A stretch of DNA of 64,000 nt, from the NCBI RefSeq assembly GCF_002196705.1, contig NZ_NADJ01000040.1, forward strand, positions 186,001 to 250,000, given 5' to 3'. This stretch comes from Desulfosporosinus sp. FKB (lineage in GTDB: Bacteria > Bacillota > Desulfitobacteriia > Desulfitobacteriales > Desulfitobacteriaceae). Under the pieces are notes generated by a model. That model was not told where the DNA came from. It saw only the letters and a program-made list of their open reading frames with translations, and did no database searches. Below are positions 1-64,000 of the stretch, piece by piece; the first letter of the stretch is position 1, and each line of letters begins with the position of its first letter. A program made the position numbers and the translations under genes.

Positions 1-785
1 ACAACATCCACCTTGGCCCATTCGATTTTTTTACGAATAGCAGCAATTTGTTCCGGAGAGCTGACTTTAGCCTTGGTGGAGAAGAGGAAGTAGGTACTTA
101 ACTTTTCCAGGATAGGTTCAAGCACCAAATAGGGTAAACATACTTCAATCATACCAACTGTATCGCCAACAGTAACTTCAATGGTAACTAAGACAACCAT
201 TTCGTTAGGAGCAACGATTTGCACAAACTGTGGATTGGGCTCCATGGCAATGAATTGAGGTTTTAATTCATAAACTTCAGCCCAAGCCTCCTCGGTTAGA
301 TTGATCATATGGGTAAGACGGTGTTCGACAAGAGTCTTTTCGATTTCTGTTAAATCTCTGTTTTTTTCGACTGCCTGTCCTTGACCTCCCAGGATTCGAT
401 CCACAATGGTGAAAGCAAGTGAAGGACTTACTTCCATTAAAACAGTTCCCTCCAACGGTTCCAAGGTAAAAATCCCCATAACTGTCGGACTCGGTAAAGA
501 ACGTATGAATTCATCATAAGTGATTTGTTCAATGGAAAGAACTTTACTTTCAACGGCCGAATGCAAGTTTCCTGAAAGGTAGTTCGTAAGTGCGCGACAA
601 TAATTTTCATGAATGTTTTGGAGGGAATGAATCTGATCCTTTGAAAACTTATTCGGACGCTTAAAATCGTACACTCGAACCTTTTTCGTATTATCAGTTG
701 TCCGCATCTCTTCAGCGCTCAATTGTCCATCTGACAGTGCACTTAACAAAGCATCAATTTCACTTTGGGATAAGACGTCTCCCAT
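1..785 (-). CDS. fliM: FliM, flagellar motor switch protein (partial, C-terminus outside window)
   Basis: FliM is part of the cytoplasmic C-ring switch. It binds phospho-CheY and sets the direction of rotation. The ATG at 785 gives an N-terminus beginning MGDVLSQSEIDALLSAL, the CheY-binding peptide typical of FliM, and a GAGGGGG ribosome site lies just upstream. About 261 residues are visible: the N-terminal peptide and most of the CheC-like middle domain. The FliN-like C-terminal domain lies beyond base 1. This is the last visible gene of the operon running from cheA and follows fliL by 33 bases. No stop codon or frameshift is seen. Confidence 0.96.
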   Translation of the reverse strand, partial: MGDVLSQSEIDALLSALSDGQLSAEEMRTTDNTKKVRVYDFKRPNKFSKDQIHSLQNIHENYCRALTNYLSGNLHSAVESKVLSIEQITYDEFIRSLPSPTVMGIFTLEPLEGTVLMEVSPSLAFTIVDRILGGQGQAVEKNRDLTEIEKTLVEHRLTHMINLTEEAWAEVYELKPQFIAMEPNPQFVQIVAPNEMVVLVTIEVTVGDTVGMIEVCLPYLVLEPILEKLSTYFLFSTKAKVSSPEQIAAIRKKIEWAKVDV

Positions 786-818
786 CGAATTCCCCCTCTC
801 ATAAAAGAATTGCACTAG

Positions 819-1247
819 TTATTGCTGATAAACTATTTTCTCAAATAAAACATCGGTAATTTTATCGTTTGCAACGTCATTAAGTTTCTTCAACAATTCT
901 GTTTTTAACTTTGCCAGATTTTCAGGAGTTTGCACATCGGCAAGGGGTCTGTTCAATAATACCGAGTTGACTTTGTCATTTAAAATCGCAGTTTTAGCCT
1001 TGAGATCTGTCAATGCTTTATCGTCCACAACCTCCAACGAAATTGTCGTTCTAAGGATGGCACCACCTTGCAAATTGATTAACAACTCACCGAGAGATAG
1101 CAGCGGTCCGTCTTGTTTCGGCTGACTTACCTTGGCAGTACTTTGAGTTTTAAAGATCGTTTTCTGAGCTAGAATCGTCCCGCCTACACCGATTCCTGAC
1201 CCCAAGATAACAGCTATAATGATGAAAATAAGGGTTTTTCGATTCAT
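819..1247 (-). CDS. fliL: FliL, flagellar basal-body-associated protein
   Basis: FliL is a small inner-membrane protein that surrounds the stator and aids torque. The sequence has a short positive N-terminus, one strong hydrophobic segment (about residues 5-25, rich in Ile/Val/Gly) and a soluble C-terminal domain outside the membrane, as in the family. I chose the ATG at 1247 (MNRKTLIF), which has GAGGAG about 11 bases upstream. A GTG at 1259 overlaps the flbD stop and is the alternative. It lies between flbD and fliM, the usual Firmicute order. Confidence 0.9.
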   Translation of the reverse strand: MNRKTLIFIIIAVILGSGIGVGGTILAQKTIFKTQSTAKVSQPKQDGPLLSLGELLINLQGGAILRTTISLEVVDDKALTDLKAKTAILNDKVNSVLLNRPLADVQTPENLAKLKTELLKKLNDVANDKITDVLFEKIVYQQ

Positions 1248-1255
1248 TAACTTGA

Positions 1256-1456
1256 TCACTCCTCAATCATTGGAAACTGTTTACAATTGTGTCGAAACTC
1301 AATGATACGTTCAATCAGAACCTTGATACTCTCAGATACCACGTATTTATTTCCACCCGTCAACGTAATAACCGTATCCGGAGTTTCTTCCATCGTTTCT
1401 ATCATGTCGCAATTTAAGGCAAAGACTTTGCCGTTTAAGCGCGTGACATAAATCAT
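1256..1456 (-). CDS. flbD: FlbD family flagellar protein
   Basis: A 66-residue protein beginning MIYVTRLNGKVFALN, with the conserved run TPDTVITLTGGNKYVV, matches the small FlbD (SwrD-like) family found in Firmicute flagellar operons. In Bacillus the homologue raises motor power. The stop overlaps the possible GTG start of fliL and suggests translational coupling. In most relatives flbD follows flgE, but here it directly follows fliJ with 15 bases between them, so the hook genes are not at this position. Confidence 0.88.
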   Translation of the reverse strand: MIYVTRLNGKVFALNCDMIETMEETPDTVITLTGGNKYVVSESIKVLIERIIEFRHNCKQFPMIEE

Positions 1457-1471
1457 AGCTTCATCCTTCCG

Positions 1472-1927
1472 TTAGCACTGTAGAGAATGCTTTCTCTGCT
1501 GCCAGTGCAGAATCTGGCCTGTTTCATCGAGGATTTTTTGTTCCTTAAGTAATTCGTTCTGTAGAAATGCCTTAAGTTGTTTCTCTTTCAGGCGCCGGAA
1601 TTTCTCTGCTTCTCGATGCGCCTCGATCAAAATAAGTCGTGTCTTCTCCACAATCTCTTCTTGTTCTAATTTCTCTGCTTCTCGGTTTTTAAGCCGACGT
1701 CGCTGTTCAAAAACGAAGTTCTGCCAAATAGCTAAATCTTCCGGTGAGTGCATTCCTGCACTCCTCTGACCCTCTAAAGCATTATTAAAGATGTCTCGCT
1801 GAGCTGCCAAGGCATCGACACAGGTTTGCCAGCGCTGCATCTCTTGCGCAAACTCCCGCTTAGCCATGTCTAGAAGTTGATCGGCAAGGCGTTGACTTGC
1901 CTCAAAACGAAAATGGAATCGGGCCAC
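1472..1927 (-). CDS. fliJ: FliJ, flagellar export chaperone / ATPase stalk
   Basis: FliJ is the coiled-coil stalk that works with the FliI ATPase at the export gate. The protein is almost entirely charged helix (many E, R, K, Q) with no membrane segment. The first in-frame start is a GTG at 1966, but the GTG at 1927 gives MARFHFRFEASQRL, the classical FliJ beginning, and about 151 residues, near the usual 147. AAAGGG lies 8 bases before it. It follows fliI closely. Family assignment rests on position and the N-terminal motif because FliJ diverges quickly. Confidence 0.85.
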   Translation of the reverse strand: MARFHFRFEASQRLADQLLDMAKREFAQEMQRWQTCVDALAAQRDIFNNALEGQRSAGMHSPEDLAIWQNFVFEQRRRLKNREAEKLEQEEIVEKTRLILIEAHREAEKFRRLKEKQLKAFLQNELLKEQKILDETGQILHWQQRKHSLQC

Positions 1928-1988
1928 TTCCTTCACCCTTTCAGCCAATGTTTTGCCAATAATCACCTTCTCTTAGGCTTCAAAGCTC

Positions 1989-3296
1989 TTAATCTTGGGC
2001 ATAAATTTTCTCGAGGTGCTGAAGCATATCATCAAATCCGCAGGTTTCACTGACATCTTGTCGGGCAAAGCCTTGAATCCGATCTATATGCGCCACAGCA
2101 GAATCAATTTTAGCATTGCTCCCTGAAGTGTACGCTCCAATATCAATCAAATCCTTAGCATCACGGTAAACTGCCAAATGTTCCCGCAATCGAGAGGCTA
2201 ACTCCTTATGGAAGGGGCTGGCCACATCATTCATTACCCGGCTCACCGATTGTAAAATATCAATGGCAGGATAGTGATTTTGCATTGCCAATTCCCGGGT
2301 TAACACGATATGTCCGTCAAGAATTCCGCGCACAGAATCGGCAATAGGCTCATTATGATCGTCTCCGTCAACCAGCACCGTATAAATCCCCGTAATACTC
2401 CCCTTTTCTGCCATCCCGGATCGTTCTAATAATTTAGGCAGGAGCGCAAAGACTGAAGGGGGATATCCCCGAGTCGCGGGAGGTTCACCGACAGTAAGCC
2501 CCACTTCCCGCTGAGCCATGGCAAAGCGAGTTACAGAATCCATCATTAAGAGTACGTCCTTGCCTCGATCACGAAAATATTCTGCAACAGCTGTAGCAGT
2601 GAAGGCAGCTTTTAACCGGACTAAAGCCGGCTGATCCGACGTTGCAACGATAATTACGGATCGCGCCAAACCTTCAGGTCCTAAATCTTTTTCAATAAAA
2701 TCCCGCAGTTCACGGCCACGTTCTCCTACCAGAGCAATCACATTAACATCGGCTGCAGTATTTCTGGCCATCATACCCAGCAAGGTACTTTTGCCTACTC
2801 CGGAACCTGCAAAAATTCCCATCCGCTGCCCGCGGCCAATAGTGAGCAGTCCATCAATAGTTCTGACGCCGACACTAAGTATATCTGTAATCCGCGGACG
2901 CAGAAGAGCGTTCGGCGGCTTATTCTGCAAAGGATATGGGGTTTCAGTCTTCAGCGGACGTCCATCAATGGGCTGCCCCAATCCATCGAGAATACGTCCC
3001 AAAAGTTCGGGACCCACAGGAACTGTCAGCCTTTGCCTTTGAGGGATCACGCGATCACCCGGAGCAATCCCTTCAAGTTCTCCTAAGGGCATAAGAAGAG
3101 CGGTTGAATCCCGAAAACCAACAACTTCAGCCGGGATCTCCTGTCCATTGTGGGTAAAGATATGGCAATATTCGCCGACACTAACTCTTGGTCCAGCTGA
3201 CTCAATCATCAGGCCCACGATTTTGGAAACCCTTCCTTGAGCCGAGATCGGGTCAAGCTGCCCCACCTTTTGAGTCATTAAGGTCCAGGCTCCCAT
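1989..3296 (-). CDS. fliI: FliI, flagellum-specific export ATPase
   Basis: FliI powers the type III flagellar export apparatus with FliH and FliJ. The 435-residue protein has an F1-beta-like fold: Walker A GSGVGKST at about residues 164-171, the VALVGERGREL motif at about 188-198, Walker B VLLMMD ending at D253, and GEPPATRGYPPSVF, diagnostic of the FliI/SctN family. The ATG at 3296 has AGAGGAG 8 bases upstream. The start lies inside fliH, an overlap of 44 bases, which suggests coupled translation. Full length. Confidence 0.97.
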   Translation of the reverse strand: MGAWTLMTQKVGQLDPISAQGRVSKIVGLMIESAGPRVSVGEYCHIFTHNGQEIPAEVVGFRDSTALLMPLGELEGIAPGDRVIPQRQRLTVPVGPELLGRILDGLGQPIDGRPLKTETPYPLQNKPPNALLRPRITDILSVGVRTIDGLLTIGRGQRMGIFAGSGVGKSTLLGMMARNTAADVNVIALVGERGRELRDFIEKDLGPEGLARSVIIVATSDQPALVRLKAAFTATAVAEYFRDRGKDVLLMMDSVTRFAMAQREVGLTVGEPPATRGYPPSVFALLPKLLERSGMAEKGSITGIYTVLVDGDDHNEPIADSVRGILDGHIVLTRELAMQNHYPAIDILQSVSRVMNDVASPFHKELASRLREHLAVYRDAKDLIDIGAYTSGSNAKIDSAVAHIDRIQGFARQDVSETCGFDDMLQHLEKIYAQD

Positions 3297-4119
3297 AGTT
3301 GAACTCCTCTCGTAAGGTGTGCTCTAATTTATCTAATTGGGCATTTAGTCGGGCATCAAAGATTCCTTCCTGACACTCCAGGAAACAATCACCTTGATTT
3401 AACGATTCATCGGCAATCCAAGGGCAAGGTAATTGATATCCCTGAAGCCAGCCGGCATCTTCTTTCGCTACATGAAGAATCCATCCTTGGCGTTCCTGTG
3501 GCAAGAGGGTGAGAGCTTGAATCGTGCTTAGCATTTTCTGGGGCTCGACAATCAAGGTCGATCTCACGATGCGTTCAGCAATTTTTATCGCCAGATGCAG
3601 CAGCTCTGCATCAACTTTAGCATATTCCTCTTGGACGGCATGCTGAGCCAACTGCAAGAGCATGTTTGCGTTTTGGGACAGACGGCTCCCCTCAGCCTGG
3701 CCTTCCGCCATCCCTGCTTGATACCCTTCTGCTTTGGCGGCTGGATAGACTTCAGCCCTCACTGACTGTATAACCTCAGAGCGTAAACGTTCCACCTCAT
3801 TTTGGGCTTGGGAACGAACAGTCTCAGCTTCCGCCTCAGCTTGTTTCAGTATCACTTGAGCTTCAGCTTCTGCCTTAGCCTTGATCTCCTGAGCTTCCTT
3901 CTTTGCTTGGTCCAGTGATACCTTGATAGCCTCTTGCGTTTCAGGCGTAAGGGAAGACTCCGGAAGTTCATCCTCAGCCGAACTCTGGGCTGTCTGATCA
4001 TCACCACTTAATTCTTTTAAAATAGGATCAGCATGGACTGCTTTCGGAGTCCATTTCACAAGATGTGGCGTAGATACCTCGACATCCCAACTTTTTACGA
4101 TGCCTGCTTTAGTAAACAA
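3253..4119 (-). CDS. fliH: FliH, flagellar export ATPase regulator
   Basis: FliH binds and restrains FliI and links it to the C-ring. The 288-residue protein has a variable acidic N-terminus, a long Ala/Glu/Gln-rich helix (about residues 80-140, with AEAEAQVILKQAEAEAE), then the C-terminal FliH/HrpE domain. The start appears to be a TTG at 4119 with GAGGAGG about 11 bases upstream. It overlaps fliG by 11 bases and fliI by 44 bases. Identity rests on the coiled-coil pattern plus position between fliG and fliI. Confidence 0.9.
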   Translation of the reverse strand: MFTKAGIVKSWDVEVSTPHLVKWTPKAVHADPILKELSGDDQTAQSSAEDELPESSLTPETQEAIKVSLDQAKKEAQEIKAKAEAEAQVILKQAEAEAETVRSQAQNEVERLRSEVIQSVRAEVYPAAKAEGYQAGMAEGQAEGSRLSQNANMLLQLAQHAVQEEYAKVDAELLHLAIKIAERIVRSTLIVEPQKMLSTIQALTLLPQERQGWILHVAKEDAGWLQGYQLPCPWIADESLNQGDCFLECQEGIFDARLNAQLDKLEHTLREEFNYGSLDLNDSKGGAA

Positions 4120-5125
4120 TTTCGTCTGCGCCTCCTCTTGAAATAACGATCGCGCCGCCCTCTTCCAGTTTGCGGATTACTTTGACGATACGCTGCTGAG
4201 CTTCTTCCACATCCCGCAGTCGAACCGGACCCATGAATTCCATATCTTCCCGCAGCATCTGTCCGGCCCTGGAGGACATATTGGCCATAACCTTTTCCAC
4301 AACTTCGGGATTGCTCCCTTTCAGCGCCAAGCCCAAGTCCTTTGTATCTACTTCACGTAAGACCATTTGAATACCGCGATCATCAAGAGTGATAATATCT
4401 TCAAAGACAAACATTTGTCGTTTGATTTGTTCTGCTAACTCCGGATCGTCTTGTTCCAAAGCATCCATAACCACTTTAACCGTTCCGGGATCAGTCCGGT
4501 TAAGAACATCAACAATATTTTGGATCCCGCCGGAACTTGTATAATCGGTCGGGGCCAGACTGGAAATCTTCCGTTCCAGAACTTTCTCGATTTCTTTGAG
4601 CACGTCAGGGCTCGTCCGACCCATAATCGCAATTCTTTTCGCCACATCTGCCTGTCGTTCTTGGCTAAGGCTGGCCAGTAAGGTTGCTGCTTTATCGACA
4701 GGGAGATGGGTCATAATAAGGGCAATCGTCTGAGGGTGCTCACCTTGGATAAAGGAGAACAGTTGTTTCGGATCTGTCCGCCGCACCAAATCAAAGGGAC
4801 GCATTTTCAGATTACTTGCCAGACGGCTGATAATCTCATTGGCCTTAGACTCCCCAAGGGCCCGTTCCAACACTTCCCGCGCGTAATCTACACCCCCGTG
4901 AGAAATATAATCATTTGCCAAACACATCTGGTGAAATTCTTCAATAACTTCATCCCTCTGTTCCGGCGTAATTTTACCCACATTAGACATTTCCAACGTC
5001 AATTTTTCAATTTCTAATTCATTAAGATTTTGCACTATTTTAGCAGAATTCTGTGAACCTAAAGAAATCATCAGAATTGCTGCTTTTTGGATTCCCGTTA
5101 AAGGCTGCGCTTGAGCCATTGTCAT
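4109..5125 (-). CDS. fliG: FliG, flagellar motor switch protein
   Basis: FliG is the rotor component that touches the MotA stator and sits on the FliF ring. The 338-residue length and motifs are typical: GIQKAAILMISLG at the start, the EHPQTIALIMTHL armadillo segment, the MVLREVDTKDL motif and the C-terminal charged torque helix (SSRAGQMLREDMEFMGPVR). The ATG at 5125 directly abuts the fliF stop (TAG then ATG). A second ATG two codons later is equally possible. Overlaps fliH by 11 bases. Confidence 0.97.
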   Translation of the reverse strand: MTMAQAQPLTGIQKAAILMISLGSQNSAKIVQNLNELEIEKLTLEMSNVGKITPEQRDEVIEEFHQMCLANDYISHGGVDYAREVLERALGESKANEIISRLASNLKMRPFDLVRRTDPKQLFSFIQGEHPQTIALIMTHLPVDKAATLLASLSQERQADVAKRIAIMGRTSPDVLKEIEKVLERKISSLAPTDYTSSGGIQNIVDVLNRTDPGTVKVVMDALEQDDPELAEQIKRQMFVFEDIITLDDRGIQMVLREVDTKDLGLALKGSNPEVVEKVMANMSSRAGQMLREDMEFMGPVRLRDVEEAQQRIVKVIRKLEEGGAIVISRGGADEIVY

Positions 5126-6715
5126 CTAACTCTCCTCTGCTAACCAGGTCTTAACAAGACGAGCGACTTCAGCCGGGTTATTCTGCGAATATTGTTCAAC
5201 AGCCTCTTTCGTTTGTTGAATGAGGATCTCTTCCTCAGTTTTTACCTGTTTCTTTGCCATTTTGGCCTTCGCCTCTTGCTCCAGTAACTCTTGGGACATC
5301 ATCAGTTCGGCATCAGCGAGAGTTACCGGCTGTTCACCATTCATACCCAACATTCTATCCGCACGGGCTTTCTTTGCTCGTCTGACCAGAAAGGCAATGA
5401 GTGCTGCTAAGCCAAGTAAAACACCGACCCCAATTTCGGCATAGGTCATCATTTGCTGCCGTTGTTGTGCGCTTGCCATGGCCTGTTTTGCTTGATCCAA
5501 ATCAGAATTATTAAAGGGAAGGGCAGCAACTTGAATTTGATCTCCTCGAGTTAGATCAATCCCGGAGGCAGATGCCACGACCGTCTTGATTTGATTAAGT
5601 TGGTTCTGGGTAACGACTGAGGAATCCGCCATCACTGACACGGAAAGGCGTTTTATTGCCCCTGGACTCACCACTTGTTCTTCTTGGCTGGAATCAACTT
5701 GGTTATTAATTGTGTTCGTTGTTTTGGTCGAAGACGATACCCCCTGTGTCGCCGTTTGATAGGTAGGGGCTCCATTTGCCGTCACACCTGGTGTTCCGCC
5801 GGCCGCAGAACCGTTCGTAGTGTTTTCTGTAGAATTTTGCTGACTTACGACTGCGCCGGGGCCATAAGTTTGTTTGGTACGTTTGATTTGATCAAAATCC
5901 AAGACCGCATTGATCCTAACGATTGCCGCATTTGGACCCAGTACCCTATCCAGCATACTTTGAACAGATTTCCGTGTGTTTTCCTCCACGGTTTGTTCCA
6001 GCTGATACTGAGTTCCCGTGAGACGATTAGGATCATTGCTTTTACCAAGAACATCCGAGAGAACATTGCCTTGAGTATCCACAATGGTCACATTAGCCGT
6101 CTGCAGTCCTTCAACTGATCCTGCAATAAGATTAGCGATCGCACGAACTTGATCATCGCTCAGTTTATTTCCCGGAGCGATTTTAAGAGTTACCGATGCG
6201 GTCGCCGCTTTTTGATTATCGGCAAAGAGTGAGTCATCAGGCATGACTAATTGAACTCGAGCATCTTGTACACCATTCAGAATTTTTAAGGTAGTCTCTA
6301 ATTCATTTTGTAAGCCAAGGGTGTAGCGCAATTTGCGGTCGGCATCAGTTTCACCGAGGTGCATTGTGTCCAAATAATCAAAACTAAATTTGCTGTTTTG
6401 GGGAAGTCCGGCGTTAGCCAGTTCTAAGCGGACGTCTGCAGCTGACTGTTGAGGAACCATAATTGTGGAGCCGTTATCAGCTAATTGGTAATTAACTTTC
6501 AAGTCTTTAAGCTTCGTCGTTATCGCTCCGGCATCCGTGTCGCTAAGTTTTGTAAAAATAGCTACATATTGCGGACGGCTCGCCCACGCAAGTAAGGACA
6601 CCAGCGCAATCAAGACCAAAAGAGGAGCAACAACCGTAATTACTTTCTGTGGCCGAGAAAGCTTATCCCAAAAATTCTTTACCGAGGCCTTAATCCCGGC
6701 CCAAGAATAATCCAT
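5126..6715 (-). CDS. fliF: FliF, flagellar MS-ring protein
   Basis: FliF forms the membrane MS-ring that nucleates the basal body and export gate. The 529-residue protein has an N-terminal membrane segment (about residues 27-46), ring-building motifs (YVAIFTKLSDTDAGAI, LRYTLGLQNELETTL), a Thr/Asn/Gly-rich extracellular loop (about 285-350), a second membrane segment (about 425-445) and the acidic C-terminus that binds FliG (ending VARLVKTWLAEES). It follows fliE after about 100 bases and is directly joined to fliG. Confidence 0.96.
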   Translation of the reverse strand: MDYSWAGIKASVKNFWDKLSRPQKVITVVAPLLVLIALVSLLAWASRPQYVAIFTKLSDTDAGAITTKLKDLKVNYQLADNGSTIMVPQQSAADVRLELANAGLPQNSKFSFDYLDTMHLGETDADRKLRYTLGLQNELETTLKILNGVQDARVQLVMPDDSLFADNQKAATASVTLKIAPGNKLSDDQVRAIANLIAGSVEGLQTANVTIVDTQGNVLSDVLGKSNDPNRLTGTQYQLEQTVEENTRKSVQSMLDRVLGPNAAIVRINAVLDFDQIKRTKQTYGPGAVVSQQNSTENTTNGSAAGGTPGVTANGAPTYQTATQGVSSSTKTTNTINNQVDSSQEEQVVSPGAIKRLSVSVMADSSVVTQNQLNQIKTVVASASGIDLTRGDQIQVAALPFNNSDLDQAKQAMASAQQRQQMMTYAEIGVGVLLGLAALIAFLVRRAKKARADRMLGMNGEQPVTLADAELMMSQELLEQEAKAKMAKKQVKTEEEILIQQTKEAVEQYSQNNPAEVARLVKTWLAEES

Positions 6716-6819
6716 TCTTCACACTCCTTTCCTTAAAATTAAAAAATATAAAAATATTTCCCCAAAGACCCACCAAAAGCAATAATTCCATACGTATTAA
6801 TAAATAAGAGCATTATTTT

Positions 6820-7152
6820 TTACATTTGCATTTGCATAATTTGGTGGTAGGCGTCAAGGACTTTATCACGGACTTGAACGGTCAAAGATAAGGACAGATT
6901 GGCTTTTTCCAAGGCCACCATGGCTGTCGACACGTCTTGGATCTGACCTGACGCTAGCTGCAGGCTGGCTTTGTCTGCATTGTCCTGGAGAGCATTGACC
7001 TGTCCTAAAGCATCGTTTAAAAACTTGGCAAAATCCGTTCCCGCCTTTTGAGCCCCATCTCCTAAAGGAAGAGCGGTTTTATTCTCAGTACTTGCCGAAG
7101 AAATCGGATTCAGGATTCCTGGCGACGAAATAGGTGCTATAGAAATGCTCAT
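6820..7152 (-). CDS. fliE: FliE, hook-basal body complex protein
   Basis: FliE joins the MS-ring to the proximal rod and is an early export substrate. The 110-residue protein ends with the conserved block VALEKANLSLSLTVQVRDKV and AYHQIMQMQM, characteristic of the family. The N-terminal 35 residues are low in charge, as usual for an export signal. It lies 6 bases after flgC. The 104-base gap to fliF is AT-rich and holds no other gene. Confidence 0.93.
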   Translation of the reverse strand: MSISIAPISSPGILNPISSASTENKTALPLGDGAQKAGTDFAKFLNDALGQVNALQDNADKASLQLASGQIQDVSTAMVALEKANLSLSLTVQVRDKVLDAYHQIMQMQM

Positions 7153-7158
7153 TTAATC

Positions 7159-7653
7159 TTACCCCTTTCCAATTTCTAAGGCTTTAGAAGCCATTGACTT
7201 ACTGACATTAAGAGCAGTAACGTTTGCTTCATAGGCCCTGGAGGCTGAGATCATGTCCACCATTTCTGTTACAATATTTACATTTGGCTCTCGTACATAT
7301 CCTACAGGGATTCCGGGTTCAGCCACTTTAGCAGCGTCAGGCGAATCCGGGTTGTACTCTAAACGAAAGGGGGCTTCTGTATCCGGAACGCTGTTAATAT
7401 TGGAGACCTCTACTCCATTGCCAACATTTTGCCCGCCCATTGTTTCTCCAAGCACATCAGAAAACGATGCTGCCGGGGAACGCGGGACAAACACAGCCAC
7501 TTCCCGCTGATAGGGTATAGGGTTTCCGGCAGGAGTCAGCTGTCCCGTTCGAGTTGTATTAATGTTGGCTATGTTACTGGAAATCAAATCCATGCGCAAG
7601 CGTTGAGCAGTTAGCCCGGAAGAGCTGATATCCATCGAACCAAATAGACTCAT
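7159..7653 (-). CDS. flgC: FlgC, flagellar proximal rod protein
   Basis: FlgC is a proximal rod subunit. The 164-residue protein has the N-terminal rod/hook motif (SSSGLTAQRLRMDLISSNIANINTT) and the C-terminal motif (EPNVNIVTEMVDMISASRAYEANVTALN) specific to FlgC. Its stop and start lie very close to fliE and cheB. Its usual partner flgB, normally just upstream, is absent: only 4 bases separate flgC from the cheB stop. FlgC itself looks intact. Confidence 0.95.
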   Translation of the reverse strand: MSLFGSMDISSSGLTAQRLRMDLISSNIANINTTRTGQLTPAGNPIPYQREVAVFVPRSPAASFSDVLGETMGGQNVGNGVEVSNINSVPDTEAPFRLEYNPDSPDAAKVAEPGIPVGYVREPNVNIVTEMVDMISASRAYEANVTALNVSKSMASKALEIGKG

Positions 7654-7657
7654 TTCC

Positions 7658-8842
7658 TTACCCCCTTTTCATAACGCACTCCACAATTGATCGTCCGATC
7701 TCACCAAGCGGTACGATTCGATCAGCTAAGCCGGCTTCAACAACAGACCTGGGCATACCATAAACGACACAAGTCTCCTCAGATTCTGCAATAGAAAATC
7801 CTTCTGAGGCCTTAACTTCTTTCATTCCCTTAGTCCCATCATTGCCCATACCGGTCATGATGACCCCCAAAGTCCCTTTACCTACAGACTTTGCCAGAGA
7901 AAGCAGCATAACATCCACTGAGGGATGATAAAGTGTAGGGATCGGAGCTTCATCTCCGATGTTAAGAACAAGCTGCCCCGACTTACGCTGAACTTGCATT
8001 TGCTTCCCAGCCGGTGCAACATAAATTGTACCGGCTTTAAGAGTTTCCCCGTGAATGCCTTCCCTAACATTTAATGGGCAAAGTCCGTTTAAGCGTTGGG
8101 CGAGAGGCCCAGTGAAACCTGCAGGCATATGTTGGGCTACAAGTACAGGTACCGGAAAATTAGCGGGCAGAGAAGGAAGGACCGTTTGTAAAGCTGACGG
8201 CCCCCCCGTGGAGGTTCCAATCGCCACAATCTCAACCCCATGCTTAGGCAAAGAGGAACTTTTTCCCATGCCAACTGAACGGGGAGCTTGCCCCCTTGCC
8301 GGAAGAATACCCGATTGAAGGATGGCCGAAGATTCAACCTTTCTTCCAGGCGTTTGATTAACAGGCCCTTTGTACCCAGAAACTCCGGAACTAATAGTTA
8401 ATCCCTTCCGTCCAAGACGAGAAGGATTAACACCGGCGGCTGCCAATACTTTTTCAATTAAATCACGCGACAGTGCCTGGAGATCATTTCCTTGTGTCCC
8501 TGTCGGCTTAGCAACGACATCCACGGCCCCTAAATCCAGAGCCTTTAAGGTTGCTTGTGCTCCCTCTGTTGTCAGAGAACTTAAAATGATTATCGGCGTC
8601 GGCTGCCAGCGCATAACCTCGTCTAAAGCCTGGAGGCCATCCATTACAGGCATCTCGACATCCATGGTGACTACCTGTGGACGAAGGGACTGGATTTTCA
8701 AAACTCCTTCACGCCCATCTCGTGCAGTATCTAAAACCTTAATATTTGGGCTTTGATTAAGGATTTTTTGTAAGGTCAAACGCATGAATGGCGAATCATC
8801 AACGATCAGCACCCCAACGGATGTATTTGGCCTTTCACTCAT
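7658..8842 (-). CDS. cheB: CheB, protein-glutamate methylesterase / deamidase
   Basis: CheB removes methyl groups from chemoreceptors and deamidates glutamines during adaptation. The 394-residue protein has a receiver domain (1-125) with phospho-acceptor D61 in TMDVEMP, a variable linker, and the methylesterase domain with the catalytic triad S211 (GTSTGGPSA), H238 (VAQHMPAGFT) and D335 (TGMGNDGTKGM). It starts one base after the cheW stop in cheA-cheW-cheB order. Its opposing methyltransferase, CheR, is encoded separately at 36.9 kb. Confidence 0.97.
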   Translation of the reverse strand: MSERPNTSVGVLIVDDSPFMRLTLQKILNQSPNIKVLDTARDGREGVLKIQSLRPQVVTMDVEMPVMDGLQALDEVMRWQPTPIIILSSLTTEGAQATLKALDLGAVDVVAKPTGTQGNDLQALSRDLIEKVLAAAGVNPSRLGRKGLTISSGVSGYKGPVNQTPGRKVESSAILQSGILPARGQAPRSVGMGKSSSLPKHGVEIVAIGTSTGGPSALQTVLPSLPANFPVPVLVAQHMPAGFTGPLAQRLNGLCPLNVREGIHGETLKAGTIYVAPAGKQMQVQRKSGQLVLNIGDEAPIPTLYHPSVDVMLLSLAKSVGKGTLGVIMTGMGNDGTKGMKEVKASEGFSIAESEETCVVYGMPRSVVEAGLADRIVPLGEIGRSIVECVMKRG

Positions 8843-8843
8843 A

Positions 8844-9269
8844 TTAATCCCCGCCCATAATTTGGTCGAGTTCTAAGAGGATGAGTAAGCGCTCACCAGT
8901 TTTCCCAACTCCGCGAATGAATTGGGAATCGACACCTACCGCTATCGGCGGCGGGGGTTCAATACTGTCGCTATCTAAATGTAAAACTTCCGTTACGGCA
9001 TCCACACGAATTCCGAAGACTTTAGATTGTACTTGGACCACAATAATTCGGCTAAGATCCGTTTCTTCTGCACGAGCCATGCCGAAACGAGTGGACAGGC
9101 TCACGACCGGGATCACATTCCCCCGTAAATTTATGACGCCTTCCACATAGACCGGGGCATTAGGCACCCGCGTAATCGGTGGAATTCGAATAATCTCCTG
9201 AACGCGCATAATGTCAACGCCAAATTCTTCAGAACCCAAACTAAATGTTACCAATTGTTCTTCAGCCAT
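8844..9269 (-). CDS. cheW: CheW, chemotaxis coupling protein
   Basis: CheW joins chemoreceptors to the CheA kinase. The 141-residue protein is one CheW domain beginning EEQLVTFSLGSEEFGVDI, with the conserved VPNAPVYVEGVINLRGNVIP segment and a GERLLILLELDQI ending. It lies 13 bases after cheA and before cheB. The operon therefore encodes a full kinase, coupler and methylesterase, but no receptor is seen in the window. Confidence 0.96.
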   Translation of the reverse strand: MAEEQLVTFSLGSEEFGVDIMRVQEIIRIPPITRVPNAPVYVEGVINLRGNVIPVVSLSTRFGMARAEETDLSRIIVVQVQSKVFGIRVDAVTEVLHLDSDSIEPPPPIAVGVDSQFIRGVGKTGERLLILLELDQIMGGD

Positions 9270-9282
9270 GCTTTTCTCCCCC

Positions 9283-11445
9283 TTAGATTTTTCTCGTAAC
9301 TAAAACGTCTTGCAGAAGAGATCCTATATCAAGAATCAACGTGACTTTGCCATCGCCTAAAATTGTTGCGCCGGCAATTCCGGGCAGATTATTAAGAAAA
9401 TCGCCCAGGGACTTGATGACAACTTCCTGTTGTCCGCGCAATTCATCAACAATAAGTCCCAGCGCTTTGTCTCCAAAACCCACAACAACAACAAAAACCT
9501 CGTTATTAGTAGTTTCCGCATCCGGAAGGCCAAACTTTTCTTGCAAAGAAATCAAAGGCAAGGTGTTGCCGCGCAGCTGAACCATCTGCAAACCGCCTAC
9601 AGTCTTAATATCCGAACGGTTAACCAGCAAGGTCTCAAGAACCGAGGACAGCGGAACAGCATATATCTCATCCCGTACTTCCACGAGCAGAGCTTGTATG
9701 ATCGCTAAAGTCAAGGGCAGACGAATTGTAAAGGTTGTTCCCTTACCTTTGCGGGTTGTAATATCGACCATTCCTCCGAGATTATTCAAGGCCTTTTTCA
9801 CAACATCCATGCCCACGCCCCGCCCGGAAATGTCAGTGACTTTATCCGCCGTACTAAAACCGGGCAAGAAAATGAGGTTGGCGATATCATTTTCGGAGAG
9901 TTCTTCCCGCTCATTGATAAGGCCCTTGGAAAGTGCTATATTTTTAATTTTGTCAAGATCTAAACCGCCTCCGTCATCGGAGATGAGAATAGCGATATGG
10001 TTTCCATCATGATACGCATCCAAGGTAACTGTTCCGTGAACCGGTTTGCCTGCTGCCCGGCGTTCTTCCGGAGATTCAATACCATGGTCCACCGAGTTGC
10101 GGATGAGATGCATGAGAGGATCGCCGATGACTTCAACGACAGTCTTGTCAAGTTCAGTATCTTCACCCTTTAACACGAGATCGATTTCCTTACCCGTCTT
10201 TTTGGCCAGATCCCGTACCAAGCGCGGAAAACGATTGAAGACTGTTCCAATGGCGACCATGCGCAGTCGCATAACACTTTCTTGCAGATCATTCATTAAT
10301 CGCCCTAAGTAAACATTCGCCTCATTTAAATTATTTACCATAGGGTCCGTGCTGTATTGAGATTTTAAGTCTAAGCCAATTTGCACCAATCTGGTCCGGG
10401 TAATAACCATCTCACCAACGAGGTTAATAAGATTATCCATTCTTACCGTATCAACACGAATTGTATGAACCTGAGTGCTGCTTTCCCCATGCGTTTGGGC
10501 TTGTTCAGGAACAGCAGGCGTTACTGCAGATCTACTTTTTTCATTAGGGCTAACAGGCACACTCTGTTTTACAATTTCATTATTCTCGGTTTCACGATTA
10601 ACAATTTCGTTATTCGAAATTTTCGGTTCTTTTACGGCACTCTCCGCCGTTACATGGGGGAAAATCGTAACACTTGTTATGTCGGTGATTTCTAAAACTT
10701 CTTTTCGAATCTCTTCACTTGGTTCATCACTTAAAAAGAGAATAGAAAAACCATCAGCCTGTCCTGCTTCCAACTCTTCAACACTCGGAAGGATCTTTAT
10801 GACCTTCCCCATTCCTTCGAGCCGTTGGATGGACATCACGGCACGAACTGCCTTCATGAGAGTATTAGGGGAGAGCTTGATATCAAGTTCGTAAACACCG
10901 TGACCCATACCATGGGCATCGTTAACTTTTTCACGTTCCTGCTCAGTAAGAGAAAAGTCTATAGGTTCAAAACTGGCAGGCGCTTCCTCTTCATGGGTAG
11001 AGATCAGCTCGGTTTTCTTTGCAGCTGCAGGGGTTTCCCCATTTAATAAGGCTTTCATAGAATTCACTAAATCCTTAGATCCATATGTAATCTCTTGACG
11101 CTTCTCAACCTGTTCAAGCATAGCTTTGACCCTGTCAGTCACAGCAAGCAGAACATCAATCATTTCCAAGGAGACATCAATTTTCCCCTGTCTTAAGCGA
11201 TCCAATAAGTCCTCGGCGGCATGAGTTATTTCAACAATCGGAGTAAACCCCATCGTACCTGAAGCACCCTTCAAACTATGTGCCGAACGGAAAAGATCGT
11301 TAATTAAGCCAATATTTCCGCCCTCTTTTTCCAATTGTAATAACCCGGCTCCGAGCCTTTCAATCTGTTCTTGAGAATCCAATAAATAAAAATCCAAAAA
11401 TTCCCCTAACTCAACCCCTTGGTTTTTGTCATCGTCCTGGCTCAT
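9283..11445 (-). CDS. cheA: CheA, chemotaxis sensor histidine kinase
   Basis: CheA phosphorylates CheY and CheB in response to receptor signals. I chose the ATG at 11445 (MSQDDDKNQ), which has GAGGTG 6 bases upstream. The longer reading from 11463 lacks such a site. Domains by residue: P1 with phospho-His 56 (SAHSLKGASG), a P2-like CheY-binding region (about 180-280), a Pro/Glu-rich linker, P3 dimer helices, the P4 kinase with N box (HLIRNSVDHGIE), G1 (SDDGGGLD) and G2 (GRGVGMDVV), and a C-terminal CheW-like P5. Length 720, full. First gene of the long minus-strand operon. Confidence 0.97.
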   Translation of the reverse strand: MSQDDDKNQGVELGEFLDFYLLDSQEQIERLGAGLLQLEKEGGNIGLINDLFRSAHSLKGASGTMGFTPIVEITHAAEDLLDRLRQGKIDVSLEMIDVLLAVTDRVKAMLEQVEKRQEITYGSKDLVNSMKALLNGETPAAAKKTELISTHEEEAPASFEPIDFSLTEQEREKVNDAHGMGHGVYELDIKLSPNTLMKAVRAVMSIQRLEGMGKVIKILPSVEELEAGQADGFSILFLSDEPSEEIRKEVLEITDITSVTIFPHVTAESAVKEPKISNNEIVNRETENNEIVKQSVPVSPNEKSRSAVTPAVPEQAQTHGESSTQVHTIRVDTVRMDNLINLVGEMVITRTRLVQIGLDLKSQYSTDPMVNNLNEANVYLGRLMNDLQESVMRLRMVAIGTVFNRFPRLVRDLAKKTGKEIDLVLKGEDTELDKTVVEVIGDPLMHLIRNSVDHGIESPEERRAAGKPVHGTVTLDAYHDGNHIAILISDDGGGLDLDKIKNIALSKGLINEREELSENDIANLIFLPGFSTADKVTDISGRGVGMDVVKKALNNLGGMVDITTRKGKGTTFTIRLPLTLAIIQALLVEVRDEIYAVPLSSVLETLLVNRSDIKTVGGLQMVQLRGNTLPLISLQEKFGLPDAETTNNEVFVVVVGFGDKALGLIVDELRGQQEVVIKSLGDFLNNLPGIAGATILGDGKVTLILDIGSLLQDVLVTRKI

Positions 11446-11516
11446 CCATGTCACCTCAATCATTCAGGTTATTCCACAGTTAATAACTTTCGCTCTATTT
11501 CCTAATCCGAGACATT

Positions 11517-11566
11517 GCAAACATTGTAAATCACCAGTTATCGACACATATCTTGTGGATTAGATA
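11517..11566 (-). promoter_or_regulatory. Possible sigma-D (sigma-28)-like promoter upstream of cheA
   Basis: On the minus strand GTCGATAA (11545-11538) matches seven of eight bases of the motility sigma factor -10 element GCCGATAA. Eleven bases further up, the octamer TCTAATCC only weakly resembles the -35 element. The site is about 90 bases before cheA. Tentative because the -35 is poor. Confidence 0.3.
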
Positions 11567-12015
11567 TGTTCCTTCTATATATGTCTCTTCTATTTAAATT
11601 ATTAACTCAGATACTTTTATTCGCCATCATTTATCATACTCCTCCACATATTCTTATGAATTTCCTAAATATGATAGCTCGAATTAATAATAAACCTTTT
11701 TTCGCATCCTGTTATATAGGACCTTTGGGTATAATTCAATAGTACAGGTCGCATCTTTCAAAAGAGCAATACACCAATGAATAAGATTGTAAATTTGTAT
11801 TTTTCTAAATCATTATTAATTTTTTAGTTAGACTAATTCTAGCATCTACTTTGTTTTCCGTATATAGCCTTTTCGACAAATTTTTCAGGAATATCGTAGA
11901 AAGAAATCAGCAAGATTGGAAAGGTATGGATGGAATGATTTGAAGATTTCACATAATCATTTTTTAAATAAATTATTTATTCAAATCAATTGCTTAAATA
12001 CTTTATAACGAAATC

Positions 12016-12065
12016 AGCCACTATATATAGCGGCATTTGGAAAGATGCATCTATATATAGTGGCT
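12016..12065. repeat. Perfect 15-bp inverted repeat (hairpin) in intergenic DNA
   Basis: Arms at 12016-12030 and 12051-12065 (agccactatatatag and its exact complement) enclose a 20-base loop. The loop itself contains a shorter pairing (gcat/atgc). No T-run follows on either side, so it is not a normal Rho-independent terminator. It could be an operator, an RNA stem or the remnant of a small element. Confidence 0.7.
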
Positions 12066-12190
12066 AGATATCAGTGATTTGAAATTATGAAATTGATTTG
12101 TTCACATTTGGCTTTAATTATAAATATATTTAATGAACCTATTTGCATTAAAGGGTATTTAGACTCCCCCCTTAAGAACTACTAATTTGA

Positions 12191-12224
12191 TGAAACTATG
12201 GCCAATGATTAAGACACAACCTAC
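12191..12224. repeat. Copy A of a dispersed imperfect 34-bp repeat
   Basis: This stretch matches 52768-52801 at 28 of 34 positions in the same orientation; both begin TGAAACT and share ATTAAG and CACAACC. Read on the minus strand, most differences fall at third codon positions of a shared peptide-like reading (VGC.LII.HSFI). No start codon or ribosome site supports a gene. Confidence 0.5.
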
Positions 12225-12377
12225 TATATTAATGTCTGTAATTTTGCAATCAAATTAATCTGAACTTTATTCTAAATCCCTAAATACTGTTGTATTACTT
12301 TTTGCGCATGTTACAATAGCAACGGAGCTTAAATTTAATAAGAAATTTCAAGGTACTATGGATAAGGGGATAAAAGT

Positions 12378-13424
12378 ATGATTACACTCAGTGTTTGCAT
12401 GATCGTAAAGAATGAAGAGCAGCTAATTGCCAGGTGCCTTAATTGCATAAATGATATCGCCGACGAAATTGTTATTATTGATACAGGATCAGTCGATAAC
12501 ACTAAAGAAATTGCCCGCCAGTATACATCTAAGATTTATGATTTTGAGTGGATCGACGACTTTTCTGCAGCTAGAAACTTTTCTTTCTCCAAAGCCACCA
12601 TGGATTATATTTACGCAGCCGATGCCGATGAACTGATCGACGAGAAAAACAGAGAAAAGTTTAAGCGCTTAAAGTCCACCCTTGATAAAGACGTAGAAAT
12701 TGTAGAGATGAAATACGGCAATCAGTTAGAGAAAGGCAGCACCTATAATTTTGATGTAGAATATCGGCCAAAACTATTTAAGCGGGTTAGATCCTTTAAG
12801 TGGATCGACCCCATTCATGAAATAGTAGATTGTCGCTTAAACTCAATGAAATCCGACATTCTTATTACGCATAAACCTCTAACCAGCCATGCCTCACGTG
12901 ACCTTTCACATCTCCAGAACCTCACCGCTAAAAATACCGTCTTAAATTCAAGATTACATATGATGTACGCTCGGGAATTACTTATCGCCGGCACCGAGGA
13001 AGATTTCTATAACGCCTTTGAGTATTTCAACAGATCTTTACCAACTATGAATAAGGATGATATTCGACTGTCCCACTGCGTTTTAGCTCGGTACTTCAAT
13101 CTAAAATCAGATAGCTATAATCTCTTTAAAATAGCAGCTAAAAACATTCAAGGAGCTGCCAGTGCCGAGATCTGCTGTGAATTAGGCAGCTATTATATGA
13201 AAGAAAAGGACTATAATGAGGCTGTCTACTGGTACTATACAGCGGCAACAGCTGCATCAGCAGACTTGTCCATAAATTACGTCCAATTTATACCCAATTT
13301 GCAATTGTGTCGTTGTTTTATTGAACTAGGTGATCTTGCTGAAGCGGCGAAATATAATGATATGGCCGGCATTTTTAAGCCGGATAGCCCGGAAGTGGCC
13401 GCTAATAGGAATCTATTTAGTTAG
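12378..13424 (+). CDS. Family 2 glycosyltransferase with C-terminal TPR-like region
   Basis: The 348-residue protein begins ITLSVCMIVKNEEQLIARCL and has IVIIDTGSVDNTKEIA and ADADELI, the nucleotide-sugar and metal-binding motifs of GT2 (GT-A fold) enzymes. The last 130 residues are helical with TPR-like spacing (YYMKEKDYNEAVYWYYTAA, GDLAEAAKYNDMA). The ATG at 12378 has AAGGGG upstream. It is the only forward gene between two minus-strand flagellar blocks. A role in glycan assembly, possibly on flagellin, follows from context only; sugar donor and acceptor are unknown. Confidence 0.85.
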   Translation: MITLSVCMIVKNEEQLIARCLNCINDIADEIVIIDTGSVDNTKEIARQYTSKIYDFEWIDDFSAARNFSFSKATMDYIYAADADELIDEKNREKFKRLKSTLDKDVEIVEMKYGNQLEKGSTYNFDVEYRPKLFKRVRSFKWIDPIHEIVDCRLNSMKSDILITHKPLTSHASRDLSHLQNLTAKNTVLNSRLHMMYARELLIAGTEEDFYNAFEYFNRSLPTMNKDDIRLSHCVLARYFNLKSDSYNLFKIAAKNIQGAASAEICCELGSYYMKEKDYNEAVYWYYTAATAASADLSINYVQFIPNLQLCRCFIELGDLAEAAKYNDMAGIFKPDSPEVAANRNLFS

Positions 13425-13502
13425 CAACCATTGCCGTGAATTATAATGAATCTGCAGGACCAGACCTTTGAACAATGTACCTTTGATCGCCCTGCCTTTA
13501 AT

Positions 13503-14000
13503 CTATCTTTTTTTGTCAACAAATCTCGGCTCGGGGGCGTAAACTTTATGGTAAAAACGGCCCGGGTGAAGAACACTTCTAACGCGGAGAAGCTGGAGTT
13601 TTGCTCCTTCTCTGACCATTTTAGCGTTCTTTAGATATTCCTTATCCAGGTTCTGTATTTGCAGAATAAGTTCACGTATCATAGCAGATCGAGTTTTTAG
13701 GTTCTTATATAGGTCTTCGGAGATATATGATTGAATTGACTCCAGATTAAAATTTTTTTGACCGATTTTTTGGATTATTTTACTCTGAAGCAAATCAATC
13801 TCTATGTTTACTTGATCAATTTGATCGATCACACCTTGACGCTGTTCTAATATTTCTTTGGATAATTCAAGTTCATTATCCAGTGACTTTGATTCAAGTT
13901 TTTGGGTTAATTCGAGCATTTCCTTAAAATGAGCTAGGTTTATACTCGTTTTTTCGTAGATATCCTGACATTGATTACTTATACCCAAATCCATCGTCAC
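13503..14000 (-). CDS. Coiled-coil protein, possible flagellar export chaperone (FlgN/FliT-like)
   Basis: A 165-residue protein without a signal peptide or membrane segment. It is nearly all amphipathic helix up to about residue 130 (ELTQKLESKSLDNELELSKEIL and QRQGVIDQIDQVNIEIDLLQ), followed by a basic, aromatic tail (RFYHKVYAPEPRFVDKKR). The helical part resembles FlgN/FliT-type chaperones in pattern only. It is the last gene of the minus-strand glycosylation block, 25 bases after the Maf gene. The start could be codon 1 or the ATG two codons later. Function not recognised with confidence. Confidence 0.6.
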   Translation of the reverse strand: MTMDLGISNQCQDIYEKTSINLAHFKEMLELTQKLESKSLDNELELSKEILEQRQGVIDQIDQVNIEIDLLQSKIIQKIGQKNFNLESIQSYISEDLYKNLKTRSAMIRELILQIQNLDKEYLKNAKMVREGAKLQLLRVRSVLHPGRFYHKVYAPEPRFVDKKR

Positions 14001-14025
14001 TTGTTCCTTTCTCGTTTCCCTGAAT

Positions 14026-15339
14026 TCATTCGAATATTTCCTCTAATTTCCTATCGATTGTCCCCTTGATTTTTGCACCTTTACTTGCATTAAAAAAGGT
14101 GATTTGAGGATTTGCTTCTATAACTCGTTCTATCCAACGTTTATAACTCAATAGACCTGAATTTGTATACAACAGATCTCCGCTAACTCCTACGACTGTT
14201 TCAGAATGCCCCTGAAGAAACGCCTCATTACTCTCCCCGTATATTTCAGTAAAAGTCTCAGTGTGGTGTTTGTTGTCAATAAACGCTAAATCTTGGCCTG
14301 TAAAGATAATTGGGTTCGCTCTGGCCATAAGGGCAATCGATAAAATTGCTGTGGATACAGACTTGCCGGTTTCAATGGTCAATTTCCCCTGAATTGTTTC
14401 ATTACAAAATATGTACTTCGGCCCCCGATAATTTGATACCGCTAAATGAGAAGCCGAACTTAAAAAGCAAAGGGGGACACTAAGATTTTCATATCCACTA
14501 AGTTGCTTTGCTACGAGATCAGATGCATCAATAACGCAAATCATGTCAGGTTTAACTCGATATTTCATGAGAGTCCTGAGGGCACTTCCTGCACAGAACA
14601 GATTATACCGGCCTCGAAACCTGGATAAACACTCAACACTTAAGTCCAGAGATGGGCCGGAAGAAGCAATAACTACTGGCTTAGCCTCAAAATTATATTT
14701 ATTAAAGAAATCATCAATGATATTGTAACCATCTGTTAGGTTAAGTTCATCATTTTCATGAAGAAGAGACCCAAAGCGTTCTATACCAATTTTACTCAAT
14801 TCAAAATCAAGTATTGCATTTTTAAAATCCTCATACTCATTTGGTAAAGCCCGCAATGAAGGTTTATATATTATAAGATCACCAACATAGCCAAGCTTTT
14901 CAGAAAACCTACATAGGAAATTATGATCATATCCCTCTATCAGTTTTACACGATGGTCATTCAATACCTCTTGTACCATGTCAAGAGTCTTAACTATTTT
15001 CAAAATGGCCTTATCTGCCTCGAATAAATACACTCTGCAATCCGAGCCGATTTTTTTTAATAATTCTTTAATATGATACCCAAAACCCAACCCGTAAACA
15101 ACAACACAATTTTTATCCTGGTATATCATTCTGTGATGATCGATAAATGCTGTGGCCTCCTTATAAGGATCATATCGGCTATGAATCAGTATATCATTAA
15201 TCGCCAAAGTGGGTTGCCCATTTTTGGTTTCGAAAATTTTTAGAACACGACCGTCATTTAGTGTAAAGACTCCATTCAAATAAAATCGCCCCCTTAGATC
15301 AAGGCCAAAGGAATTGACTTTTGAACACCACTCTGCCAC
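14026..15339 (-). CDS. Maf-type motility-associated glycosyltransferase (DUF115)
   Basis: Maf proteins transfer nonulosonic acids (pseudaminic or legionaminic) onto flagellin Ser/Thr before export. The 437-residue protein has the Maf signatures NDILIHSRYDPYKEA, VVVYGLGFGYHI, KPVVIASSGPSLD and ANPIIFTGQDLAF, the central DUF115 domain that resembles CMP-sialyl-transferases. It overlaps the preceding small helical gene by 46 bases. It is shorter than the second Maf at 22742-24613, which has an extra C-terminal helical domain. Neighbouring genes make CMP-legionaminic acid, the likely donor. Confidence 0.88.
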   Translation of the reverse strand: MAEWCSKVNSFGLDLRGRFYLNGVFTLNDGRVLKIFETKNGQPTLAINDILIHSRYDPYKEATAFIDHHRMIYQDKNCVVVYGLGFGYHIKELLKKIGSDCRVYLFEADKAILKIVKTLDMVQEVLNDHRVKLIEGYDHNFLCRFSEKLGYVGDLIIYKPSLRALPNEYEDFKNAILDFELSKIGIERFGSLLHENDELNLTDGYNIIDDFFNKYNFEAKPVVIASSGPSLDLSVECLSRFRGRYNLFCAGSALRTLMKYRVKPDMICVIDASDLVAKQLSGYENLSVPLCFLSSASHLAVSNYRGPKYIFCNETIQGKLTIETGKSVSTAILSIALMARANPIIFTGQDLAFIDNKHHTETFTEIYGESNEAFLQGHSETVVGVSGDLLYTNSGLLSYKRWIERVIEANPQITFFNASKGAKIKGTIDRKLEEIFE

Positions 15340-15650
15340 ATCTGAAGTATGGGAACAACTTCGAATTCCAACAAATCGGCAACTAACACAATGTCCTTTT
15401 TTAGCATGGCATTATTTATTTCATTTATTTTGGCTAAAATGCCTTCTGTGGTGATCTGCTCTTTTTGAACAAGGCGCGTTAGTTCTATAGCTTCAACCAA
15501 CCATAAAATCCCATCGGCAATCAAGGAAACGGATTGAAAACCTTTATATTCCTGACCACTATGGAAATATTCTGCAGCTTCAAGAGTTCCCTTTGTTAAT
15601 TTATTAAGGTATTCGTATGCTGTTCGCAATACCTCAATTTGTTTTTCCAT
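15294..15650 (-). CDS. Small helical protein paired with Maf (flagellar glycosylation)
   Basis: A 118-residue, all-helical, soluble protein of unknown family. Its C-terminal part (AMLKKDIVLVADLLEFEVVPIL) resembles the C-terminus of the 91-residue protein at 24620 (KFLETKDYVRLMDVLIFEIKPLF), and each gene lies directly before a Maf gene. That pattern suggests a partner or chaperone of Maf or flagellin. The gene runs 46 bases into maf, so the two are probably translated together. Function is inferred from position only. Confidence 0.7.
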   Translation of the reverse strand: MEKQIEVLRTAYEYLNKLTKGTLEAAEYFHSGQEYKGFQSVSLIADGILWLVEAIELTRLVQKEQITTEGILAKINEINNAMLKKDIVLVADLLEFEVVPILQMWQSGVQKSIPLALI

Positions 15651-15695
15651 TTCTTACACCCTTCTTGTTATTGAATTTTATTAATAGGATTATAT

Positions 15696-16436
15696 TTACT
15701 TTTCCGCTCTTAATAATGGACAATTGCCAATATTATTCTGTAAAATCATCAGTCGATGCTCAGCTATAGAAAAATCAAATAATGTATCTATATCAACTGA
15801 ATTTTCCCTTGGCATTATGTAGGCATATGATTTGCAATCATAAATATTTTGTGATTTTGAAAAATGCTTTACTTTTACGATGTAAAGTGCTCCATTAATC
15901 CTGTAGTATGTTGGTAAATCTTGTCTCGTTTTTGTTAGAATTTCATTACGCAGAAATCCATTTAGTGATTTACTCTTTGGTAGTGTATTGTACCATAATG
16001 GAGAATGATCAGCTTCACAAACTGAAACCACAGCATCCGCATTTTTTAACATCATGGTATTAATAGCAGCTAATATATCCTGAGATGTTCTTAGAGGCGA
16101 TGTTGGTTGTAAGATAACAAAGATGTCAAATTCTTTGCCAATAGTATGATATTGATCAAGTGCCTCTTTCACGCAATCCCAAGTCGAAGCTGTATCAGTA
16201 GCCAGCCCATTTGATCTTAAAAATGGAACATTTGCCCCATTTTGTATTGCAATATCAGCATATTTCTGTGAATCGGTGGACAGAAATATTTCATCGAAAA
16301 TGCCAGTCTCTTGGGCCGCAACAATACTATAAGCAATCAAGGGTTTCCCATTAAGAATGCGAATATTCTTGTCGGGTAAGCCTTTTGAGCCACTACGTGC
16401 AGGGATTATAGCTATTACTCTATTGTTATTGAACAT
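15696..16436 (-). CDS. legF: CMP-legionaminic acid synthase (acylneuraminate cytidylyltransferase)
   Basis: This enzyme activates a nonulosonic acid with CTP to give the CMP-sugar used by Maf. The 246-residue protein has IIPARSGSKGLPDKNIR, the CTP-binding loop of the NeuA/LegF/PseF family, plus FVILQPTSPLRTSQDI and the catalytic-type INGALYIVK segment. It follows legG by 4 bases. NeuA, LegF and PseF are hard to tell apart by eye. LegF is chosen because the neighbouring dehydratase, aminotransferase and hydrolysing epimerase fit the legionaminic route. Confidence 0.87.
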   Translation of the reverse strand: MFNNNRVIAIIPARSGSKGLPDKNIRILNGKPLIAYSIVAAQETGIFDEIFLSTDSQKYADIAIQNGANVPFLRSNGLATDTASTWDCVKEALDQYHTIGKEFDIFVILQPTSPLRTSQDILAAINTMMLKNADAVVSVCEADHSPLWYNTLPKSKSLNGFLRNEILTKTRQDLPTYYRINGALYIVKVKHFSKSQNIYDCKSYAYIMPRENSVDIDTLFDFSIAEHRLMILQNNIGNCPLLRAEK

Positions 16437-16440
16437 CGTC

Positions 16441-17610
16441 CTACCCCCTCACATCATAAAAGCTCTTTTTAAGGTTGATCTTGTCATTATCTAGAAAATC
16501 CTTAATAACTGCTATAATTTTTTGTGAAGCCTTCCCATTCCCATAGGGATTTACCTGATTAGCAATCTCGAGCAAAAAACGCTGCGACTTTGCTTTCTTA
16601 ATACTCTTGACTATAGCGTTCTTATCCGGTTTACAATTTATAACTGATTTTGCACAAATCCTACCCTTCTGCCTGTCTCCAATATTAATCGTAGGTTTCT
16701 TGAAACTTGGGGTTTCAAGAATTCCACTGGAAGAATTGCCAATTACCATTTCACAATATTTCATAGCAGAAAGGTAACGTAAAACTCCCATCGAAGTTTG
16801 AGCAATAGCATTTTTCCTTGGCTTACAGTATGCATCAATCTTTTTATTGATTGCCCGACCACTAGCATCAGCATTAGCCTTTGTAAATATGTAATTCAGC
16901 CCGTTTATCTCATCCAAAGCCAATAATAGGTCTTCAATTTGTTTTATAGCAGTATTTTTTTCTAATGTTACCGGATGAAAGGTTACAAGGGCATATGGGC
17001 TATTTAAGTCAAATCCGATGCTTCGGATCAGCTCTTCTTTTGTCATTAAGGATATGTTTTTAATATTCTCTACACCAATTGCCCCCACATTGAATACCCG
17101 ATCCGGTGCTTCCCCCATCTTAATAACACGCTGTCTATATTTTTCCGTTGATGTAAAGTGCAAATAACTCATTTTACTTATTGAGTGACGAAAAAATTCA
17201 TCAACTGCCCCTTCTGTGGTTTCCCCACCATATAGATGAGCAATTGGTATACAATCCACAGCTGCAGCTATGGCAGCAGCAAATATTTCAAATCGGTCAC
17301 CTAAAACAACCACCATATCGGGTCGAAACTGTTGAAAATACTCAGCAAACCCTATAACACCAATTCCGATAGCTCTGGAAATACCCTTATTTGAATCATC
17401 ATCATTTCGCAAAACATCAATTTTAGCATCTATAGAAAAGCCATCCGCTTCTATCTCCTTATATGTCAAACCAAAATCTTCTGATAAGTGCATACCTGTT
17501 GCCACTATTTTTAGTACAAAATCGTTAATAGCGATAACTCGCTCGATAATAGGCCTTAAAAGGCCATATTCAGCTCGCGATCCCGTGACAATACAGATTG
17601 TTTTTTTCAT
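16441..17610 (-). CDS. legG: Hydrolysing UDP-sugar 2-epimerase (NeuC/LegG type)
   Basis: It removes the nucleotide and inverts C2 to give the free mannose-configured sugar for legionaminic acid synthase. The 389-residue protein starts MKKTICIVTGSRAEYGLLRP and contains VVVLGDRFEIFAAA, HLYGGETTEGAVDEFFRHSI and IGNSSSGILETPSF, all characteristic of hydrolysing UDP-GlcNAc 2-epimerases of the NeuC/LegG group. It overlaps legI by 4 bases. In the legionaminic route the substrate is a diacetamido-trideoxy sugar carried on UDP or GDP; which one cannot be read here. Confidence 0.88.
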   Translation of the reverse strand: MKKTICIVTGSRAEYGLLRPIIERVIAINDFVLKIVATGMHLSEDFGLTYKEIEADGFSIDAKIDVLRNDDDSNKGISRAIGIGVIGFAEYFQQFRPDMVVVLGDRFEIFAAAIAAAVDCIPIAHLYGGETTEGAVDEFFRHSISKMSYLHFTSTEKYRQRVIKMGEAPDRVFNVGAIGVENIKNISLMTKEELIRSIGFDLNSPYALVTFHPVTLEKNTAIKQIEDLLLALDEINGLNYIFTKANADASGRAINKKIDAYCKPRKNAIAQTSMGVLRYLSAMKYCEMVIGNSSSGILETPSFKKPTINIGDRQKGRICAKSVINCKPDKNAIVKSIKKAKSQRFLLEIANQVNPYGNGKASQKIIAVIKDFLDNDKINLKKSFYDVRG

Positions 17611-18605
17611 AAATCAATCAACTCGTCCTCATAAAAATCTCTCTTAGCTTTCTTCCCTAAAACTTCATACCATTTTAAGGGCGAAATTCCACTTCCCGGA
17701 CGCTTAACGGTTAAATTATCCTCAGCAAAGATTTCACCTGTAAAAATATTTCGTCGGGCAACAATACTTTTCCGCGCTACTTCCTTATTAGGAGTTTCGG
17801 ATTCTGAAGGCCGTTTTATGCCATCTCCCAAAGCAACTTCTATATTTCTGATAGATTTCACCATATCTTTGAGTTCTTGAGGGTTGAGACTAGATTTATG
17901 ATCTGGTCCATCCATATTTTTATCAAGAGTAAAATGCTTTTCGATCACTTCAGCTCCTAACGCTACTGCAGCAATAGGAGCTTCAATCCCAGTGGTATGA
18001 TCTGAATAGCCGACCGCAACGCCAAAGCGTTGTTTCAAAGTTAGCATTGCCTTTATGTTGGCATCTTCAAAGGGTGTGGGGTACTGAGTATTACAGTGTA
18101 GTAAGGTTATCGTTCCAGCGCCATTTTTCCGTAGAACCTCTAAGGCAAACCCCACTTCATCCAAATCACTCATCCCAGTTGACATTATCACTGACTTGCC
18201 CATCTGTGCAATTTTTATCAGATACGGCAGGTTAGTAATCTCTCCAGATGGCACTTTGTATATAGGGATCTCTAGACCTTCTAAAAAATCTATGCTATCT
18301 AAATCAAATGGTGTAGAGAGAAACAATAGCTCTTTTTCCACACAATACTTCTTAAGTTCCTGAAAATCATTAAACGATAACTCTAATTTCTTAATCATTT
18401 CCAGCTGACTTTCATCAGACCCAGTAGATTGTTTTTGATAGTCCGCTTTACGAGCCACTTTTGACACCAGATTCTCTGCTTTAAAGGTTTGAAATTTGAC
18501 GGCATCCGCTCCAGCACTTTTTGCGGTGTCTATCAATTTTTTAGCCAGTTTTATGTCGCCGTTATGGTTTACTCCCGCCTCGGCTATAACAAAAGTCTTA
18601 GCCAT
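17607..18605 (-). CDS. legI: N,N'-diacetyllegionaminate synthase (NeuB family)
   Basis: It condenses the C6 sugar with phosphoenolpyruvate to form the nine-carbon acid. The 332-residue protein has the NeuB TIM-barrel motifs IAEAGVNHNGDIKLAK, DAVKFQTFKAENL, STPFDLDSIDFLE, VGYSDHT and EKHFTLDKNMDGPDH, followed by a C-terminal SAF (antifreeze-like) domain from about residue 275. Length matches the family. It overlaps legH by 8 bases and legG by 4, forming a tight operon. PseI and NeuB are the alternatives; the neighbours favour LegI. Confidence 0.9.
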   Translation of the reverse strand: MAKTFVIAEAGVNHNGDIKLAKKLIDTAKSAGADAVKFQTFKAENLVSKVARKADYQKQSTGSDESQLEMIKKLELSFNDFQELKKYCVEKELLFLSTPFDLDSIDFLEGLEIPIYKVPSGEITNLPYLIKIAQMGKSVIMSTGMSDLDEVGFALEVLRKNGAGTITLLHCNTQYPTPFEDANIKAMLTLKQRFGVAVGYSDHTTGIEAPIAAVALGAEVIEKHFTLDKNMDGPDHKSSLNPQELKDMVKSIRNIEVALGDGIKRPSESETPNKEVARKSIVARRNIFTGEIFAEDNLTVKRPGSGISPLKWYEVLGKKAKRDFYEDELIDL

Positions 18606-19242
18606 TATTTCTCACCACTTTACAAGGATTACCGAATGCAACAACCTTACTTGGCACATCGTGGATAACAACGCTTCCAGCTCCTATGATACTGTCATTT
18701 CTGATATTCACGCTTTGAATAACCGTAGCATTAGCACCGACATGTGTACGAGCACCTATTTTAACGTCTCCGCATATAACAGCACCCGGTCCAATATGGG
18801 TGAATTCTTCAATACAACAACCATGTTCTACAATAGCCCCCGTATTAATTATCGCCATATCTCCAATAGTGCTCTTTGTATTAACTACAGTGTTCTTTCC
18901 TATAAAGACACCCGAACCAATTGATACATCGCTTCCGATATTTGAAGAGATATCGATTATTGCAGGTAAAGTAAATCCTATATCCTTAAGTAGGCGAAAT
19001 AGTTTTTCTCTTAAAAAGGTATTTCCTATACTTCCAACTGTTACAAAAGCGTGTTGAATACCACTATCAAATAGTGACTTCAGTATGTTATCATTACCTA
19101 ACATCTTATAACCTAAAACCTTCTCACAGCCAACATAACGCAAATCAGTAACCCCAACGATTTCATAAATTCCATTCGAGTTGATGCTATCTATGACACT
19201 GAGTGCATGTCCACCTGCACCTACAAGAACAATTTTACTCAC
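18598..19242 (-). CDS. legH: NeuD/PglD-family sugar N-acetyltransferase (LegH-type)
   Basis: A 214-residue acetyltransferase with an N-terminal Rossmann-like half (KIVLVGAGGHALSVIDSI) and a left-handed beta-helix of hexapeptide repeats (IGSGVFIGKNTVVNTKSTIG, IGPGAVICGDVKIGARTHVG, AIINTGAIVEHGC). The conserved His in the EHGC turn is the usual catalytic base in PglD-like enzymes. It probably acetylates the 4-amino sugar made by LegC. Four bases separate it from the nucleotidyltransferase gene upstream. Confidence 0.87.
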   Translation of the reverse strand: MSKIVLVGAGGHALSVIDSINSNGIYEIVGVTDLRYVGCEKVLGYKMLGNDNILKSLFDSGIQHAFVTVGSIGNTFLREKLFRLLKDIGFTLPAIIDISSNIGSDVSIGSGVFIGKNTVVNTKSTIGDMAIINTGAIVEHGCCIEEFTHIGPGAVICGDVKIGARTHVGANATVIQSVNIRNDSIIGAGSVVIHDVPSKVVAFGNPCKVVRNNG

Positions 19243-19246
19243 GCTT

Positions 19247-20302
19247 TTACACCTCTAATTCTTTCCTCATCTCCTCCAACGTTTCAAACTGTCCCATATC
19301 GAGCCAGCATTTCTCACTAACTGGGAAAACCCCAATTTTTCGGCCAAGACCTTTTTGCTGCTCAATTATGTCAGGAAACCCAATATCTTTATCGTTTTCA
19401 AGCTTATCTACAACTTCGGGTTCTACAACATAAAAACCGGTATTGGTTAAAAACGAATATTCCGGTTTTTCTAACATTGTATCGATTTCACCGTTGGTGT
19501 TGAGATTTATTATTCCATATGGAATAGAGAAATGTTTATATGCTGCTACGATTGTAATTATGTTTCCATTTTGCTTATGATAATCATATATTTCCTTATA
19601 ATTGGCTCTGATTATGACATCACAATTTGTCAAGAAAAAGGATGTTTTCATCTTTCCTTTAAGTAGACTAAGTCCGCCTCCTGTGCCTAAGGGTCTATCT
19701 TCATCATGAAATTCTAATTTATATACTTTCTCAATTTCACTAAAATAAGCCTTAATCATATTTTTTTTATGATTAACAATCAGATGGAACTCGTTGCATT
19801 CAAACTCCATAAAACGATTAATTATATGTTCAGTTATAGGTAATTCGCCAATAGGAATGAGTGGCTTTGGTAATATTTTTGTATACGGGTATAGTCTTGT
19901 CCCCAATCCGCCTGCCATTATTACAACGGGTGCACCGACAGAATGATTGCGCCCAATTTCATAATCGTTTAGAAAAACAATGGACTGTATTTCTAGCCTT
20001 TCATTCACAACTGGAAGCGATAAAATTGACCATTTCTTCATATATTCTCGATAATTATCTTTATCTTTTTCATGTATATACCGCGGATTATAGTTGGCGA
20101 TGTCTTTAACTTTGTCCTCTAATTTCCCTCCGCGTAGTAAATGCCTTCTAACGTCACCATCAGTAATTATTGCTTTTAATATATTGTTTTTTACAACCAG
20201 CAATATTTGCCTAGCTGTTACATCGATTTGTTTCATTGCTTCCCGAACACTTCGTTCTTCATGAATAAGCAGTGTTTCTATATCCAAAATTCCCACCCCC
20301 AT
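19247..20302 (-). CDS. ptmE: Sugar-1-phosphate nucleotidyltransferase with N-terminal CBS pair (PtmE-like)
   Basis: The 351-residue protein has two CBS motifs (about residues 5-115) followed by a nucleotidyltransferase domain with APVVIMAGGLGTRLYPYTK at about 122, the KPLIP motif, LTNCDVI and WLDMGQFETLEE. The CBS + NTP_transferase layout is that of PtmE, the glucosamine-1-phosphate guanylyltransferase opening the GDP-linked legionaminic route in Campylobacter. Presence here suggests a GDP-linked route, an inference from architecture. A 114-base spacer separates it from legC. Confidence 0.8.
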   Translation of the reverse strand: MGVGILDIETLLIHEERSVREAMKQIDVTARQILLVVKNNILKAIITDGDVRRHLLRGGKLEDKVKDIANYNPRYIHEKDKDNYREYMKKWSILSLPVVNERLEIQSIVFLNDYEIGRNHSVGAPVVIMAGGLGTRLYPYTKILPKPLIPIGELPITEHIINRFMEFECNEFHLIVNHKKNMIKAYFSEIEKVYKLEFHDEDRPLGTGGGLSLLKGKMKTSFFLTNCDVIIRANYKEIYDYHKQNGNIITIVAAYKHFSIPYGIINLNTNGEIDTMLEKPEYSFLTNTGFYVVEPEVVDKLENDKDIGFPDIIEQQKGLGRKIGVFPVSEKCWLDMGQFETLEEMRKELEV

Positions 20303-20416
20303 CTAAAAAATTGTGCTGCTTTTTTATCACTCATCCAAACCTTCAAAGTAGACAATTTACTACCGGTGTCTACAAGTTTGGAAATCCATATTTTCAGGGT
20401 GGTAACGAGACCAAGT

Positions 20417-21586
20417 TTAACCTATCGCCACTCCACTTGGAATATTGATAAGGCGGTGTTCTATACTCTCTGCAACAGTTAAATCCATTTTGGGACACTC
20501 GCCAAACATTGGCAATTTACTCATAAGCGTCCATACCGGTCTCGTCATTATGCCCAAGTCATTGGTTTCGGACAAAATTGGGTCGCGTAACTCAGCGCTC
20601 TCCTCGTCTAACAGCAACGCATTCAACCAATAGTTACTTTGGGCAAAGCTTGGTTCCCCAAAAAATTTTACATGGTCCATGCCTTGAAAGACCGCCCGAT
20701 AATTTTCAGCTAACGCTCGCTTTATTTTAAGAAAGCTGGGCAATTGTTCTAATTGAGCACATCCTAATGCAGCATTAATATTGGGCATCCGATAATTATA
20801 GCCTATCTGATCATGATTAAATGCCCATTTGTGCGGTACTTTGGCAGTCGTTGTTAAGTGTTTGGCTAATTTTCCCAGACTTTCATCGTTAGTTAAAATG
20901 GCCCCGCCGCCACCTGTAGTAATAACTTTATTACCATTAAAGCTTAATGCTGCCAGTTTACCAAAATTACCTGTATGGCGACCCTTATAATATGATCCTA
21001 GTGATTCAGCAGCGTCCTCAATTAGAGCTAACTTATACTCTTGACATAGCTCGACCAGTGGATCAAGGTCAACAGGATGGCCAAAGGTATGCATAGGCAC
21101 TACAGCCTTGATCTTCCTGCCTGTCTGTCTGTTATAACACCCATCCTGACGTATTTCAGCAATGTCTTCCAAATAACCTCTTAGTTTGTAAGGATCTAAC
21201 CCTAAAGTATTAAAGTCACTATCCGCCATGTGGGGAATAGCTCCGCAATAGCATACGGCATTCGCGGTGGCAATAAAGGTTAACGCAGGGATGATCACTT
21301 CGTCACCATTTTCTACACCTGCTAATTTGAGACATATATGTAAAGCTGCAGTACCGTTGGCTACAGCAACCACATACTTTACGCCTGTAAATTCGGCTAA
21401 TTGGGATTCAAACCTATCGACAAATTTACCGACTGACGATACCCAACCAGTATCTAAGCACTCCTTAACATAATCCCATTCATTACCCTCAAACGTTGGT
21501 TCGTGAAGGGCGACCGAACCCCTTTCGGGTAATATTACTTGCCGGAGCGCCTTGACAATGTTTAGTACTCTAGTATCTTCAATCAT
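20417..21586 (-). CDS. legC: PLP-dependent sugar 4-aminotransferase (LegC type)
   Basis: It adds the 4-amino group to the keto sugar made by LegB. The 389-residue DegT/DnrJ/EryC1-family protein has GTAALHICLKLAGV, the PLP-contacting DAAESLGSYYKGR, and the Schiff-base lysine K220 in SFNGNKVITTGGGGA, followed by GYNYRMPNINAALG. The start overlaps the legB stop by 4 bases. LegC rather than PseC is suggested by the long N-terminal extension before LHEPTFEGNEWDYV and by the neighbours. Confidence 0.88.
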   Translation of the reverse strand: MIEDTRVLNIVKALRQVILPERGSVALHEPTFEGNEWDYVKECLDTGWVSSVGKFVDRFESQLAEFTGVKYVVAVANGTAALHICLKLAGVENGDEVIIPALTFIATANAVCYCGAIPHMADSDFNTLGLDPYKLRGYLEDIAEIRQDGCYNRQTGRKIKAVVPMHTFGHPVDLDPLVELCQEYKLALIEDAAESLGSYYKGRHTGNFGKLAALSFNGNKVITTGGGGAILTNDESLGKLAKHLTTTAKVPHKWAFNHDQIGYNYRMPNINAALGCAQLEQLPSFLKIKRALAENYRAVFQGMDHVKFFGEPSFAQSNYWLNALLLDEESAELRDPILSETNDLGIMTRPVWTLMSKLPMFGECPKMDLTVAESIEHRLINIPSGVAIG

Positions 21587-22593
21587 ATGTTATACCTATT
21601 GGCCTTATAGCCTTGTAAATTTTCCGAATTAGTAAACCATTTGATGGTCTCGGATAAACCCTTTTTAAACCCTTCACGTCCTCCATAGACAGGTTGCCAT
21701 CCTAAGATCTCCTTGGCTTTTGTATTATCAGCCCAAAGCCTTTCGACCTCACTCTTTTCTGGACGAAGTCGGACCTCTTCAGTTTCAATATCGATTTTAG
21801 CCCCCATGATTTCTGCGATAAACTCTACAGTCTTTCCAATCGATATTTCGAAATTACTTCCAATATTTATCACTTTACCTATCGATTGTTCAACCTCTGC
21901 TATCGACATGAAAGCACGCACAGTATCTTTAATATAATTAAAATCGCGAGTTGGATGTAAAGAACCTAATTTGATCTGCCTATGCCCATTGGCGATTTGA
22001 GTAATAATAGTAGGAATAACAGCTCTTGCTGATTGACGTGGCCCATAGGTGTTAAACGGCCTAATAATTGCTACCGGTGTATTAAAAGATGTATAAAAAG
22101 ACATGGCAATCTGATCTGCTCCAATTTTAGAGGCCGAATACGGCGATTGGCCTTGTAATGGGTGTTCCTCGGTTATAGGTACGAACTTAGCGGTGCCATA
22201 TACCTCACTTGTCGAGGTATGTACCACTTTCCCTACTCCCAACTCCCTAGCCGCTTGCACAACATTCAGAGTTCCTTTAATATTGGTATCAACATATGTA
22301 TCCGGGGAATGATAAGAATATGGAATAGCTATTAAGGCCGCCAAATGTAATACAATATCGCACCCCTTCATGGCTTCCCTAACTCCATGTGGATCACGTA
22401 TATCCCCTGTGAAAATATCTAAACTCTTACGAATGTCGGCAGGAGATTGATCCAACCATCCCCACGAATTAAATGAATTGTATAAAACAAAAGCGCGGAC
22501 ATCATACCCTGACTTCACGAGTTCCTCAGTTAAATGTGAGCCAATAAAACCATCTGCGCCTGTAACAAGTATTTTACTATTTTTAAGTCCCAT
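21583..22593 (-). CDS. legB: NAD-dependent nucleotide-sugar 4,6-dehydratase (LegB type)
   Basis: First committed step of legionaminic acid synthesis: it forms a 4-keto-6-deoxy nucleotide sugar. The 336-residue extended SDR has the NAD motif TGADGFIG (11-18), HTSTSEVYG, and the catalytic pair Y152/K156 (YSASK), plus RPFNTYGPRQS. The ATG at 22593 has AAGGGGG upstream. A promoter-like sequence lies in the 148-base gap before it, so legB-to-legF may be its own transcription unit. Confidence 0.88.
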   Translation of the reverse strand: MGLKNSKILVTGADGFIGSHLTEELVKSGYDVRAFVLYNSFNSWGWLDQSPADIRKSLDIFTGDIRDPHGVREAMKGCDIVLHLAALIAIPYSYHSPDTYVDTNIKGTLNVVQAARELGVGKVVHTSTSEVYGTAKFVPITEEHPLQGQSPYSASKIGADQIAMSFYTSFNTPVAIIRPFNTYGPRQSARAVIPTIITQIANGHRQIKLGSLHPTRDFNYIKDTVRAFMSIAEVEQSIGKVINIGSNFEISIGKTVEFIAEIMGAKIDIETEEVRLRPEKSEVERLWADNTKAKEILGWQPVYGGREGFKKGLSETIKWFTNSENLQGYKANRYNI

Positions 22594-22677
22594 TTATTGA
22601 CCCCCTTCGCAATAGAATAATGACTTAAGTTCTGTCCTAGCTTACGGAATAGACAATGAGCCGTTACAGGGTCATAT

Positions 22678-22706
22678 ATAATTATTTTGATATTTAATGT
22701 ATGCAA
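22678..22706 (-). promoter_or_regulatory. Possible sigma-A-like promoter for the legionaminic acid operon
   Basis: On the minus strand TTGCAT (22706-22701) and AATTAT (22683-22678) are spaced by 17 bases, about 85 bases before legB and after the end of the second maf gene. Match to -35/-10 is moderate in AT-rich DNA, so this is tentative. Confidence 0.35.
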
Positions 22707-22741
22707 AATTCGAAGGCGCCCATTTAATAAACGTCTTTATC

Positions 22742-24613
22742 TCAGATTAATGATTCCGACTCTAGATTCAGTTTTTCAACTGCATCCTCGAGAATCCTTC
22801 TAAGTTTTCCCAAGAACAAACACATATCTAGAAACATATCATGCAATATTTTGGCTCTATTTATTATTATCTTTTCCGGGTTTTTTTCATTCCCATCTGT
22901 GTTTAAATTAATATAATCTCCCATCATTCTAATATACTCAGGTCTGAAAAGAGAAAATATCCAGTTATCTGCCATAATATTGTGAGCTATTTCGTACATT
23001 TTGTCTAAATATCGTTTTTTGAACTCTAAAGGAATATTAAAGTCGTGGACATAATTATACAAATCCGATGCTCTAGTATAAACCAGTTCGGCTATGTCCA
23101 GCTTCTTAATGCGTGCCATAAATGATTTCCGAATCTCTTCAATTCCATCTTCGTAAACTATATCCCGATCTACAGTAGCAAGCCAATCCACAAAAGAATC
23201 TTTCTTAGGTGATTGAACTCCTACGTATTTCTCCAAGGCTTCCTGCAACGTCAATTGGATAGTCCCTTTAATTTTAACCCCGCCCTCAGTGGCATTGATG
23301 ACTAAAGACGGAAAACGCTCTAAATTTATTTCATACCAATCTCTGAACATTTTCCAAGTTATATTTGAAGGGACTTTTTCTCCATAATAGCCCTCTAAAT
23401 AGATTATCTTAGCTTCAGTCTCTAGATTTACTTTAACTTTGTCGTAGACACTTCCTGAACTATGAGTTCGCCCTTCTGGGCTAAACGCTAAATCCTGACC
23501 TATCAGAATAATAGCCGGGGCGCCAATTTGGTTTGCAAAATTATAGGCAAAATGAGTTACGGACAACCCCATTGACAAGGTGCAGTTACCCATATCCTGA
23601 GCTAATTCGTATTCAAAATATTCTCCTCCTCCAAAGCAAAACAAATGATGCTTAAACAAACTTGCACTACGCGAATCGACAACGGGATTAGCGACAAAGA
23701 CAATAGATTCGGGAATGGGTTCATCTCGCTTATAATGTTGCTCCGGAATAATCGGAGCTCTATCTATACTAAAAGTAGCATCCGGTATAATCCCATAATC
23801 CAATAATTTATTAAAAACGGTATTAACACAGAAAATCGTCACCCGATCTTGCCATTCCTTAAGTACCGCAATATTCTTAGTCAGCGACGGCCCTGCCAAA
23901 ACAATCACCACAGGTTTATGCCACGTATTAGTAATCTGATAAACAGACGGTGTCTTAGCCAGATAAGGAATATGCTTTACGAAGTTAGTTAAGCCTTGAA
24001 CAGACCAGCCTATATCTATCCCATAACCATGGCGATGATACTGAAGCACACCAAGTACTGAACTTCGCATTTCTTGTATAACGGAATATTCGGTGCGATA
24101 TTTCTGAGCGAAATACAGGAAACCAATTCTTTGAAGTTTAAGCATGACTTCTCCCATAACAAAAAGGCCATCTAAAATCACCCGGATTTCTGACATTTTT
24201 CCAAAAGCCAAGACAACCCGACCGGTTGCTAATATTTCTTCAAAATCAATCACATGCATGGCCGCCCTCACGACATCCCAATCGGACTCTAAAACAAAAA
24301 TCAGACTTGAGGGCGGTGTTCGCTCTAACAGCTCAATTAAATGATATCCCAAACCTAGGCCAAAAAGAAAAATGGTCGAATAGGAGGCAACATCTTCTCC
24401 AACGATCAACCGAGAAGCCTCATCCAAAGGGTCATAAGCACTATGCAGGAGAAATTCTTGCCCCTCAATCTGTTTTGTCGCGGTATAGTATCCTGTCTTT
24501 CCTGTAAAAAGACTGACCGAGGAAGATTCCAGCGGTTGGTTTAAGACCTGTTCTTCGAATCCTTGGGTCATAAGAAAAGCTAAATTCTTTTCAAAAAAAG
24601 TCAAATTAATCAT
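22742..24613 (-). CDS. Maf-type motility-associated glycosyltransferase (DUF115), long form
   Basis: The second Maf in the window, 623 residues. It has the same signature order as the short one: LHSAYDPLDEASRLI, IFLFGLGLGYHLIELL, KPVVIVLAGPSL and APAIILIGQDLAF near residue 400, then about 200 extra residues, largely helical, ending DMCLFLGKLRRILEDAVEKL. It likely transfers a nonulosonic acid to flagellin. It lies just downstream of fliS and its paired small protein, and upstream of the leg genes. The two copies differ greatly in sequence and may act on different sites or sugars. Confidence 0.88.
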   Translation of the reverse strand: MINLTFFEKNLAFLMTQGFEEQVLNQPLESSSVSLFTGKTGYYTATKQIEGQEFLLHSAYDPLDEASRLIVGEDVASYSTIFLFGLGLGYHLIELLERTPPSSLIFVLESDWDVVRAAMHVIDFEEILATGRVVLAFGKMSEIRVILDGLFVMGEVMLKLQRIGFLYFAQKYRTEYSVIQEMRSSVLGVLQYHRHGYGIDIGWSVQGLTNFVKHIPYLAKTPSVYQITNTWHKPVVIVLAGPSLTKNIAVLKEWQDRVTIFCVNTVFNKLLDYGIIPDATFSIDRAPIIPEQHYKRDEPIPESIVFVANPVVDSRSASLFKHHLFCFGGGEYFEYELAQDMGNCTLSMGLSVTHFAYNFANQIGAPAIILIGQDLAFSPEGRTHSSGSVYDKVKVNLETEAKIIYLEGYYGEKVPSNITWKMFRDWYEINLERFPSLVINATEGGVKIKGTIQLTLQEALEKYVGVQSPKKDSFVDWLATVDRDIVYEDGIEEIRKSFMARIKKLDIAELVYTRASDLYNYVHDFNIPLEFKKRYLDKMYEIAHNIMADNWIFSLFRPEYIRMMGDYINLNTDGNEKNPEKIIINRAKILHDMFLDMCLFLGKLRRILEDAVEKLNLESESLI

Positions 24614-24619
24614 CCCCGT

Positions 24620-24895
24620 TCAGTCTTTAAACAAAGGTTTTATTTCAAAGATAAGTACATCCATGAGCCGAACATAATCTTTAGTTTCCAGAAACTTCAA
24701 CGCCTGTAATAGTAATTGCTGAAACGTCTCTTGTACAAGAGCAGGCATCTCCTCTACTAGACTTCCCATTTTTTGCAAAACAGGATCAAGCTCTTTGAGA
24801 GCCTGACTATCCTCATTGCGGATAAATAAGTTATGAACATAATCTAGGGTAAGAATCAATTCTTCTTTAAGATCTGAATGGTTAGTAGTCTGCAT
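24620..24895 (-). CDS. Small helical protein paired with Maf, next to fliS
   Basis: A 91-residue soluble helical protein of unrecognised family. The C-terminal half (LQALKFLETKDYVRLMDVLIFEIKPL) resembles that of the 118-residue protein at 15294-15650. It overlaps the fliS end by 14 bases and stops 6 bases before the long maf. It sits in the slot where a FliT-like chaperone would be expected after fliS, so a chaperone-like role for flagellin glycosylation is plausible but not shown. Confidence 0.7.
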   Translation of the reverse strand: MQTTNHSDLKEELILTLDYVHNLFIRNEDSQALKELDPVLQKMGSLVEEMPALVQETFQQLLLQALKFLETKDYVRLMDVLIFEIKPLFKD

Positions 24896-25316
24896 TTTCT
24901 CTTTCCCCAGTCTGCGTATGGATATGTTCTCGATTAACTATCTTGATGGCCTCAACCCAAGTCTCCCGGAAAGTTCGCAGAAAATCCTCGACTGGCTGAA
25001 GACGATCTATGCTCTTTTCGACATTAGCCATGAGCACTTCCTTTTGATAGAATTCATAGAGTTTCCTCAAATTATACGCAACTTCTCCTTGGTTCATATC
25101 CAGCGTCATGTTTAGTTCCATAAATATGTCTTGAAGTTTTCCAAGCCACTTATTCGCTGCTTCAAAATCATCTTGTTCCATCGAAGCGCGTGCTTGATTA
25201 AGGAAGCGAATCGCTCCATCATATAACATTAATAATAATTTTTCCGGTGAGGCTGTGGCTACTGAAGTTTGTCTATATGCGCTATAGGGATTGTTTTTGG
25301 TTGTTGTATTAGGCAC
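24882..25316 (-). CDS. fliS: FliS, flagellin export chaperone
   Basis: FliS binds the C-terminus of flagellin and prevents early polymerisation. The 144-residue helical protein begins NPYSAYRQTSVATASPEKLL and has LLMLYDGAIRFLNQAR, both hallmarks of the family. It follows fliD by 47 bases and overlaps the next small gene. The extended charged tail (HTQTGERENADY) is somewhat longer than usual. Confidence 0.95.
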   Translation of the reverse strand: MPNTTTKNNPYSAYRQTSVATASPEKLLLMLYDGAIRFLNQARASMEQDDFEAANKWLGKLQDIFMELNMTLDMNQGEVAYNLRKLYEFYQKEVLMANVEKSIDRLQPVEDFLRTFRETWVEAIKIVNREHIHTQTGERENADY

Positions 25317-25363
25317 GATAGAGCGATTCCTCCCTTGATAGTTTCAAATGAGTAGTTCAAGCT

Positions 25364-26860
25364 TTAGGTCTTCGAACTTGATGAACTTGACGAACTTGAC
25401 GAACCGGACATCGCATTGACCTGGCTTGTTAACCAAGTCCCTTGCGCATTTAGACCAGACAAGACAGTCTCCAAGTTAGCAAACTTTGCATTCAACATGG
25501 TTTCATATTCTGTAGCCTGCTCTTCAAAATTGCTAATTTGATCCTCTACATCTTTAATTTGTCTGGTATAACTATCATCTATTTGAGATAAAGTTCCGCC
25601 ATACATAATGACCGGATTGAGATAAGCATGAAGGGTATTCCCCATTCCCTGATATACATTGTTAACCGTGTCGTTTTGCGGAGTAACCCCATTATAAGAA
25701 GCGCTAAACAGATTGGCGACACTTTGTGGATTATTCGCAAAAGCCTCCGTGAATTTCGTCGTATCAAAGGTCAGAGAAGCATCTTCCCCAAAATTGTCAG
25801 CCGATGTTGAAATACCCACATCACTTAAAATGCTATAGGGCGACGTAGGATTATCAAAAGTTCCTCCCATCATCCCCCTTAGTCGGGATTGGATACCCTG
25901 AAGCTGGGCATCCCCAAATAAATCCCCCGACGTTTTCGTTGTGGTATCATAACTAAGTTCTGAAGCAATGAAACTTTGAACCGAATTATATTGATCCACA
26001 AAGGCCTGAACCGCTTTCTGAGCTACAGAAGGATCCGCCGCCACCGTAACAGTAGAGGTCGAATTATTACCAGCAACTAAGTTTAAGGTTACACCTTGTA
26101 TTGCGGTTGTGACAGTATTCGATGCGCTTGTAATACTGACGCCATTAACCGAAAAGCTAGCATCCAAGGCTTGTTGGGATATCCCTCCACTTCCTGCAGT
26201 CCCATCAAAAGCGCCCGGGTTTGCACCTATTCCCAAGGCCGTTAGTGTCCCATTCGGATCGGCAAATGTAATAGCGTTAGCTTGGCCAGTCTTATTGCTA
26301 GTGATCGAAAGGCGGTAATTACTACTATCCACTTGAATAAGGGATGCTGTAACTCCTGCTTGAGCACGATTAATTGAATTAGCAATATCAGATAACGTAG
26401 GTGATGATCCCGAAGAACTTTTCACAGTAACGTTTGTTCCATTAATATTGAAATCCCAGTTCGAAGTACTGTTTCCTGAGTTGTAACTGTAAGTGGGCAT
26501 ACTGGCAGGGAACGTTGTATCACTGGTTTCCTTACTAACGACGACTTCAGCAGTGGCAGTATTCCCCACAATGATCGAATAATTACCCGCCAAAGCCCCG
26601 CTCCCTCCGGTTGCCGTTACACTGTTTGTATTACTGGAAGCAGCGGTGGTAGCCGTCCAAGTATCTGAAGATTGCAGGGCCGTGATCGTTGCATCTAAAG
26701 CGGATAAACGAGTGTTCACATCCTGCCAGGCAGATTGCTGAGTTTGCAGAGTACTTTCTTGGGTCTGCATTTGAGTTTCCGGAAGCTTATAAGCATTAAC
26801 CATTGAAGTGACAATACCAGAAAAGTCATATCCCGACAATCCTGTTAAAGCGCTTGACAT
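25364..26860 (-). CDS. fliD: FliD, flagellar filament cap (hook-associated protein 2)
   Basis: FliD caps the filament and folds incoming flagellin. The 498-residue protein starts SSALTGLSGYDFSGIVTSM with the N-terminal FliD domain, a Ser/Thr/Gly-rich beta middle (D2/D3) and a helical C-terminal domain (RQIKDVEDQISNFEEQATEYETML). It ends in a run of serines (SGSSSSSSSSSSKT), a low-complexity tail unusual in position but harmless to the reading frame. Follows flaG by 14 bases. Confidence 0.95.
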   Translation of the reverse strand: MSSALTGLSGYDFSGIVTSMVNAYKLPETQMQTQESTLQTQQSAWQDVNTRLSALDATITALQSSDTWTATTAASSNTNSVTATGGSGALAGNYSIIVGNTATAEVVVSKETSDTTFPASMPTYSYNSGNSTSNWDFNINGTNVTVKSSSGSSPTLSDIANSINRAQAGVTASLIQVDSSNYRLSITSNKTGQANAITFADPNGTLTALGIGANPGAFDGTAGSGGISQQALDASFSVNGVSITSASNTVTTAIQGVTLNLVAGNNSTSTVTVAADPSVAQKAVQAFVDQYNSVQSFIASELSYDTTTKTSGDLFGDAQLQGIQSRLRGMMGGTFDNPTSPYSILSDVGISTSADNFGEDASLTFDTTKFTEAFANNPQSVANLFSASYNGVTPQNDTVNNVYQGMGNTLHAYLNPVIMYGGTLSQIDDSYTRQIKDVEDQISNFEEQATEYETMLNAKFANLETVLSGLNAQGTWLTSQVNAMSGSSSSSSSSSSKT

Positions 26861-26874
26861 AAGTTTCCTCCTTC

Positions 26875-27243
26875 CTACGAATGTTTATCAAGGAGTAACC
26901 CGGACATATTGCTGAATGAATTTAACAAATCAAAGATACGCTTGGGGGGAATCTCATTAAGGACTTCACCAGTTTTGCTATCCACGATCTTTACCATCAC
27001 CCGATGGGTTTTATCATCGACGGCAAATTTCATGTTCTTTTCAATAATTCCCATCAATCGATTGAGCTTTTCCGTCGCCTTTTCAATTTCCTCTCGAGGA
27101 ATTTCTTCACGGGCCGACGGGGTCTCTTGTTTACGATCGACGATGGGAACTAATACTTCTTGATTCATTTCAGACTTCTGTCCAGGAAACGCGTCTATCG
27201 GTGGTACCGTTACTCCGATATTCGATTGAATTGGATTAACCAC
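26875..27243 (-). CDS. flaG: FlaG family protein
   Basis: FlaG-like proteins sit between flagellin and fliD and affect filament length. The conserved C-terminal block (MKFAVDDKTHRVMVKIVDSK, then GEVLNEIPPKRIFDLLNSF) is clear; the N-terminus is variable. I chose the GTG at 27243 because GGGAGG lies 7 bases upstream. The longer reading from 27258 would include the ribosome site. A terminator separates it from the flagellin gene, so it needs read-through or its own promoter. Confidence 0.9.
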   Translation of the reverse strand: MVNPIQSNIGVTVPPIDAFPGQKSEMNQEVLVPIVDRKQETPSAREEIPREEIEKATEKLNRLMGIIEKNMKFAVDDKTHRVMVKIVDSKTGEVLNEIPPKRIFDLLNSFSNMSGLLLDKHS

Positions 27244-27282
27244 GTTCGTTCCTCCCACTCAAGCACATGGGCTGAATTCTCA

Positions 27283-27327
27283 ATTAATAAAAGGAGAGCC
27301 GTCCGGCTGACCGCCGACCGGCTCTCT
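27283..27327 (-). terminator. Strong Rho-independent terminator after flagellin
   Basis: On the minus strand, arms of 13 bases (27325-27313 and 27307-27295) pair with one mismatch around a 5-base loop and are followed by CTCCTTTTATTAA. The GC-rich stem lies 26 bases after the flagellin stop and before flaG, as expected for a very abundant transcript. Confidence 0.88.
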
Positions 27328-27352
27328 AGTCTAAGATAAGTTTTAAAAAGCA

Positions 27353-28180
27353 TTAACCCAACAGTTTAAGAATCGCTTGAGGAGCTTGGTTTGCTTGAGC
27401 TAGCATGGCAACCCCTGCCTGACTCAGAACTTGATTTTGGGTGAATTTAGACATCTCAGAAGCCATATCCACATTAGTTATTTGAGCTTCAGCAGCTGTC
27501 ATATTTTGTGAGGCTGTGGTCAGGTTGGAAATCGTGTGGGTGAGCCGATTTTGTAAAGCACCCAACTTCGCTCGAGCTGAAGAGACCGAGTCAATTGCAT
27601 TACTAATTTTTCCGATCGCAGCAGTTGCAGCTGTTACTGTACCAACAGATAAAGTAGCAGTACCTACTGTAAGTGCAGAAGCACTCATAGCACTGATTGA
27701 GAGCGAAATAGTTTGGTTTGCCTCCGACCCAATTTGGAATTTTATACCCTTTGCGCCCGACAAACTTCCATCGAGTAAGTTTTTAGTATTGAATTGGGTT
27801 GCGGTCGCAATCCTACTAATTTCTTTTTGCAGAGCATTTACTTCAAGTTGGATTTGCTTGCGGTCAGCAGTTGTGTTCGTACCATTGGCAGACTGTACAG
27901 CAAGTTCTCTCATCCGTTGAAGAATCGATTGGGTTTGACCCATTGCACCTTCAGCCGTTTGGATAAGGGAAATGCCATCCTGTGCATTCCTATTTGCTTG
28001 ATCCAAGCCGTTGATTTGCGCTGTCATCTTTTGAGAGATTGCTAACCCGGCAGCATCATCTGCAGCTGTGTTAATCCGATAACCTGAGGATAACTTTGCC
28101 AAAGAACTTTGAATATTATTCTGAGTGCTGTTTAAATTGTTTTGAGCAATTAAACTGGATATGTTGGTATTAATAATCAT
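27353..28180 (-). CDS. fliC: Flagellin (short form)
   Basis: Main filament protein. From the ATG at 28180 (GGAGGGA 6 bases upstream) it is 275 residues: the N-terminal D0/D1 ([39 protein letters not shown]), a very short Ala/Thr/Val-rich centre and the C-terminal D1/D0 ([19 protein letters not shown], ending [11 protein letters not shown]). Ser/Thr in the middle are candidate glycosylation sites for the nearby Maf proteins. It is the only full flagellin in the window and has its own sigma-D-like promoter and terminator. Confidence 0.97.
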
Positions 28181-28589
28181 ATTTGTTCCCTCCATGAATC
28201 TTATTTTCCCACATCCGTGTGAGAATTTTGCCTATCCGCTTCTTTGTCGACATAAGAAGTAGCTTACATATTATTTATCGGATAATCGTCTTTCTTTCTA
28301 AAGGGCAAAAATTATTAATATATAGCAATTATAATGCAAATCCTCTATATTTCTTTCTTATTCTGCCAATATTAATCCTCTAGTTTCCTCATGCCTTTTT
28401 TTCTTGAGCATAAGGATAGACAGGGCACATCCTCGCCCAATATTCTTCTCATCGGGTCTGAAGATATTTTAGTTTACACTGGTCTTGCCCTATAACACTA
28501 CAACCTTACAGCAAAAAATCGAATTCAATCCGGGCGAATTCCTAAAGAAATCTCTTCTCATACATATCACAGCAAGAATTAGAATCATT
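28181..28589. other. Flagellin leader and csrA-flagellin spacer
   Basis: About 400 bases with no gene. From the csrA side: a weak hairpin followed by ATTTTTT on the minus strand near 28515-28545 (gaattc pairs), possibly the csrA terminator; then AT-rich DNA; then the sigma-D-like promoter at 28275-28300 and a leader of about 90 bases. The leader contains several GGA triplets on the transcript strand, the core of CsrA binding sites. Confidence 0.55.
28275..28300 (-). promoter_or_regulatory. fliC: Sigma-D (sigma-28)-like promoter for flagellin
   Basis: On the minus strand TCCGATAA (28282-28275) closely matches the motility -10 consensus GCCGATAA. TAGA (28300-28297) lies 14 bases upstream, close to the usual TAAA at 15. 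It is about 95 bases before the flagellin ATG. The long leader could carry CsrA sites, since GGA occurs in the ribosome-binding region. Confidence 0.65.
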
Positions 28590-28829
28590 CTACTTCTCAT
28601 TTACAATCTTGTCTTTTAGAAGCTGCAGGGATCGTCCAAATTCTTCCACATTGACCGCTTCACGGTTTTGCCTCTGAATTTCTACATAGACCTCACTTCG
28701 TAGAATTTTCACTTCCCGAGGGGCTTCAATTCCAATACGAACGTTATCACCAGAGATACCTACCACTGTAATTTCAATGTTATCTCCTATTTTAATGGTC
28801 TCATTTAACTTTCGTGTAAGAACCAACAT
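28590..28829 (-). CDS. csrA: CsrA, translational regulator
   Basis: CsrA binds GGA motifs in leaders and blocks translation; in Firmicutes its main target is the flagellin mRNA. The 79-residue protein starts [23 protein letters not shown] and has [15 protein letters not shown], the RNA-binding core. It lies directly after fliW (stop of fliW adjoins the csrA start), the normal pairing in which FliW sequesters CsrA until flagellin is secreted. The flagellin gene is next downstream. Confidence 0.97.
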
Positions 28830-29297
28830 TTAATCAACGGCCCCTTCCTGTTCCCGTGCACTATCTATCGGTTGCTTCGTAAGATACCGTTCATCCACTA
28901 AGATAACCTGGGCCCCCACTTTATGCTTGGTATTTAAGAGTATTGGAGCTCTTAAATTCACGGTACTTTTCGCCACGTCCTGTCTATTTAATGTTACTAT
29001 TGCCCAGACCTCTACGTGATCATTAGGGTTTCCATCAGGGGGAATACTAATACTGTCATTCCCATTCTGTGTTTCATTTAATTTTAATATTTCTTCATTC
29101 TCCGAGTTAACAACTACACTGTAATCAGGGAATAGTAGACCTGGGCGCATTAGAATAAAACCAATTCTCTCTTCCTCAACGGAAATTAATTGAGCAAAAG
29201 GAACCCCTTTTTCTTCAACAAAGCGGAATTCCTTATTGGATTCAAAACCTGGGATACCTTGAACAAAATAGTAAATATTGCCTTTGTCTTTCATCAT
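28830..29297 (-). CDS. fliW: FliW, flagellar assembly factor / CsrA antagonist
   Basis: FliW binds CsrA and flagellin to match flagellin synthesis to secretion. The 155-residue protein has the family core GIPGFESNKEFRF, ERIGFILMRPGLLFPDY and VEVWAIVTLN, plus STVNLRAPILLNTKHKVGAQV at the C-terminal side. The N-terminus is shorter than usual before GIPGFE, and a hydrophilic insertion (ETQNGNDSISIPPDGNPND) lies in the middle. GGAGGAAATAG precedes the tandem ATGs. Confidence 0.93.
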   Translation of the reverse strand: MMKDKGNIYYFVQGIPGFESNKEFRFVEEKGVPFAQLISVEEERIGFILMRPGLLFPDYSVVVNSENEEILKLNETQNGNDSISIPPDGNPNDHVEVWAIVTLNRQDVAKSTVNLRAPILLNTKHKVGAQVILVDERYLTKQPIDSAREQEGAVD

Positions 29298-29363
29298 CTA
29301 TTTCCTCCATATTTATATCGAATTATGGAAATTCTTATGTTCACCTTTACAGATACAGAGGCG

Positions 29364-29921
29364 TCACTTCTGCACATCATAGATAGCCCCCACTGTATGA
29401 AATTTTATATACGGATTTTGTTCCATAAAACTGTGAACCGAACCGTATTGTGAGTCCCCGTGAACAGAACCAAATCTCGCATTAACTGAAACTCCACCAA
29501 TGTTTACCTGAAAATTAACAGGATAGTTTTTTACAGAGATCTGAATCGGCTGAGTACAAGCAATCTGAAGTTCCTTTTGACGAGGTTCTGCATCTTGCGA
29601 AACGATTTTAGCCACAGAAACTTTTTTTGTAAGATCAGCAAATTGCTCCCCTTCATTAACCCTTCGGGAGATACCAGCATCAACGGTCGATTTGGCTTCT
29701 TGATCAAAGACGCGCTGTTCTGCTGCTATACCATAATACCCCAGCGATTCGCGCGCCGGGGTATTATCAATCTCTATTGTGGCAGCGGGCTGTTCTAAAG
29801 AAATTTCTGCCGGACGTTGTTGCACCTCTAGATCTGCCGGTGTAATCGTTAAGTTATATTGAAAAGGAGTGATATTAAGTCCAATTCGTCCAAATTGTTG
29901 CTGGATTTGAAGATCTACCAT
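29364..29921 (-). CDS. DUF6470 (YviE-like) flagellar-locus protein
   Basis: A 185-residue soluble protein. It lies between flgL and fliW, where Bacillus carries yviE, and its features agree with DUF6470: GLNITPFQYNLTITPADLEV near the start, an N-terminal region with repeated hydrophobic/charged pattern, and a C-terminal beta-rich segment (YPVNFQVNIGGVSVNARFGS). No catalytic motif is visible. Molecular role unknown; the link to flagella rests on conserved position. Confidence 0.8.
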   Translation of the reverse strand: MVDLQIQQQFGRIGLNITPFQYNLTITPADLEVQQRPAEISLEQPAATIEIDNTPARESLGYYGIAAEQRVFDQEAKSTVDAGISRRVNEGEQFADLTKKVSVAKIVSQDAEPRQKELQIACTQPIQISVKNYPVNFQVNIGGVSVNARFGSVHGDSQYGSVHSFMEQNPYIKFHTVGAIYDVQK

Positions 29922-30065
29922 ACTCGATCACCTCAACTTCTTAAACATCCAACAAAAGTTTTTCGATGAACGTTTCAAGAAAATACAAATAAATACTTTC
30001 TTAATTGGAAAGTTTAGAAAGTGAAACCGCGAAATAAACAATTACCAAGCAAAATGGCTCTTTTT

Positions 30066-30929
30066 TTATTTCATAAAATCAACCAAAGAGGGTTGAATAA
30101 TCTTAGTTCCAATGGACAAAGCAGCCTGAAAGGTATTTTGCTGGGTCTGGAAATCTAAAATAGTTTTTGCCACATCAGTATCCTGTACCGTCGAAAGGCT
30201 CGATGTTAAATTAATATTCATGGTATCCATTTGACTGCTTATAGCCTGCACTCGGTTAACACTGGCACCTAAAGTCGCACGGCTCGAAGAAATATTATCA
30301 ATGTTGGTCTGAATTTGATTCACATATGAACTTAAATCCGAACCTGAAGTCAAAGCATTTGAAATATCACTTAATAGGCTCATACTTGCGGGAAAAATAC
30401 TCGAACCATCAACCGAGATAGTTACTTTCGAATTATTATTGCCAACATCCAATTGAATTGGGGAGTAAGTTGCAAAGGAAGCTGTTGAAGACACAACAGG
30501 GGCGTCAGTTGTCGACGTACCGTTGAATATATATTTATTCCCTACCTTAGTATTGGCAAGTGTCTGGATTTGCTGATTGATCTGATCAATCTCCGCAGCG
30601 ATATCTGCTCGTGATTGATCATCATTGGTACCATTTTCCCCTTGGAGGGTAAGTTCATAAGCACGGTTGAGCATTGACTGAACATCTGACAAGGTGGAAT
30701 CCGTTGTACCCATAAAGGATAATGACTCATCAGCATTACTTTTCAATTGAGTAATCATTGCCATATTCGTTTTAAGGCCTAAGGCATTGTGGGTCCCTGC
30801 CGGATCATCCGAGGGCTTATTAATCCGATGCCCTGTAGACATCATGTTCTGCATGTTTGTCATATTTTCCTCGGCAGCATTAAGATTTAGAAGCAAATTC
30901 CTTGACATCATATTGCTGGTAATTCGCAA
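30066..30929 (-). CDS. flgL: FlgL, hook-filament junction protein (HAP3)
   Basis: FlgL joins FlgK to the filament. The 287-residue protein has flagellin-like ends: MRITSNMMSRNLLLNLNAAE, then STGHRINKPSDDPAGT, and the C-terminal DTDVAKTILDFQTQQNTFQA. These features mark it as FlgL rather than flagellin. It follows flgK by 96 bases. Intact. Confidence 0.95.
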   Translation of the reverse strand: MRITSNMMSRNLLLNLNAAEENMTNMQNMMSTGHRINKPSDDPAGTHNALGLKTNMAMITQLKSNADESLSFMGTTDSTLSDVQSMLNRAYELTLQGENGTNDDQSRADIAAEIDQINQQIQTLANTKVGNKYIFNGTSTTDAPVVSSTASFATYSPIQLDVGNNNSKVTISVDGSSIFPASMSLLSDISNALTSGSDLSSYVNQIQTNIDNISSSRATLGASVNRVQAISSQMDTMNINLTSSLSTVQDTDVAKTILDFQTQQNTFQAALSIGTKIIQPSLVDFMK

Positions 30930-31025
30930 AATGTTCCCTCCTTAATCAAAGATAAATACCTGGAACTATATACATAGTATTATTTTCAAAAATAAATATA
31001 TGAATTAATAAACTGTGCCGTCTTA

Positions 31026-32471
31026 CTACCTTGTAACACCCAACCCAGTCACAATCGTATTAAGCATATCGTCCATTGTGGTAACCACTCTCGCTGCAGC
31101 CGTATAGCTCTTTTGATATTGAATCATATTTGTCATTTCTTCATCTAAGTTTACTCCGGAGACAGAGTCCCTTTGGTTTGTCAAATTATTAACTAAAACA
31201 TCCTCTCCGGCTTTTGTTTGATTGGTTTCTTGAACTTGGACTCCAAACTGAGAAACGATAACACCATACTCATCTCCCAAGGATGAACCCTTGCTTGTTA
31301 ATGTTGTATCTGTGATGCTCGACCAACCCGTCGCCAAGGCAGCGATCGCGGCGGCAATACTCCCGTCACCAGAAGTTCCATCGCCTGTAACTATGTTATT
31401 CATGTTGGTGTCTGCTGAATCATCGACTGGTGCCGAACCCGTCGAAGTCAAGGAGATGGTACTCGCGGTTAAATTCGAAGGATCAAAAAAAGTATTACCT
31501 GTTGTAGTAGATCCGGTAACTGATCCGGTTCCATAAATGCTATTAACTGCATCGACAATATCTTTAGCCAGTGAATTATATTGATCTAATAAATTATTCA
31601 AATCCGTGTCACGAACCTGTATATCTGCTTGAAGTGTCCCCTGTTGTGGGTTTAACGTAAGGGAATTCCCCGATTCCCACGTAACGTCATTTCCATCAAG
31701 TCCGGAAGTCTCATCCAAATGATTAGCCGTTCCATTATCCACCAACGTCGCTGGAGGGACACCTCCCCCGATACTTATGCTGAAATCATCATTGGTTTCC
31801 GATACCTTCACATTGACTATTTTCGATAATTCATCAATCAAATTATCTCGGCTGTCTAAAAGATCATTCGGATTGTCCCCGGTTAGCTTTGCGGATTTAA
31901 TTTGATCGTTAAGTTTCGCAATTTGATCCGCGTAGCTATTAATTTGTTGAATCTGTGTTGTCACATCTGAGTTAAGGTTACTCTGCATCGTCTGAATCTG
32001 CTGAGCAATAGCATGAAAGCTATCAGTTAAAGTTATGGCACGTCCTTGAACAACCGAACGAGCTCCTGAATTTCCCGGGTCCTGAGAAAGACTGCTCCAA
32101 GCTGTCCAGAAATTATCCATAGCAGCACTCAAACCATTATTCGAAGGTTCATTCATAAAACTTTCTATATTAGATAGGCTCGTTTGCCTACTTGTCCAAT
32201 ATTGCTGCTTTGACGTTTCATCACGGAGCTCCATATCTACAAATTTATCCCGTGCCCGGGTAACCGTATCCATGGATACCCCAGATCCCAGACTCAGATT
32301 CCGACCTGTTGCGTATACCGTATAAGGGGTGGTTTCTTTCAAGTTTGCAATCTGTCTGGTGTATCCTTGAGTATTTGCATTGGAAATATTATTCCCCGTC
32401 ACATCTAAGGCAGCTTGCTGTGATGCCAGTGCTCTGCGTGTAATTTCTAAACCAAAAAAAGTAGAAGTCAT
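31026..32471 (-). CDS. flgK: FlgK, hook-associated protein 1
   Basis: FlgK is the first junction protein between hook and filament. The 481-residue protein begins with the rod/hook motif (ITRRALASQQAALDVTGNNI, SNANTQGYTRQ) and ends with the matching C-terminal motif (LDEEMTNMIQYQKSYTAAAR, VVTTMDDMLNTIV). The middle is Ser/Thr/Gly/Asp-rich. Starts 3 bases after flgN. Confidence 0.95.
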   Translation of the reverse strand: MTSTFFGLEITRRALASQQAALDVTGNNISNANTQGYTRQIANLKETTPYTVYATGRNLSLGSGVSMDTVTRARDKFVDMELRDETSKQQYWTSRQTSLSNIESFMNEPSNNGLSAAMDNFWTAWSSLSQDPGNSGARSVVQGRAITLTDSFHAIAQQIQTMQSNLNSDVTTQIQQINSYADQIAKLNDQIKSAKLTGDNPNDLLDSRDNLIDELSKIVNVKVSETNDDFSISIGGGVPPATLVDNGTANHLDETSGLDGNDVTWESGNSLTLNPQQGTLQADIQVRDTDLNNLLDQYNSLAKDIVDAVNSIYGTGSVTGSTTTGNTFFDPSNLTASTISLTSTGSAPVDDSADTNMNNIVTGDGTSGDGSIAAAIAALATGWSSITDTTLTSKGSSLGDEYGVIVSQFGVQVQETNQTKAGEDVLVNNLTNQRDSVSGVNLDEEMTNMIQYQKSYTAAARVVTTMDDMLNTIVTGLGVTR

Positions 32472-32474
32472 GTC

Positions 32475-32957
32475 TTAAATCCTCCAATCCAAGAGATGCA
32501 GTTTTTTATCCATATCATTACCATTTCTGCTTGGATGCGTATACGTGTTCTTTTCTTGATGCATGAATAGTCCTACGGTAAACTCAACAAGTTTGATAGA
32601 TTGCTGCAAAAGTTGGGTATTAATATCATGAATTCCCTGCAACTCACCGATCACCCGCTCCAGATCAGTATGCACCCCCTGCAGGACTGGAAAACGCCCC
32701 GCCAGCACAGCTAGCGTTAGATCTTCAGGGGCCATACCTAGTTCAAGACCAATCTGTTCCGTAAACAAGATACGTTCTTTTTCCAAATGTTTTACAACTG
32801 GAAAAAGCTGCTCCTCGCGGACCGTGATTTTGTCAATTTCCTGGACACTATTTTCAATCAGGGCTTTTTGTTTGTCTTTTTCCAAGTCATAAAGTTCTGT
32901 ATAGCATTTAACTTGTTCCTTTAAATTTCTATCTAAGTTCTCAAGCACTTCAGACAC
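32475..32957 (-). CDS. flgN: FlgN-like flagellar export chaperone
   Basis: A 160-residue helical protein between flgM and flgK, the standard position of FlgN, the export chaperone of FlgK and FlgL. It has the loose FlgN pattern LYDLEKDKQKALIENSVQEI and REEQLFPVVKHLEKER, followed by long helices. The start is a GTG at 32957 with AGGAGGA upstream. Sequence motifs in this family are weak, so the call leans on position. Confidence 0.88.
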   Translation of the reverse strand: MSEVLENLDRNLKEQVKCYTELYDLEKDKQKALIENSVQEIDKITVREEQLFPVVKHLEKERILFTEQIGLELGMAPEDLTLAVLAGRFPVLQGVHTDLERVIGELQGIHDINTQLLQQSIKLVEFTVGLFMHQEKNTYTHPSRNGNDMDKKLHLLDWRI

Positions 32958-32984
32958 GGAATCTTCCTCCTAGCATAGACGCTC

Positions 32985-33257
32985 TTAGAAATTTGGCGGA
33001 AGCAATTTAGCGGCAATTTTATGGGCATCCACTTTAAACTCTCCCCGTTCAATCTGCTTAGACAGAGTTTGGACACGGTCTTCGCGAATGTCAGCAACTT
33101 CTTTTGCTTTTTGCAATAACGTCTGAAATGTTTGAGCTTTGTCTGAAACAGCAACATTATCCGTTTCGCTCGTCGATCTATTTTTTTCTGCTGGCTTCAA
33201 GCGATTAGTGGCTTGGGTACAGCTCACCAGCGACATAAATGTAGGATCTACCTTCAT
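32985..33257 (-). CDS. flgM: FlgM, anti-sigma-D (sigma-28) factor
   Basis: FlgM holds the motility sigma factor until the hook is finished and it is exported. From the ATG at 33257 (GGAG 8 bases upstream) the protein is 90 residues with the family C-terminus (VAVSDKAQTFQTLLQKAKEV, then DIREDRVQTLSKQIERGEF). A longer in-frame reading to 33335 would cover the promoter region and lacks a ribosome site. A sigma-D-like promoter lies just upstream, implying feedback control. Confidence 0.92.
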   Translation of the reverse strand: MKVDPTFMSLVSCTQATNRLKPAEKNRSTSETDNVAVSDKAQTFQTLLQKAKEVADIREDRVQTLSKQIERGEFKVDAHKIAAKLLPPNF

Positions 33258-33291
33258 TTCATTCACTCCAAGATACATAGTCTTACTTTGC

Positions 33292-33319
33292 TTATCGAAT
33301 AAAGCAAGGCAAAACTTGA
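33292..33319 (-). promoter_or_regulatory. flgM: Sigma-D (sigma-28)-like promoter for flgM-flgN-flgK-flgL
   Basis: On the minus strand TCAAGTTT (33319-33312) and TTCGATAA (33299-33292) match the -35 TAAAGTTT and -10 GCCGATAA elements well, spaced by 12 bases against the usual 11. The predicted start gives a leader of about 28 bases before the flgM ATG. Confidence 0.65.
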
Positions 33320-33655
33320 GAAAAACTTTCTCCACATTAATTACTTAAATTACTCAGTAAATACTCAGTAATTACTAAGTAAATACTCAGTCTTTTTTCA
33401 GGCAGTAAATACTTATTTGTATTACGTAGAGTTACTAAAGTTTAGGGTAAATTTTGTCGATATTAAATTGTAGAGATACTTTTCCTCTTCCCCTAATATA
33501 AGATTCTACGCTAAAATCATGTAATAAACGCAAAGGGAGGTATGTCGCAGCCCTTTATTTAGAAAAGCAATTAGGCCGGCGGACCCAGTTTATTCCCCTT
33601 TCTTTTTTGATTAAATAGAACTATGGTCTCTATTGCTAATGTATAAAGGAGTGTC
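33320..33655. other. Divergent flgM / motA intergenic region
   Basis: Besides the 11-bp tandem repeats, this stretch holds AT-rich DNA and a partly GC-rich patch at 33521-33600 with a short aaaggg/cccttt pairing. No gene and no convincing riboswitch were found. The motA promoter must lie here but cannot be placed with confidence. Confidence 0.5.
33351..33394. repeat. Four tandem 11-bp repeats upstream of flgM
   Basis: Units start at 33351, 33362, 33373 and 33384: TACTCAGTAAA, TACTCAGTAAT, TACTAAGTAAA, TACTCAGTCTT. The exact 11-base period is close to one helical turn, so a protein binding each unit would sit on one face of the DNA. The core TACT.AGTA is palindromic. The array lies about 35 bases upstream of the flgM -35 element, in the flgM/motA divergent region. 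Confidence 0.8.
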
Positions 33656-34483
33656 GTGGCAAGAAACATGGATTTATCAACGTTAATTGGCGTCATCGCC
33701 GGAATAGGCGCTCTAGTCATCGGATATCTTCTGGAGGGTGGCTCTCTCGGTTCCCTTTTCCAATTTTCCGCAGCAATTATTGTTTTCGGAGGAACTGCTG
33801 GAGCAGTTTTGACCAGTTTTTCCCTCTCTGACCTTAAACACCTCCCGTATTGGCTAAGGGTTGCTTTTAAAAGTCAAACTTTTGGCACCGCAGAAGCTTA
33901 TGAAGCTCTGGTTGGCTTCGCTGAAAAAGCGCGCCGCGAAGGATTATTAAGCCTTGAACAAGAACTCCAAACCGTTGACGATCGCTTTACTCGTCAAGGC
34001 TTACAGTTAGTCATTGATGGGACAGACCCTGAAATCACCGAGGAGATCCTGGAATCAAATATCGCTGTCCTGGAAAAACGTCATAAAGTTGGCATCTCCG
34101 TCTTTGAGGCAGCTGGCGGATTTGCGCCGACCATGGGGATTATCGGGACCGTTATGGGACTTGTCAGGGTGTTAGGAAATCTTTCTGATCCCTCATCACT
34201 CTCTGAATCAATCGCATCTGCTTTTATTGCTACCCTTTATGGAGTTTCCTCTGCCAACCTTCTCTGGCTTCCTATTGCCACAAAGCTTAAAATGAAAGAC
34301 AAGGCGGAGGTTGCCGCAATGGAAATGGTTCGGGATGGAATCCTCTCGATTCAGGCGGGCGATAACCCATCCATTCTGAAGGAAAAATTAAAAACCCACG
34401 TCGGATCTCTGCTTCCCTCTGAAGAAGATGATGAAGAAGGCGCAGCGGCGGCGGGCCGTCCTGCAGTTAGTGAAGGCCGATGA
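33656..34483 (+). CDS. motA: MotA, flagellar stator ion channel subunit
   Basis: MotA forms the stator with MotB and pushes on FliG. The 275-residue protein has the MotA/ExbB-type layout: membrane segments near residues 7-25 and 32-50, a cytoplasmic loop (about 75-150) with charged torque residues, then two membrane segments (GFAPTMGIIGTVMGLVRVL and SAFIATLYGVSSANLLWLP). The start is a GTG at 33656 with AAAGGAG just upstream. Its stop overlaps the motB ATG (ATGA). First gene of a forward unit. Confidence 0.95.
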   Translation: MARNMDLSTLIGVIAGIGALVIGYLLEGGSLGSLFQFSAAIIVFGGTAGAVLTSFSLSDLKHLPYWLRVAFKSQTFGTAEAYEALVGFAEKARREGLLSLEQELQTVDDRFTRQGLQLVIDGTDPEITEEILESNIAVLEKRHKVGISVFEAAGGFAPTMGIIGTVMGLVRVLGNLSDPSSLSESIASAFIATLYGVSSANLLWLPIATKLKMKDKAEVAAMEMVRDGILSIQAGDNPSILKEKLKTHVGSLLPSEEDDEEGAAAAGRPAVSEGR

Positions 34484-35331
34484 GTAGAAAACGCGAACAT
34501 GAAGCCGAAAAGGAAAATGGAGAACGCTGGCTGCTCACCTATTCAGACCTTATTACCTTACTTATGATTTTCTTTGTTGTCCTTTACTCGATGAGTAAAG
34601 TTGATTCTGAAAAGTTTCAAGCCGTGGCCGAAGCTTTGAACTCAGCCTTAAGCGGAGGCAGTTCTGCCAAAATACAATTGGCAACCAGTCCAGCAGGACC
34701 GGCTGCCATTCCTCCTAAAACTCCTCAAAGTGACATGACCAAACCCTCCACAACCACTCAGAATAACAACCAAAAGGCCGGTCAAGGAAATGTGGACGCA
34801 GATAACCAGTCTATCGATACCATTAAGGCTAAACTCGATAAATTTGCATCTGATAATGGCATTCAATCCACCTTAGTAACGTCTGTCGAAGAACGAGGCC
34901 TTGTGGTCAGAATTCAAGAAACCTTGCTTTTTGATAGCGGCTCGGCGGATATAACTCCTTATGCCCGTAATATCCTGGAAAAAGTCTCCACGGTCCTTGA
35001 ATCATCCACCAACCAAATCAGGGTTGAAGGTCACACAGACAATTTGCCGATTCATACTGCTCAATTCCCCAGCAACTGGGAATTGTCAGTAGTCCGTGCT
35101 ACTAATGTGGTGCAAATTTTGCAGCATGACGGCATTGACCCTAATCGACTCTCCGCAACCGGTTACGGAGAATACCGGCCGATTGCCTCCAATGATACAG
35201 AAGAGGGACGAAATAAAAACCGACGCATCGACCTAATCATTCTCCGTTCCAAATATGATGTCACGGAACCCAGCAGCGGGGCTTCTTCAACAACATCAAA
35301 TTCGGCTTCGACAACAACGGTAACGCATTAG
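34480..35331 (+). CDS. motB: MotB, flagellar stator peptidoglycan-anchored subunit
   Basis: MotB carries the ion-binding aspartate, here D23 in WLLTYSDLITLLMIFFVV, within its single membrane segment. A Ser/Pro/Thr/Asn-rich linker (about 60-110) leads to an OmpA-like peptidoglycan-binding domain (LLFDSGSADITPYARNIL, VEGHTDNLPIHT, LSATGYGEYRPIASN, RNKNRRIDLII). Tail is Ser/Thr-rich. Whether protons or sodium are used cannot be read here. Converges with the peptidase gene; the two stops overlap by 4 bases. Confidence 0.96.
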   Translation: MSRKREHEAEKENGERWLLTYSDLITLLMIFFVVLYSMSKVDSEKFQAVAEALNSALSGGSSAKIQLATSPAGPAAIPPKTPQSDMTKPSTTTQNNNQKAGQGNVDADNQSIDTIKAKLDKFASDNGIQSTLVTSVEERGLVVRIQETLLFDSGSADITPYARNILEKVSTVLESSTNQIRVEGHTDNLPIHTAQFPSNWELSVVRATNVVQILQHDGIDPNRLSATGYGEYRPIASNDTEEGRNKNRRIDLIILRSKYDVTEPSSGASSTTSNSASTTTVTH

Positions 35332-36362
35332 AAGGCAAGACTATGAAGTGCCTGATAGATGATCTCAGAAGCAAGATGGATCTGTTCGGGCTTCAATATT
35401 GCCGGAGTATCCTCTGGAGTGTGATTTTTATCCAGCCAATCCCTGGTCATGAGGGTAACCGCCGGAATACCCGCCGAGGCGAAACTAACTGAGTCGCTGT
35501 TATGTCCTCCGGGCGGAGTTATGGGGGCAGTGGCACCGTATTGACCTGCTGCTTGCTGAATAGCCTTAACAGCAATATTTTCACCGTCTCCCCACAATGC
35601 AAAGTCTCCCTTAGAACCGTTGCCGACAGTATCAGCATTGAGTACAGCTTTAATCTGACGCAGGGGAAATGGGGGACTATTGACAAAGGCTTGGGACCCT
35701 ACAAATCCCATCTCTTCAGCGCTCCAGAATGCAATCACAATGGAGCGCTTTGGAGTTTTTCCTTCACTAAGGATTTGGCGAATAACATCCAGAATACATC
35801 CCACACCTGATGCATTATCGTTCGCTCCGGGATACACGTGCCCTTCAAATACACCCAGGTGATCATAATGGGCTGATATAAGGATCATTTCATGTTCGTT
35901 TTCTCCCATTAGTCCTCCGAGAATATTTGCACTTGGAATCCTTAAGTCTTTCGACTGCCCGGGCCTGAACGTTAGTCGTCCATTAACCTTGGTTTCAATG
36001 ACCGGATAGATCGTAAAGGCTTGAGCAAAACCTGCTTCCGGCGTTCCCATTGGCTTTAAGCCAAGAAGACTTAATTGCGAGGTTAGATATTCTGCCGCTT
36101 TAGCTTCTCCTACTGATCCTGCTTTGCGTCCTTGCATCTCAGGTGCAGTTAAGGCAATAATATCATCCATCGCTGTACGCTTGAGGCTTTCCGTGGTTTC
36201 TCCTTTGACTTTTATCTCAGTCTCTGGGAGCTGTAATATGGCAGGAGGGTGTCCTAGTTCCGACTTAAGAAATTCTCCCATACGGGCAGGAAAGACACTC
36301 CAGGGCAAAAGGCTTGCCCCAAGTCCTAACAGCGTTTTTAAAAAAATTCTACGAGTTTGCAT
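35328..36362 (-). CDS. M28-family metallo-aminopeptidase with Tat signal
   Basis: A 344-residue secreted zinc peptidase. The N-terminus has TRRIFLKTLLGLGASLLPWS, a twin-arginine signal. Metal/catalytic residues of the M28 family are all present: H165/D167 (AHYDH), D182 (GANDNASG), E216/E217 (WSAEEMG), D244 (LNADTVG) and H314 (DKNHTPEDT). Likely an aminopeptidase acting outside the membrane; substrate unknown. It stands alone on the minus strand inside a forward motility block. Confidence 0.9.
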   Translation of the reverse strand: MQTRRIFLKTLLGLGASLLPWSVFPARMGEFLKSELGHPPAILQLPETEIKVKGETTESLKRTAMDDIIALTAPEMQGRKAGSVGEAKAAEYLTSQLSLLGLKPMGTPEAGFAQAFTIYPVIETKVNGRLTFRPGQSKDLRIPSANILGGLMGENEHEMILISAHYDHLGVFEGHVYPGANDNASGVGCILDVIRQILSEGKTPKRSIVIAFWSAEEMGFVGSQAFVNSPPFPLRQIKAVLNADTVGNGSKGDFALWGDGENIAVKAIQQAAGQYGATAPITPPGGHNSDSVSFASAGIPAVTLMTRDWLDKNHTPEDTPAILKPEQIHLASEIIYQALHSLAF

Positions 36363-36393
36363 TTCAAAATATCCTTTCTAAAGGAGAATGACT

Positions 36394-36831
36394 ATGTCTA
36401 TTCGCATTGAGACACCAGCACAAGCCTCTTCTCCCACGATTGATTCTCAAAGCTCTTCAGAACGTACAATCGATTTTAAAGGAGTCTTGTCTCAAGCTCA
36501 AAACATTCAAAAGACTGAACTTCAAACCTTTCTCGAGCGTCTTGAGACCCAGGGCAAAAAATTATCTCAATCTCTTTCCATTCGAGACTTAAAGGATTTT
36601 CGTGATATGGTTAAATCCTTCCTGCGTTCAACCTTTGGCCAAAGCCGAAAAATGCAGGAAGAGTCCTCCTGGGATTTCCACGGTCGTCCGAAAATTATGG
36701 CTCGAATCTCCAAAATTGACAACGCTTTAGAAGATCTAGGAAAACAATTGCTCGACCAACAGGCTAAGCCTTTAGAAGTTTTAACCAAGGTCGATGAAAT
36801 TAAGGGACTCATTGTAGATCTTTTTGCCTAA
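36394..36831 (+). CDS. YaaR family protein (DUF327)
   Basis: A 145-residue protein with the DUF327/YaaR pattern: RTIDFKGVLSQAQ, DLKDFRDMVKSFLRSTF, RPKIMARISKIDNAL and VLTKVDEIKGLIVDLFA. The family is common in Firmicutes, and its function is unknown. I chose the ATG at 36394 because AAGGAG lies 7 bases before it, while the ATG at 36388 directly abuts the ribosome site. Followed 62 bases later by cheR. Confidence 0.85.
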   Translation: MSIRIETPAQASSPTIDSQSSSERTIDFKGVLSQAQNIQKTELQTFLERLETQGKKLSQSLSIRDLKDFRDMVKSFLRSTFGQSRKMQEESSWDFHGRPKIMARISKIDNALEDLGKQLLDQQAKPLEVLTKVDEIKGLIVDLFA

Positions 36832-36893
36832 TTTAGCCTTTAGTGAAGTTACAATAGCATACTAATTTATTCAAAGAGAGAGAGGTCATCCTT

Positions 36894-37682
36894 TTGGCTA
36901 TAGCACCCATTTCCAATACCTATGAGGACTTTATTAAAGCCTTTCACCCTAAAAGCGGACTTGATCTTAAATTTTATAAACAAAACCAAATGCAGCGAAG
37001 AATTCTTAGTTTTATGAACTCCCATGGTTACCCAACGTTTCCTGAGTTCTTCAAAGCCCTCAATTCAGATCAAATTTTATATGACGCTTTTTTCAAACAT
37101 CTGACCATTAATGTCTCTCAGTTTTTTCGCGACGCAAATCAGTGGAAAACTTTGAAAGAGTCCATTATCCCCCAGCTCCTTCAGAGCAAAAGCCCTCTAA
37201 AACTTTGGAGCGCCGGATGTTCGAGCGGGCAAGAGCCTTATTCTCTGGCCATGACCTTGACGGAATACTTTCCGAATAGCAAATTTACAGTCTTAGGTAC
37301 GGATATTGACATTAATGTTTTGAATCAAGCTAAGGAAGGCCTTTATAAACAAAATGATTTTGCAAGTACTCCCCCTGAATTCCTGCAAAAGTATTTTATC
37401 TCAACTGACAAAGGCTATCAAATCAAAGACTCCGTAAAACGATTGGTCACCTTCCAGCACCAGAACCTCCTAACCGATCGTTTTCAATCTGGTTTTGACT
37501 TTATTGCCTGTCGGAATGTCGTTATTTATTTTACAGACGAGGCTAAAGAAATGCTTTATAAAAAGTTCACAGATGCTCTAAAAACAGGAGGAATCCTTTT
37601 TACCGGCAGCACTGAACATCTCTTTGGAATGAAACACCTCGGTTTAAAAGCAGTTTCTTCTTTCTTTTATCAAAAAGAATAA
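36894..37682 (+). CDS. cheR: CheR, chemotaxis protein-glutamate methyltransferase
   Basis: CheR methylates receptor glutamates with S-adenosylmethionine, opposing CheB. The 262-residue protein has the N-terminal helical CheR domain (QMQRRILSFMNSHG), the SAM-binding motif LWSAGCSSGQEPYSLAM, TDIDINVLNQAKEG, and the conserved DFIACRNVVIYF. The start is a TTG at 36894 with AGAGAGAGG upstream. Separated from the main che operon by 25 kb. A terminator follows directly. Confidence 0.95.
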   Translation: MAIAPISNTYEDFIKAFHPKSGLDLKFYKQNQMQRRILSFMNSHGYPTFPEFFKALNSDQILYDAFFKHLTINVSQFFRDANQWKTLKESIIPQLLQSKSPLKLWSAGCSSGQEPYSLAMTLTEYFPNSKFTVLGTDIDINVLNQAKEGLYKQNDFASTPPEFLQKYFISTDKGYQIKDSVKRLVTFQHQNLLTDRFQSGFDFIACRNVVIYFTDEAKEMLYKKFTDALKTGGILFTGSTEHLFGMKHLGLKAVSSFFYQKE

Positions 37683-37687
37683 ATATT

Positions 37688-37738
37688 AAGAGGAGCTATT
37701 CTCATAAAGCCAAGAGAAAAGCTCCTCTTTATTATTTC
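37688..37738 (+). terminator. Rho-independent terminator after cheR
   Basis: Perfect 10-base arms (37688-37697 and 37720-37729, aagaggagct/agctcctctt) enclose a loop that has its own ttctc/gagaa pairing; TATTATTT follows. It lies 5 bases after the cheR stop and may also serve the converging small gene. Confidence 0.85.
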
Positions 37739-37756
37739 ACCTTTAGAAAATTACAT

Positions 37757-37945
37757 TTAAGCAGTAGGACAGATCCTCTCGTATTGCTGGATAAACTCCT
37801 CTAAGGGATAAGTAACACCTTTGCCGTGAACCTCAAGGGATACTTGCTGATCCTTTGGATTATACCCGATAAACTTCATACCTAGTAACTTGGCCATTTT
37901 GGATAACTCGATCCGTGCTCCGCGCCCAAAATCTTTGAATTGCAT
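37757..37945 (-). CDS. Small conserved-looking hypothetical protein
   Basis: A 62-residue soluble protein (MQFKDFGRGARIELSKMAKL at its start) with a short C-terminal ending ERICPTA. I chose the ATG at 37945, 10 bases after AAGGGG; a GTG at 37954 is the alternative. No family recognised; the pattern of beta strands with alternating residues (KFIGYNPKDQQVSLEVHGKG) suggests a compact fold. Alone on the minus strand between cheR and a transporter. Confidence 0.6.
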   Translation of the reverse strand: MQFKDFGRGARIELSKMAKLLGMKFIGYNPKDQQVSLEVHGKGVTYPLEEFIQQYERICPTA

Positions 37946-38150
37946 CCAACACACGCCCCTTTTTTAGTCTAAAGACTTTATAAAAGTTCTAGGGTTTAGA
38001 TTATCTTATCCTATTCATATTTTTCTTGCAACTTTCGTTTTCGACAAAATTTACTCTCTTTCGCCTCGACACAGCTCTTTTTTTCTTAATATCTACACGG
38101 ATCTTCCGTTGTCAGCAGCTTATAACTGTGCTTTAAAGCTCCCTTTATCG

Positions 38151-38534
38151 CTATGTCGCCCACAGGCCTAAAACACTAATACCCGCCAAAATAAGAATAC
38201 TGCCAATAATTTTAGGAAATGAAAGATTTTCATGAAGAACCAATGTGCCATAAAAGATGGCAATTACATACCCGAGAGCAACCAGAGGATAGGCATAACT
38301 TAATTCCCAGCGTGATATCACCACAAGCCATAGAAAAGAGCTTAACCCGAAACACATAAATCCTAAAAAGATAGCCGGGGTAAAAATAATCGCTCCCAGT
38401 TGCCGCCAAATCCCCGTAACTGTAACTTTTCCATAAGTCAGCATGCCTAGGCGAAATAGAAATTGTCCCGTAGCCCCCAGCATAATCGAACCTATGGCCA
38501 CGGCCATTGGAGAAAGTTCTGAATTAAGACCCAT
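38151..38534 (-). CDS. Four-helix EamA/SMR-like membrane protein (ArnE-like)
   Basis: The 127-residue protein has four hydrophobic segments (about residues 10-30, 47-70, 74-95, 105-125) and the half-EamA/small-multidrug-resistance motifs FLWLVVISRWELSYAYPLVA and HENLSFPKIIGSILILAG. This size and motif set match ArnE-type subunits of lipid-linked sugar flippases or SMR-like transporters. The substrate is unknown. No partner subunit lies next to it. Confidence 0.8.
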   Translation of the reverse strand: MGLNSELSPMAVAIGSIMLGATGQFLFRLGMLTYGKVTVTGIWRQLGAIIFTPAIFLGFMCFGLSSFLWLVVISRWELSYAYPLVALGYVIAIFYGTLVLHENLSFPKIIGSILILAGISVLGLWAT

Positions 38535-38613
38535 AAGAAAGAGTACTCCTTGTCTGATTATCCGATTTTTAACCTCAGTTTTCGCACCCGCTCTGAAATT
38601 TATACCTGCTTTC

Positions 38614-38892
38614 TCAGTCGAATTGATTGAATTCTAATCGCCTAATAAAACGGGTTAAATCTTGCATTAAATCGACATACATTGTCTGATTGAAATATTG
38701 TCCTTCTTTATCGAATAAAAGACGGAGGAGTGGCCGAGTCGGCATGTTTAGCGGTATCGCTGCCACAACTCCTATTTCACCAGTATTTAAGGTAACCAGG
38801 GAACCTTCTGGGTAGAGCACCAGGGCTTCCTGGAAGGCTTTAACGAAAAGGGGATTAAAGTCAGTCCCAGAACCGCCAATGATCATCTCCAA
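38614..38892 (-). pseudogene. C-terminal remainder of an HD-GYP protein after an in-frame amber codon
   Basis: This reading continues in the same frame directly after the TAG at 38898-38896 that ends the gene above. ALEMIIGGSGTDFNPLFVKA and YPEGSLVTLNTGEIGVV are the normal distal part of HD-GYP proteins of this layout, so the two pieces are one gene of about 370 codons cut by a single stop. No good ribosome site exists for separate translation; TTG at 38892 and ATG at 38886 are available. Confidence 0.8.
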
Positions 38893-38895
38893 AGC

Positions 38896-39726
38896 CTAGT
38901 ATGGGGGAAGACCTTTACGATAGGGTCTATCAGCCGTGAGAGCTTCATAGACATCTGCCACTGCTACGATCTGGGCATCTTGATAAATCTCCTGGCCCTT
39001 CAAGCCGAAGGGATATCCTCTTCCATTCCAGCGTTCATGATGTTCTTTAATCGTAGCGAGCACTGAAGATATAAGCCGGGCATCTTTCAACATTTCTTCT
39101 CCTAGAAGAGGATGTTGCTTAATAACGTCTCGCTCTTCCTCCGTCAAAATTCCGGGCTTATTTAAAATTTCCTTTGGCACTTGTAATTTCCCTAAGTCAT
39201 GAAGCAGCGCTCCTAAAATCAAGTTCTTAAGCTTATTTTCATTGTAACTCAGCTGTAGTCCTATAATTGCAGACAGCAAAGCCACATTCAGAACATGCGT
39301 ATAGATTCCAAAATCATGTTGTTTATACCTTTCAAGATTAATTCGATTCCCTTCCAAATCCAAAAACGTATCTTTTGTCCGTAATTCTTCCATAATTACG
39401 TTAACCAAAGCAAGCATCTTCTCAATATGCTGAGGCTGTAAGAGTTTGGCCTCATGGTAAATGATCCATAAAGAACCCACAAGTTTTACATAAACGTCCT
39501 TAGAAAATTCCTTAATGGTTTTAGTAGTCTTGATTAACGTTTTTTTTTCACTCCGAGTTTCCATCTTATATACTTCTTGTCGCTTAAGCTTTGCCAAGAC
39601 ATTAGAGGTAATTAAGCTTCCCTTTGCAAGCAATAGCCTACCCCTTGAATCAAATAAGTCCAATGGTGTTCTTTGCTCTTCAATTAATTTAGGACTAATT
39701 TTTTTTAAAACCAGATCCACGGTCAT
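38896..39726 (-). CDS. HD-GYP domain protein, truncated by an amber codon (probable c-di-GMP phosphodiesterase)
   Basis: HD-GYP enzymes hydrolyse cyclic di-GMP, a signal that controls motility. The 276-residue product has an N-terminal region, then the HD domain: HVLNVALLSAIIG, ALLHDLGKLQVPKEIL (HD pair), IKEHHERWNGRGYPFGLKG (GYP) and DVYEALTADRPYRKGL. Translation stops after LPPY at TAG 38898-38896, just where relatives continue with Glu-Ala-Leu-Glu. The catalytic motifs lie before the stop, so a shortened enzyme might still work. Codon context fits a GAG-to-TAG change. Confidence 0.85.
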   Translation of the reverse strand: MTVDLVLKKISPKLIEEQRTPLDLFDSRGRLLLAKGSLITSNVLAKLKRQEVYKMETRSEKKTLIKTTKTIKEFSKDVYVKLVGSLWIIYHEAKLLQPQHIEKMLALVNVIMEELRTKDTFLDLEGNRINLERYKQHDFGIYTHVLNVALLSAIIGLQLSYNENKLKNLILGALLHDLGKLQVPKEILNKPGILTEEERDVIKQHPLLGEEMLKDARLISSVLATIKEHHERWNGRGYPFGLKGQEIYQDAQIVAVADVYEALTADRPYRKGLPPY

Positions 39727-40119
39727 TGATCCCCGCTTTCTTTACCAAAGAGCCAACATTTAATCTAATATCGAATCTTGAAATAAACTAAATTTCCCCA
39801 CATTTGTTATATATGTATATATAATAGGCCAAATTCTCGTATAAACCAACATTTATTTATCAACACATTTCGACTTATTTTTACCTTTCATTCATTCCCT
39901 ATGTTAGTAAAACTCATATTAATCGACTAAGGTTTATAGAGAATTTCTTTACTTTTAATTCATGGATTATTCTAAAAAGAGAAGGGAGAACCAAATCTTT
40001 GATCCTCCCTCTACTAAGCAAATAACTATTTTTCAGGAAATTACGGAACGAAAAAACCCCGGAAAAAACTGAAGGGAAACGGCTATGTATAAATATACAT
40101 GAGCAGTTTCCCATAAGCA
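39727..40119. other. Intergenic region between HD-GYP gene and RNase P RNA
   Basis: AT-rich DNA without a credible gene. Contains a weak hairpin near 39983-40010 (agggag/ctccct) and, at its right end, the RNase P terminator. The promoter for the minus-strand HD-GYP gene is expected here but not clear. Confidence 0.5.
40056..40113 (-). terminator. Terminator of RNase P RNA
   Basis: On the minus strand GGGAAAC and GTTTCCC (about 40112 and 40075) pair, with an inner pairing tatgtata/tatacat, followed by TTCAGTTTTTTCC and a second T-run. It lies directly after the rnpB 3' end. Confidence 0.8.
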
Positions 40120-40490
40120 TGGCGAAGTGAACCTATAAGCCGAGTTCTGTCTCTCCTTGCGGAGGTGATGATCATCTATCTCGAACTGCCGTTACCGACA
40201 GCCTCCAGCGACCTTACCCGGGAACAAAAACGGGCCGTTCATCGTTCCCCTATTCGGTCTTGCTCCAGGTGGGGTTTACATGGCCAGCCAGTCACCTGAC
40301 TGCCGGTGAGCTCTTACCTCGCCTTTCCACCCTTACCCATCCATCAAGAATGGGCGGTATATCTCTGTTGCACTTTCCTTGGGGTTCCCCCCACTGGGCG
40401 TTACCCAGCACCTTGCCCTATGGAGCTCGGACTTTCCTCAGGAGCGACTTTTCAGTCCCTGCTCCCGCGATCATCTAGTTTACTTCGCTC
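40120..40490 (-). ncRNA. rnpB: RNase P RNA (rnpB)
   Basis: The catalytic RNA that trims tRNA 5' ends. Read on the minus strand it contains the universal segments GAGGAAAGTCCGAGCTCC, ACAGAGATATACCGCC, GGTAAGGGTGGAAAGGCGAG and, near the 3' end, AGACAGAACTCGGCTTATAG. The ends pair as P1 (40488-40478 with 40132-40122, one mismatch). About 370 bases with the long L-shaped folding order of type A RNAs. Small open readings across it are chance. Confidence 0.96.
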
Positions 40491-40509
40491 AATTATCTTA
40501 CTAAAAAAA

Positions 40510-40671
40510 TCAGTTTTGGTCAAATGGAGAGTTTTGGTTCTTTTCCATTTCTTCCATCTCGTCATCAATGTCCATTAGGGCTGCTAACCATTTTGCCCGA
40601 TTTGCATTATCTTCTTTAAAATTTGTTAAAACCTTTTCGCGTTCCATACGGAGAACTTCTGCTCGATTCAT
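40510..40671 (-). CDS. 53-residue acidic small protein
   Basis: ATG at 40671 with GAAGGAG 11 bases upstream; stop TGA at 40512-40510. The product starts MNRAEVLRMEREKVLTNF and ends NQNSPFDQN. It is soluble, helical and acidic in its second half (MDIDDEMEEMEKN). No family recognised. The good ribosome site, codon pattern and clean frame support a real gene although it is very short. It lies directly upstream of rnpB on the same strand. Confidence 0.6.
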   Translation of the reverse strand: MNRAEVLRMEREKVLTNFKEDNANRAKWLAALMDIDDEMEEMEKNQNSPFDQN

Positions 40672-40892
40672 GATGCTCTCAACTCCTTCAGTTATTTTTA
40701 CTAAAAATTTCTAGACCAAAAACAATTCCAAATTAGTGGTTATATTTTGGTCTTAATTTTATTTTCTGATTATTTTCTATATACCTACAATACATGATTC
40801 GTCATTCAGTGTCAAGTATTAATTATCACTTTCACAAATTTTTTTAATTAATTCTTAACTACAATTCATTTTTATAGCTGGAACTTTCGCTA

Positions 40893-40928
40893 ACAAAATA
40901 TCCCCCCAGCCTAGAGCCAAGGGGATGC
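40893..40928 (-). terminator. Terminator overlapping the nif3-like stop codon
   Basis: On the minus strand GCATCCCC pairs with GGGGGGAT around a short loop that contains the TAG stop (40913-40911), followed by ATTTTGTT. It would end the dnaG-rpoD-trmK-nif3 transcription unit. Confidence 0.7.
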
Positions 40929-41741
40929 ATTTTTTGAACTAACTTTAAATTCTATACCTTGCAGTGACCTTTCAGAAGTAAGGTAATAGTATAATGCCTG
41001 AAGCATAGGTGCCTCACTTAGAAAATGGCCAAGATCACCTACAGCCATTCCCCCTTCAAGGGCATCAAGTACCGCATGATGATCAACGTCTCCTGTGATA
41101 AGTAAGTCCGCACCTTTAAATAGTGCTTTCGGCACAAACCGGCCTCCGCTGCCATTGACAATCGCCACTTTGCGTATGTCTTTTTTTAGTGACCCGGCTA
41201 AGCGTACGCCTGTCAAATTATAAGGGTGGGCATAACTATTTGACTGCAGCAAACGTTCCAAAAAGTTCTGCCATACAGCCTCTAATGGTTCCGGGCGCTC
41301 CAAGTAACCAATAACACCATACCCGCGAAGTTCCTCCGTACTATTATAACTTTGCTCTTCAAGAAGCTTTAGTTCTTTTAAGCCTAAAATCTCTCCTAAT
41401 GTTATGCTGGATGACAGCCTCGACTGATCAAGATTTGTATGTGCCGCATAGTATCCGATCTGATAATTGAACAATGTCAAGGGAATCTTTGCCGCAGGAT
41501 TATCCGATCTCAAATTTTTCAATGGCCGAAACATAATCGGATGATGGGCGACAATGAGTTGTGCCCCAAAGTCTTTAGCCTCCTCGATGACCTCTAAAGT
41601 TCCGTCTAAAGCAATCAAAATGCGCTCAACGGGCGTAGAGCCAGATCCGACTAACAGACCAACATTGTCCCACTCTTCAGCCCAATATTTTGGGGCAAGT
41701 TTTTCAATATGTTGCGCTACAAGGCCTATCGATACTGCCAT
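40911..41741 (-). CDS. Nif3-like dinuclear metal centre protein (DUF34)
   Basis: The 276-residue protein has the Nif3/YqfO hallmarks: EWDNVGLLVGS, ALDGTLEVIEEAKDFGAQLI, VAHHPIMFRPLK, AAHTNLDQ, NGSGGRF, ADLLITGDVDHHAVLDA and DLGHFLSE, including the histidines and acids that hold two metal ions. Family members form hexameric rings; the biochemical role is still uncertain, with a suggested GTP cyclohydrolase link. It overlaps trmK by 16 bases, as in many Firmicutes. Confidence 0.92.
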   Translation of the reverse strand: MAVSIGLVAQHIEKLAPKYWAEEWDNVGLLVGSGSTPVERILIALDGTLEVIEEAKDFGAQLIVAHHPIMFRPLKNLRSDNPAAKIPLTLFNYQIGYYAAHTNLDQSRLSSSITLGEILGLKELKLLEEQSYNSTEELRGYGVIGYLERPEPLEAVWQNFLERLLQSNSYAHPYNLTGVRLAGSLKKDIRKVAIVNGSGGRFVPKALFKGADLLITGDVDHHAVLDALEGGMAVGDLGHFLSEAPMLQALYYYLTSERSLQGIEFKVSSKNASPWL

Positions 41742-42526
41742 TTTTTGATTCCCTCCACCAAGACCAACTCCTCAGATACGTCTCTGATTTTTTCCAGGGT
41801 TTCCGATTTATTGGATTGCTTCATCTGTTCTAAGCGTCGTCTAAGCATCTCGCTGTAATCATCCAGATATTCTCTCAGAAGGTCTGTAGGTTGCTCTAAA
41901 ATCAACGGGCCAAAATACCAGACTAGCTTGTCAACGATCATTGAATACCCCAAAAACTTGTTATCCTCTTGTTTTGGAGGGCTTAATCGTTGAAGCCAGA
42001 CCTCCTTTTGTAAGGATAATTCAGCCATAGTTTGGCCTTCATCTCGAGAAAAGGCCATAACTGTATAGATGCGCCCGTCTTCTTTTACCAATTGTTCTGT
42101 TTTTAAGCGCCACCCACAGTCTAATAAAGACAAGCGTAACGTTCTTTCCCCTCCTTGAGGCTGAACAATTAAATGAGTTACTGCTTGCAATACATCCGGT
42201 CGAGCAGCAAAGATCTCTAACATAGTCTTTCCGCCCATCCCGGCAAGGGTTAAGACATTCACTTCCCCCACTGCCAGAGGCTTCAGTCCGTCGCCCATCC
42301 TGACATCAATAACCCGTTCTAATTGCCTCATTTTAACCGCTGCTAAGGCGGATTTAAAGGGCCCTTCATGAACATCAACGGCAACTGCCTTGGCGATTTT
42401 CTGGGCTTCTACAAGAGTAATTGGTAAATAAGCATGATCTGTCCCAATATCGCCAAGTCTGGCGTCCAAAGGAACCAGGGATGCAACCAACTGAAGGCGT
42501 GGACCCAATGTCATCGAAAAGGTCAT
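41726..42526 (-). CDS. trmK: TrmK, tRNA (adenine22-N1)-methyltransferase
   Basis: TrmK methylates A22 of several tRNAs with S-adenosylmethionine. The 266-residue protein has RLGDIGTDHAYLPITLV (SAM motif I), AVDVHEGPFKSA, and the family motif LTLAGMGGKTMLEIF, plus LIVQPQGGERTLRLSL. The C-terminal 80 residues are a coiled coil. It lies next to nif3 and near rpoD-dnaG, the usual Firmicute setting. Confidence 0.93.
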   Translation of the reverse strand: MTFSMTLGPRLQLVASLVPLDARLGDIGTDHAYLPITLVEAQKIAKAVAVDVHEGPFKSALAAVKMRQLERVIDVRMGDGLKPLAVGEVNVLTLAGMGGKTMLEIFAARPDVLQAVTHLIVQPQGGERTLRLSLLDCGWRLKTEQLVKEDGRIYTVMAFSRDEGQTMAELSLQKEVWLQRLSPPKQEDNKFLGYSMIVDKLVWYFGPLILEQPTDLLREYLDDYSEMLRRRLEQMKQSNKSETLEKIRDVSEELVLVEGIKKWQYR

Positions 42527-42664
42527 AGGTCACCTCGTAATATAATAATTCCTTCTTCGAAATTTAATTATAAAGTATTATAACCAAATACGCGCATGAG
42601 AAACAATAGGATCAAATCAAAAATGGACTCCGGCATAGTTGCCACAGTCCATCATTTGCGTCAT

Positions 42665-42739
42665 TGGTGGGCGATATTGGTCTCGAACCAATGACCTCAT
42701 CCGTGTGAAGGATGCGCTCTACCGCTGAGCTAATCGCCC
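42665..42739 (-). tRNA. tRNA-Val (anticodon CAC)
   Basis: 75 bases with encoded CCA. Acceptor GGGCGAT pairs with ATCGCCC; D-arm TAGCTCAGCGGTAGAGC; anticodon loop TTCACAC gives CAC; T-loop GGTTCGAGACC. Last of three tRNAs on the strand. Confidence 0.95.
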
Positions 42740-42823
42740 GAATCGATATTCGATATTCGAGTTTGTGGTTCGATCCATTCAAACAAGAACTTTGCGCTTC
42801 ACATTATTAATCTTATTCACCGT

Positions 42824-42856
42824 TCGAACTACGAACCTCGTATCTCGAACTACGAA
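42824..42856. repeat. Direct repeat in tRNA spacer
   Basis: TCGAACTACGAA occurs at 42824-42835 and again at 42845-42856. Nearby (42741-42762) another short iteration of atattcg occurs. The spacer between the Val and CAT tRNAs thus looks like a patch of slipped or duplicated short words. Confidence 0.6.
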
Positions 42857-42858
42857 TG

Positions 42859-42933
42859 TGGTGGGCCCACTAGGATTCGAACCTAGGACCAACCCGTTAT
42901 GAGCGGGGGGCTCTACCGCTGAGCTATGGGCCC
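42859..42933 (-). tRNA. tRNA with CAT anticodon (Ile2-like, or elongator Met)
   Basis: 75 bases with encoded CCA. Acceptor GGGCCCA/TGGGCCC; anticodon loop CTCATAA. The loop and following TTGGTC resemble isoleucine-2 tRNAs, whose C34 is changed to lysidine, more than elongator Met; the assignment needs the tilS identity set. The bottom pair of the anticodon stem looks mismatched. Confidence 0.85.
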
Positions 42934-42951
42934 GAAAAGGGAAAAATAAAT

Positions 42952-43026
42952 TGGCTCCCCGAGTAGGACTCGAACCTACAACCTACCGGTTAACAGCCGG
43001 TTGCTCCACCATTGAGCTATCGAGGA
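42952..43026 (-). tRNA. tRNA-Asn (anticodon GTT)
   Basis: 75 bases with encoded CCA. Acceptor TCCTCGA pairs with TCGGGGA; anticodon stem ACCGG/CCGGT with loop CTGTTAA; T-arm GTAGGTTCGAGTCCTAC. First of three tRNAs, about 120 bases after rpoD. Confidence 0.94.
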
Positions 43027-43147
43027 ATGCCCTTTGCACGCATTATTATAGTTAATCTATCCCAAATAGTCAAGCCTTTATCTCAAAAATCTTAAATCTT
43101 GTTACTATTTAATTTAGCCTATTTAATTTAACTTCGGCAATTACCCC

Positions 43148-44335
43148 TTACTCCAAGTAATCTTTCAGCTTCTTGCTTCGGCTCGGATGACGCAATTTCC
43201 TTAAAGCCTTGGCCTCAATTTGCCGAATTCGTTCACGAGTTACGCCAAATTCCTGCCCGACTTCTTCCAGGGTACGGGTCCTGCCATCATCAAGTCCAAA
43301 ACGAAGCCTAAGGACCTTCTCCTCACGTGGCGTCAGCGTTTCCAAAACTTCCTCCAATTGCTCTTTTAAGAGAATGAACGAGGCTGCCTCAGCTGGAGCA
43401 GGAGCATCATCATCGGGAATAAAATCTCCCAAGTGAGAGTCTTCTTCTTCCCCAATGGGAGTCTCTAAAGAGACCGGTTCTTGAGCAATTTTCATGATTT
43501 CCCGCACACGTTCAACAGGAATATCCATCACTTTGGCAATTTCTTCGGGAGCAGGTTCACGTCCCAGCTCTTGTAAGAGCTGCCTGGAAACCCGGATAAG
43601 TTTGTTAATCGTTTCAACCATGTGCACAGGAATCCGAATCGTACGGGCCTGATCGGCAATAGCGCGTGTGATAGCTTGGCGAATCCACCAAGTTGCATAG
43701 GTACTGAACTTGTACCCCTTGGTATAGTCGAATTTTTCTACGGCCTTGATTAATCCCAGATTGCCTTCCTGGATTAAATCCAAGAAGAGCATACCTCGGC
43801 CAACATATCGTTTAGCAATGCTAACTACCAGCCGTAAATTAGCCTCAGCAAGACGACGCTTTGATTCTTCATCTCCCGCCTCCATGCCTTTCGCTAGCTC
43901 AATCTCATCTTCAGCCGATAAAAGAGGCACCCGGCCAATCTCTTTCAAATACATTCGGACAGGATCATCAATCCCTACCCCTTCCGGTACGGAAAGATCT
44001 ACTTCTGTCTCCTCTTCGATATCATCCGGATCATCCACGAGATCATCATCATCGTCAGCTTTGCCCTTTTTTAAGACTTCCTGTTCAACATCCTCAGGCC
44101 CAGGCACAACGTCTATTCCCATTTGAGCAAGTTGTTGGTAAATATCATCAATTTGATCCGCAGAAAGCTCAATTCCTTGAAGAGCGTCCATAATCTCTCT
44201 ATAGGTTAGGGAACCTTTCTTTTTGCCATTCTGTATAAGAGCCTGAACGTTGTCCATTTGCTGCTCTTGTTTCAATTGTCCCCCGTCCTCCTTAGGATCT
44301 TTCATTTGAGTGCCTTTAACCTTACTATTTGCCAC
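43148..44335 (-). CDS. rpoD: RpoD, primary sigma factor (sigma-A)
   Basis: Main housekeeping sigma factor. The 395-residue protein has region 1.1, an acidic stretch ([20 protein letters not shown]), region 1.2 ([18 protein letters not shown]), region 2 ([57 protein letters not shown]), region 3 and region 4 ([36 protein letters not shown]). GTG at 44335 overlaps the dnaG end; an ATG at 44305 with AAAGG 7 bases before it is an alternative. Confidence 0.97.
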
Positions 44336-46205
44336 GTTTCAACCGCTCTCCTATCTCTTTCAACAGAGCCATGGCACCAGCCATGTCACCGGATTTTTCT
44401 AAGGCAACCATACGAGCCTGAAGATCTTCAACTGTATCCTCTGTTTGAGCAGAGAGAATACCTTGAATACAATCTTCAAGCAGCCGCTCAGTTTGGGATG
44501 TATCTAACTCTTCCAGGAGTAGGCTTGCCAAACGACTTTGAACCGTTTCATTGCTTCGGTTAGGTAAACTGCCTTCCTGATCGAGATAATCAAAAATTTG
44601 TTGATGCGTGGAAACTCTCCAGAAGGAGGTTCCTAATTGCTCCTTAATTTTTTTTGTTAAGGAGATATCTTCTAATAACAAGCGCAAAAGTGTCCGTTCC
44701 GCTCTATATACCCCCAGATCAACGGTTGGCTGAGGGGCTTCCGGATCACTCTTACATATAATGGCATTACTAATATTATCCCTATTTTTCTCAGAACTAA
44801 TCGGATTTTGTGGAGAATATTCACCAGAACGTTCTTTTTTACTATTTTTCTGTTCCAGGCTTTTAATCTCACGCTGTACAGCTTCTAATGTCAGCCCTAG
44901 CTCTAAACTTAAGAACCGTTCGTACCCTTCTCTCTCAACTGGACTGACCACCTTAAGGACATCAGGAGCGAGCTTATGCACTAGCTCGGCTTTCTCTAAA
45001 ATGTTCTGAGGAGGTTGGTTTTGAGTCAATGTTTGATATTTGAACTCAACATATGTCACTGCCTGTTTAACAAGTTTGTCAAAATCTTCGCGGCTGTGAT
45101 TTTTCAAAAACTCATCGGGATCTTTTGCTCCTTTCAAGGTTACGACCTCAACCTGAAGTCCTGTATTGCGAAGGATCTCTCCTCCGCGTATGGCAGCATT
45201 GAGGCCAGCATCATCAGAGTCATACAGAAGAACGACGCGCCCAGTATACCTTTTTAAGAGGTTAGCCTGTTCCCGTGTTAAAGCAGTTCCTAAGGATGCT
45301 ACGGCATTAGGATATCCTGCATTCTGAAGCGCAATAACATCCATATAACCCTCAGCCAAAAGGGCATAACCTTCTTCCCGAATTCCTTGATGAGCTCGAT
45401 GCATTCCGTAAAGATGATGCCTCTTATTAAAAAAGGTTGTTTCTGGAGAGTTTAAATACTTAGGAACAGAATCATCTAAAACGCGTCCGCCGAAAGCAAT
45501 TGGTATATTGCGGTGATCAAGAATGCTAAATAGTACTCGATTGCGAAAACGATCGTAAAATTTTCTTCCATCCTTGCCTGGCTTTCCTCTTTCCAAGGCT
45601 AACCCAGCTTCGGCAATTTCCTGAGGCTGTACTCCGCGTGTTTGCATATACTCAAGTAAACCGTCCCACCGCTCCGGAGCATACCCTAAACGGAACTTAT
45701 TCATTGTCTCGGAATCTATACCGCGCTTTTTAAAATAACTTCGTCCGGGCTCCCCTTCGGGTGACTTTAACAGGAGATCATGATAGTAGTTGGCTGCCCA
45801 TTCATTAATTTCTTCAACGCGTCGTCGGAGCCGAGCTTTTTCTCGCTCTTGAGTCGACATTTCTTTTTCTGGGAGCACAACACCGCACCTCTGTGCTAAC
45901 CTTTGAACGCTTTCAATAAACGTCCAATTTTCCTTTTTCATAAGAAAAGAGAAAACATTTCCCCCCGTATGGCAACCGAAACAATAAAACATTTGTTTTT
46001 CGGGAGTCACCGTAAAACTTGGTGTTTTCTCAGCATGAAATGGGCAAAGGCCTAAGAAATTTTTACCCTTGCGCTGTAAGCTGACATATTCAGATATGAC
46101 CTCAACGATTTCAGTACGCATACGCACTTCTTCGATAACTTCGTCTGGAATTAATTCCTCATGACCCCTATTTTCCACGTTCTTCGCCCTTCGATTTGCT
46201 CTCAC
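44325..46205 (-). CDS. dnaG: DnaG, DNA primase
   Basis: Primase makes RNA primers for replication. The 626-residue protein has the CHC2 zinc finger (C54, H57, C75, C78; [11 protein letters not shown] and [10 protein letters not shown]), the catalytic core with the Toprim motifs ([16 protein letters not shown] and LLYDSDDAG), and a C-terminal helicase-binding domain. The middle insertion (about 430-470) is low in complexity. Overlaps rpoD by 11 bases. Confidence 0.97.
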
Positions 46206-46563
46206 ATTTCAGATGGTTTGTCAACCCTATCTCTATACAATTCTTCGCCGAAAATTCACGGAATCCTCTTTTTTAAACCCCTTATCAAGAATTAGTTTTA
46301 AAAAGGATGCAATTCTCATTTCAAGACCTATTTAATTCTCTCTTTTAGTCCATAATCCCTCTTTTCTTCGACAAATATTTGTCGCCTAACTATGTCTTTT
46401 ATTCTTAACAAAAGTCCTTTAGAGGCACCAATAATAAGGAAGAATTTTCCACGCCCTTTAACATTATCAAAAAGCATGTTAGAATAAGCAATAAACCAAA
46501 CTAGTTTGATCGTCGCTCCTTTATAGACCCGTTAAACAGCACGATTTTAAGGAAGGAGAAATT
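46206..46563. other. Divergent intergenic region dnaG / GerMN lipoprotein
   Basis: No gene seen. On the plus strand TTAACA (about 46459) and TAGAAT with a 16-base spacer form a possible sigma-A promoter for the lipoprotein gene. The primase operon promoter should lie in the left part but was not placed. Confidence 0.45.
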
Positions 46564-47175
46564 ATGACTAAAGGTATTATTCATAAAGTACATAGTCTCG
46601 TGTTTATAGCCTTATTACTTATGGTCACAGTTTTGACGGGATGTAACTCTGTAAAAACTCAGCAAACCCAGTCGTCATCAGATAATAATAACCAAACAAC
46701 AAGTACAACAATAACACCCTCATCCCCTTCAACGAGTGAACCCGATAGTTCAGCAACGCAAGCAAAAACAGTAAAACTAACACTTTACTTTCCTAATACG
46801 GATGGGAGCGCTTTAGTTCCTGATCAACGGACTGTTGAAGTTTCAAATCAAGAAGTTATTAAAGCTATATTTAAAGAGCTATCATCTCCTCCTTCAGGTT
46901 TAGAAACTCCCCTTCCCAAAGGAACGATCCTGCGGAGTGCTGTTGTTAAAGACGGAGTTGCTACCCTTAATCTTTCGAGTCAATTTCGAAAGAATTTTGG
47001 CGGCGGATCGGACGCTGAAATAATGACTATCTATAGTATTGTAGATAGCATAACGAACTTGCCTGATGTTCAAAGCGTTCAATTCCTTTTAGAAGGGCAA
47101 AAACAAGATGGTATTCTTGGAAACCTGGATACCAGTGTTCCGCTTAAGAGTAACTCAAGTCTGATTCGTAAATAA
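46564..47175 (+). CDS. GerMN-domain lipoprotein
   Basis: A 203-residue exported lipoprotein: signal segment LVFIALLLMVTVLTGC with lipobox cysteine C27, a Ser/Thr/Gln/Asn-rich linker (about 30-65) and one GerMN domain (VKLTLYFPNTDGSALVPDQR, LKSAVVKDG-type ILRSAVVKDGVATLNLSSQF, and IVDSITNLPDVQSVQFLLEG). GerMN domains occur in the germination/sporulation protein GerM and in cell-wall proteins of Firmicutes. The ATG at 46564 has AAGGAG upstream. Confidence 0.9.
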   Translation: MTKGIIHKVHSLVFIALLLMVTVLTGCNSVKTQQTQSSSDNNNQTTSTTITPSSPSTSEPDSSATQAKTVKLTLYFPNTDGSALVPDQRTVEVSNQEVIKAIFKELSSPPSGLETPLPKGTILRSAVVKDGVATLNLSSQFRKNFGGGSDAEIMTIYSIVDSITNLPDVQSVQFLLEGQKQDGILGNLDTSVPLKSNSSLIRK

Positions 47176-47227
47176 TTAAGTAAGTAGTAAGTATGCTATG
47201 CAAATCATTTGTTGACATTTCAGACTT

Positions 47228-47256
47228 TTGCCCAAACCTTAGTTTGGTTATCTTTT
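47228..47256 (+). terminator. Possible terminator after the GerMN lipoprotein
   Basis: CCAAAC and GTTTGG pair around a 4-base loop (about 47232-47247) and are followed by TTATCTTTTC. Short stem; it is the first hairpin downstream of the lipoprotein stop. Confidence 0.5.
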
Positions 47257-47427
47257 CTAAAACTTATACTCCTGCAGCAAAAATAATCCTATATCCTATT
47301 GCTAATTGATAAGATTTAACATTTATTTTGCTTACTCCATATTCTGTAATAATAGTTATGTGCGATTTTCCTGTTCTATGAAGAATATCTTTTGCATTTT
47401 AAGCGTTTCTTCTGCAGAATTAATAAT

Positions 47428-47478
47428 GAGAAAGGTTATAGCAAACGAATTTCAGTTTCTATAACCTTTCTCTTTTTG
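47428..47478 (+). terminator. Strong hairpin terminator between convergent genes
   Basis: Perfect 14-base arms (47428-47441 and 47459-47472, gagaaaggttatag and its complement) with a 17-base loop and TTTTT following. It separates the GerMN lipoprotein side from dgt, which converges on it. The 250 bases between the lipoprotein and this hairpin hold no gene I can support. Confidence 0.85.
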
Positions 47479-47502
47479 TACTCCACTTTACCCCCGCCGG
47501 TC

Positions 47503-48537
47503 TTAGCGCGGGATAAATAAAGTTGTAAAGAGATCAATAGCATAATTATCTGTCAATCCAGAAATATAGTCGACTACAGCTTGAGTTTTGTCGTCTTCAG
47601 CCCAAGCTAAATAACTGCTCGGCAATTTTTCGATATTCTTTATATAATAGTCAAACAGTGCTTGAACAATGTACTGTCCTTTTCGGCGTTCCTCCCGTAA
47701 GGCAGCACTGTTATATACTTTGACGAACATAAACTGTCTAAACTCATTCATTGCACCCCCAACTTCAAGGGTCTGCCGAATCTGAGATCTTCCCTTCGAC
47801 GCTTCAATCATATCAACGACCATATTAGAAATCATTACACTGGGTTTTCCCCCCAATATCTTCTTCACGTTTTGCGGCAAATCCTCTTGGGATAATAACC
47901 CTGCCCGTAAAGCGTCGTCATAATCATGGCAGAGATAGGCAATACGATCACCGGTTTTGACAATCTGACCTTCAAGGGTAAACGGAATTCCCTCTCCGGT
48001 ATGGTTCAAGACCCCATCAAGAACAGGCTTTGTCAAATTCAACCCTAAGCCGTCACGAGCCAGTACCTTCATAATTCGAATTGATTGTTCATTATGTTCA
48101 AAGTGCCCAATGATCTTCTGCAAGGCTTCTTCTCCAACATGTCCAAAGGGGGTGTGGCCGACATCATGCCCTAAAGCGATCGCCTCAATTAGATCTTCAT
48201 TTAATTGTAAACCTCGTCCAATGGTACGACAGATTTGTGAAACCTCAAGACTGTGAGTCATTCGCGTACGATAATGATCCCCTGAGGGGGCGATGTACAC
48301 CTGAGTCTTATGCTTTAAACGCCGAAAGGGTTTGCTGTGCAAAATCCGATCCCGATCCCGCTGAAATTTTGTTCGGATGGGGCATTCTTCTTCCCGACGT
48401 TCTCGCAGGGCCATTTTACTCCTGGCCGCATACTCTGATAGTCGTTCTTCATCCTCTTCTGTTCGTTCACGTATATTTAAACGAATGTCTAAGCTAGGAG
48501 AATTTTCTTGCAAAGGGTCTATTTTTCTTTCAGGCAT
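47503..48537 (-). CDS. dgt: Deoxyguanosinetriphosphate triphosphohydrolase-like protein
   Basis: dGTPase hydrolyses dGTP to deoxyguanosine and triphosphate. The protein (344 residues from the ATG at 48537, which has AGAGGAG 8 bases before it) has the HD-type metal motif set: RTRMTHSLEVSQICRTIGRG, AIALGHDVGHTPFGHVGE, and GDRIAYLCHDYDDALR. This is the shorter dgt form usual in Firmicutes, often next to dnaG-rpoD. Longer in-frame starts up to 48564 include the ribosome site. Confidence 0.92.
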   Translation of the reverse strand: MPERKIDPLQENSPSLDIRLNIRERTEEDEERLSEYAARSKMALRERREEECPIRTKFQRDRDRILHSKPFRRLKHKTQVYIAPSGDHYRTRMTHSLEVSQICRTIGRGLQLNEDLIEAIALGHDVGHTPFGHVGEEALQKIIGHFEHNEQSIRIMKVLARDGLGLNLTKPVLDGVLNHTGEGIPFTLEGQIVKTGDRIAYLCHDYDDALRAGLLSQEDLPQNVKKILGGKPSVMISNMVVDMIEASKGRSQIRQTLEVGGAMNEFRQFMFVKVYNSAALREERRKGQYIVQALFDYYIKNIEKLPSSYLAWAEDDKTQAVVDYISGLTDNYAIDLFTTLFIPR

Positions 48538-48773
48538 AGACATATCTCCTCTTTTTCTAGACAAGCGAACTTCCCATCTTGTCTGTATTTCGAAAAGTCA
48601 TCTCTATTTTAACATATTATTTAAACCTTTTACTGTTCCCCGTTTAACTCACTTTCCGCAGGGAAACTTCACTCACTCCATAAGCCAGTATAACCAAGGT
48701 TATAACTTTAAAAAACGTAGTGTTGCACTCGCTCAGCATAATTATTTCAGTCGCCTATTATACCTTTCCTCTG

Positions 48774-48820
48774 CAATAAAAAAAGCCATAATCTCGTTGT
48801 AACTTCTTGATTATGGCCTA
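48774..48820 (-). terminator. Terminator after degV
   Basis: On the minus strand GGCCATAATC and GATTATGGC pair around a 16-base loop and are followed by TTTTTTTATT. It lies about 40 bases after the degV stop and upstream of dgt. The remaining DNA between dgt and degV (48538-48857) is AT-rich with no gene seen. Confidence 0.85.
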
Positions 48821-48857
48821 AAATTCTATTTTATTAGAGCAGGTGTTTTTGCCAAAG

Positions 48858-49709
48858 TTAATGGGTCATGAACATCACGCCAAGAGTATTTGGTCCGCAG
48901 TGAGAAGAGATCGTACAACCAGCCTTTGCAATTAATACTTCCTTAAAACCGGCTATTTCTTCGACAGTTTTTCGAACAAGGTTGATATATTCGGAAGATA
49001 TACCTGAATGAACTATAAAAACCCTACCTAAATTTATATCGGGATGACCATGTAACTTATCGATTGTATAGGATTTCAGAACCTTATCCAAGGCACCTCG
49101 ATATTTTTTGCCGACCTTCATTTTTCCACTGCTATTGTCTACTTCAATACAAGGTTTAATATTCAAGATATTAGCACCGAAAGCGGCAAGAGCTGAGCAT
49201 CTGCCCCCTTCATAAAGATAGGTTAAGTTATCCAGGACAAAGCTTGCCTGAGCCTTGCTTCTTAAAGCTTTAACCTCCTCAGAGATCTTCTCTGCCGGCA
49301 TTCCCTTTGCTATACGCTCAGCCGCCTCAATGACAAGAAGACCTATACCTGTAGAAAGATTACATGAATCGATGGGATAGACGCTTTTTAATTCCTGAGC
49401 AGCTATACAACAATTCTGGTAAGAAGACGAAAGTCCCGAGCCCAGGCTCAAATGGATAACCTCATATCCTTCATCTGTCCACCTTTTAAAATAACTGATA
49501 TATTCTGCAGGATTCGGAGCTGCTGTTTTAGGCAAGATACGTTTTTTTTGAAAAGTAGCGTAAATGTCATCTGGTGTAATGTCAATTCCATCCCGAAAAT
49601 CATTGTTGTCTAAAAGAACATGCAATGGACAACAATTCACCTCATATCTTTCTTTTAGTTTATCATCAAAATCACAGGTACTATCTGCACTTAGAATAAT
49701 CTTTTTCAT
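48858..49709 (-). CDS. DegV family fatty-acid-binding protein
   Basis: DegV/FakB proteins hold fatty acids for the FakA kinase. The 283-residue protein has KIILSADSTCDFDDKLKERY, the ligand-gate motif HLSLGSGLSSSYQNCCIAAQ, DSCNLSTGIGLLVIEAA, and a C-terminal domain with AKAGCTISSHCGPNTLGVMF. I chose the ATG at 49709 (MKKIILSAD), the usual family beginning. In-frame starts at 49721 and 49736 exist. No fakA lies nearby. Confidence 0.9.
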   Translation of the reverse strand: MKKIILSADSTCDFDDKLKERYEVNCCPLHVLLDNNDFRDGIDITPDDIYATFQKKRILPKTAAPNPAEYISYFKRWTDEGYEVIHLSLGSGLSSSYQNCCIAAQELKSVYPIDSCNLSTGIGLLVIEAAERIAKGMPAEKISEEVKALRSKAQASFVLDNLTYLYEGGRCSALAAFGANILNIKPCIEVDNSSGKMKVGKKYRGALDKVLKSYTIDKLHGHPDINLGRVFIVHSGISSEYINLVRKTVEEIAGFKEVLIAKAGCTISSHCGPNTLGVMFMTH

Positions 49710-49878
49710 TTTTTCACTCATCCTTTGAAAGCCCATTTAAAAAACAACTGTCCTGTCTACGTGATTTCCCAGACCAAAATTTTACGTCTTTAGTTTTTAC
49801 AAAAACAATACGAATAGTAATTAATTGTAAAATAATTGGATACTATAATTCTATTCTCTCTTGAAAGGAATTGAAGCT

Positions 49879-50355
49879 ATGGCAGAAAGACCATTATCTG
49901 AAGCCAATTTAGTAATGAGTGTTGTTATGCAGCCCAGTCAAGCCAACTATGTAGGTAATATACATGGGGGAGAAATAATGAAGCTAATGGATTCTGCAGC
50001 CTATGCCGTCGCCCGGAAGCACTCTCATACGAACGTGGTAACTGCAAGGGTTGATGAAATTCAATTTCATCTGCCTATTTTTGTTGGGGAATTGATTACA
50101 TGTACAGCTCAAATTATTTTTACCGGCCGCACTTCGATGGAAGTCGCCGTAACAGTAAATGTTGAGGACCTGGACTCAGATGAACCACCTAAAAAGGCTT
50201 TAACTGCTCATTTTACCATGGTAGCCTTAGATAAAAAAGGTATACCTACTCCTGTGCCTCTCTTGTCAGTTCAAACTGAAGAAGAAAAAGAACTGTTCGA
50301 ACTAGGTAAACGAAGATACGAATATTATAAGTCAAAAAAGGATGAAGTTTCCTAG
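49879..50355 (+). CDS. Hot-dog fold acyl-CoA thioesterase (YkhA-like)
   Basis: A 158-residue single hot-dog domain: VMQPSQANYVGNIHGGEIMK, the active-site helix with the conserved Asp in KLMDSAAYAVARKHSHTNVV, and the ending ALTAHFTMVALDKKG. This is the YkhA/YciA-type acyl-CoA hydrolase family. The ATG at 49879 has AAAGGA 10 bases upstream; a TTG at 49861 would include it. It stands before the sigma-54 regulator but a 370-base gap separates them. Confidence 0.88.
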   Translation: MAERPLSEANLVMSVVMQPSQANYVGNIHGGEIMKLMDSAAYAVARKHSHTNVVTARVDEIQFHLPIFVGELITCTAQIIFTGRTSMEVAVTVNVEDLDSDEPPKKALTAHFTMVALDKKGIPTPVPLLSVQTEEEKELFELGKRRYEYYKSKKDEVS

Positions 50356-50725
50356 ATAGCTCATCCATGTGTCTTTCTTATTGTAATCTATATTGCTTAA
50401 TAAACAAAGCAGAAAACTATCACCTTTAGTTGATGCATAAGCGGTATTTCCTTAAAAGGCTCTGTATAAAAATTGGAAAAATTAATTATTGAAAAAAAAT
50501 TATAGATATGTTACTTTCAATTCATATCTATTTTTATGGAAAAATTTTTTTATCTACTATGGAACTTGGGTTATAGCCCATAACATGAGTAGAAAATCAA
50601 TTTATTATTCATATAATGAAACAACGTATCATAATGAGAAACATATGCATTTGCGACTATCTAAGATGATGAAATGCCCCTCTGGAGCTGTTCTTACCTG
50701 GCTAATCTTATCTGGGAGGGATTGT
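50356..50725. other. Intergenic region upstream of the sigma-54 activator
   Basis: AT-rich. The frame of the regulator stays open up to a TTG at 50489, adding 79 residues rich in Tyr, Phe and His that do not resemble the family, so I treat it as non-coding. No clear promoter could be fixed. Confidence 0.4.
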
Positions 50726-52648
50726 ATGGACAATAAACGTGATTTGGATCAACTCAATCTTGCCCTAATTGCTAGTTATCCAAAACTATCTGAGGTCTTT
50801 GAAAAAACAGCAAAACGCGAAGACATAAAGTATGTCAATTTATGTGCTGCCTTCGAGGAAGCTGCAAATCTTGCGAAGGAAATTGAACCTAAAGTAGATG
50901 CAATTTTGAGTCGAGGAGGTACTGCCGAGTATATTAGACAAGTGGTAGATATCCCTGTTATTTCCATTCCAATTACCCAGTTTAATATCGTTCGGTCTAT
51001 GTATCAAGTTCCCAAAGAAGTAACTGACATCGCTTTTTTCAACTATGGTCGAAACATATATGGCATACGAGATATTGAAGCAATGTTCAACAAAACTCTT
51101 CATGAATATATATATTTGAATAGACAAGATATTATAAAGGCAGTAAGCGATGTTAAAAAGCGTGGTCTAAAAGTAATTATCGGCGGCAATGTTGCCGTCC
51201 AGTTAGCTCAAGAAGAAGGTTTAGAGGGAATTGAGGTATGTTCCGGCGAAGAAACTGTTTATCGTTCAATCCTTGAAACAAAACACATCGTTCAAGTGCA
51301 TCGACTTGTCAGAAACCAAGCCATCCGCTTAAATGCAGTCTTGAATTCCATAGCTGAAGGGATTATTGTCACAGATGAACAAAATCGAATTGTCACCTTC
51401 AACCCCTCAGCAGAACGGATTTTCCGTTTGCCTAAAGAAGATGCCCTCGGAAAACAGGTTTTAGATATCGTTCCCAATACCGGAATTCCTAATGTCTATA
51501 GGAATGGCGAACCGGAAATCGCTTACCTCCAAAAGATCAATGGAGGGATAATAACGGCTACTCGCCAACCCATTTTTCTCGATGACAAGCCGGTCGGTGT
51601 CGTAAGTACATTTCAAGATGTTACAAAAGTCCAGAACTTAGAGCAACAAATTCGCAAGCGGATTTATCACAAAGGGTTTATAGCCAAGCATCATTTCGAA
51701 GATATTCTGACGAACAACTCCAACATGCTTGAACTTAAAGAAATGGCTGCTTTGTATGCGACCACCCATTCTTCTGTCCTGATCGAAGGCGAATCCGGAA
51801 CCGGTAAGGAACTATTCGCTCAGAGTATTCATAATTCAAGCCAACGTGCCAGTGGGCCTTTTATTGCCGTGAATTGTGCCGCTATTCCTGAGCATCTACT
51901 GGAAAGTGAATTATTTGGTTATGAAGGCGGCGCCTTTACAGGCGCTAAAAAGGAAGGGAAACAGGGGTTATTTGAACTGGCTCACAACGGCACAATATTC
52001 TTGGACGAAATCGGCGAAATACCGAAATCATTGCAAGCCAGGTTATTGAGAGTCTTGCAGGAAAAAGAAATCATGCACATCGGCGGCGATAAAATTATAC
52101 CTGTTGATATTCGAATAATCAGTGCCACGAATAAAAACCTCGAAGAAAAGGTCAAGCAGGAGGAATTTCGCAATGATTTATATTATCGTTTGAAGGTTTT
52201 CGGAATAAAACTCCCCCCCTTAAGAGAGCGCAAAGAAGATATCCCCTTACTAACGGGAGTTTTCTTCCGGAAATTCAGCAAAGAACTCGATGCCAAAACC
52301 GAAAACGAGTTGTTGCCATTATTGCTTGAATATACTTGGCCCGGAAATATCAGGGAACTGCGTAATGTGATCGAACAGTTATCGTTATTAGTTGATCATT
52401 TTAAAACTATACCCAGCTGGATTGGAATATTAAACAAAGTATTAAATAAAGAGATCAGGAAAGACAACAAATCACTTTCATTACAAGTCAATCTTGAAAA
52501 TGGCCTTAAAGATGCCTTAGACCAAGCCGAAAAACAAATTCTAGATTCGATGTTAGCACAGTATGAAAATGACCGAAATCTAGTAGCCCAAAAATTAGGT
52601 ATTGGGCGTACCACTCTATGGAGAAAACGTAACGGATTAAAAGACTAG
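50726..52648 (+). CDS. Sigma-54-dependent transcriptional activator with PrpR-N and PAS domains
   Basis: The 640-residue protein starts at the ATG at 50726 (GGGAGGG 5 bases upstream). Domains: PrpR-N effector region (1-185, with [20 protein letters not shown]), PAS (200-305, [20 protein letters not shown]), AAA+ core (325-560) with Walker A GESGTGKE (355-362), the sigma-54 contact loop GAFTGA (402-407) and Walker [10 protein letters not shown], and a Fis-type helix-turn-helix (617-635, [19 protein letters not shown]). It should activate the sigma-54 promoter 230 bases downstream. PrpR-N domains sense small organic acids or their CoA/citrate products; the ligand is unknown. Confidence 0.95.
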
Positions 52649-52658
52649 TAATCATTTG

Positions 52659-52704
52659 TTCCAAAGATGAAATGATAAATTTCATCTTCGGAACATCTCT
52701 TTTT
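52659..52704 (+). terminator. Terminator after the sigma-54 activator
   Basis: 15-base arms (52659-52673 and 52679-52693) pair with one mismatch around a 5-base loop, followed by CATCTCTTTTTATT. Starts 11 bases after the stop codon. Confidence 0.88.
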
Positions 52705-52767
52705 ATTGCGGGCATTAATCAGATCATTTCAAACCAGCTGGATCTCCCCGGAAATTATTATTTCTAA

Positions 52768-52801
52768 TGAAACTGTGACTAATAATTAAGCCACAACCCA
52801 C
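52768..52801. repeat. Copy B of a dispersed imperfect 34-bp repeat
   Basis: Matches 12191-12224 at 28 of 34 positions in the same orientation. It lies between the activator's terminator and a second terminator. See copy A for the minus-strand peptide-like reading. Confidence 0.5.
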
Positions 52802-52822
52802 AAATATCAAGGGATTGTAAGC

Positions 52823-52858
52823 AACCCTATTGGGGCAAATGACCTCAATAGGGTTTTT
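52823..52858 (+). terminator. Second terminator, insulating the sigma-54 promoter
   Basis: Perfect 10-base arms (52823-52832 aaccctattg and 52846-52855) with a 13-base loop and TTTTT. Ends 21 bases before the -24 element, so read-through from the left is blocked and the next operon depends on its own promoter. Confidence 0.88.
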
Positions 52859-52879
52859 CTCGGGGAATCCCTCTAAGCA

Positions 52880-52896
52880 TTGGCATCATAATTGCA
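52880..52896 (+). promoter_or_regulatory. Sigma-54 (-24/-12) promoter
   Basis: TTGGCATCATAATTGCA has the invariant GG (52882-52883) and GC (52894-52895) exactly 12 bases apart, with flanks close to the consensus TTGGCACG....TTGCA. It is 68 bases before the Cys-rich gene start. Directly upstream stands a sigma-54 activator gene, so the pair forms a regulatory unit. Confidence 0.88.
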
Positions 52897-52964
52897 ACTC
52901 TTAAGCAGCAATCATTTAAATGAGTTATTCTCTTACGAATGCCCCAGAAGGAGGGATAAAGAAA

Positions 52965-53147
52965 ATGAACTTCGATGGTTTCTGTCTTCAATGTCAATGT
53001 GCTAGTTGTGCGGACAGGGGTACCTGTGAAATCCTTCATCCAAGTACTGAAGATTTTTGCATGTATTATTGTCAAGGCGGTGAATTTTCGGTCATCTCAT
53101 GTGTCCACTACAAAGAAAAGGCAGCGAGTCCACCTCCAAAAGAATAA
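52965..53147 (+). CDS. Small cysteine-rich protein, first gene of the sigma-54 operon
   Basis: A 60-residue protein from the ATG at 52965 (AAGGAGGG upstream). It has eight cysteines: C7, C10, C12, C15, C21, C32, C36, C46 (FCLQCQCASC then GTC, FCMYYC, SC). Spacing suggests a zinc or Fe-S binding fold; no signal peptide is seen. The tail is Pro/Lys-rich. No family recognised. Its place directly behind the regulated promoter suggests it matters to the operon. Confidence 0.75.
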   Translation: MNFDGFCLQCQCASCADRGTCEILHPSTEDFCMYYCQGGEFSVISCVHYKEKAASPPPKE

Positions 53148-53351
53148 TAGTATTTCCACTCTTTAAAACGGCGTTTTGTTTTTGCGTCAATAACCATTAT
53201 TACTATGATAAATGTTACTAGGCAGTTTTCAAAGAACATTTTGTTCAAAGATTTCATGAAAGGTCCAGTATGTCCAGTTATTTAACAGTCAAGGGTATTG
53301 GTATCTGTAAATAAGAAACAAATCAAAATTTTACGTTTTGGAGGAGAAATT
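53148..53351. other. Spacer between Cys-rich gene and ligase beta subunit
   Basis: About 200 bases, AT-rich. A weak hairpin (aaaacggcgtttt) with TTTTTG near 53166-53190 may reduce read-through. No gene and no second promoter that I can support. Confidence 0.4.
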
Positions 53352-54632
53352 ATGGCAAGATTTTTAGAGTATCAAGGTAAGGAATGGCTTTCTAAAGCCG
53401 GTATACCTGTTCCCAAAGGCCGTTCAGCTGCTACGCCCGAAGAGGCAAAGCAAGTTGCTGAATGGATCGGCGGCCCTGTTGCCGTTAAAGGTCAGGTCCA
53501 GGCAGGAGGACGCGGCAAAGCAGGGATCGTAAAATTGGTGAATACTCCGGAAGAAGCAGCAAGTGCAGCTGCCGAAATTTTGGCTAAGACGGTCAAAGGA
53601 TTACCGGTGCGTCAGGTACTTGTTGAAGAAAAACTTGATATCAAAAAGGAATTTTACGTCTCACTCGTGATTAATGGGGCAAGAGAAGCTCGATCTCCCA
53701 TGGTCATGTTTAGTACCGAGGGCGGCATGGATATTGAAAGTGTACCCGAAGACAAGATTATCAAAATGTTTGTCAACCCAGTAAACGGACTGCAAACCTA
53801 TGATGGAGTTGATTTAGCGAGTCAAGCGGGAATACCGGCCAAAGACTTGAGTAAATTTGCTTCCTTCTTTGCCAAACTTTCGCAAACGTATAAAAAGTAC
53901 GATTGTCAGACTCTCGAAATTAATCCTTTAATTATGACAGGAAACGGTGAACTTATTTGCGCTGATTGCAAGATGGAAATCGACAATAGTTCAGTTAGCC
54001 GGCACCCGGAATTCGGGATTAAGATTGCCCGGGATCTTCCCGGAGAACCGACGGAACTTGATTATATTGGCTGGAGTATCGAAGAGACGGATGCCCGGGG
54101 AACAGGATTTCTAATGAATATGGGATATGACGAAGTTAGTCCTTACCATATCGGTTATCATCCCATTGGAGGCGGTTCTGCCATGATGGGTCTTGATGTC
54201 TTAAATCAAGTTGGCTTAAAACCTGCGAACTATGCCGATACCAGCGGAAACCCCGTAGGTTCTAAGATTTACCGGGTGGCAAAATGCGTTCTCTCGCAGC
54301 CAAATATTGACGGTTATCTCCTTGGAGGCTTCATGATGGCCAATCAGGAGCAGTGGCATCATGCTCATGCTATTGTCAAAGTTCTCCGCGAGATTCTGCC
54401 GCTCCAAAAACCAGGTCTTCCCTGTGTTCTTCTTCTCTGCGGTAATCGGGAAGACGAGTCCTTGGAAATCCTCAGGACCGGCCTAGCAGATTTAATGACC
54501 CCGGATGGGCCTGGAAAGAGAATTGAAATTTACGGAAAAGAACACGTTACGGATACGAAATTTATCGGGGAACGACTCTTAGCCTTAAGCCAGGAATACC
54601 GAGCAGAGAAAGATGCAAGGAAGGTAGGATAA
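53352..54632 (+). CDS. Succinyl-CoA synthetase beta-like subunit (ATP-grasp acyl-CoA ligase)
   Basis: The 426-residue protein begins MARFLEYQGKEWLSKAGIPV, the ATP-grasp entry of SucC-like proteins, with GGPVAVKGQVQAGGRGKAG, VEEKLDIKKEFYVSLVIN, DCQTLEINPLIM (metal/ATP site) and a C-terminal ligase domain (LKPANYADTSGNPVGSKIYR, GGFMMANQEQWHHAHAIVKV). The ATG at 53352 has GGAGGAG 5 bases upstream. With the alpha subunit at 55037 it should form an acyl-CoA:ADP or GDP ligase. The C-terminal part differs enough from classical SucC that another acid is likely. Confidence 0.88.
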   Translation: MARFLEYQGKEWLSKAGIPVPKGRSAATPEEAKQVAEWIGGPVAVKGQVQAGGRGKAGIVKLVNTPEEAASAAAEILAKTVKGLPVRQVLVEEKLDIKKEFYVSLVINGAREARSPMVMFSTEGGMDIESVPEDKIIKMFVNPVNGLQTYDGVDLASQAGIPAKDLSKFASFFAKLSQTYKKYDCQTLEINPLIMTGNGELICADCKMEIDNSSVSRHPEFGIKIARDLPGEPTELDYIGWSIEETDARGTGFLMNMGYDEVSPYHIGYHPIGGGSAMMGLDVLNQVGLKPANYADTSGNPVGSKIYRVAKCVLSQPNIDGYLLGGFMMANQEQWHHAHAIVKVLREILPLQKPGLPCVLLLCGNREDESLEILRTGLADLMTPDGPGKRIEIYGKEHVTDTKFIGERLLALSQEYRAEKDARKVG

Positions 54633-54636
54633 AATC

Positions 54637-54930
54637 ATGATGGAATTTTCAGAGAAAAGCTGTACGATTAAAATTGACACCGATAAGTGCCCAAGTTGTG
54701 AAACAAAGGCCTGTGCAGAAGCTTGTAAGAAATTTGCCAGAGGTATCTTAGAAATTGATGCTGAAGGCAGGGCCTCTGTCGGCCAGCGGAGTCAAGAAGA
54801 GATTTTGCGGCTGGGTACGGAATGCTTGGCCTGTGAGTTTGCCTGTCACTTTAAAGGCAAGGACGCAATTCGAATTGAGATTCCGATTAATGGATTCGAT
54901 GAATATCTTCAAAAGCGTCAGCAGGCCTAA
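54637..54930 (+). CDS. Ferredoxin-like iron-sulfur protein between the ligase subunits
   Basis: A 97-residue soluble protein with two cysteine groups: C18, C21, C26, C30 (CPSCETKACAEAC) and C63, C66, C70 (CLACEFAC), plus C9. This pattern suggests one or two 4Fe-4S clusters, in the manner of FixX-type ferredoxins. It starts 4 bases after the beta subunit and precedes the alpha subunit, so translation is linked. An Fe-S protein is not part of known succinyl-CoA synthetases; its electron partner is not visible here. Confidence 0.82.
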   Translation: MMEFSEKSCTIKIDTDKCPSCETKACAEACKKFARGILEIDAEGRASVGQRSQEEILRLGTECLACEFACHFKGKDAIRIEIPINGFDEYLQKRQQA

Positions 54931-54980
54931 GTGAACTCGTTCAGCTAAAGCTGAACATCAGGGCTTAAAAACTGGATAAA
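54927..54980 (+). repeat. Structured repeat, copy 1 (inside the ligase operon)
   Basis: Begins at the stop codon of the ferredoxin-like gene. 54927-54966 matches the reverse strand of 62140-62101 at 36 of 40 positions. The next 15 bases match again after a gap of about 65 bases in the other copy. It holds a perfect hairpin (gttcagct, 54939-54946, with agctgaac, 54949-54956). Confidence 0.8.
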
Positions 54981-55036
54981 GCTGATCTAAAATATCAGAC
55001 TTTGTGATAAGATTTTATGAAAATGAGGGATAGAAT

Positions 55037-55933
55037 ATGGGCATTTTGATAAGTAAAGATACGAAAGTCATTGTCCAAGGGATTACCGGACGTGAAGGAT
55101 CAGTTCGTACAAAATATATGAAAGAGTATGGAACTAAACTGATTGGCGGAACAAGCCCCGGCAAGGCGGGTGAAGAGATCCATGGCGTTCCCGTCTATAA
55201 CACGGTCAAAGAGATTGCGCGTGAACACGGGGAGATAGACTTCAGCGTACTCTTTGTCCCGGGAAGAGGGCTGAAAACCGCTGTTATGGAGGCGGCAGAT
55301 GCTGGAGTTAAATACATCATTCCTTGTGTTGAGGGAACGCCAATTCACGATATAATGGAAATGATTGCTTACGCTCAAATGAAGGGTTCGCGGGTCATTG
55401 GACCGGGGTCTATCGGAATTATTACTCCTGGAGAGGCGGTTGTCGGTTGGCTCGGAGGCAACGTCGACTGGGCTAATAAATTTTTCCAACGGGGCAATAT
55501 TGGAGTATTTTCCCGCAGCGGAGGACAGTCAGGGACGATTCCCTGGGTCTTACGGGAAGGCGGTTTTGGCGTAAGTACCGTGGTGCATACCGGTACGGAA
55601 CCGGTACTTGGAACATCCATGGCAGATCTTCTTCCTTACTTTGAAGCTGATCCAGAAACAGCAGGGGTTGCTGTCTATGCTGAAATTGGGGGATCACAAG
55701 AAGAGGAATGTGCTGAAGTAATCGCCTCAGGCCAGTTTACTAAGCCCTTCGTTATCTATGTTGCCGGCGCCTGGGCTCCAGAGGGACAGCGCTTTTCTCA
55801 CGCTTCCAATATTGTCGAGCGTGGACGGGGTTCGGCCAAAAGCAAAATAGATGCGATTACAAAAGCAGGCGGCTATGTTGCTGAAACTCCAACGGATATT
55901 CCTAAAATCTTATGGGAGAAGATTAAGTCATAA
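55037..55933 (+). CDS. Succinyl-CoA synthetase alpha-like subunit (CoA ligase)
   Basis: The 298-residue protein has the CoA-binding Rossmann domain (VIVQGITGREGSVRTKYMKE, GGTSPGKAGEEIHGVPVYN) and ligase domain (FSRSGGQSGTIPWVL, GTEPVLGTSMADLLPYF). The phospho-histidine is kept as H255 in QRFSHASNIVERGRG, so the two-step phospho-enzyme mechanism is possible. ATG at 55037 has GAGGGA upstream. The substrate acid is not predictable from this sequence. A terminator follows. Confidence 0.9.
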   Translation: MGILISKDTKVIVQGITGREGSVRTKYMKEYGTKLIGGTSPGKAGEEIHGVPVYNTVKEIAREHGEIDFSVLFVPGRGLKTAVMEAADAGVKYIIPCVEGTPIHDIMEMIAYAQMKGSRVIGPGSIGIITPGEAVVGWLGGNVDWANKFFQRGNIGVFSRSGGQSGTIPWVLREGGFGVSTVVHTGTEPVLGTSMADLLPYFEADPETAGVAVYAEIGGSQEEECAEVIASGQFTKPFVIYVAGAWAPEGQRFSHASNIVERGRGSAKSKIDAITKAGGYVAETPTDIPKILWEKIKS

Positions 55934-56008
55934 TACAATCCTTATCCTTAAATCTTCGAAAAATTAATCACGAGTTAAATTTCTAATTTGTCTAAGCCTT
56001 AAATAGTT

Positions 56009-56038
56009 ACTCTCATCAGAGATGATGGGAGTTTTTTT
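56009..56038 (+). terminator. Terminator after the ligase alpha subunit
   Basis: 10-base arms (56009-56018 and 56023-56032) with one wobble pair, 4-base loop GAGA, then seven T. Ends the sigma-54 operon. Confidence 0.88.
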
Positions 56039-56073
56039 ATCCAATTTCCTACCTTTCGCTAGGCGAAAAATAT

Positions 56074-58146
56074 TTATTGAAACATAGGAACAACCGTTAC
56101 TGTAGTCTTTGTTGAAACCCCGCTAGCCGAATCCTTTGCAGTTATCACTAAAGAAGGAATAGAGAGAAGATCATAATTTGTTTTCGGGGTTAAAGTAAGT
56201 AAACCGTTGTTCCATGTTATTTTACATTCCGCACAATCGCTTTCAAATACAATCCCCTGAGCGAGGGGAGAATTTGTAATATCGTTTCCATATTGATCTG
56301 TTACAATATAGGTTAAATATCCAACTCCGTCAGTAGGTGAAATGCCTGTCCTAGGAGCAATACTAATTTTCGCGATTTTGGAGCTTTCAGCTTCGCTTGA
56401 GGATCCAGGTTCAGCTATTTTTAAGGTTGAGCTTGTCTTTTCACCCGTTACTTTATCAGTAAGCGTGATCGAAATAGGTTTATCCATGTCGGAAGCAGAA
56501 TTATAGTGGATTGCACCTATTCCCACTAATGGATTGAAGGTTATTGATGCACCGAGAGAATTCGTGACCTCTAGCTGAGAAACAGGAATAGCTTCAGTGA
56601 TTTCCAAGTTGTTATTTGTTAGTAACCTGTAATGAAATATGGCAGTCTTATCTCCTGCTTTCGTTAATGATCCTGAAGCAAAAGCAATTTGCTCAATCTT
56701 CTTATCAATATCTTGTTTCCAAGAGTGTATATGCCCTAAATTTTCGGAGACGTCCACACCTGTGAGTTTGTCTTGCAATTTAAGGATTATATCTTTGTTC
56801 GTATTATAGGAATCATATCGAAAGTTACATGATCCTGTAACGGGATCCAAACTTATTATAGAATTCACAGATGAACTCAAAGCAATTTGAGAAGACGGAA
56901 TTTTACTAGTAATATCTTGGCCATATTTATTAAATATCTGATATTGTAATTGATCTGTTAAGAGAAAGGAGATTTGAGCAACTGATAAATCATTATCATC
57001 TACTGTTGTTTTATTCTGCGCCTCCAACTGCGCTTCTGATTTGCATAAATTGAGCGAAGCTGTTGCCCCAACATCTGTCTTATATAAGAGCTTGACCATG
57101 ACACTTTTATCCGTGTCCGTGAAATTATAATTTATTGTTCCTGTACCTGTTAAAGGATCCAAAGTGACATCAGCTTTTGTCGATCCTATCCAGGCAGTCG
57201 CAGTAATATCAGTGGCGGGAATTTGATTTGTAATCGTTGCATAACCGTTATCTAGGATCTTGTAACTAAAAGTCGCTGTTTTATCATCAGTTTTCAGAGC
57301 ATTATTCGAAGGAAACAATACTTTTGCTGGTTTGACAGCATCTTCATCCTGGTCTGTTTCCTCGATATCATTGGGATTTAAAACAGCCGTTGTTCCCGTC
57401 AGCTGATCAACCAATGTAATAATTAACGGTTTATCGCTGTCAGACGAGCTATCAGTTATTGTTCCGGTCTCTGTTAATGGGTCCAATGTTATTTTTGAAC
57501 CGGATGATGATGTTGCGGTAATCTGATCATCAGGGATTGAATTAGTAATATCGATACCGTATTGATTTAATGCCTGGTAGGTAAATGTGTAAGAATCTTC
57601 ACCTGTTTTCTTCAAAGTAGTTGTCGTAAAAATTATTTGAGAGAGCTGATGGTCATTATTCTCAGCTTTCAAAAGTTCAGCAAGATCAGAAGCTTCGGCA
57701 GCGCTGTTATCATTGATGCCTTCAATTACAGCAAATTGGGAGGCTACCCGAGTTATGCTGTCACCTAAGGCAAATGTTATCGTCTTCTTAGGATCGGCCT
57801 GAGAATTAAGGGAAATTTCGCCCGTTTGACTCGCAGGGTCCAGAGTAATTGTTCCGTCCTTTAAAGCGGTAATTATTTGCGAGGCCGGTATCTGCTGAGT
57901 AATTACTACTCCGTATTTATTATCTATTTCGTATTTAAAGGTGAAATGAGTTTTATCTTTTTGTACCACATTAACAATTTCAATAGAGGCAACTACGTGA
58001 TCCTCTCTAGCTTGGGCTTGGGCTTGAGCTTGAGCTTCGACTTCTGATGCACCTAATTGCCTAGACTCCCCCGCAAAAGCCGATGTTGAGTACAATAACG
58101 AAAATAACAGTATCGGGAGAAAAATTAATATTCTGATTTTTTTCAT
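56074..58146 (-). CDS. Secreted protein with about six tandem Ig-like repeats
   Basis: A 690-residue exported protein. Signal peptide: KKIRILIFLPILLFSLLYST with cleavage near SAFA-GES. After a short AQAQAQA stretch come about six repeats of roughly 100 residues with a common pattern: a strand such as KIAKISIAP or AKVLFPSN, a D.YGxxITxxIPxxxI segment, then ITLDPxTGxGxI and KPxxITLxDxxTG. The fold is probably beta-sandwich (invasin/Ig-like). No cell-wall anchor, sorting motif or SLH domain is visible. ATG at 58146 follows AGAGGT. Function unknown. Confidence 0.8.
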   Translation of the reverse strand: MKKIRILIFLPILLFSLLYSTSAFAGESRQLGASEVEAQAQAQAQAREDHVVASIEIVNVVQKDKTHFTFKYEIDNKYGVVITQQIPASQIITALKDGTITLDPASQTGEISLNSQADPKKTITFALGDSITRVASQFAVIEGINDNSAAEASDLAELLKAENNDHQLSQIIFTTTTLKKTGEDSYTFTYQALNQYGIDITNSIPDDQITATSSSGSKITLDPLTETGTITDSSSDSDKPLIITLVDQLTGTTAVLNPNDIEETDQDEDAVKPAKVLFPSNNALKTDDKTATFSYKILDNGYATITNQIPATDITATAWIGSTKADVTLDPLTGTGTINYNFTDTDKSVMVKLLYKTDVGATASLNLCKSEAQLEAQNKTTVDDNDLSVAQISFLLTDQLQYQIFNKYGQDITSKIPSSQIALSSSVNSIISLDPVTGSCNFRYDSYNTNKDIILKLQDKLTGVDVSENLGHIHSWKQDIDKKIEQIAFASGSLTKAGDKTAIFHYRLLTNNNLEITEAIPVSQLEVTNSLGASITFNPLVGIGAIHYNSASDMDKPISITLTDKVTGEKTSSTLKIAEPGSSSEAESSKIAKISIAPRTGISPTDGVGYLTYIVTDQYGNDITNSPLAQGIVFESDCAECKITWNNGLLTLTPKTNYDLLSIPSLVITAKDSASGVSTKTTVTVVPMFQ

Positions 58147-58578
58147 GGTTATACCTCTACCTCCGCATTATTATTACGTATACTTAGGACATCAACTTAT
58201 TCCAAGATGATATTCTTCTGTATTGTCGGATAGCAAATAGTTAATCTAATTCGTATCATATGAACGGAATTCTCCCTCCCTTCTATTGGGCAATCCATTA
58301 ATCCGGTCCCATAATATAGAGTGTTTGACATAGTTAAGAGGTTACATAGAAATTTATTAGAAATTTATTAAATTTTTATTAACATTTATAATGATATCAG
58401 TTACCATTAAACTTCATCATTTAACTCGAATACAGAATCTGTCACTTACTAATATTTATTTCGACCCAAAGCAAATAATTTCCTTCTCGAAAATATAATT
58501 ATGAAAATAAGGAAATTTAATCCATATGCTCAGAATTAATAAGAGGACGCCGAAGCGTCCTCTAAATGGTAAAATTTC
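58147..58578. other. Intergenic region between the repeat protein and the VOC gene
   Basis: About 430 AT-rich bases with no gene. Holds the terminator of the VOC gene at its right end and should hold the promoter of the secreted protein, not clearly placed. Confidence 0.45.
58542..58563 (-). terminator. Terminator after the VOC gene
   Basis: Perfect 9-base arms (agaggacgc/gcgtcctct) around a 4-base loop; the minus strand continues TATTAATT. Lies 15 bases after the VOC stop codon. Confidence 0.75.
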
Positions 58579-59046
58579 TTACAAGCTTTGCTTACATTTT
58601 TCCACAAATTCAATAGGATGTTGGATGATTTTAGAAGTTTCTTCAATCGAATAGCCCTTAGCAAGATAACGTCTGGCAATAACCGCCATAGACTCACCGA
58701 TTTCAATCATGTGATAGTCAGGATCATATATACGAACTACTCTTTGCTGCCATTCATGTTTCTTCGGCAGATGAACGTATTCAATTGACTCATAAGCACT
58801 AAGCTTTACAATAAACTCCTCAAAATCCTCAACCTCAAAATACAATTCCATATTATTAGATTTTTTAATAACTGATCCTGACGATAAGTTTGTCAACCAG
58901 GCAAAATCCTCTTGAATAGCGAAACCGCCGCTAAAGGTTACATTTTTGCCCAAATCAAGAACAACTTCTTGATCAAATAGGTCTTTATAAAACTGTTTAG
59001 ACTTTTCAACGTTCTTTACAGCTAGAAGAGCCAACTTAAACTCCAT
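58579..59046 (-). CDS. VOC (glyoxalase/bleomycin-resistance) family protein
   Basis: A 155-residue protein with the beta-alpha-beta pattern of VOC enzymes: KLALLAVKNVEKSKQFYKDL near the start, and VVRIYDPDYHMIEIGES in the second half, where the His/Glu positions often bind metal. The last 40 residues (RRYLAKGYSIEETSKIIQHP) look like an added helix-turn-helix-like helical tail. ATG at 59046 has AGGAG 8 bases upstream. Substrate unknown. Confidence 0.85.
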   Translation of the reverse strand: MEFKLALLAVKNVEKSKQFYKDLFDQEVVLDLGKNVTFSGGFAIQEDFAWLTNLSSGSVIKKSNNMELYFEVEDFEEFIVKLSAYESIEYVHLPKKHEWQQRVVRIYDPDYHMIEIGESMAVIARRYLAKGYSIEETSKIIQHPIEFVEKCKQSL

Positions 59047-59075
59047 CCCTAACACTCCTGACCTTTAATCTGATT

Positions 59076-59972
59076 TTAATCATTCTCAGACGGTGGATAT
59101 TTTGTCATTGATGTGAGTCCAGTAATTGTTCCTAAGCCCATCGTCTCAACTGCGGTACTTGGTACGACCACCAAAGCTCCTTTTTCTTTAAGTCCCTCAT
59201 AGAGCATGTTCATAGCCCTAAGATGCATTGCGACAGGGTTATTCTCATAAGCTTTTGCAGCTTCCGCAAATTTGGCAGCGATTTCTGTTTCTGCTGTTCC
59301 TAAAATAACCCTTGCTTTACGTTCCCGTTCAGCCTGAGCTTCTCGAGACATTGCATCCTGCAGATTTTTAGGAATAATGACGTCGCGGATTTCTACCGAC
59401 TGGACCGAAACTCCCCAGGGTTCAGTACGAAGGTCAATTATCCTCCGCAATTCTTCATCAATATTCTCCCTACCAGCTAACATTTCGGCAAGTTGAGTCT
59501 TGCCTATAATATCCCGAAGAGCTGTTTGAGCCGCCCAGGTTACTGCATCTTTGTAGTTTTCCACTTCTAAGGCGGCTTTTTCCGCATCCCATACCATCCA
59601 GAAAAGTACGGCATCAACATCAACTGGAACTGTATCCTTAGTCAAGGTTTGTTCGGCATTAAAAGTAGTCGTTATTATTCTTTGATCAACCCAGCTCGAG
59701 ACGGAGTCAATTACTGGAATAATAAAAAACAGTCCTGGTCCAGACAATTTATGAAACTTACCCAATCTTAAGACTACAGCTTTTTCCCACTGACTGGAAA
59801 TTTTTATCGCAGACGAAACCAGAGCACCTAAGAAAAAAGAACTAACAACAAACAGTGGCATCTCAAAAATGATACCCGTTATTAAACCAAATCCAAAAAT
59901 AATAATAAACAAAGCAATGGCAAGCGGAGGTACTCTAAAGGACAAAAAACTGCCAAAATTTAAATCTTTCAA
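59076..59972 (-). CDS. Slipin (SPFH/Band 7) membrane protein
   Basis: Slipins are stomatin-like scaffold proteins. The 298-residue protein has two close N-terminal membrane segments (about residues 14-55), then the SPFH domain: VVLRLGKFHKLSGPGLFFII, SVSSWVDQRIITTTF, TKDTVPVDVDAVLFWMVWD, RDIIGKTQLAEMLAGRENID, and the AEAEREARKARV-type SREAQAERERKARVI helix. It overlaps the GntR gene by 4 bases. A NfeD-type partner protease gene is not next to it. Confidence 0.93.
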   Translation of the reverse strand: MKDLNFGSFLSFRVPPLAIALFIIIFGFGLITGIIFEMPLFVVSSFFLGALVSSAIKISSQWEKAVVLRLGKFHKLSGPGLFFIIPVIDSVSSWVDQRIITTTFNAEQTLTKDTVPVDVDAVLFWMVWDAEKAALEVENYKDAVTWAAQTALRDIIGKTQLAEMLAGRENIDEELRRIIDLRTEPWGVSVQSVEIRDVIIPKNLQDAMSREAQAERERKARVILGTAETEIAAKFAEAAKAYENNPVAMHLRAMNMLYEGLKEKGALVVVPSTAVETMGLGTITGLTSMTKYPPSEND

Positions 59973-60349
59973 ACGTCTCCACTCCTCTTCATTTTTTTCT
60001 CAATGGCATTCAGTAATTCCGTCGGGGAAAAACCTAGGGCGGAAGCCTTAATGATAAAATCATCCATTAGTTCATTCAGGCTACTCTCCTTTATCGTGGT
60101 ATCGATTTTTGGATGATCCTTAACAAATGTTCCTTTGCCTTGTTTTGTAGACAGTACCCCCTCGCTTTCTAACTCTAAATAAACCCGGGAAACCGTATTG
60201 GGATTAATTTTTAACTGCACTGCAAGTTGACGGACAGTAGGCAACTGTGAACCTGCGAGAAATTGACCAGTCGCAATAGCAAGTTTTATTGCCTCTTTAA
60301 GCTGAATATAGATTGGGATTCGGCTATCAGAATTTAGTTTGAATGTCAT
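59969..60349 (-). CDS. GntR family (YtrA-type) transcriptional regulator
   Basis: The 126-residue protein is a short GntR regulator: winged helix with PIYIQLKEAIKLAIATGQFL, LPTVRQLAVQLKINPNTVSR, VYLELESEGVLSTKQGKGTF, and a small C-terminal helical dimer region as in YtrA. Such regulators bind membrane-stress or antibiotic signals. It overlaps the slipin gene, and a perfect 20-base palindrome lies 24 bases upstream, so it likely controls its own operon. Confidence 0.92.
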   Translation of the reverse strand: MTFKLNSDSRIPIYIQLKEAIKLAIATGQFLAGSQLPTVRQLAVQLKINPNTVSRVYLELESEGVLSTKQGKGTFVKDHPKIDTTIKESSLNELMDDFIIKASALGFSPTELLNAIEKKMKRSGDV

Positions 60350-60373
60350 CTAAAACCTCCTTTCAGCTTCTAT

Positions 60374-60393
60374 TGTACTAATATATTAGTACA
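60374..60393. promoter_or_regulatory. Perfect palindromic operator of the GntR regulator
   Basis: TGTACTAATATATTAGTACA is identical to its own complement. It is 24 bases before the GntR start and within the probable promoter (TTAGTACA and TATAT elements are nearby). The symmetry and half-site spacing fit a YtrA-type dimer. Confidence 0.75.
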
Positions 60394-60538
60394 TTTATAT
60401 AACCTTGTCAAAGTACTTTTATTTTTGGTTTTCGTTACTTTAGGCTCATATATTTATGGTCTATGTCCGGTGGTGCATTCATGTAACTCGATATTTATAC
60501 GAATTATACTTCAAGAGTGAAAAAAGTATGAGATATGG

Positions 60539-60567
60539 TTTAATTCAGAACAAACCTGTTGTATAAT
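60539..60567 (+). promoter_or_regulatory. Sigma-A-like promoter for the larA-like gene
   Basis: TATAAT at 60562-60567 is a perfect -10; TTTAAT at 60539-60544 is a weak -35; spacer 17 bases. About 100 bases before the gene. The leader holds a palindromic acaccc/gggtgt site near 60628. Confidence 0.5.
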
Positions 60568-60668
60568 AGCAATAATACTCGTTAATTATTATATGATCAT
60601 TCGATAATTGAATTGATCTTAATCTATACACCCTATGGGGTGTTATGTTTTTAGGAGGTATTAAAACG

Positions 60669-61946
60669 TTGCATAGCTACAGACTTAAATATGGTGAGAC
60701 AGGAATTGAGGTTCAACTTCCGGAGGAAAATTTGATTAAGATTCTTAAAACACAGGAACTAACCCCAGTTCATAATATTGATCTAGAAGTTAATAACTTG
60801 CTGGAACAGCCAATAGGCTCTAAGCCCTTTAATGAGCTCTTCCAGGCAGGAGATAAGGTAACCATTGTTGTAAGTGACATCACTCGTCTTATTCGGCTCT
60901 CACAATATTTGCCTCCTGTTGTTGATCGACTTAACCAACAGGGAATTCCCGACAAAGATATTGTTGTCCTCGTGGCTACCGGAACTCATCGAGGAGGAAC
61001 ACCGGAGGAAAAGAAGCGAATTATTGGTGAAAACTTATTCAAGCGATTAGATGTTATTGATCACGATTGTGATCATTCAGAGATGGTGTATGTTGGAACG
61101 ACCTCCCGCGGAACTGAGGTAGAAGTAAATAAACTGGTCATCGACCGGAAGGTCATTTTAACCGGCGGAATTGTCCACCATTTGATGGCAGGCTTTGGCG
61201 GAGGCCGCAAATCTGTTGTTCCCGGAGTATCAAGCCGCAAAACCATTGCTCAGAATCATTTGCATTCTCTTGACCCTGAAGCAGAACAATCCAATCCGCT
61301 TATCGGAGTAGGAGCTGTTCTCAATAATCCCTTGCACTTAGATATGGTTGAATGCACAGAGTTTGTAAATCCTGATTTTCTTATCAATTCTATTATTGAT
61401 ACTAATGGAGATATCGCCAAGCTTGTCGGAGGGCATTGGCTTACCGCTTGGGAAGAAGGATGCCGATGGGCAGACGAAAAGTTTGGAGTTCCAATCCCTG
61501 AACTAGCGGATTTAGTCATTGCCAGCTGCGGAGGATTTCCTAAGGACATCTCTCTTTATCAATCAACGAAGTCATTATTCAATGCAGCTCTGGCCGTTAA
61601 ACCAGGAGGAACTATTCTCTTGCTTGCTGAATGCCGCGAAGGAGCTGGAGCCGACGAGTTCTTTAGCTGGAGTAATCCTTTAAAAAATGGTTGTCTTGAT
61701 CCCGAACTGCGCAGGAATTTCACCATACCAGGTTATATCTTCTATGCTGCTGTTGAATCTACCCGTAAGGCTAAAGTAATTCTCTATTCTTCAATTGCCC
61801 CCGAGCTTGTGGAACCCATGGGAATCCTTGGGACCAACTCTCTGGATGAGGCCTTTAAACTAGCTGATATTGCAAACCCGAAGTCTAAAACAATTATCAT
61901 GCCTTATGGCGGAAGCACCATCCCCTTAATTGATTCAAACGGTTAA
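60669..61946 (+). CDS. LarA-like (DUF2088) nickel-pincer lactate racemase family protein
   Basis: LarA racemises lactate with a nickel-pincer nucleotide bound to a lysine. The 425-residue protein (TTG at 60669, AGGAGGT 9 bases upstream) has THRGGTPEEKK, DHDCD, and GGIVHHLMAGFGGGRKSVVPG, including the lysine equivalent of the cofactor-bearing residue (K181) and the two histidines just before it (H170/H171). An ATG at 60645 gives eight more residues. Substrate may differ from lactate, as many homologues act on other 2-hydroxy acids. The cofactor genes larB/C/E are not in the window. Confidence 0.85.
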   Translation: MHSYRLKYGETGIEVQLPEENLIKILKTQELTPVHNIDLEVNNLLEQPIGSKPFNELFQAGDKVTIVVSDITRLIRLSQYLPPVVDRLNQQGIPDKDIVVLVATGTHRGGTPEEKKRIIGENLFKRLDVIDHDCDHSEMVYVGTTSRGTEVEVNKLVIDRKVILTGGIVHHLMAGFGGGRKSVVPGVSSRKTIAQNHLHSLDPEAEQSNPLIGVGAVLNNPLHLDMVECTEFVNPDFLINSIIDTNGDIAKLVGGHWLTAWEEGCRWADEKFGVPIPELADLVIASCGGFPKDISLYQSTKSLFNAALAVKPGGTILLLAECREGAGADEFFSWSNPLKNGCLDPELRRNFTIPGYIFYAAVESTRKAKVILYSSIAPELVEPMGILGTNSLDEAFKLADIANPKSKTIIMPYGGSTIPLIDSNG

Positions 61947-61999
61947 AGTCACCTAATTTAAGGTGCTGTGGAAACAAACCACAAACGGGTTTAAAGCTT

Positions 62000-62140
62000 T
62001 CGATCAAGGCTTGAAACTTTATCCGGTTTTTAAAACCCCCGCTTCTATAAGTGGGGGTGGGTTCTTCGTTAACTTCAGGTGAGGTAGAGTCCCCATGGTA
62101 AAGCCCCGATGTTCCGCTTAAGCTGAACGAGTTCACTAAG
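62000..62140 (-). repeat. Structured repeat, copy 2 (between larA-like gene and symporter)
   Basis: Reverse-oriented copy of the element at 54927. The shared 40 bases are 62140-62101. Then come about 65 bases absent from copy 1, including a hairpin (ccccc...ggggg, about 62034-62057). The shared TTAAAAACCGGATAAAG follows at about 62032-62014. It ends next to the symporter ribosome site. The layout of nested palindromes resembles an IS200/IS605 end or a miniature derivative, without any transposase. Confidence 0.75.
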
Positions 62141-62159
62141 ATAAAGGAGGATGGTAGGA

Positions 62160-63581
62160 ATGAACGTGCCCATGATTATTGTAGCACTCTATATCGTTGC
62201 TTTGTTTGCGATTAGTGCTTATGCTCGTAAACTTGCCGCAAAGGGGAAGGACGGTTATTTACTGGCAGGACGTCAGTTGACAACTCTTCTTGTGGCTGTA
62301 TCAATTACCGGTCTCGCCATTGGGGGAGCATCAACGATTGGTGTTTCTGAACAAGCTTACTCAGTGGGGTTAGCTGCAGGTTGGTACAATGTTGCTTGGG
62401 GACTAGGTGCTATTATTATGGGATTTGTAGCAGCAGGACATTATCGCAGGCTTAATATTACTACAGTTCCCGAAATGTTTGAGCGCTTTTATGATGCTAA
62501 AGGCAGAGTTATTAGTGTAGCGAGCCAAATCACCATTCAGCTCGTCATCACTTCACTTCAATACCTTGCCGGAGGAGCGATTCTTGCCTCCATGTTACCC
62601 TCAGTCTTCACCCTGAAAAGTGGTATGGTTATGAGTGCCGTAGTGTTTATCGGCATCACCTTTGTTGGCGGAATGTGGTCTGCAGGGTTAGCAAATATTT
62701 TAAATGTACTCCTCATCTATATCGGAATTACAGTCGCTGCGATTTTTACCGTAATTAGTCAAGGAGGAATCCATCAGATTGCCCTAAAACTTCCCCAAAG
62801 TGTTCCCTATTTTCATCCGGTTGCAGGCCTGGGTTGGGGTATCATTGTTGGCTGGCTTGCTGTAATGATTACCATGGGGATGTCAACCCAAAGTATCGTC
62901 CAAATCTCTTGTGGAGCTAAGGATATAAAGACTGCTCGCCGAGGCTTTGTCATCGGTGGAATGCTGATGATTCCAATTGGCTTTTTATCCGCGCTTATTG
63001 GAATGGCTGCCAGAGTTGCCTATCCTTCGATGAGTGCTACTTTAGCGATGCCTAAAATTATTATGAGTTTAAACCCTCTTCTCGCTGGGATTACTCTTGC
63101 AGCATTATGGGCGGCCGATGTGTCGACGGCAGGAAGCTTGTTGCTTGGTTCGGCAACCTTGTTCTCCCAGGATATCTATAAACGTTTTATCAACCCCAAT
63201 GTCAGCGAAAAACAATATGCACTGATCACTAAAGCATCGGTCATCATCCTTGGGCTCTTAACCTTTTTCTTAGCCATGAATGTGGCAGGGATATTAAAAA
63301 CCCTCATGGTTGGTCTTAGCCTGACAACAGCCTTCACTGTGGTCTTCTTATTTACTATTTTTGCCCCAGGGCTTGCACGTAAGAATTCAGCTTTCTTTAC
63401 TACCTTAGTTGGAGTCTTAGTCATTGTCCTGTGGCAGCTGGTTCCTGCCATTCGTGTTGTTTCCAATGTCATTTATTTTGAATGGATTGCCTGTGTCGGT
63501 ACGTATTTATTTACGGCCATCATCGATTCCAAGTCGGCAAATATAAACCCAGAATCCTTAGTGTCAACTTCAGAAATGTAG
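62160..63581 (+). CDS. Sodium:solute symporter family protein
   Basis: The 473-residue membrane protein has about 13 hydrophobic segments and SSS-family features: DGYLLAGRQLTTLLVAVSIT, GGASTIGVSEQAYSVGLAAG and WAADVSTAGSLLLGSATLFS (helix 8-9 region with sodium-site residues). The ATG at 62160 is 10 bases after GGAGG; an ATG at 62151 would touch it. Next to a LarA-like enzyme it likely imports a carboxylate or hydroxy acid. Substrate unknown. Confidence 0.9.
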   Translation: MNVPMIIVALYIVALFAISAYARKLAAKGKDGYLLAGRQLTTLLVAVSITGLAIGGASTIGVSEQAYSVGLAAGWYNVAWGLGAIIMGFVAAGHYRRLNITTVPEMFERFYDAKGRVISVASQITIQLVITSLQYLAGGAILASMLPSVFTLKSGMVMSAVVFIGITFVGGMWSAGLANILNVLLIYIGITVAAIFTVISQGGIHQIALKLPQSVPYFHPVAGLGWGIIVGWLAVMITMGMSTQSIVQISCGAKDIKTARRGFVIGGMLMIPIGFLSALIGMAARVAYPSMSATLAMPKIIMSLNPLLAGITLAALWAADVSTAGSLLLGSATLFSQDIYKRFINPNVSEKQYALITKASVIILGLLTFFLAMNVAGILKTLMVGLSLTTAFTVVFLFTIFAPGLARKNSAFFTTLVGVLVIVLWQLVPAIRVVSNVIYFEWIACVGTYLFTAIIDSKSANINPESLVSTSEM

Positions 63582-63880
63582 CATTAAAAGACTTATTGAA
63601 GTGGAGGTCTTAAAAATTGGATAAACCTAAGCAGACCGGCAGAAAACTGTCGGACTGTTTAGGTAAAAAGGGTACTATCACTAAATCAAATAGGTGACAG
63701 TACCCTTACTCAATTTTTGAGGAACTTACTAACCCTCACCGGCCTAAACCTTTGCAATCAAAAAGGAGCAACTCCAATTATTGTAATGATTATTCTTTTA
63801 CTCTTAATACTCAAATGGTCAAACATTAAGAAAAGTTACTACTTAATAAAAATTTAAGCAATTCTTATCGAACCTCAGAA
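63582..63880. other. Intergenic region between symporter and alcohol dehydrogenase
   Basis: About 300 bases. The left half is the double-hairpin terminator region. The right half (63710-63880) is AT-rich with no gene, and no clear terminator for the converging dehydrogenase gene is seen. Confidence 0.5.
63606..63710 (+). terminator. Terminator region after the symporter, with a third partial repeat copy
   Basis: 63606-63628 matches part of the structured repeat (20 of 23 bases; CTTAAAAA..GGATAAA core). Overlapping it at its right end is a long hairpin (63625-63662; 17 paired positions with one mismatch and two wobbles), then a second hairpin (agggtact/agtaccct) ending near 63705 and followed by ATTTTT. 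Confidence 0.7.
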
Positions 63881-64000
63881 CTAAATAACAACGTCATAAC
63901 CGTAATAAGCTGCCTTATATACTTGAATCAAATCTTCGACGCTAGGCTTACGTGGATTAGTTCCAGTACATGGATCTTCCAAAGCGGCCTTAGCATAGGT
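63881..64000 (-). CDS. Iron-containing alcohol dehydrogenase, C-terminal end (partial)
   Basis: Only the last 39 codons lie in the window: TYAKAALEDPCTGTNPRKPS followed by VEDLIQVYKAAYYGYDVVI and TAG. The DPCTGTNPR motif and final Tyr-rich helix are typical of group III, iron-dependent alcohol dehydrogenases, including the AdhE C-terminal half. Whether it is a stand-alone enzyme or AdhE cannot be told. Confidence 0.85.
   Translation of the reverse strand, partial: TYAKAALEDPCTGTNPRKPSVEDLIQVYKAAYYGYDVVI

Follow-up and report, generated by a model that had tools for sequence, protein, structure and literature searches.

What is the role of two small proteins, each encoded on the minus strand directly upstream of a maf gene, in the flagellar gene cluster of a Desulfosporosinus-like genome? 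The question arises from a stretch of 64,000 nucleotides (hereafter the window), for which the first-pass annotation had proposed that these proteins, named here sP1 and sP2, represent an undescribed partner or chaperone family for Maf-dependent flagellin glycosylation. The pairing is real and a partner role is likely, given one family, a repeated gene order and a link with maf; the family is probably not new, and "undescribed" fails because GlfM (glycosylation factor for Maf), a co-encoded partner described in 2024 (Unay, Kint and Viollier, Curr Biol), fits it as told in the accessible part of PMC13317340. sP1 and sP2 are thus very probably GlfM-type acceptor adaptors, an identity drawn from comparison with the description of GlfM.

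Organization of the Two Modules

sP1 (15294..15650, minus strand) is a 118-aa four-helix protein, putatively the GlfM-type partner of the short Maf (14026..15339, minus strand; 437 aa; PF01973, E 3.1e-36), which, aligned with the long Maf, is missing the C-terminal part of that enzyme and whose start codon is uncertain, the ORF start overlapping sP1 by 46 nt. sP2 (24620..24895, minus strand), a 91-aa short GlfM-type candidate, is followed after 6 nt, by the coordinates, by the long Maf (22742..24613, minus strand; 623 aa), which carries a C-terminal extension and matches PF01973 (E 1e-34) and PF20157 (Maf_flag10_N, E 5.1e-10). The small protein-Maf order noted at first reading is therefore present in both modules, with the ORFs confirmed and PF01973 matches downstream of each; these two Mafs are the only PF01973 matches in the whole genome at E<=0.001. 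A possible derivation of the small protein from the Maf C-terminal part was also considered and gave no signal in profile comparison.

One small protein does lie right after fliS, as had been remarked: sP2 overlaps by 14 nt the end of the gene for FliS, the flagellin export chaperone (24882..25316, minus strand; PF02561, E 3.9e-40), upstream of which FliD, FlaG and flagellin are encoded (25364..28195, minus strand; PF07195/PF02465, PF03646 and PF00669/PF00700). The region between the modules (15696..22593, minus strand) is occupied by donor-sugar genes for a cytidylyltransferase, a NeuC-type epimerase, a NeuB-type synthase, a NeuD-type acetyltransferase, a nucleotidyltransferase, LegC and LegB, with NCBIfam TIGR03568, TIGR03569, TIGR03570, TIGR04181 and TIGR04180 over cut-off, and the set appears to be of legionaminic-acid type. 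After the short Maf, a 165-aa protein (13503..14000, minus strand) is FliT/FlgN-like by position and look only; the family search gave no significant match for it, and its profile has one relative, of 166 aa, after FliS at another locus. Promoter and terminator scans gave signal at shuffle level.

Homology of sP1 and sP2

The C-terminal pattern once assigned to both proteins fits neither letter for letter as an exact motif, while the underlying likeness stands, KKDIVLVADLLEFEVVPIL and TKDYVRLMDVLIFEIKPLF being clearly similar. Direct BLASTP of sP1 against sP2 gave just E 0.005 over 19 residues, and sP1 alone found no match in a first scan of the genome contigs. Counting against the GlfM reading, a single-sequence search at E<=0.01 matched sP1 in only 6 of 29 Desulfosporosinus genomes, three of them weakly. 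sP2 has five matches in its class, one of which, found in a locus of the phosphate-transport type, is probably due to chance. A PDB sequence search returned chance-level matches with designed bundles at the top (FliS, E 0.26), and DUF8042, a Pfam name considered as an identity, is absent from the families listed by hmmscan, a literature search having been without result.

Profile comparison provides the link that the first-pass annotation had asked for: sP1 and sP2 profiles (8 and 4 sequences) align with a probability of 96.3% and E 1.7e-9. A profile built without Desulfosporosinus or sP2-type rows ranks sP1 (4.9e-29) and sP2 (7.6e-6) as the best two of 154 window ORFs, the third reaching 0.063, and the only places in the whole genome reached at E<=10 by a profile from 24 rows of this kind are those of sP1 and sP2, the latter weakly (E 0.007). 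Since the profile searches single out these two proteins, their likeness exceeds chance and, judged by sequence, sP1 and sP2 are homologous and members of one widespread family.

Predicted Fold and Conserved Aspartates

The AlphaFold model of sP1 is a confident four-helix bundle (pLDDT 96.1) with helices at 2-30, 34-57, 71-83 and 87-112, and a long-form relative is modelled with four helices after an N-terminal domain. Fold libraries returned generic bundles, none at E<=0.001, and the top VIA-align Z of 14.4, at 2.1 and 3.0 A, is usual for helical models.

Two aspartates of sP1 are conserved: among 108 unique members, 104 keep D92 and 101 keep D86. This set was drawn from loci L053-L192, from the window and from three additional loci and does not include every match; members with masked bases were excluded from the count. 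Both residues, together with the helix-4 motif, are kept in sP2, where D79 corresponds to D92. Their retention bears on the possibility that sP2 alone is not a functional GlfM but a truncated paralogue, or a protein in the FliT position with a different role, an explanation compatible with the main reading for sP1. The position after fliS is often occupied by fliT, and sP2, with its 91 aa and its weak whole-genome match, sits in that place beside a long Maf; however, besides the retained residues, forms of 73-111 aa recur beside Mafs in other genera (records from Roseburia, Lachnospira, Eubacterium, Thermotalea and others) and the Thermotalea locus repeats both modules, so that a separate role for sP2 is considered unlikely.

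Association with maf across the Phylum

At E<=1e-5 the family has 92 matches in 87 of 398 genomes of the phylum, those in the 5 genomes that contributed members to the query alignment being by construction. A strong Maf, defined as a PF01973 match at E<=4.5e-10, occurs in 91 of the 398 genomes, 78 of which also have a family match (Fisher p 4e-58, relatedness ignored); at E<=0.01 the number rises to 79 of 91, and in two of the 12 remaining genomes the gene was recovered on re-inspection. A strong Maf domain lies within 2 kb of 77 of the 92 matches, always on the same strand (77/77) and downstream in 63. The other 15 have no strong Maf within 2 kb; for several of them a contig end, masked sequence or a weak Maf match accounts for this. 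The family usually neighbours maf and, on the co-occurrence check proposed at the outset, is not frequent away from it.

Inspection of 140 loci gave the same picture: Maf adjoins 96 of 111 entries on the same strand (<=300 nt downstream or <=600 nt upstream), with many near-zero gaps. One entry (L136:5435-5692), perhaps a broken copy, was counted among the 111 and left out of the member set, as it has the first helix only. Short and long Mafs occur together in 21 loci, and in 19 of these a family member is directly upstream of the short one. On the negative side, among 80 loci gathered through Maf, the family is absent in 32, of which 12 have flagellar genes nearby, including that of Desulfosporosinus lacus. 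In the class of the genome of locus L161, all three new short-frame matches abut a short Maf, one of these loci also carrying a long Maf that adjoins flagellin, flaG, fliD and fliS. The same search gave 17 matches besides that of genome G464 itself: these 3 short-frame ones, read gene by gene, and 14 long-frame ones with no Maf within 1.5 kb flanks. As a search profile for Maf, PF20157 detected 2 among the same 274 genomes, neither of them with a family match, and is therefore a poor marker for short Mafs.

The frequency of FliS, in 311 of 398 genomes against 94 for the family, indicates that the family tracks Maf and not flagella. This result, and an abutment to Maf tighter than operon membership demands, make it very unlikely that the small proteins are FliS-like chaperones for flagellin export or assembly whose proximity to maf merely reflects the flagellin operon, even though their neighbours include fliS, fliD, flaG and flagellin, FliS structures occur among the weak fold and sequence matches, and the correlation of their distances with FliD is no lower than that with Maf. 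Members found beside fliD, flaG or flagellin in five genomes without a strong Maf also fit such a chaperone. Homology with FliS was entertained from a helix pattern similar by eye; the profile comparison of the two families failed (probability 1.0%), a reversed FliS control scoring higher (14%). Neither sP1 nor sP2 matches PF02561 at E<=10 or a FlgN/FliT Pfam family, the latter being absent also from the weak families listed for 43 members (25 of 36), and FliS chains are low-ranked among many unrelated four-helix bundles in fold searches and absent from the 50 VIA-align rows listed. The term "chaperone" in the FliS sense is accordingly not supported by these comparisons. As a test of direct partnership, the distance-matrix correlation given FliW was discarded: Maf is not singled out (0.45, against 0.66 for FliD, 0.43 for FlaG and 0.44 for FliS) and locus numbers differ.

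Variant Forms and Members without Maf

Many relatives have about 190-230 aa and an extra N-terminal domain, which looks like a beta-grasp. Possibly new with respect to GlfM are this long form, the paired two-module layout and the members without strong Maf beside flagellar genes. Seven members were inspected in six genomes without a strong Maf. The conserved aspartate is D in 100 of 100 intact members outside the no-Maf set and lost in three of seven within it, a comparison made after viewing the alignment, with relatedness ignored, on 107 members (L174, cut by a contig end, excluded); the loss offers a natural test of the role of this residue.

The persistence of these members also weighs against the proteins being stabilisers, folding factors or subunits of Maf that never touch flagellin. 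Near-zero gaps suggest coupled translation and, with two Mafs, the member is usually beside the shorter one, as a Maf subunit might be; in the accessible text of PMC13317340, however, Maf-2 depends on its co-encoded GlfM to form a ternary complex in which flagellin takes part, and a purely Maf-directed function is highly improbable. A broader and rather doubtful proposal is that the family constitutes a general flagellin-side adaptor, docking flagellin to whichever modifying enzyme is present: without Maf it would pair with ATP-grasp ligases or with TPR glycosyltransferases, of which some carry a fused sulfotransferase, the Maf-specific aspartate would then be free to change, and the beta-grasp domain of the long form would be a second docking surface.

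Proposed Role

As GlfM-type adaptors, sP1 and sP2 most likely bring flagellin to their Maf ahead of its uptake by FliS. Each small helical bundle would share an operon with its Maf and would bind Maf and flagellin together; in the cytoplasm, Maf would then attach a nonulosonic acid, here probably of legionaminic-acid type, to selected residues of flagellin, and the modified protein would be handed over to FliS and exported. Module 1 (sP1 and the short Maf) may be of the Maf-2/GlfM type, with an enzyme devoid of its own C-terminal acceptor-binding part, and module 2 (sP2 and the long Maf) a second pair; the two could serve different sites or different sugars. Two hypothetical genes thereby become testable glycosylation adaptors, and GlfM-type proteins emerge as companions of strong Maf across the phylum, several of their forms lying outside the Pfam and NCBIfam copies used.

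Comparison with Known Systems

GlfM is said to be a four-helix bundle with an invariant aspartate, occurring in Gram-positive and Gram-negative bacteria; the bundle predicted for sP1 matches the first feature, and D92 or D86 may correspond to the second. sP1 and sP2 are likewise small and co-encoded with Maf, in both window copies. In contrast to GlfM as described, the window has two copies, apparently serving a short and a long Maf, and the family includes the long relatives with an N-terminal domain, some in genomes without strong Maf. The three relatives that adjoin short Mafs in genomes of the L161 class serve only as a bridge toward GlfM, which is recognised already in Clostridium by an orthologue beside one C. 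butyricum Maf (PMC13317340, accessible part).

Enzymes of the Maf-1 type share the catalytic family and the flagellin acceptor, and their acceptor binding is said to reside in the enzyme, which has a C-terminal TPR part (same source, accessible part); the long Maf of the window differs in still having a helper upstream. Under the Maf-1 rule, the long Maf that sP2 accompanies should need none, which counts against the GlfM reading. A helper is not always needed, since in the available excerpt of PMC11339370 the C. botulinum Maf works on flagellin with only those two co-expressed in E. coli.

FliS resembles the small proteins as a small helical bundle of the same gene cluster that acts on flagellin and differs in the lack of a significant profile link and in being encoded separately beside sP2; in Aeromonas, Maf1 binds flagellin ahead of the FliS-type chaperone FlaJ (PMC4065374, in part). 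Finally, in FlmG of Caulobacter a flagellin-binding TPR domain is fused to a GT-B enzyme (PMC7591256, in part): here too a flagellin-binding part confers acceptor specificity on a flagellin glycosyltransferase, in FlmG as a fused domain and in the window, as proposed, as a separate small protein.

Gene Order and Probable Donor Sugar

On the minus strand of the window, flagellin, FlaG, FliD, FliS, sP2 (91 aa, 24620-24895), a long Maf (22742-24613), sugar genes, sP1 (118 aa, 15294-15650), a short Maf (14026-15339), and a 165-aa helical protein (13503-14000) follow one another. The fliS end contains the start of sP2 and the long Maf begins 6 nt after sP2 (module 2), while sP1 is overlapped by the short Maf ORF (module 1). 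The sugar genes score above the cut-off for LegB, LegC, NeuC-, NeuB-, and NeuD-type enzymes, a set that points to a donor of the legionaminic-acid type by a putative pathway. A GT2 glycosyltransferase of 348 aa with TPR-like repeats (12378-13424), adjoining module 1 on the plus strand, is possibly a further flagellin glycosyltransferase. The helical protein directly after the short Maf gave no significant match in the family search; one relative, of 166 aa, follows FliS in locus L094. The genome measures 5.1 Mb and the nearest named loci are those of Desulfosporosinus acididurans, with Maf identities of 71% and 54% over the best segments.

One Family Associated with Maf

The kinship of sP1 and sP2, which the first-pass annotation had drawn from a shared C-terminal pattern, is borne out by profiles: their pairwise similarity is marginal, and profile against profile gives a probability of 96.3% (E 1.7e-9). 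A profile without Desulfosporosinus or sP2-type rows ranks sP1 first and sP2 second among 154 window ORFs (third, E 0.063), and a 24-row profile of such rows recovers, in the whole genome at E<=10, only the places of sP1 and sP2, the latter weakly (E 0.007). Thermotalea (L134) repeats both modules in series: the first pairs a member of 90 aa with a Maf of 648 aa, the second a member of 117 aa with a Maf of 463 aa. When 43 members were compared at E<=0.1, each Pfam model matched at most two of them and each NCBIfam model at most one.

Single-sequence searches of 82 class genomes, the window's own counted, gave matches in 15 for sP1 and in five for sP2, one of these five probably by chance; in the genus, sP1 matched 6/29 genomes, three weakly. 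A 19-member alignment searched against 398 genomes of the phylum found the family in 94 at E<=0.01 and in 87 at E<=1e-5. Strong Maf (PF01973, E<=4.5e-10) is present in 91 genomes (97 over the tool cut-off, 144 at E<=0.001), and 78 hold both strong Maf and the family at E<=1e-5. Of the 92 family matches at this threshold, 77 have a strong Maf domain no more than 2 kb away, always on the same strand and in 63 cases downstream. FliS is found in 311/398 genomes; therefore, the family follows Maf and not flagella as such. In two (G319, G432) of the 12 Maf genomes lacking an initial match, a better profile located the family gene beside Maf.

As regards the 15 matches away from strong Maf, those in G107 and G169 stand next to a Maf that is truncated or scores weakly, and that in G291 next to a masked ORF, Maf-start-like by eye; contig ends divide the member of G209 in two (L069, L210), with one half beside Maf and transposase-like ORFs nearby. 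A Maf ORF lies a few kb from the member in G202, and Maf is elsewhere in the genome for G143, G331, and the second copy in G296. Strong Maf is absent from G431 (two matches), G391, G195, G269, G370, and G357, the last having a single weak Maf match.

Seen from Maf, 80 named loci were fetched by Maf alignment, some from the same species as the G-numbered genomes (e.g., L113/L114, L126, L163), and 48 contain the family. Among the 32 others, a flagellar gene was not detected on the fetched stretch in 20, and 12 do carry flagellar genes, including Desulfosporosinus lacus, Paradesulfitobacterium, two Lysinibacillus, Schinkia, and two Paenibacillus. The family was also found in records titled Planctomycetota, Elusimicrobiota, Wallbacteria, and Gammaproteobacteria. 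Over 140 loci, Maf is next door on the same strand in 96/111 entries, with gaps often of -4 to +30 nt. A short Maf (380-510 aa) is accompanied by a long one (560-900 aa) in 21 loci (L072 and L163 being one species); the member is directly upstream of the short Maf in 19, directly downstream in L063, and apart in L114. L103 and L106 each have a Maf ORF directly downstream of a member, measuring 1420 and 1423 aa.

Members in Genomes without Strong Maf

Five genomes without strong Maf retain the family gene among flagellar genes. In G431 two copies follow FliD; in G391 and G195 the member adjoins FlaG, and the clusters also encode GT2/TPR, GT1/methyltransferase, and sulfotransferase proteins; in G269 it has flagellin on one side and a GT2-TPR-GT1 protein on the other, and in G370 it separates flagellin from a run of ATP-grasp genes, YheC/D-like in two of three scanned. 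In the sixth genome, G357, the labels near the member include no flagellar gene. These members in flagellar loci may be new: such variants are absent among the matches listed in a GlfM literature search whose coverage is thin for subscription papers and leaves the original GlfM paper outside.

A PylC-like ATP-grasp gene follows the member in G143, where Maf is elsewhere. ATP-grasp ligase genes stand directly after the member in the flagellar loci L104 (6475-9248, YheC/D-like) and L206 (5308-6267, PylC-like), possibly for flagellin ligation.

Structure and Conserved Aspartates

The sP1 model is a confident four-helix bundle (pLDDT 96.1, pTM 0.88), and fold searches with it return generic bundles. 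At least 165 aa are reached by 44 of the 108 unique members; the 196-aa relative from a Thermincola record (L163) is modelled (pLDDT 92.2) with strands around one helix at the N-terminus, read as a putative beta-grasp domain, followed by four long helices, and its fold matches to ubiquitin-like structures are weak (E about 0.5).

Aspartate occupies the positions of D92 and D86 (sP1 numbering) in 104/108 and 101/108 unique members, respectively. The four departures at D92 are L174, cut by a contig end, and L086, L088, and L104, all three from genomes without strong Maf, where the residue is kept in 4/7 inspected members; the chance of all three losses falling there is 1.8e-4 (n=107, post hoc and with relatedness ignored). 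The long-form member L086:6140-6880, which lacks D92, has no flagellar gene labelled in its 12 kb stretch.

Proposed Role and Comparison with GlfM

Most likely, the helper (sP1 or sP2) would hold flagellin on Maf, and FliS would then receive the glycosylated product, on the pattern of Aeromonas Maf1 and FlaJ, for which a comparable hand-over is proposed in PMC4065374. According to PMC11339370, C. botulinum Maf modifies flagellin in E. coli with co-expression of these two alone, so a helper is not universal.

GlfM is the small Maf-2 partner of Unay et al. (2024); as recounted in PMC13317340, Maf-2 requires this co-encoded protein to form a ternary complex with flagellin, and an orthologue of GlfM lies beside one Maf of C. 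butyricum. A bridge sample comprised 274 genomes of the class of G464, the genome of L161 (titled Gammaproteobacteria); the family matches in 18, G464 included, with three new ones in short frames, all three adjoining a 427-435-aa Maf, and G592 has an additional 827-aa Maf beside flagellin genes. This short-Maf-plus-long-Maf layout is the one expected for Maf-1 plus Maf-2/GlfM, and sP1 and sP2 are therefore filed as GlfM-type, which they very probably are, judged by the description of GlfM.
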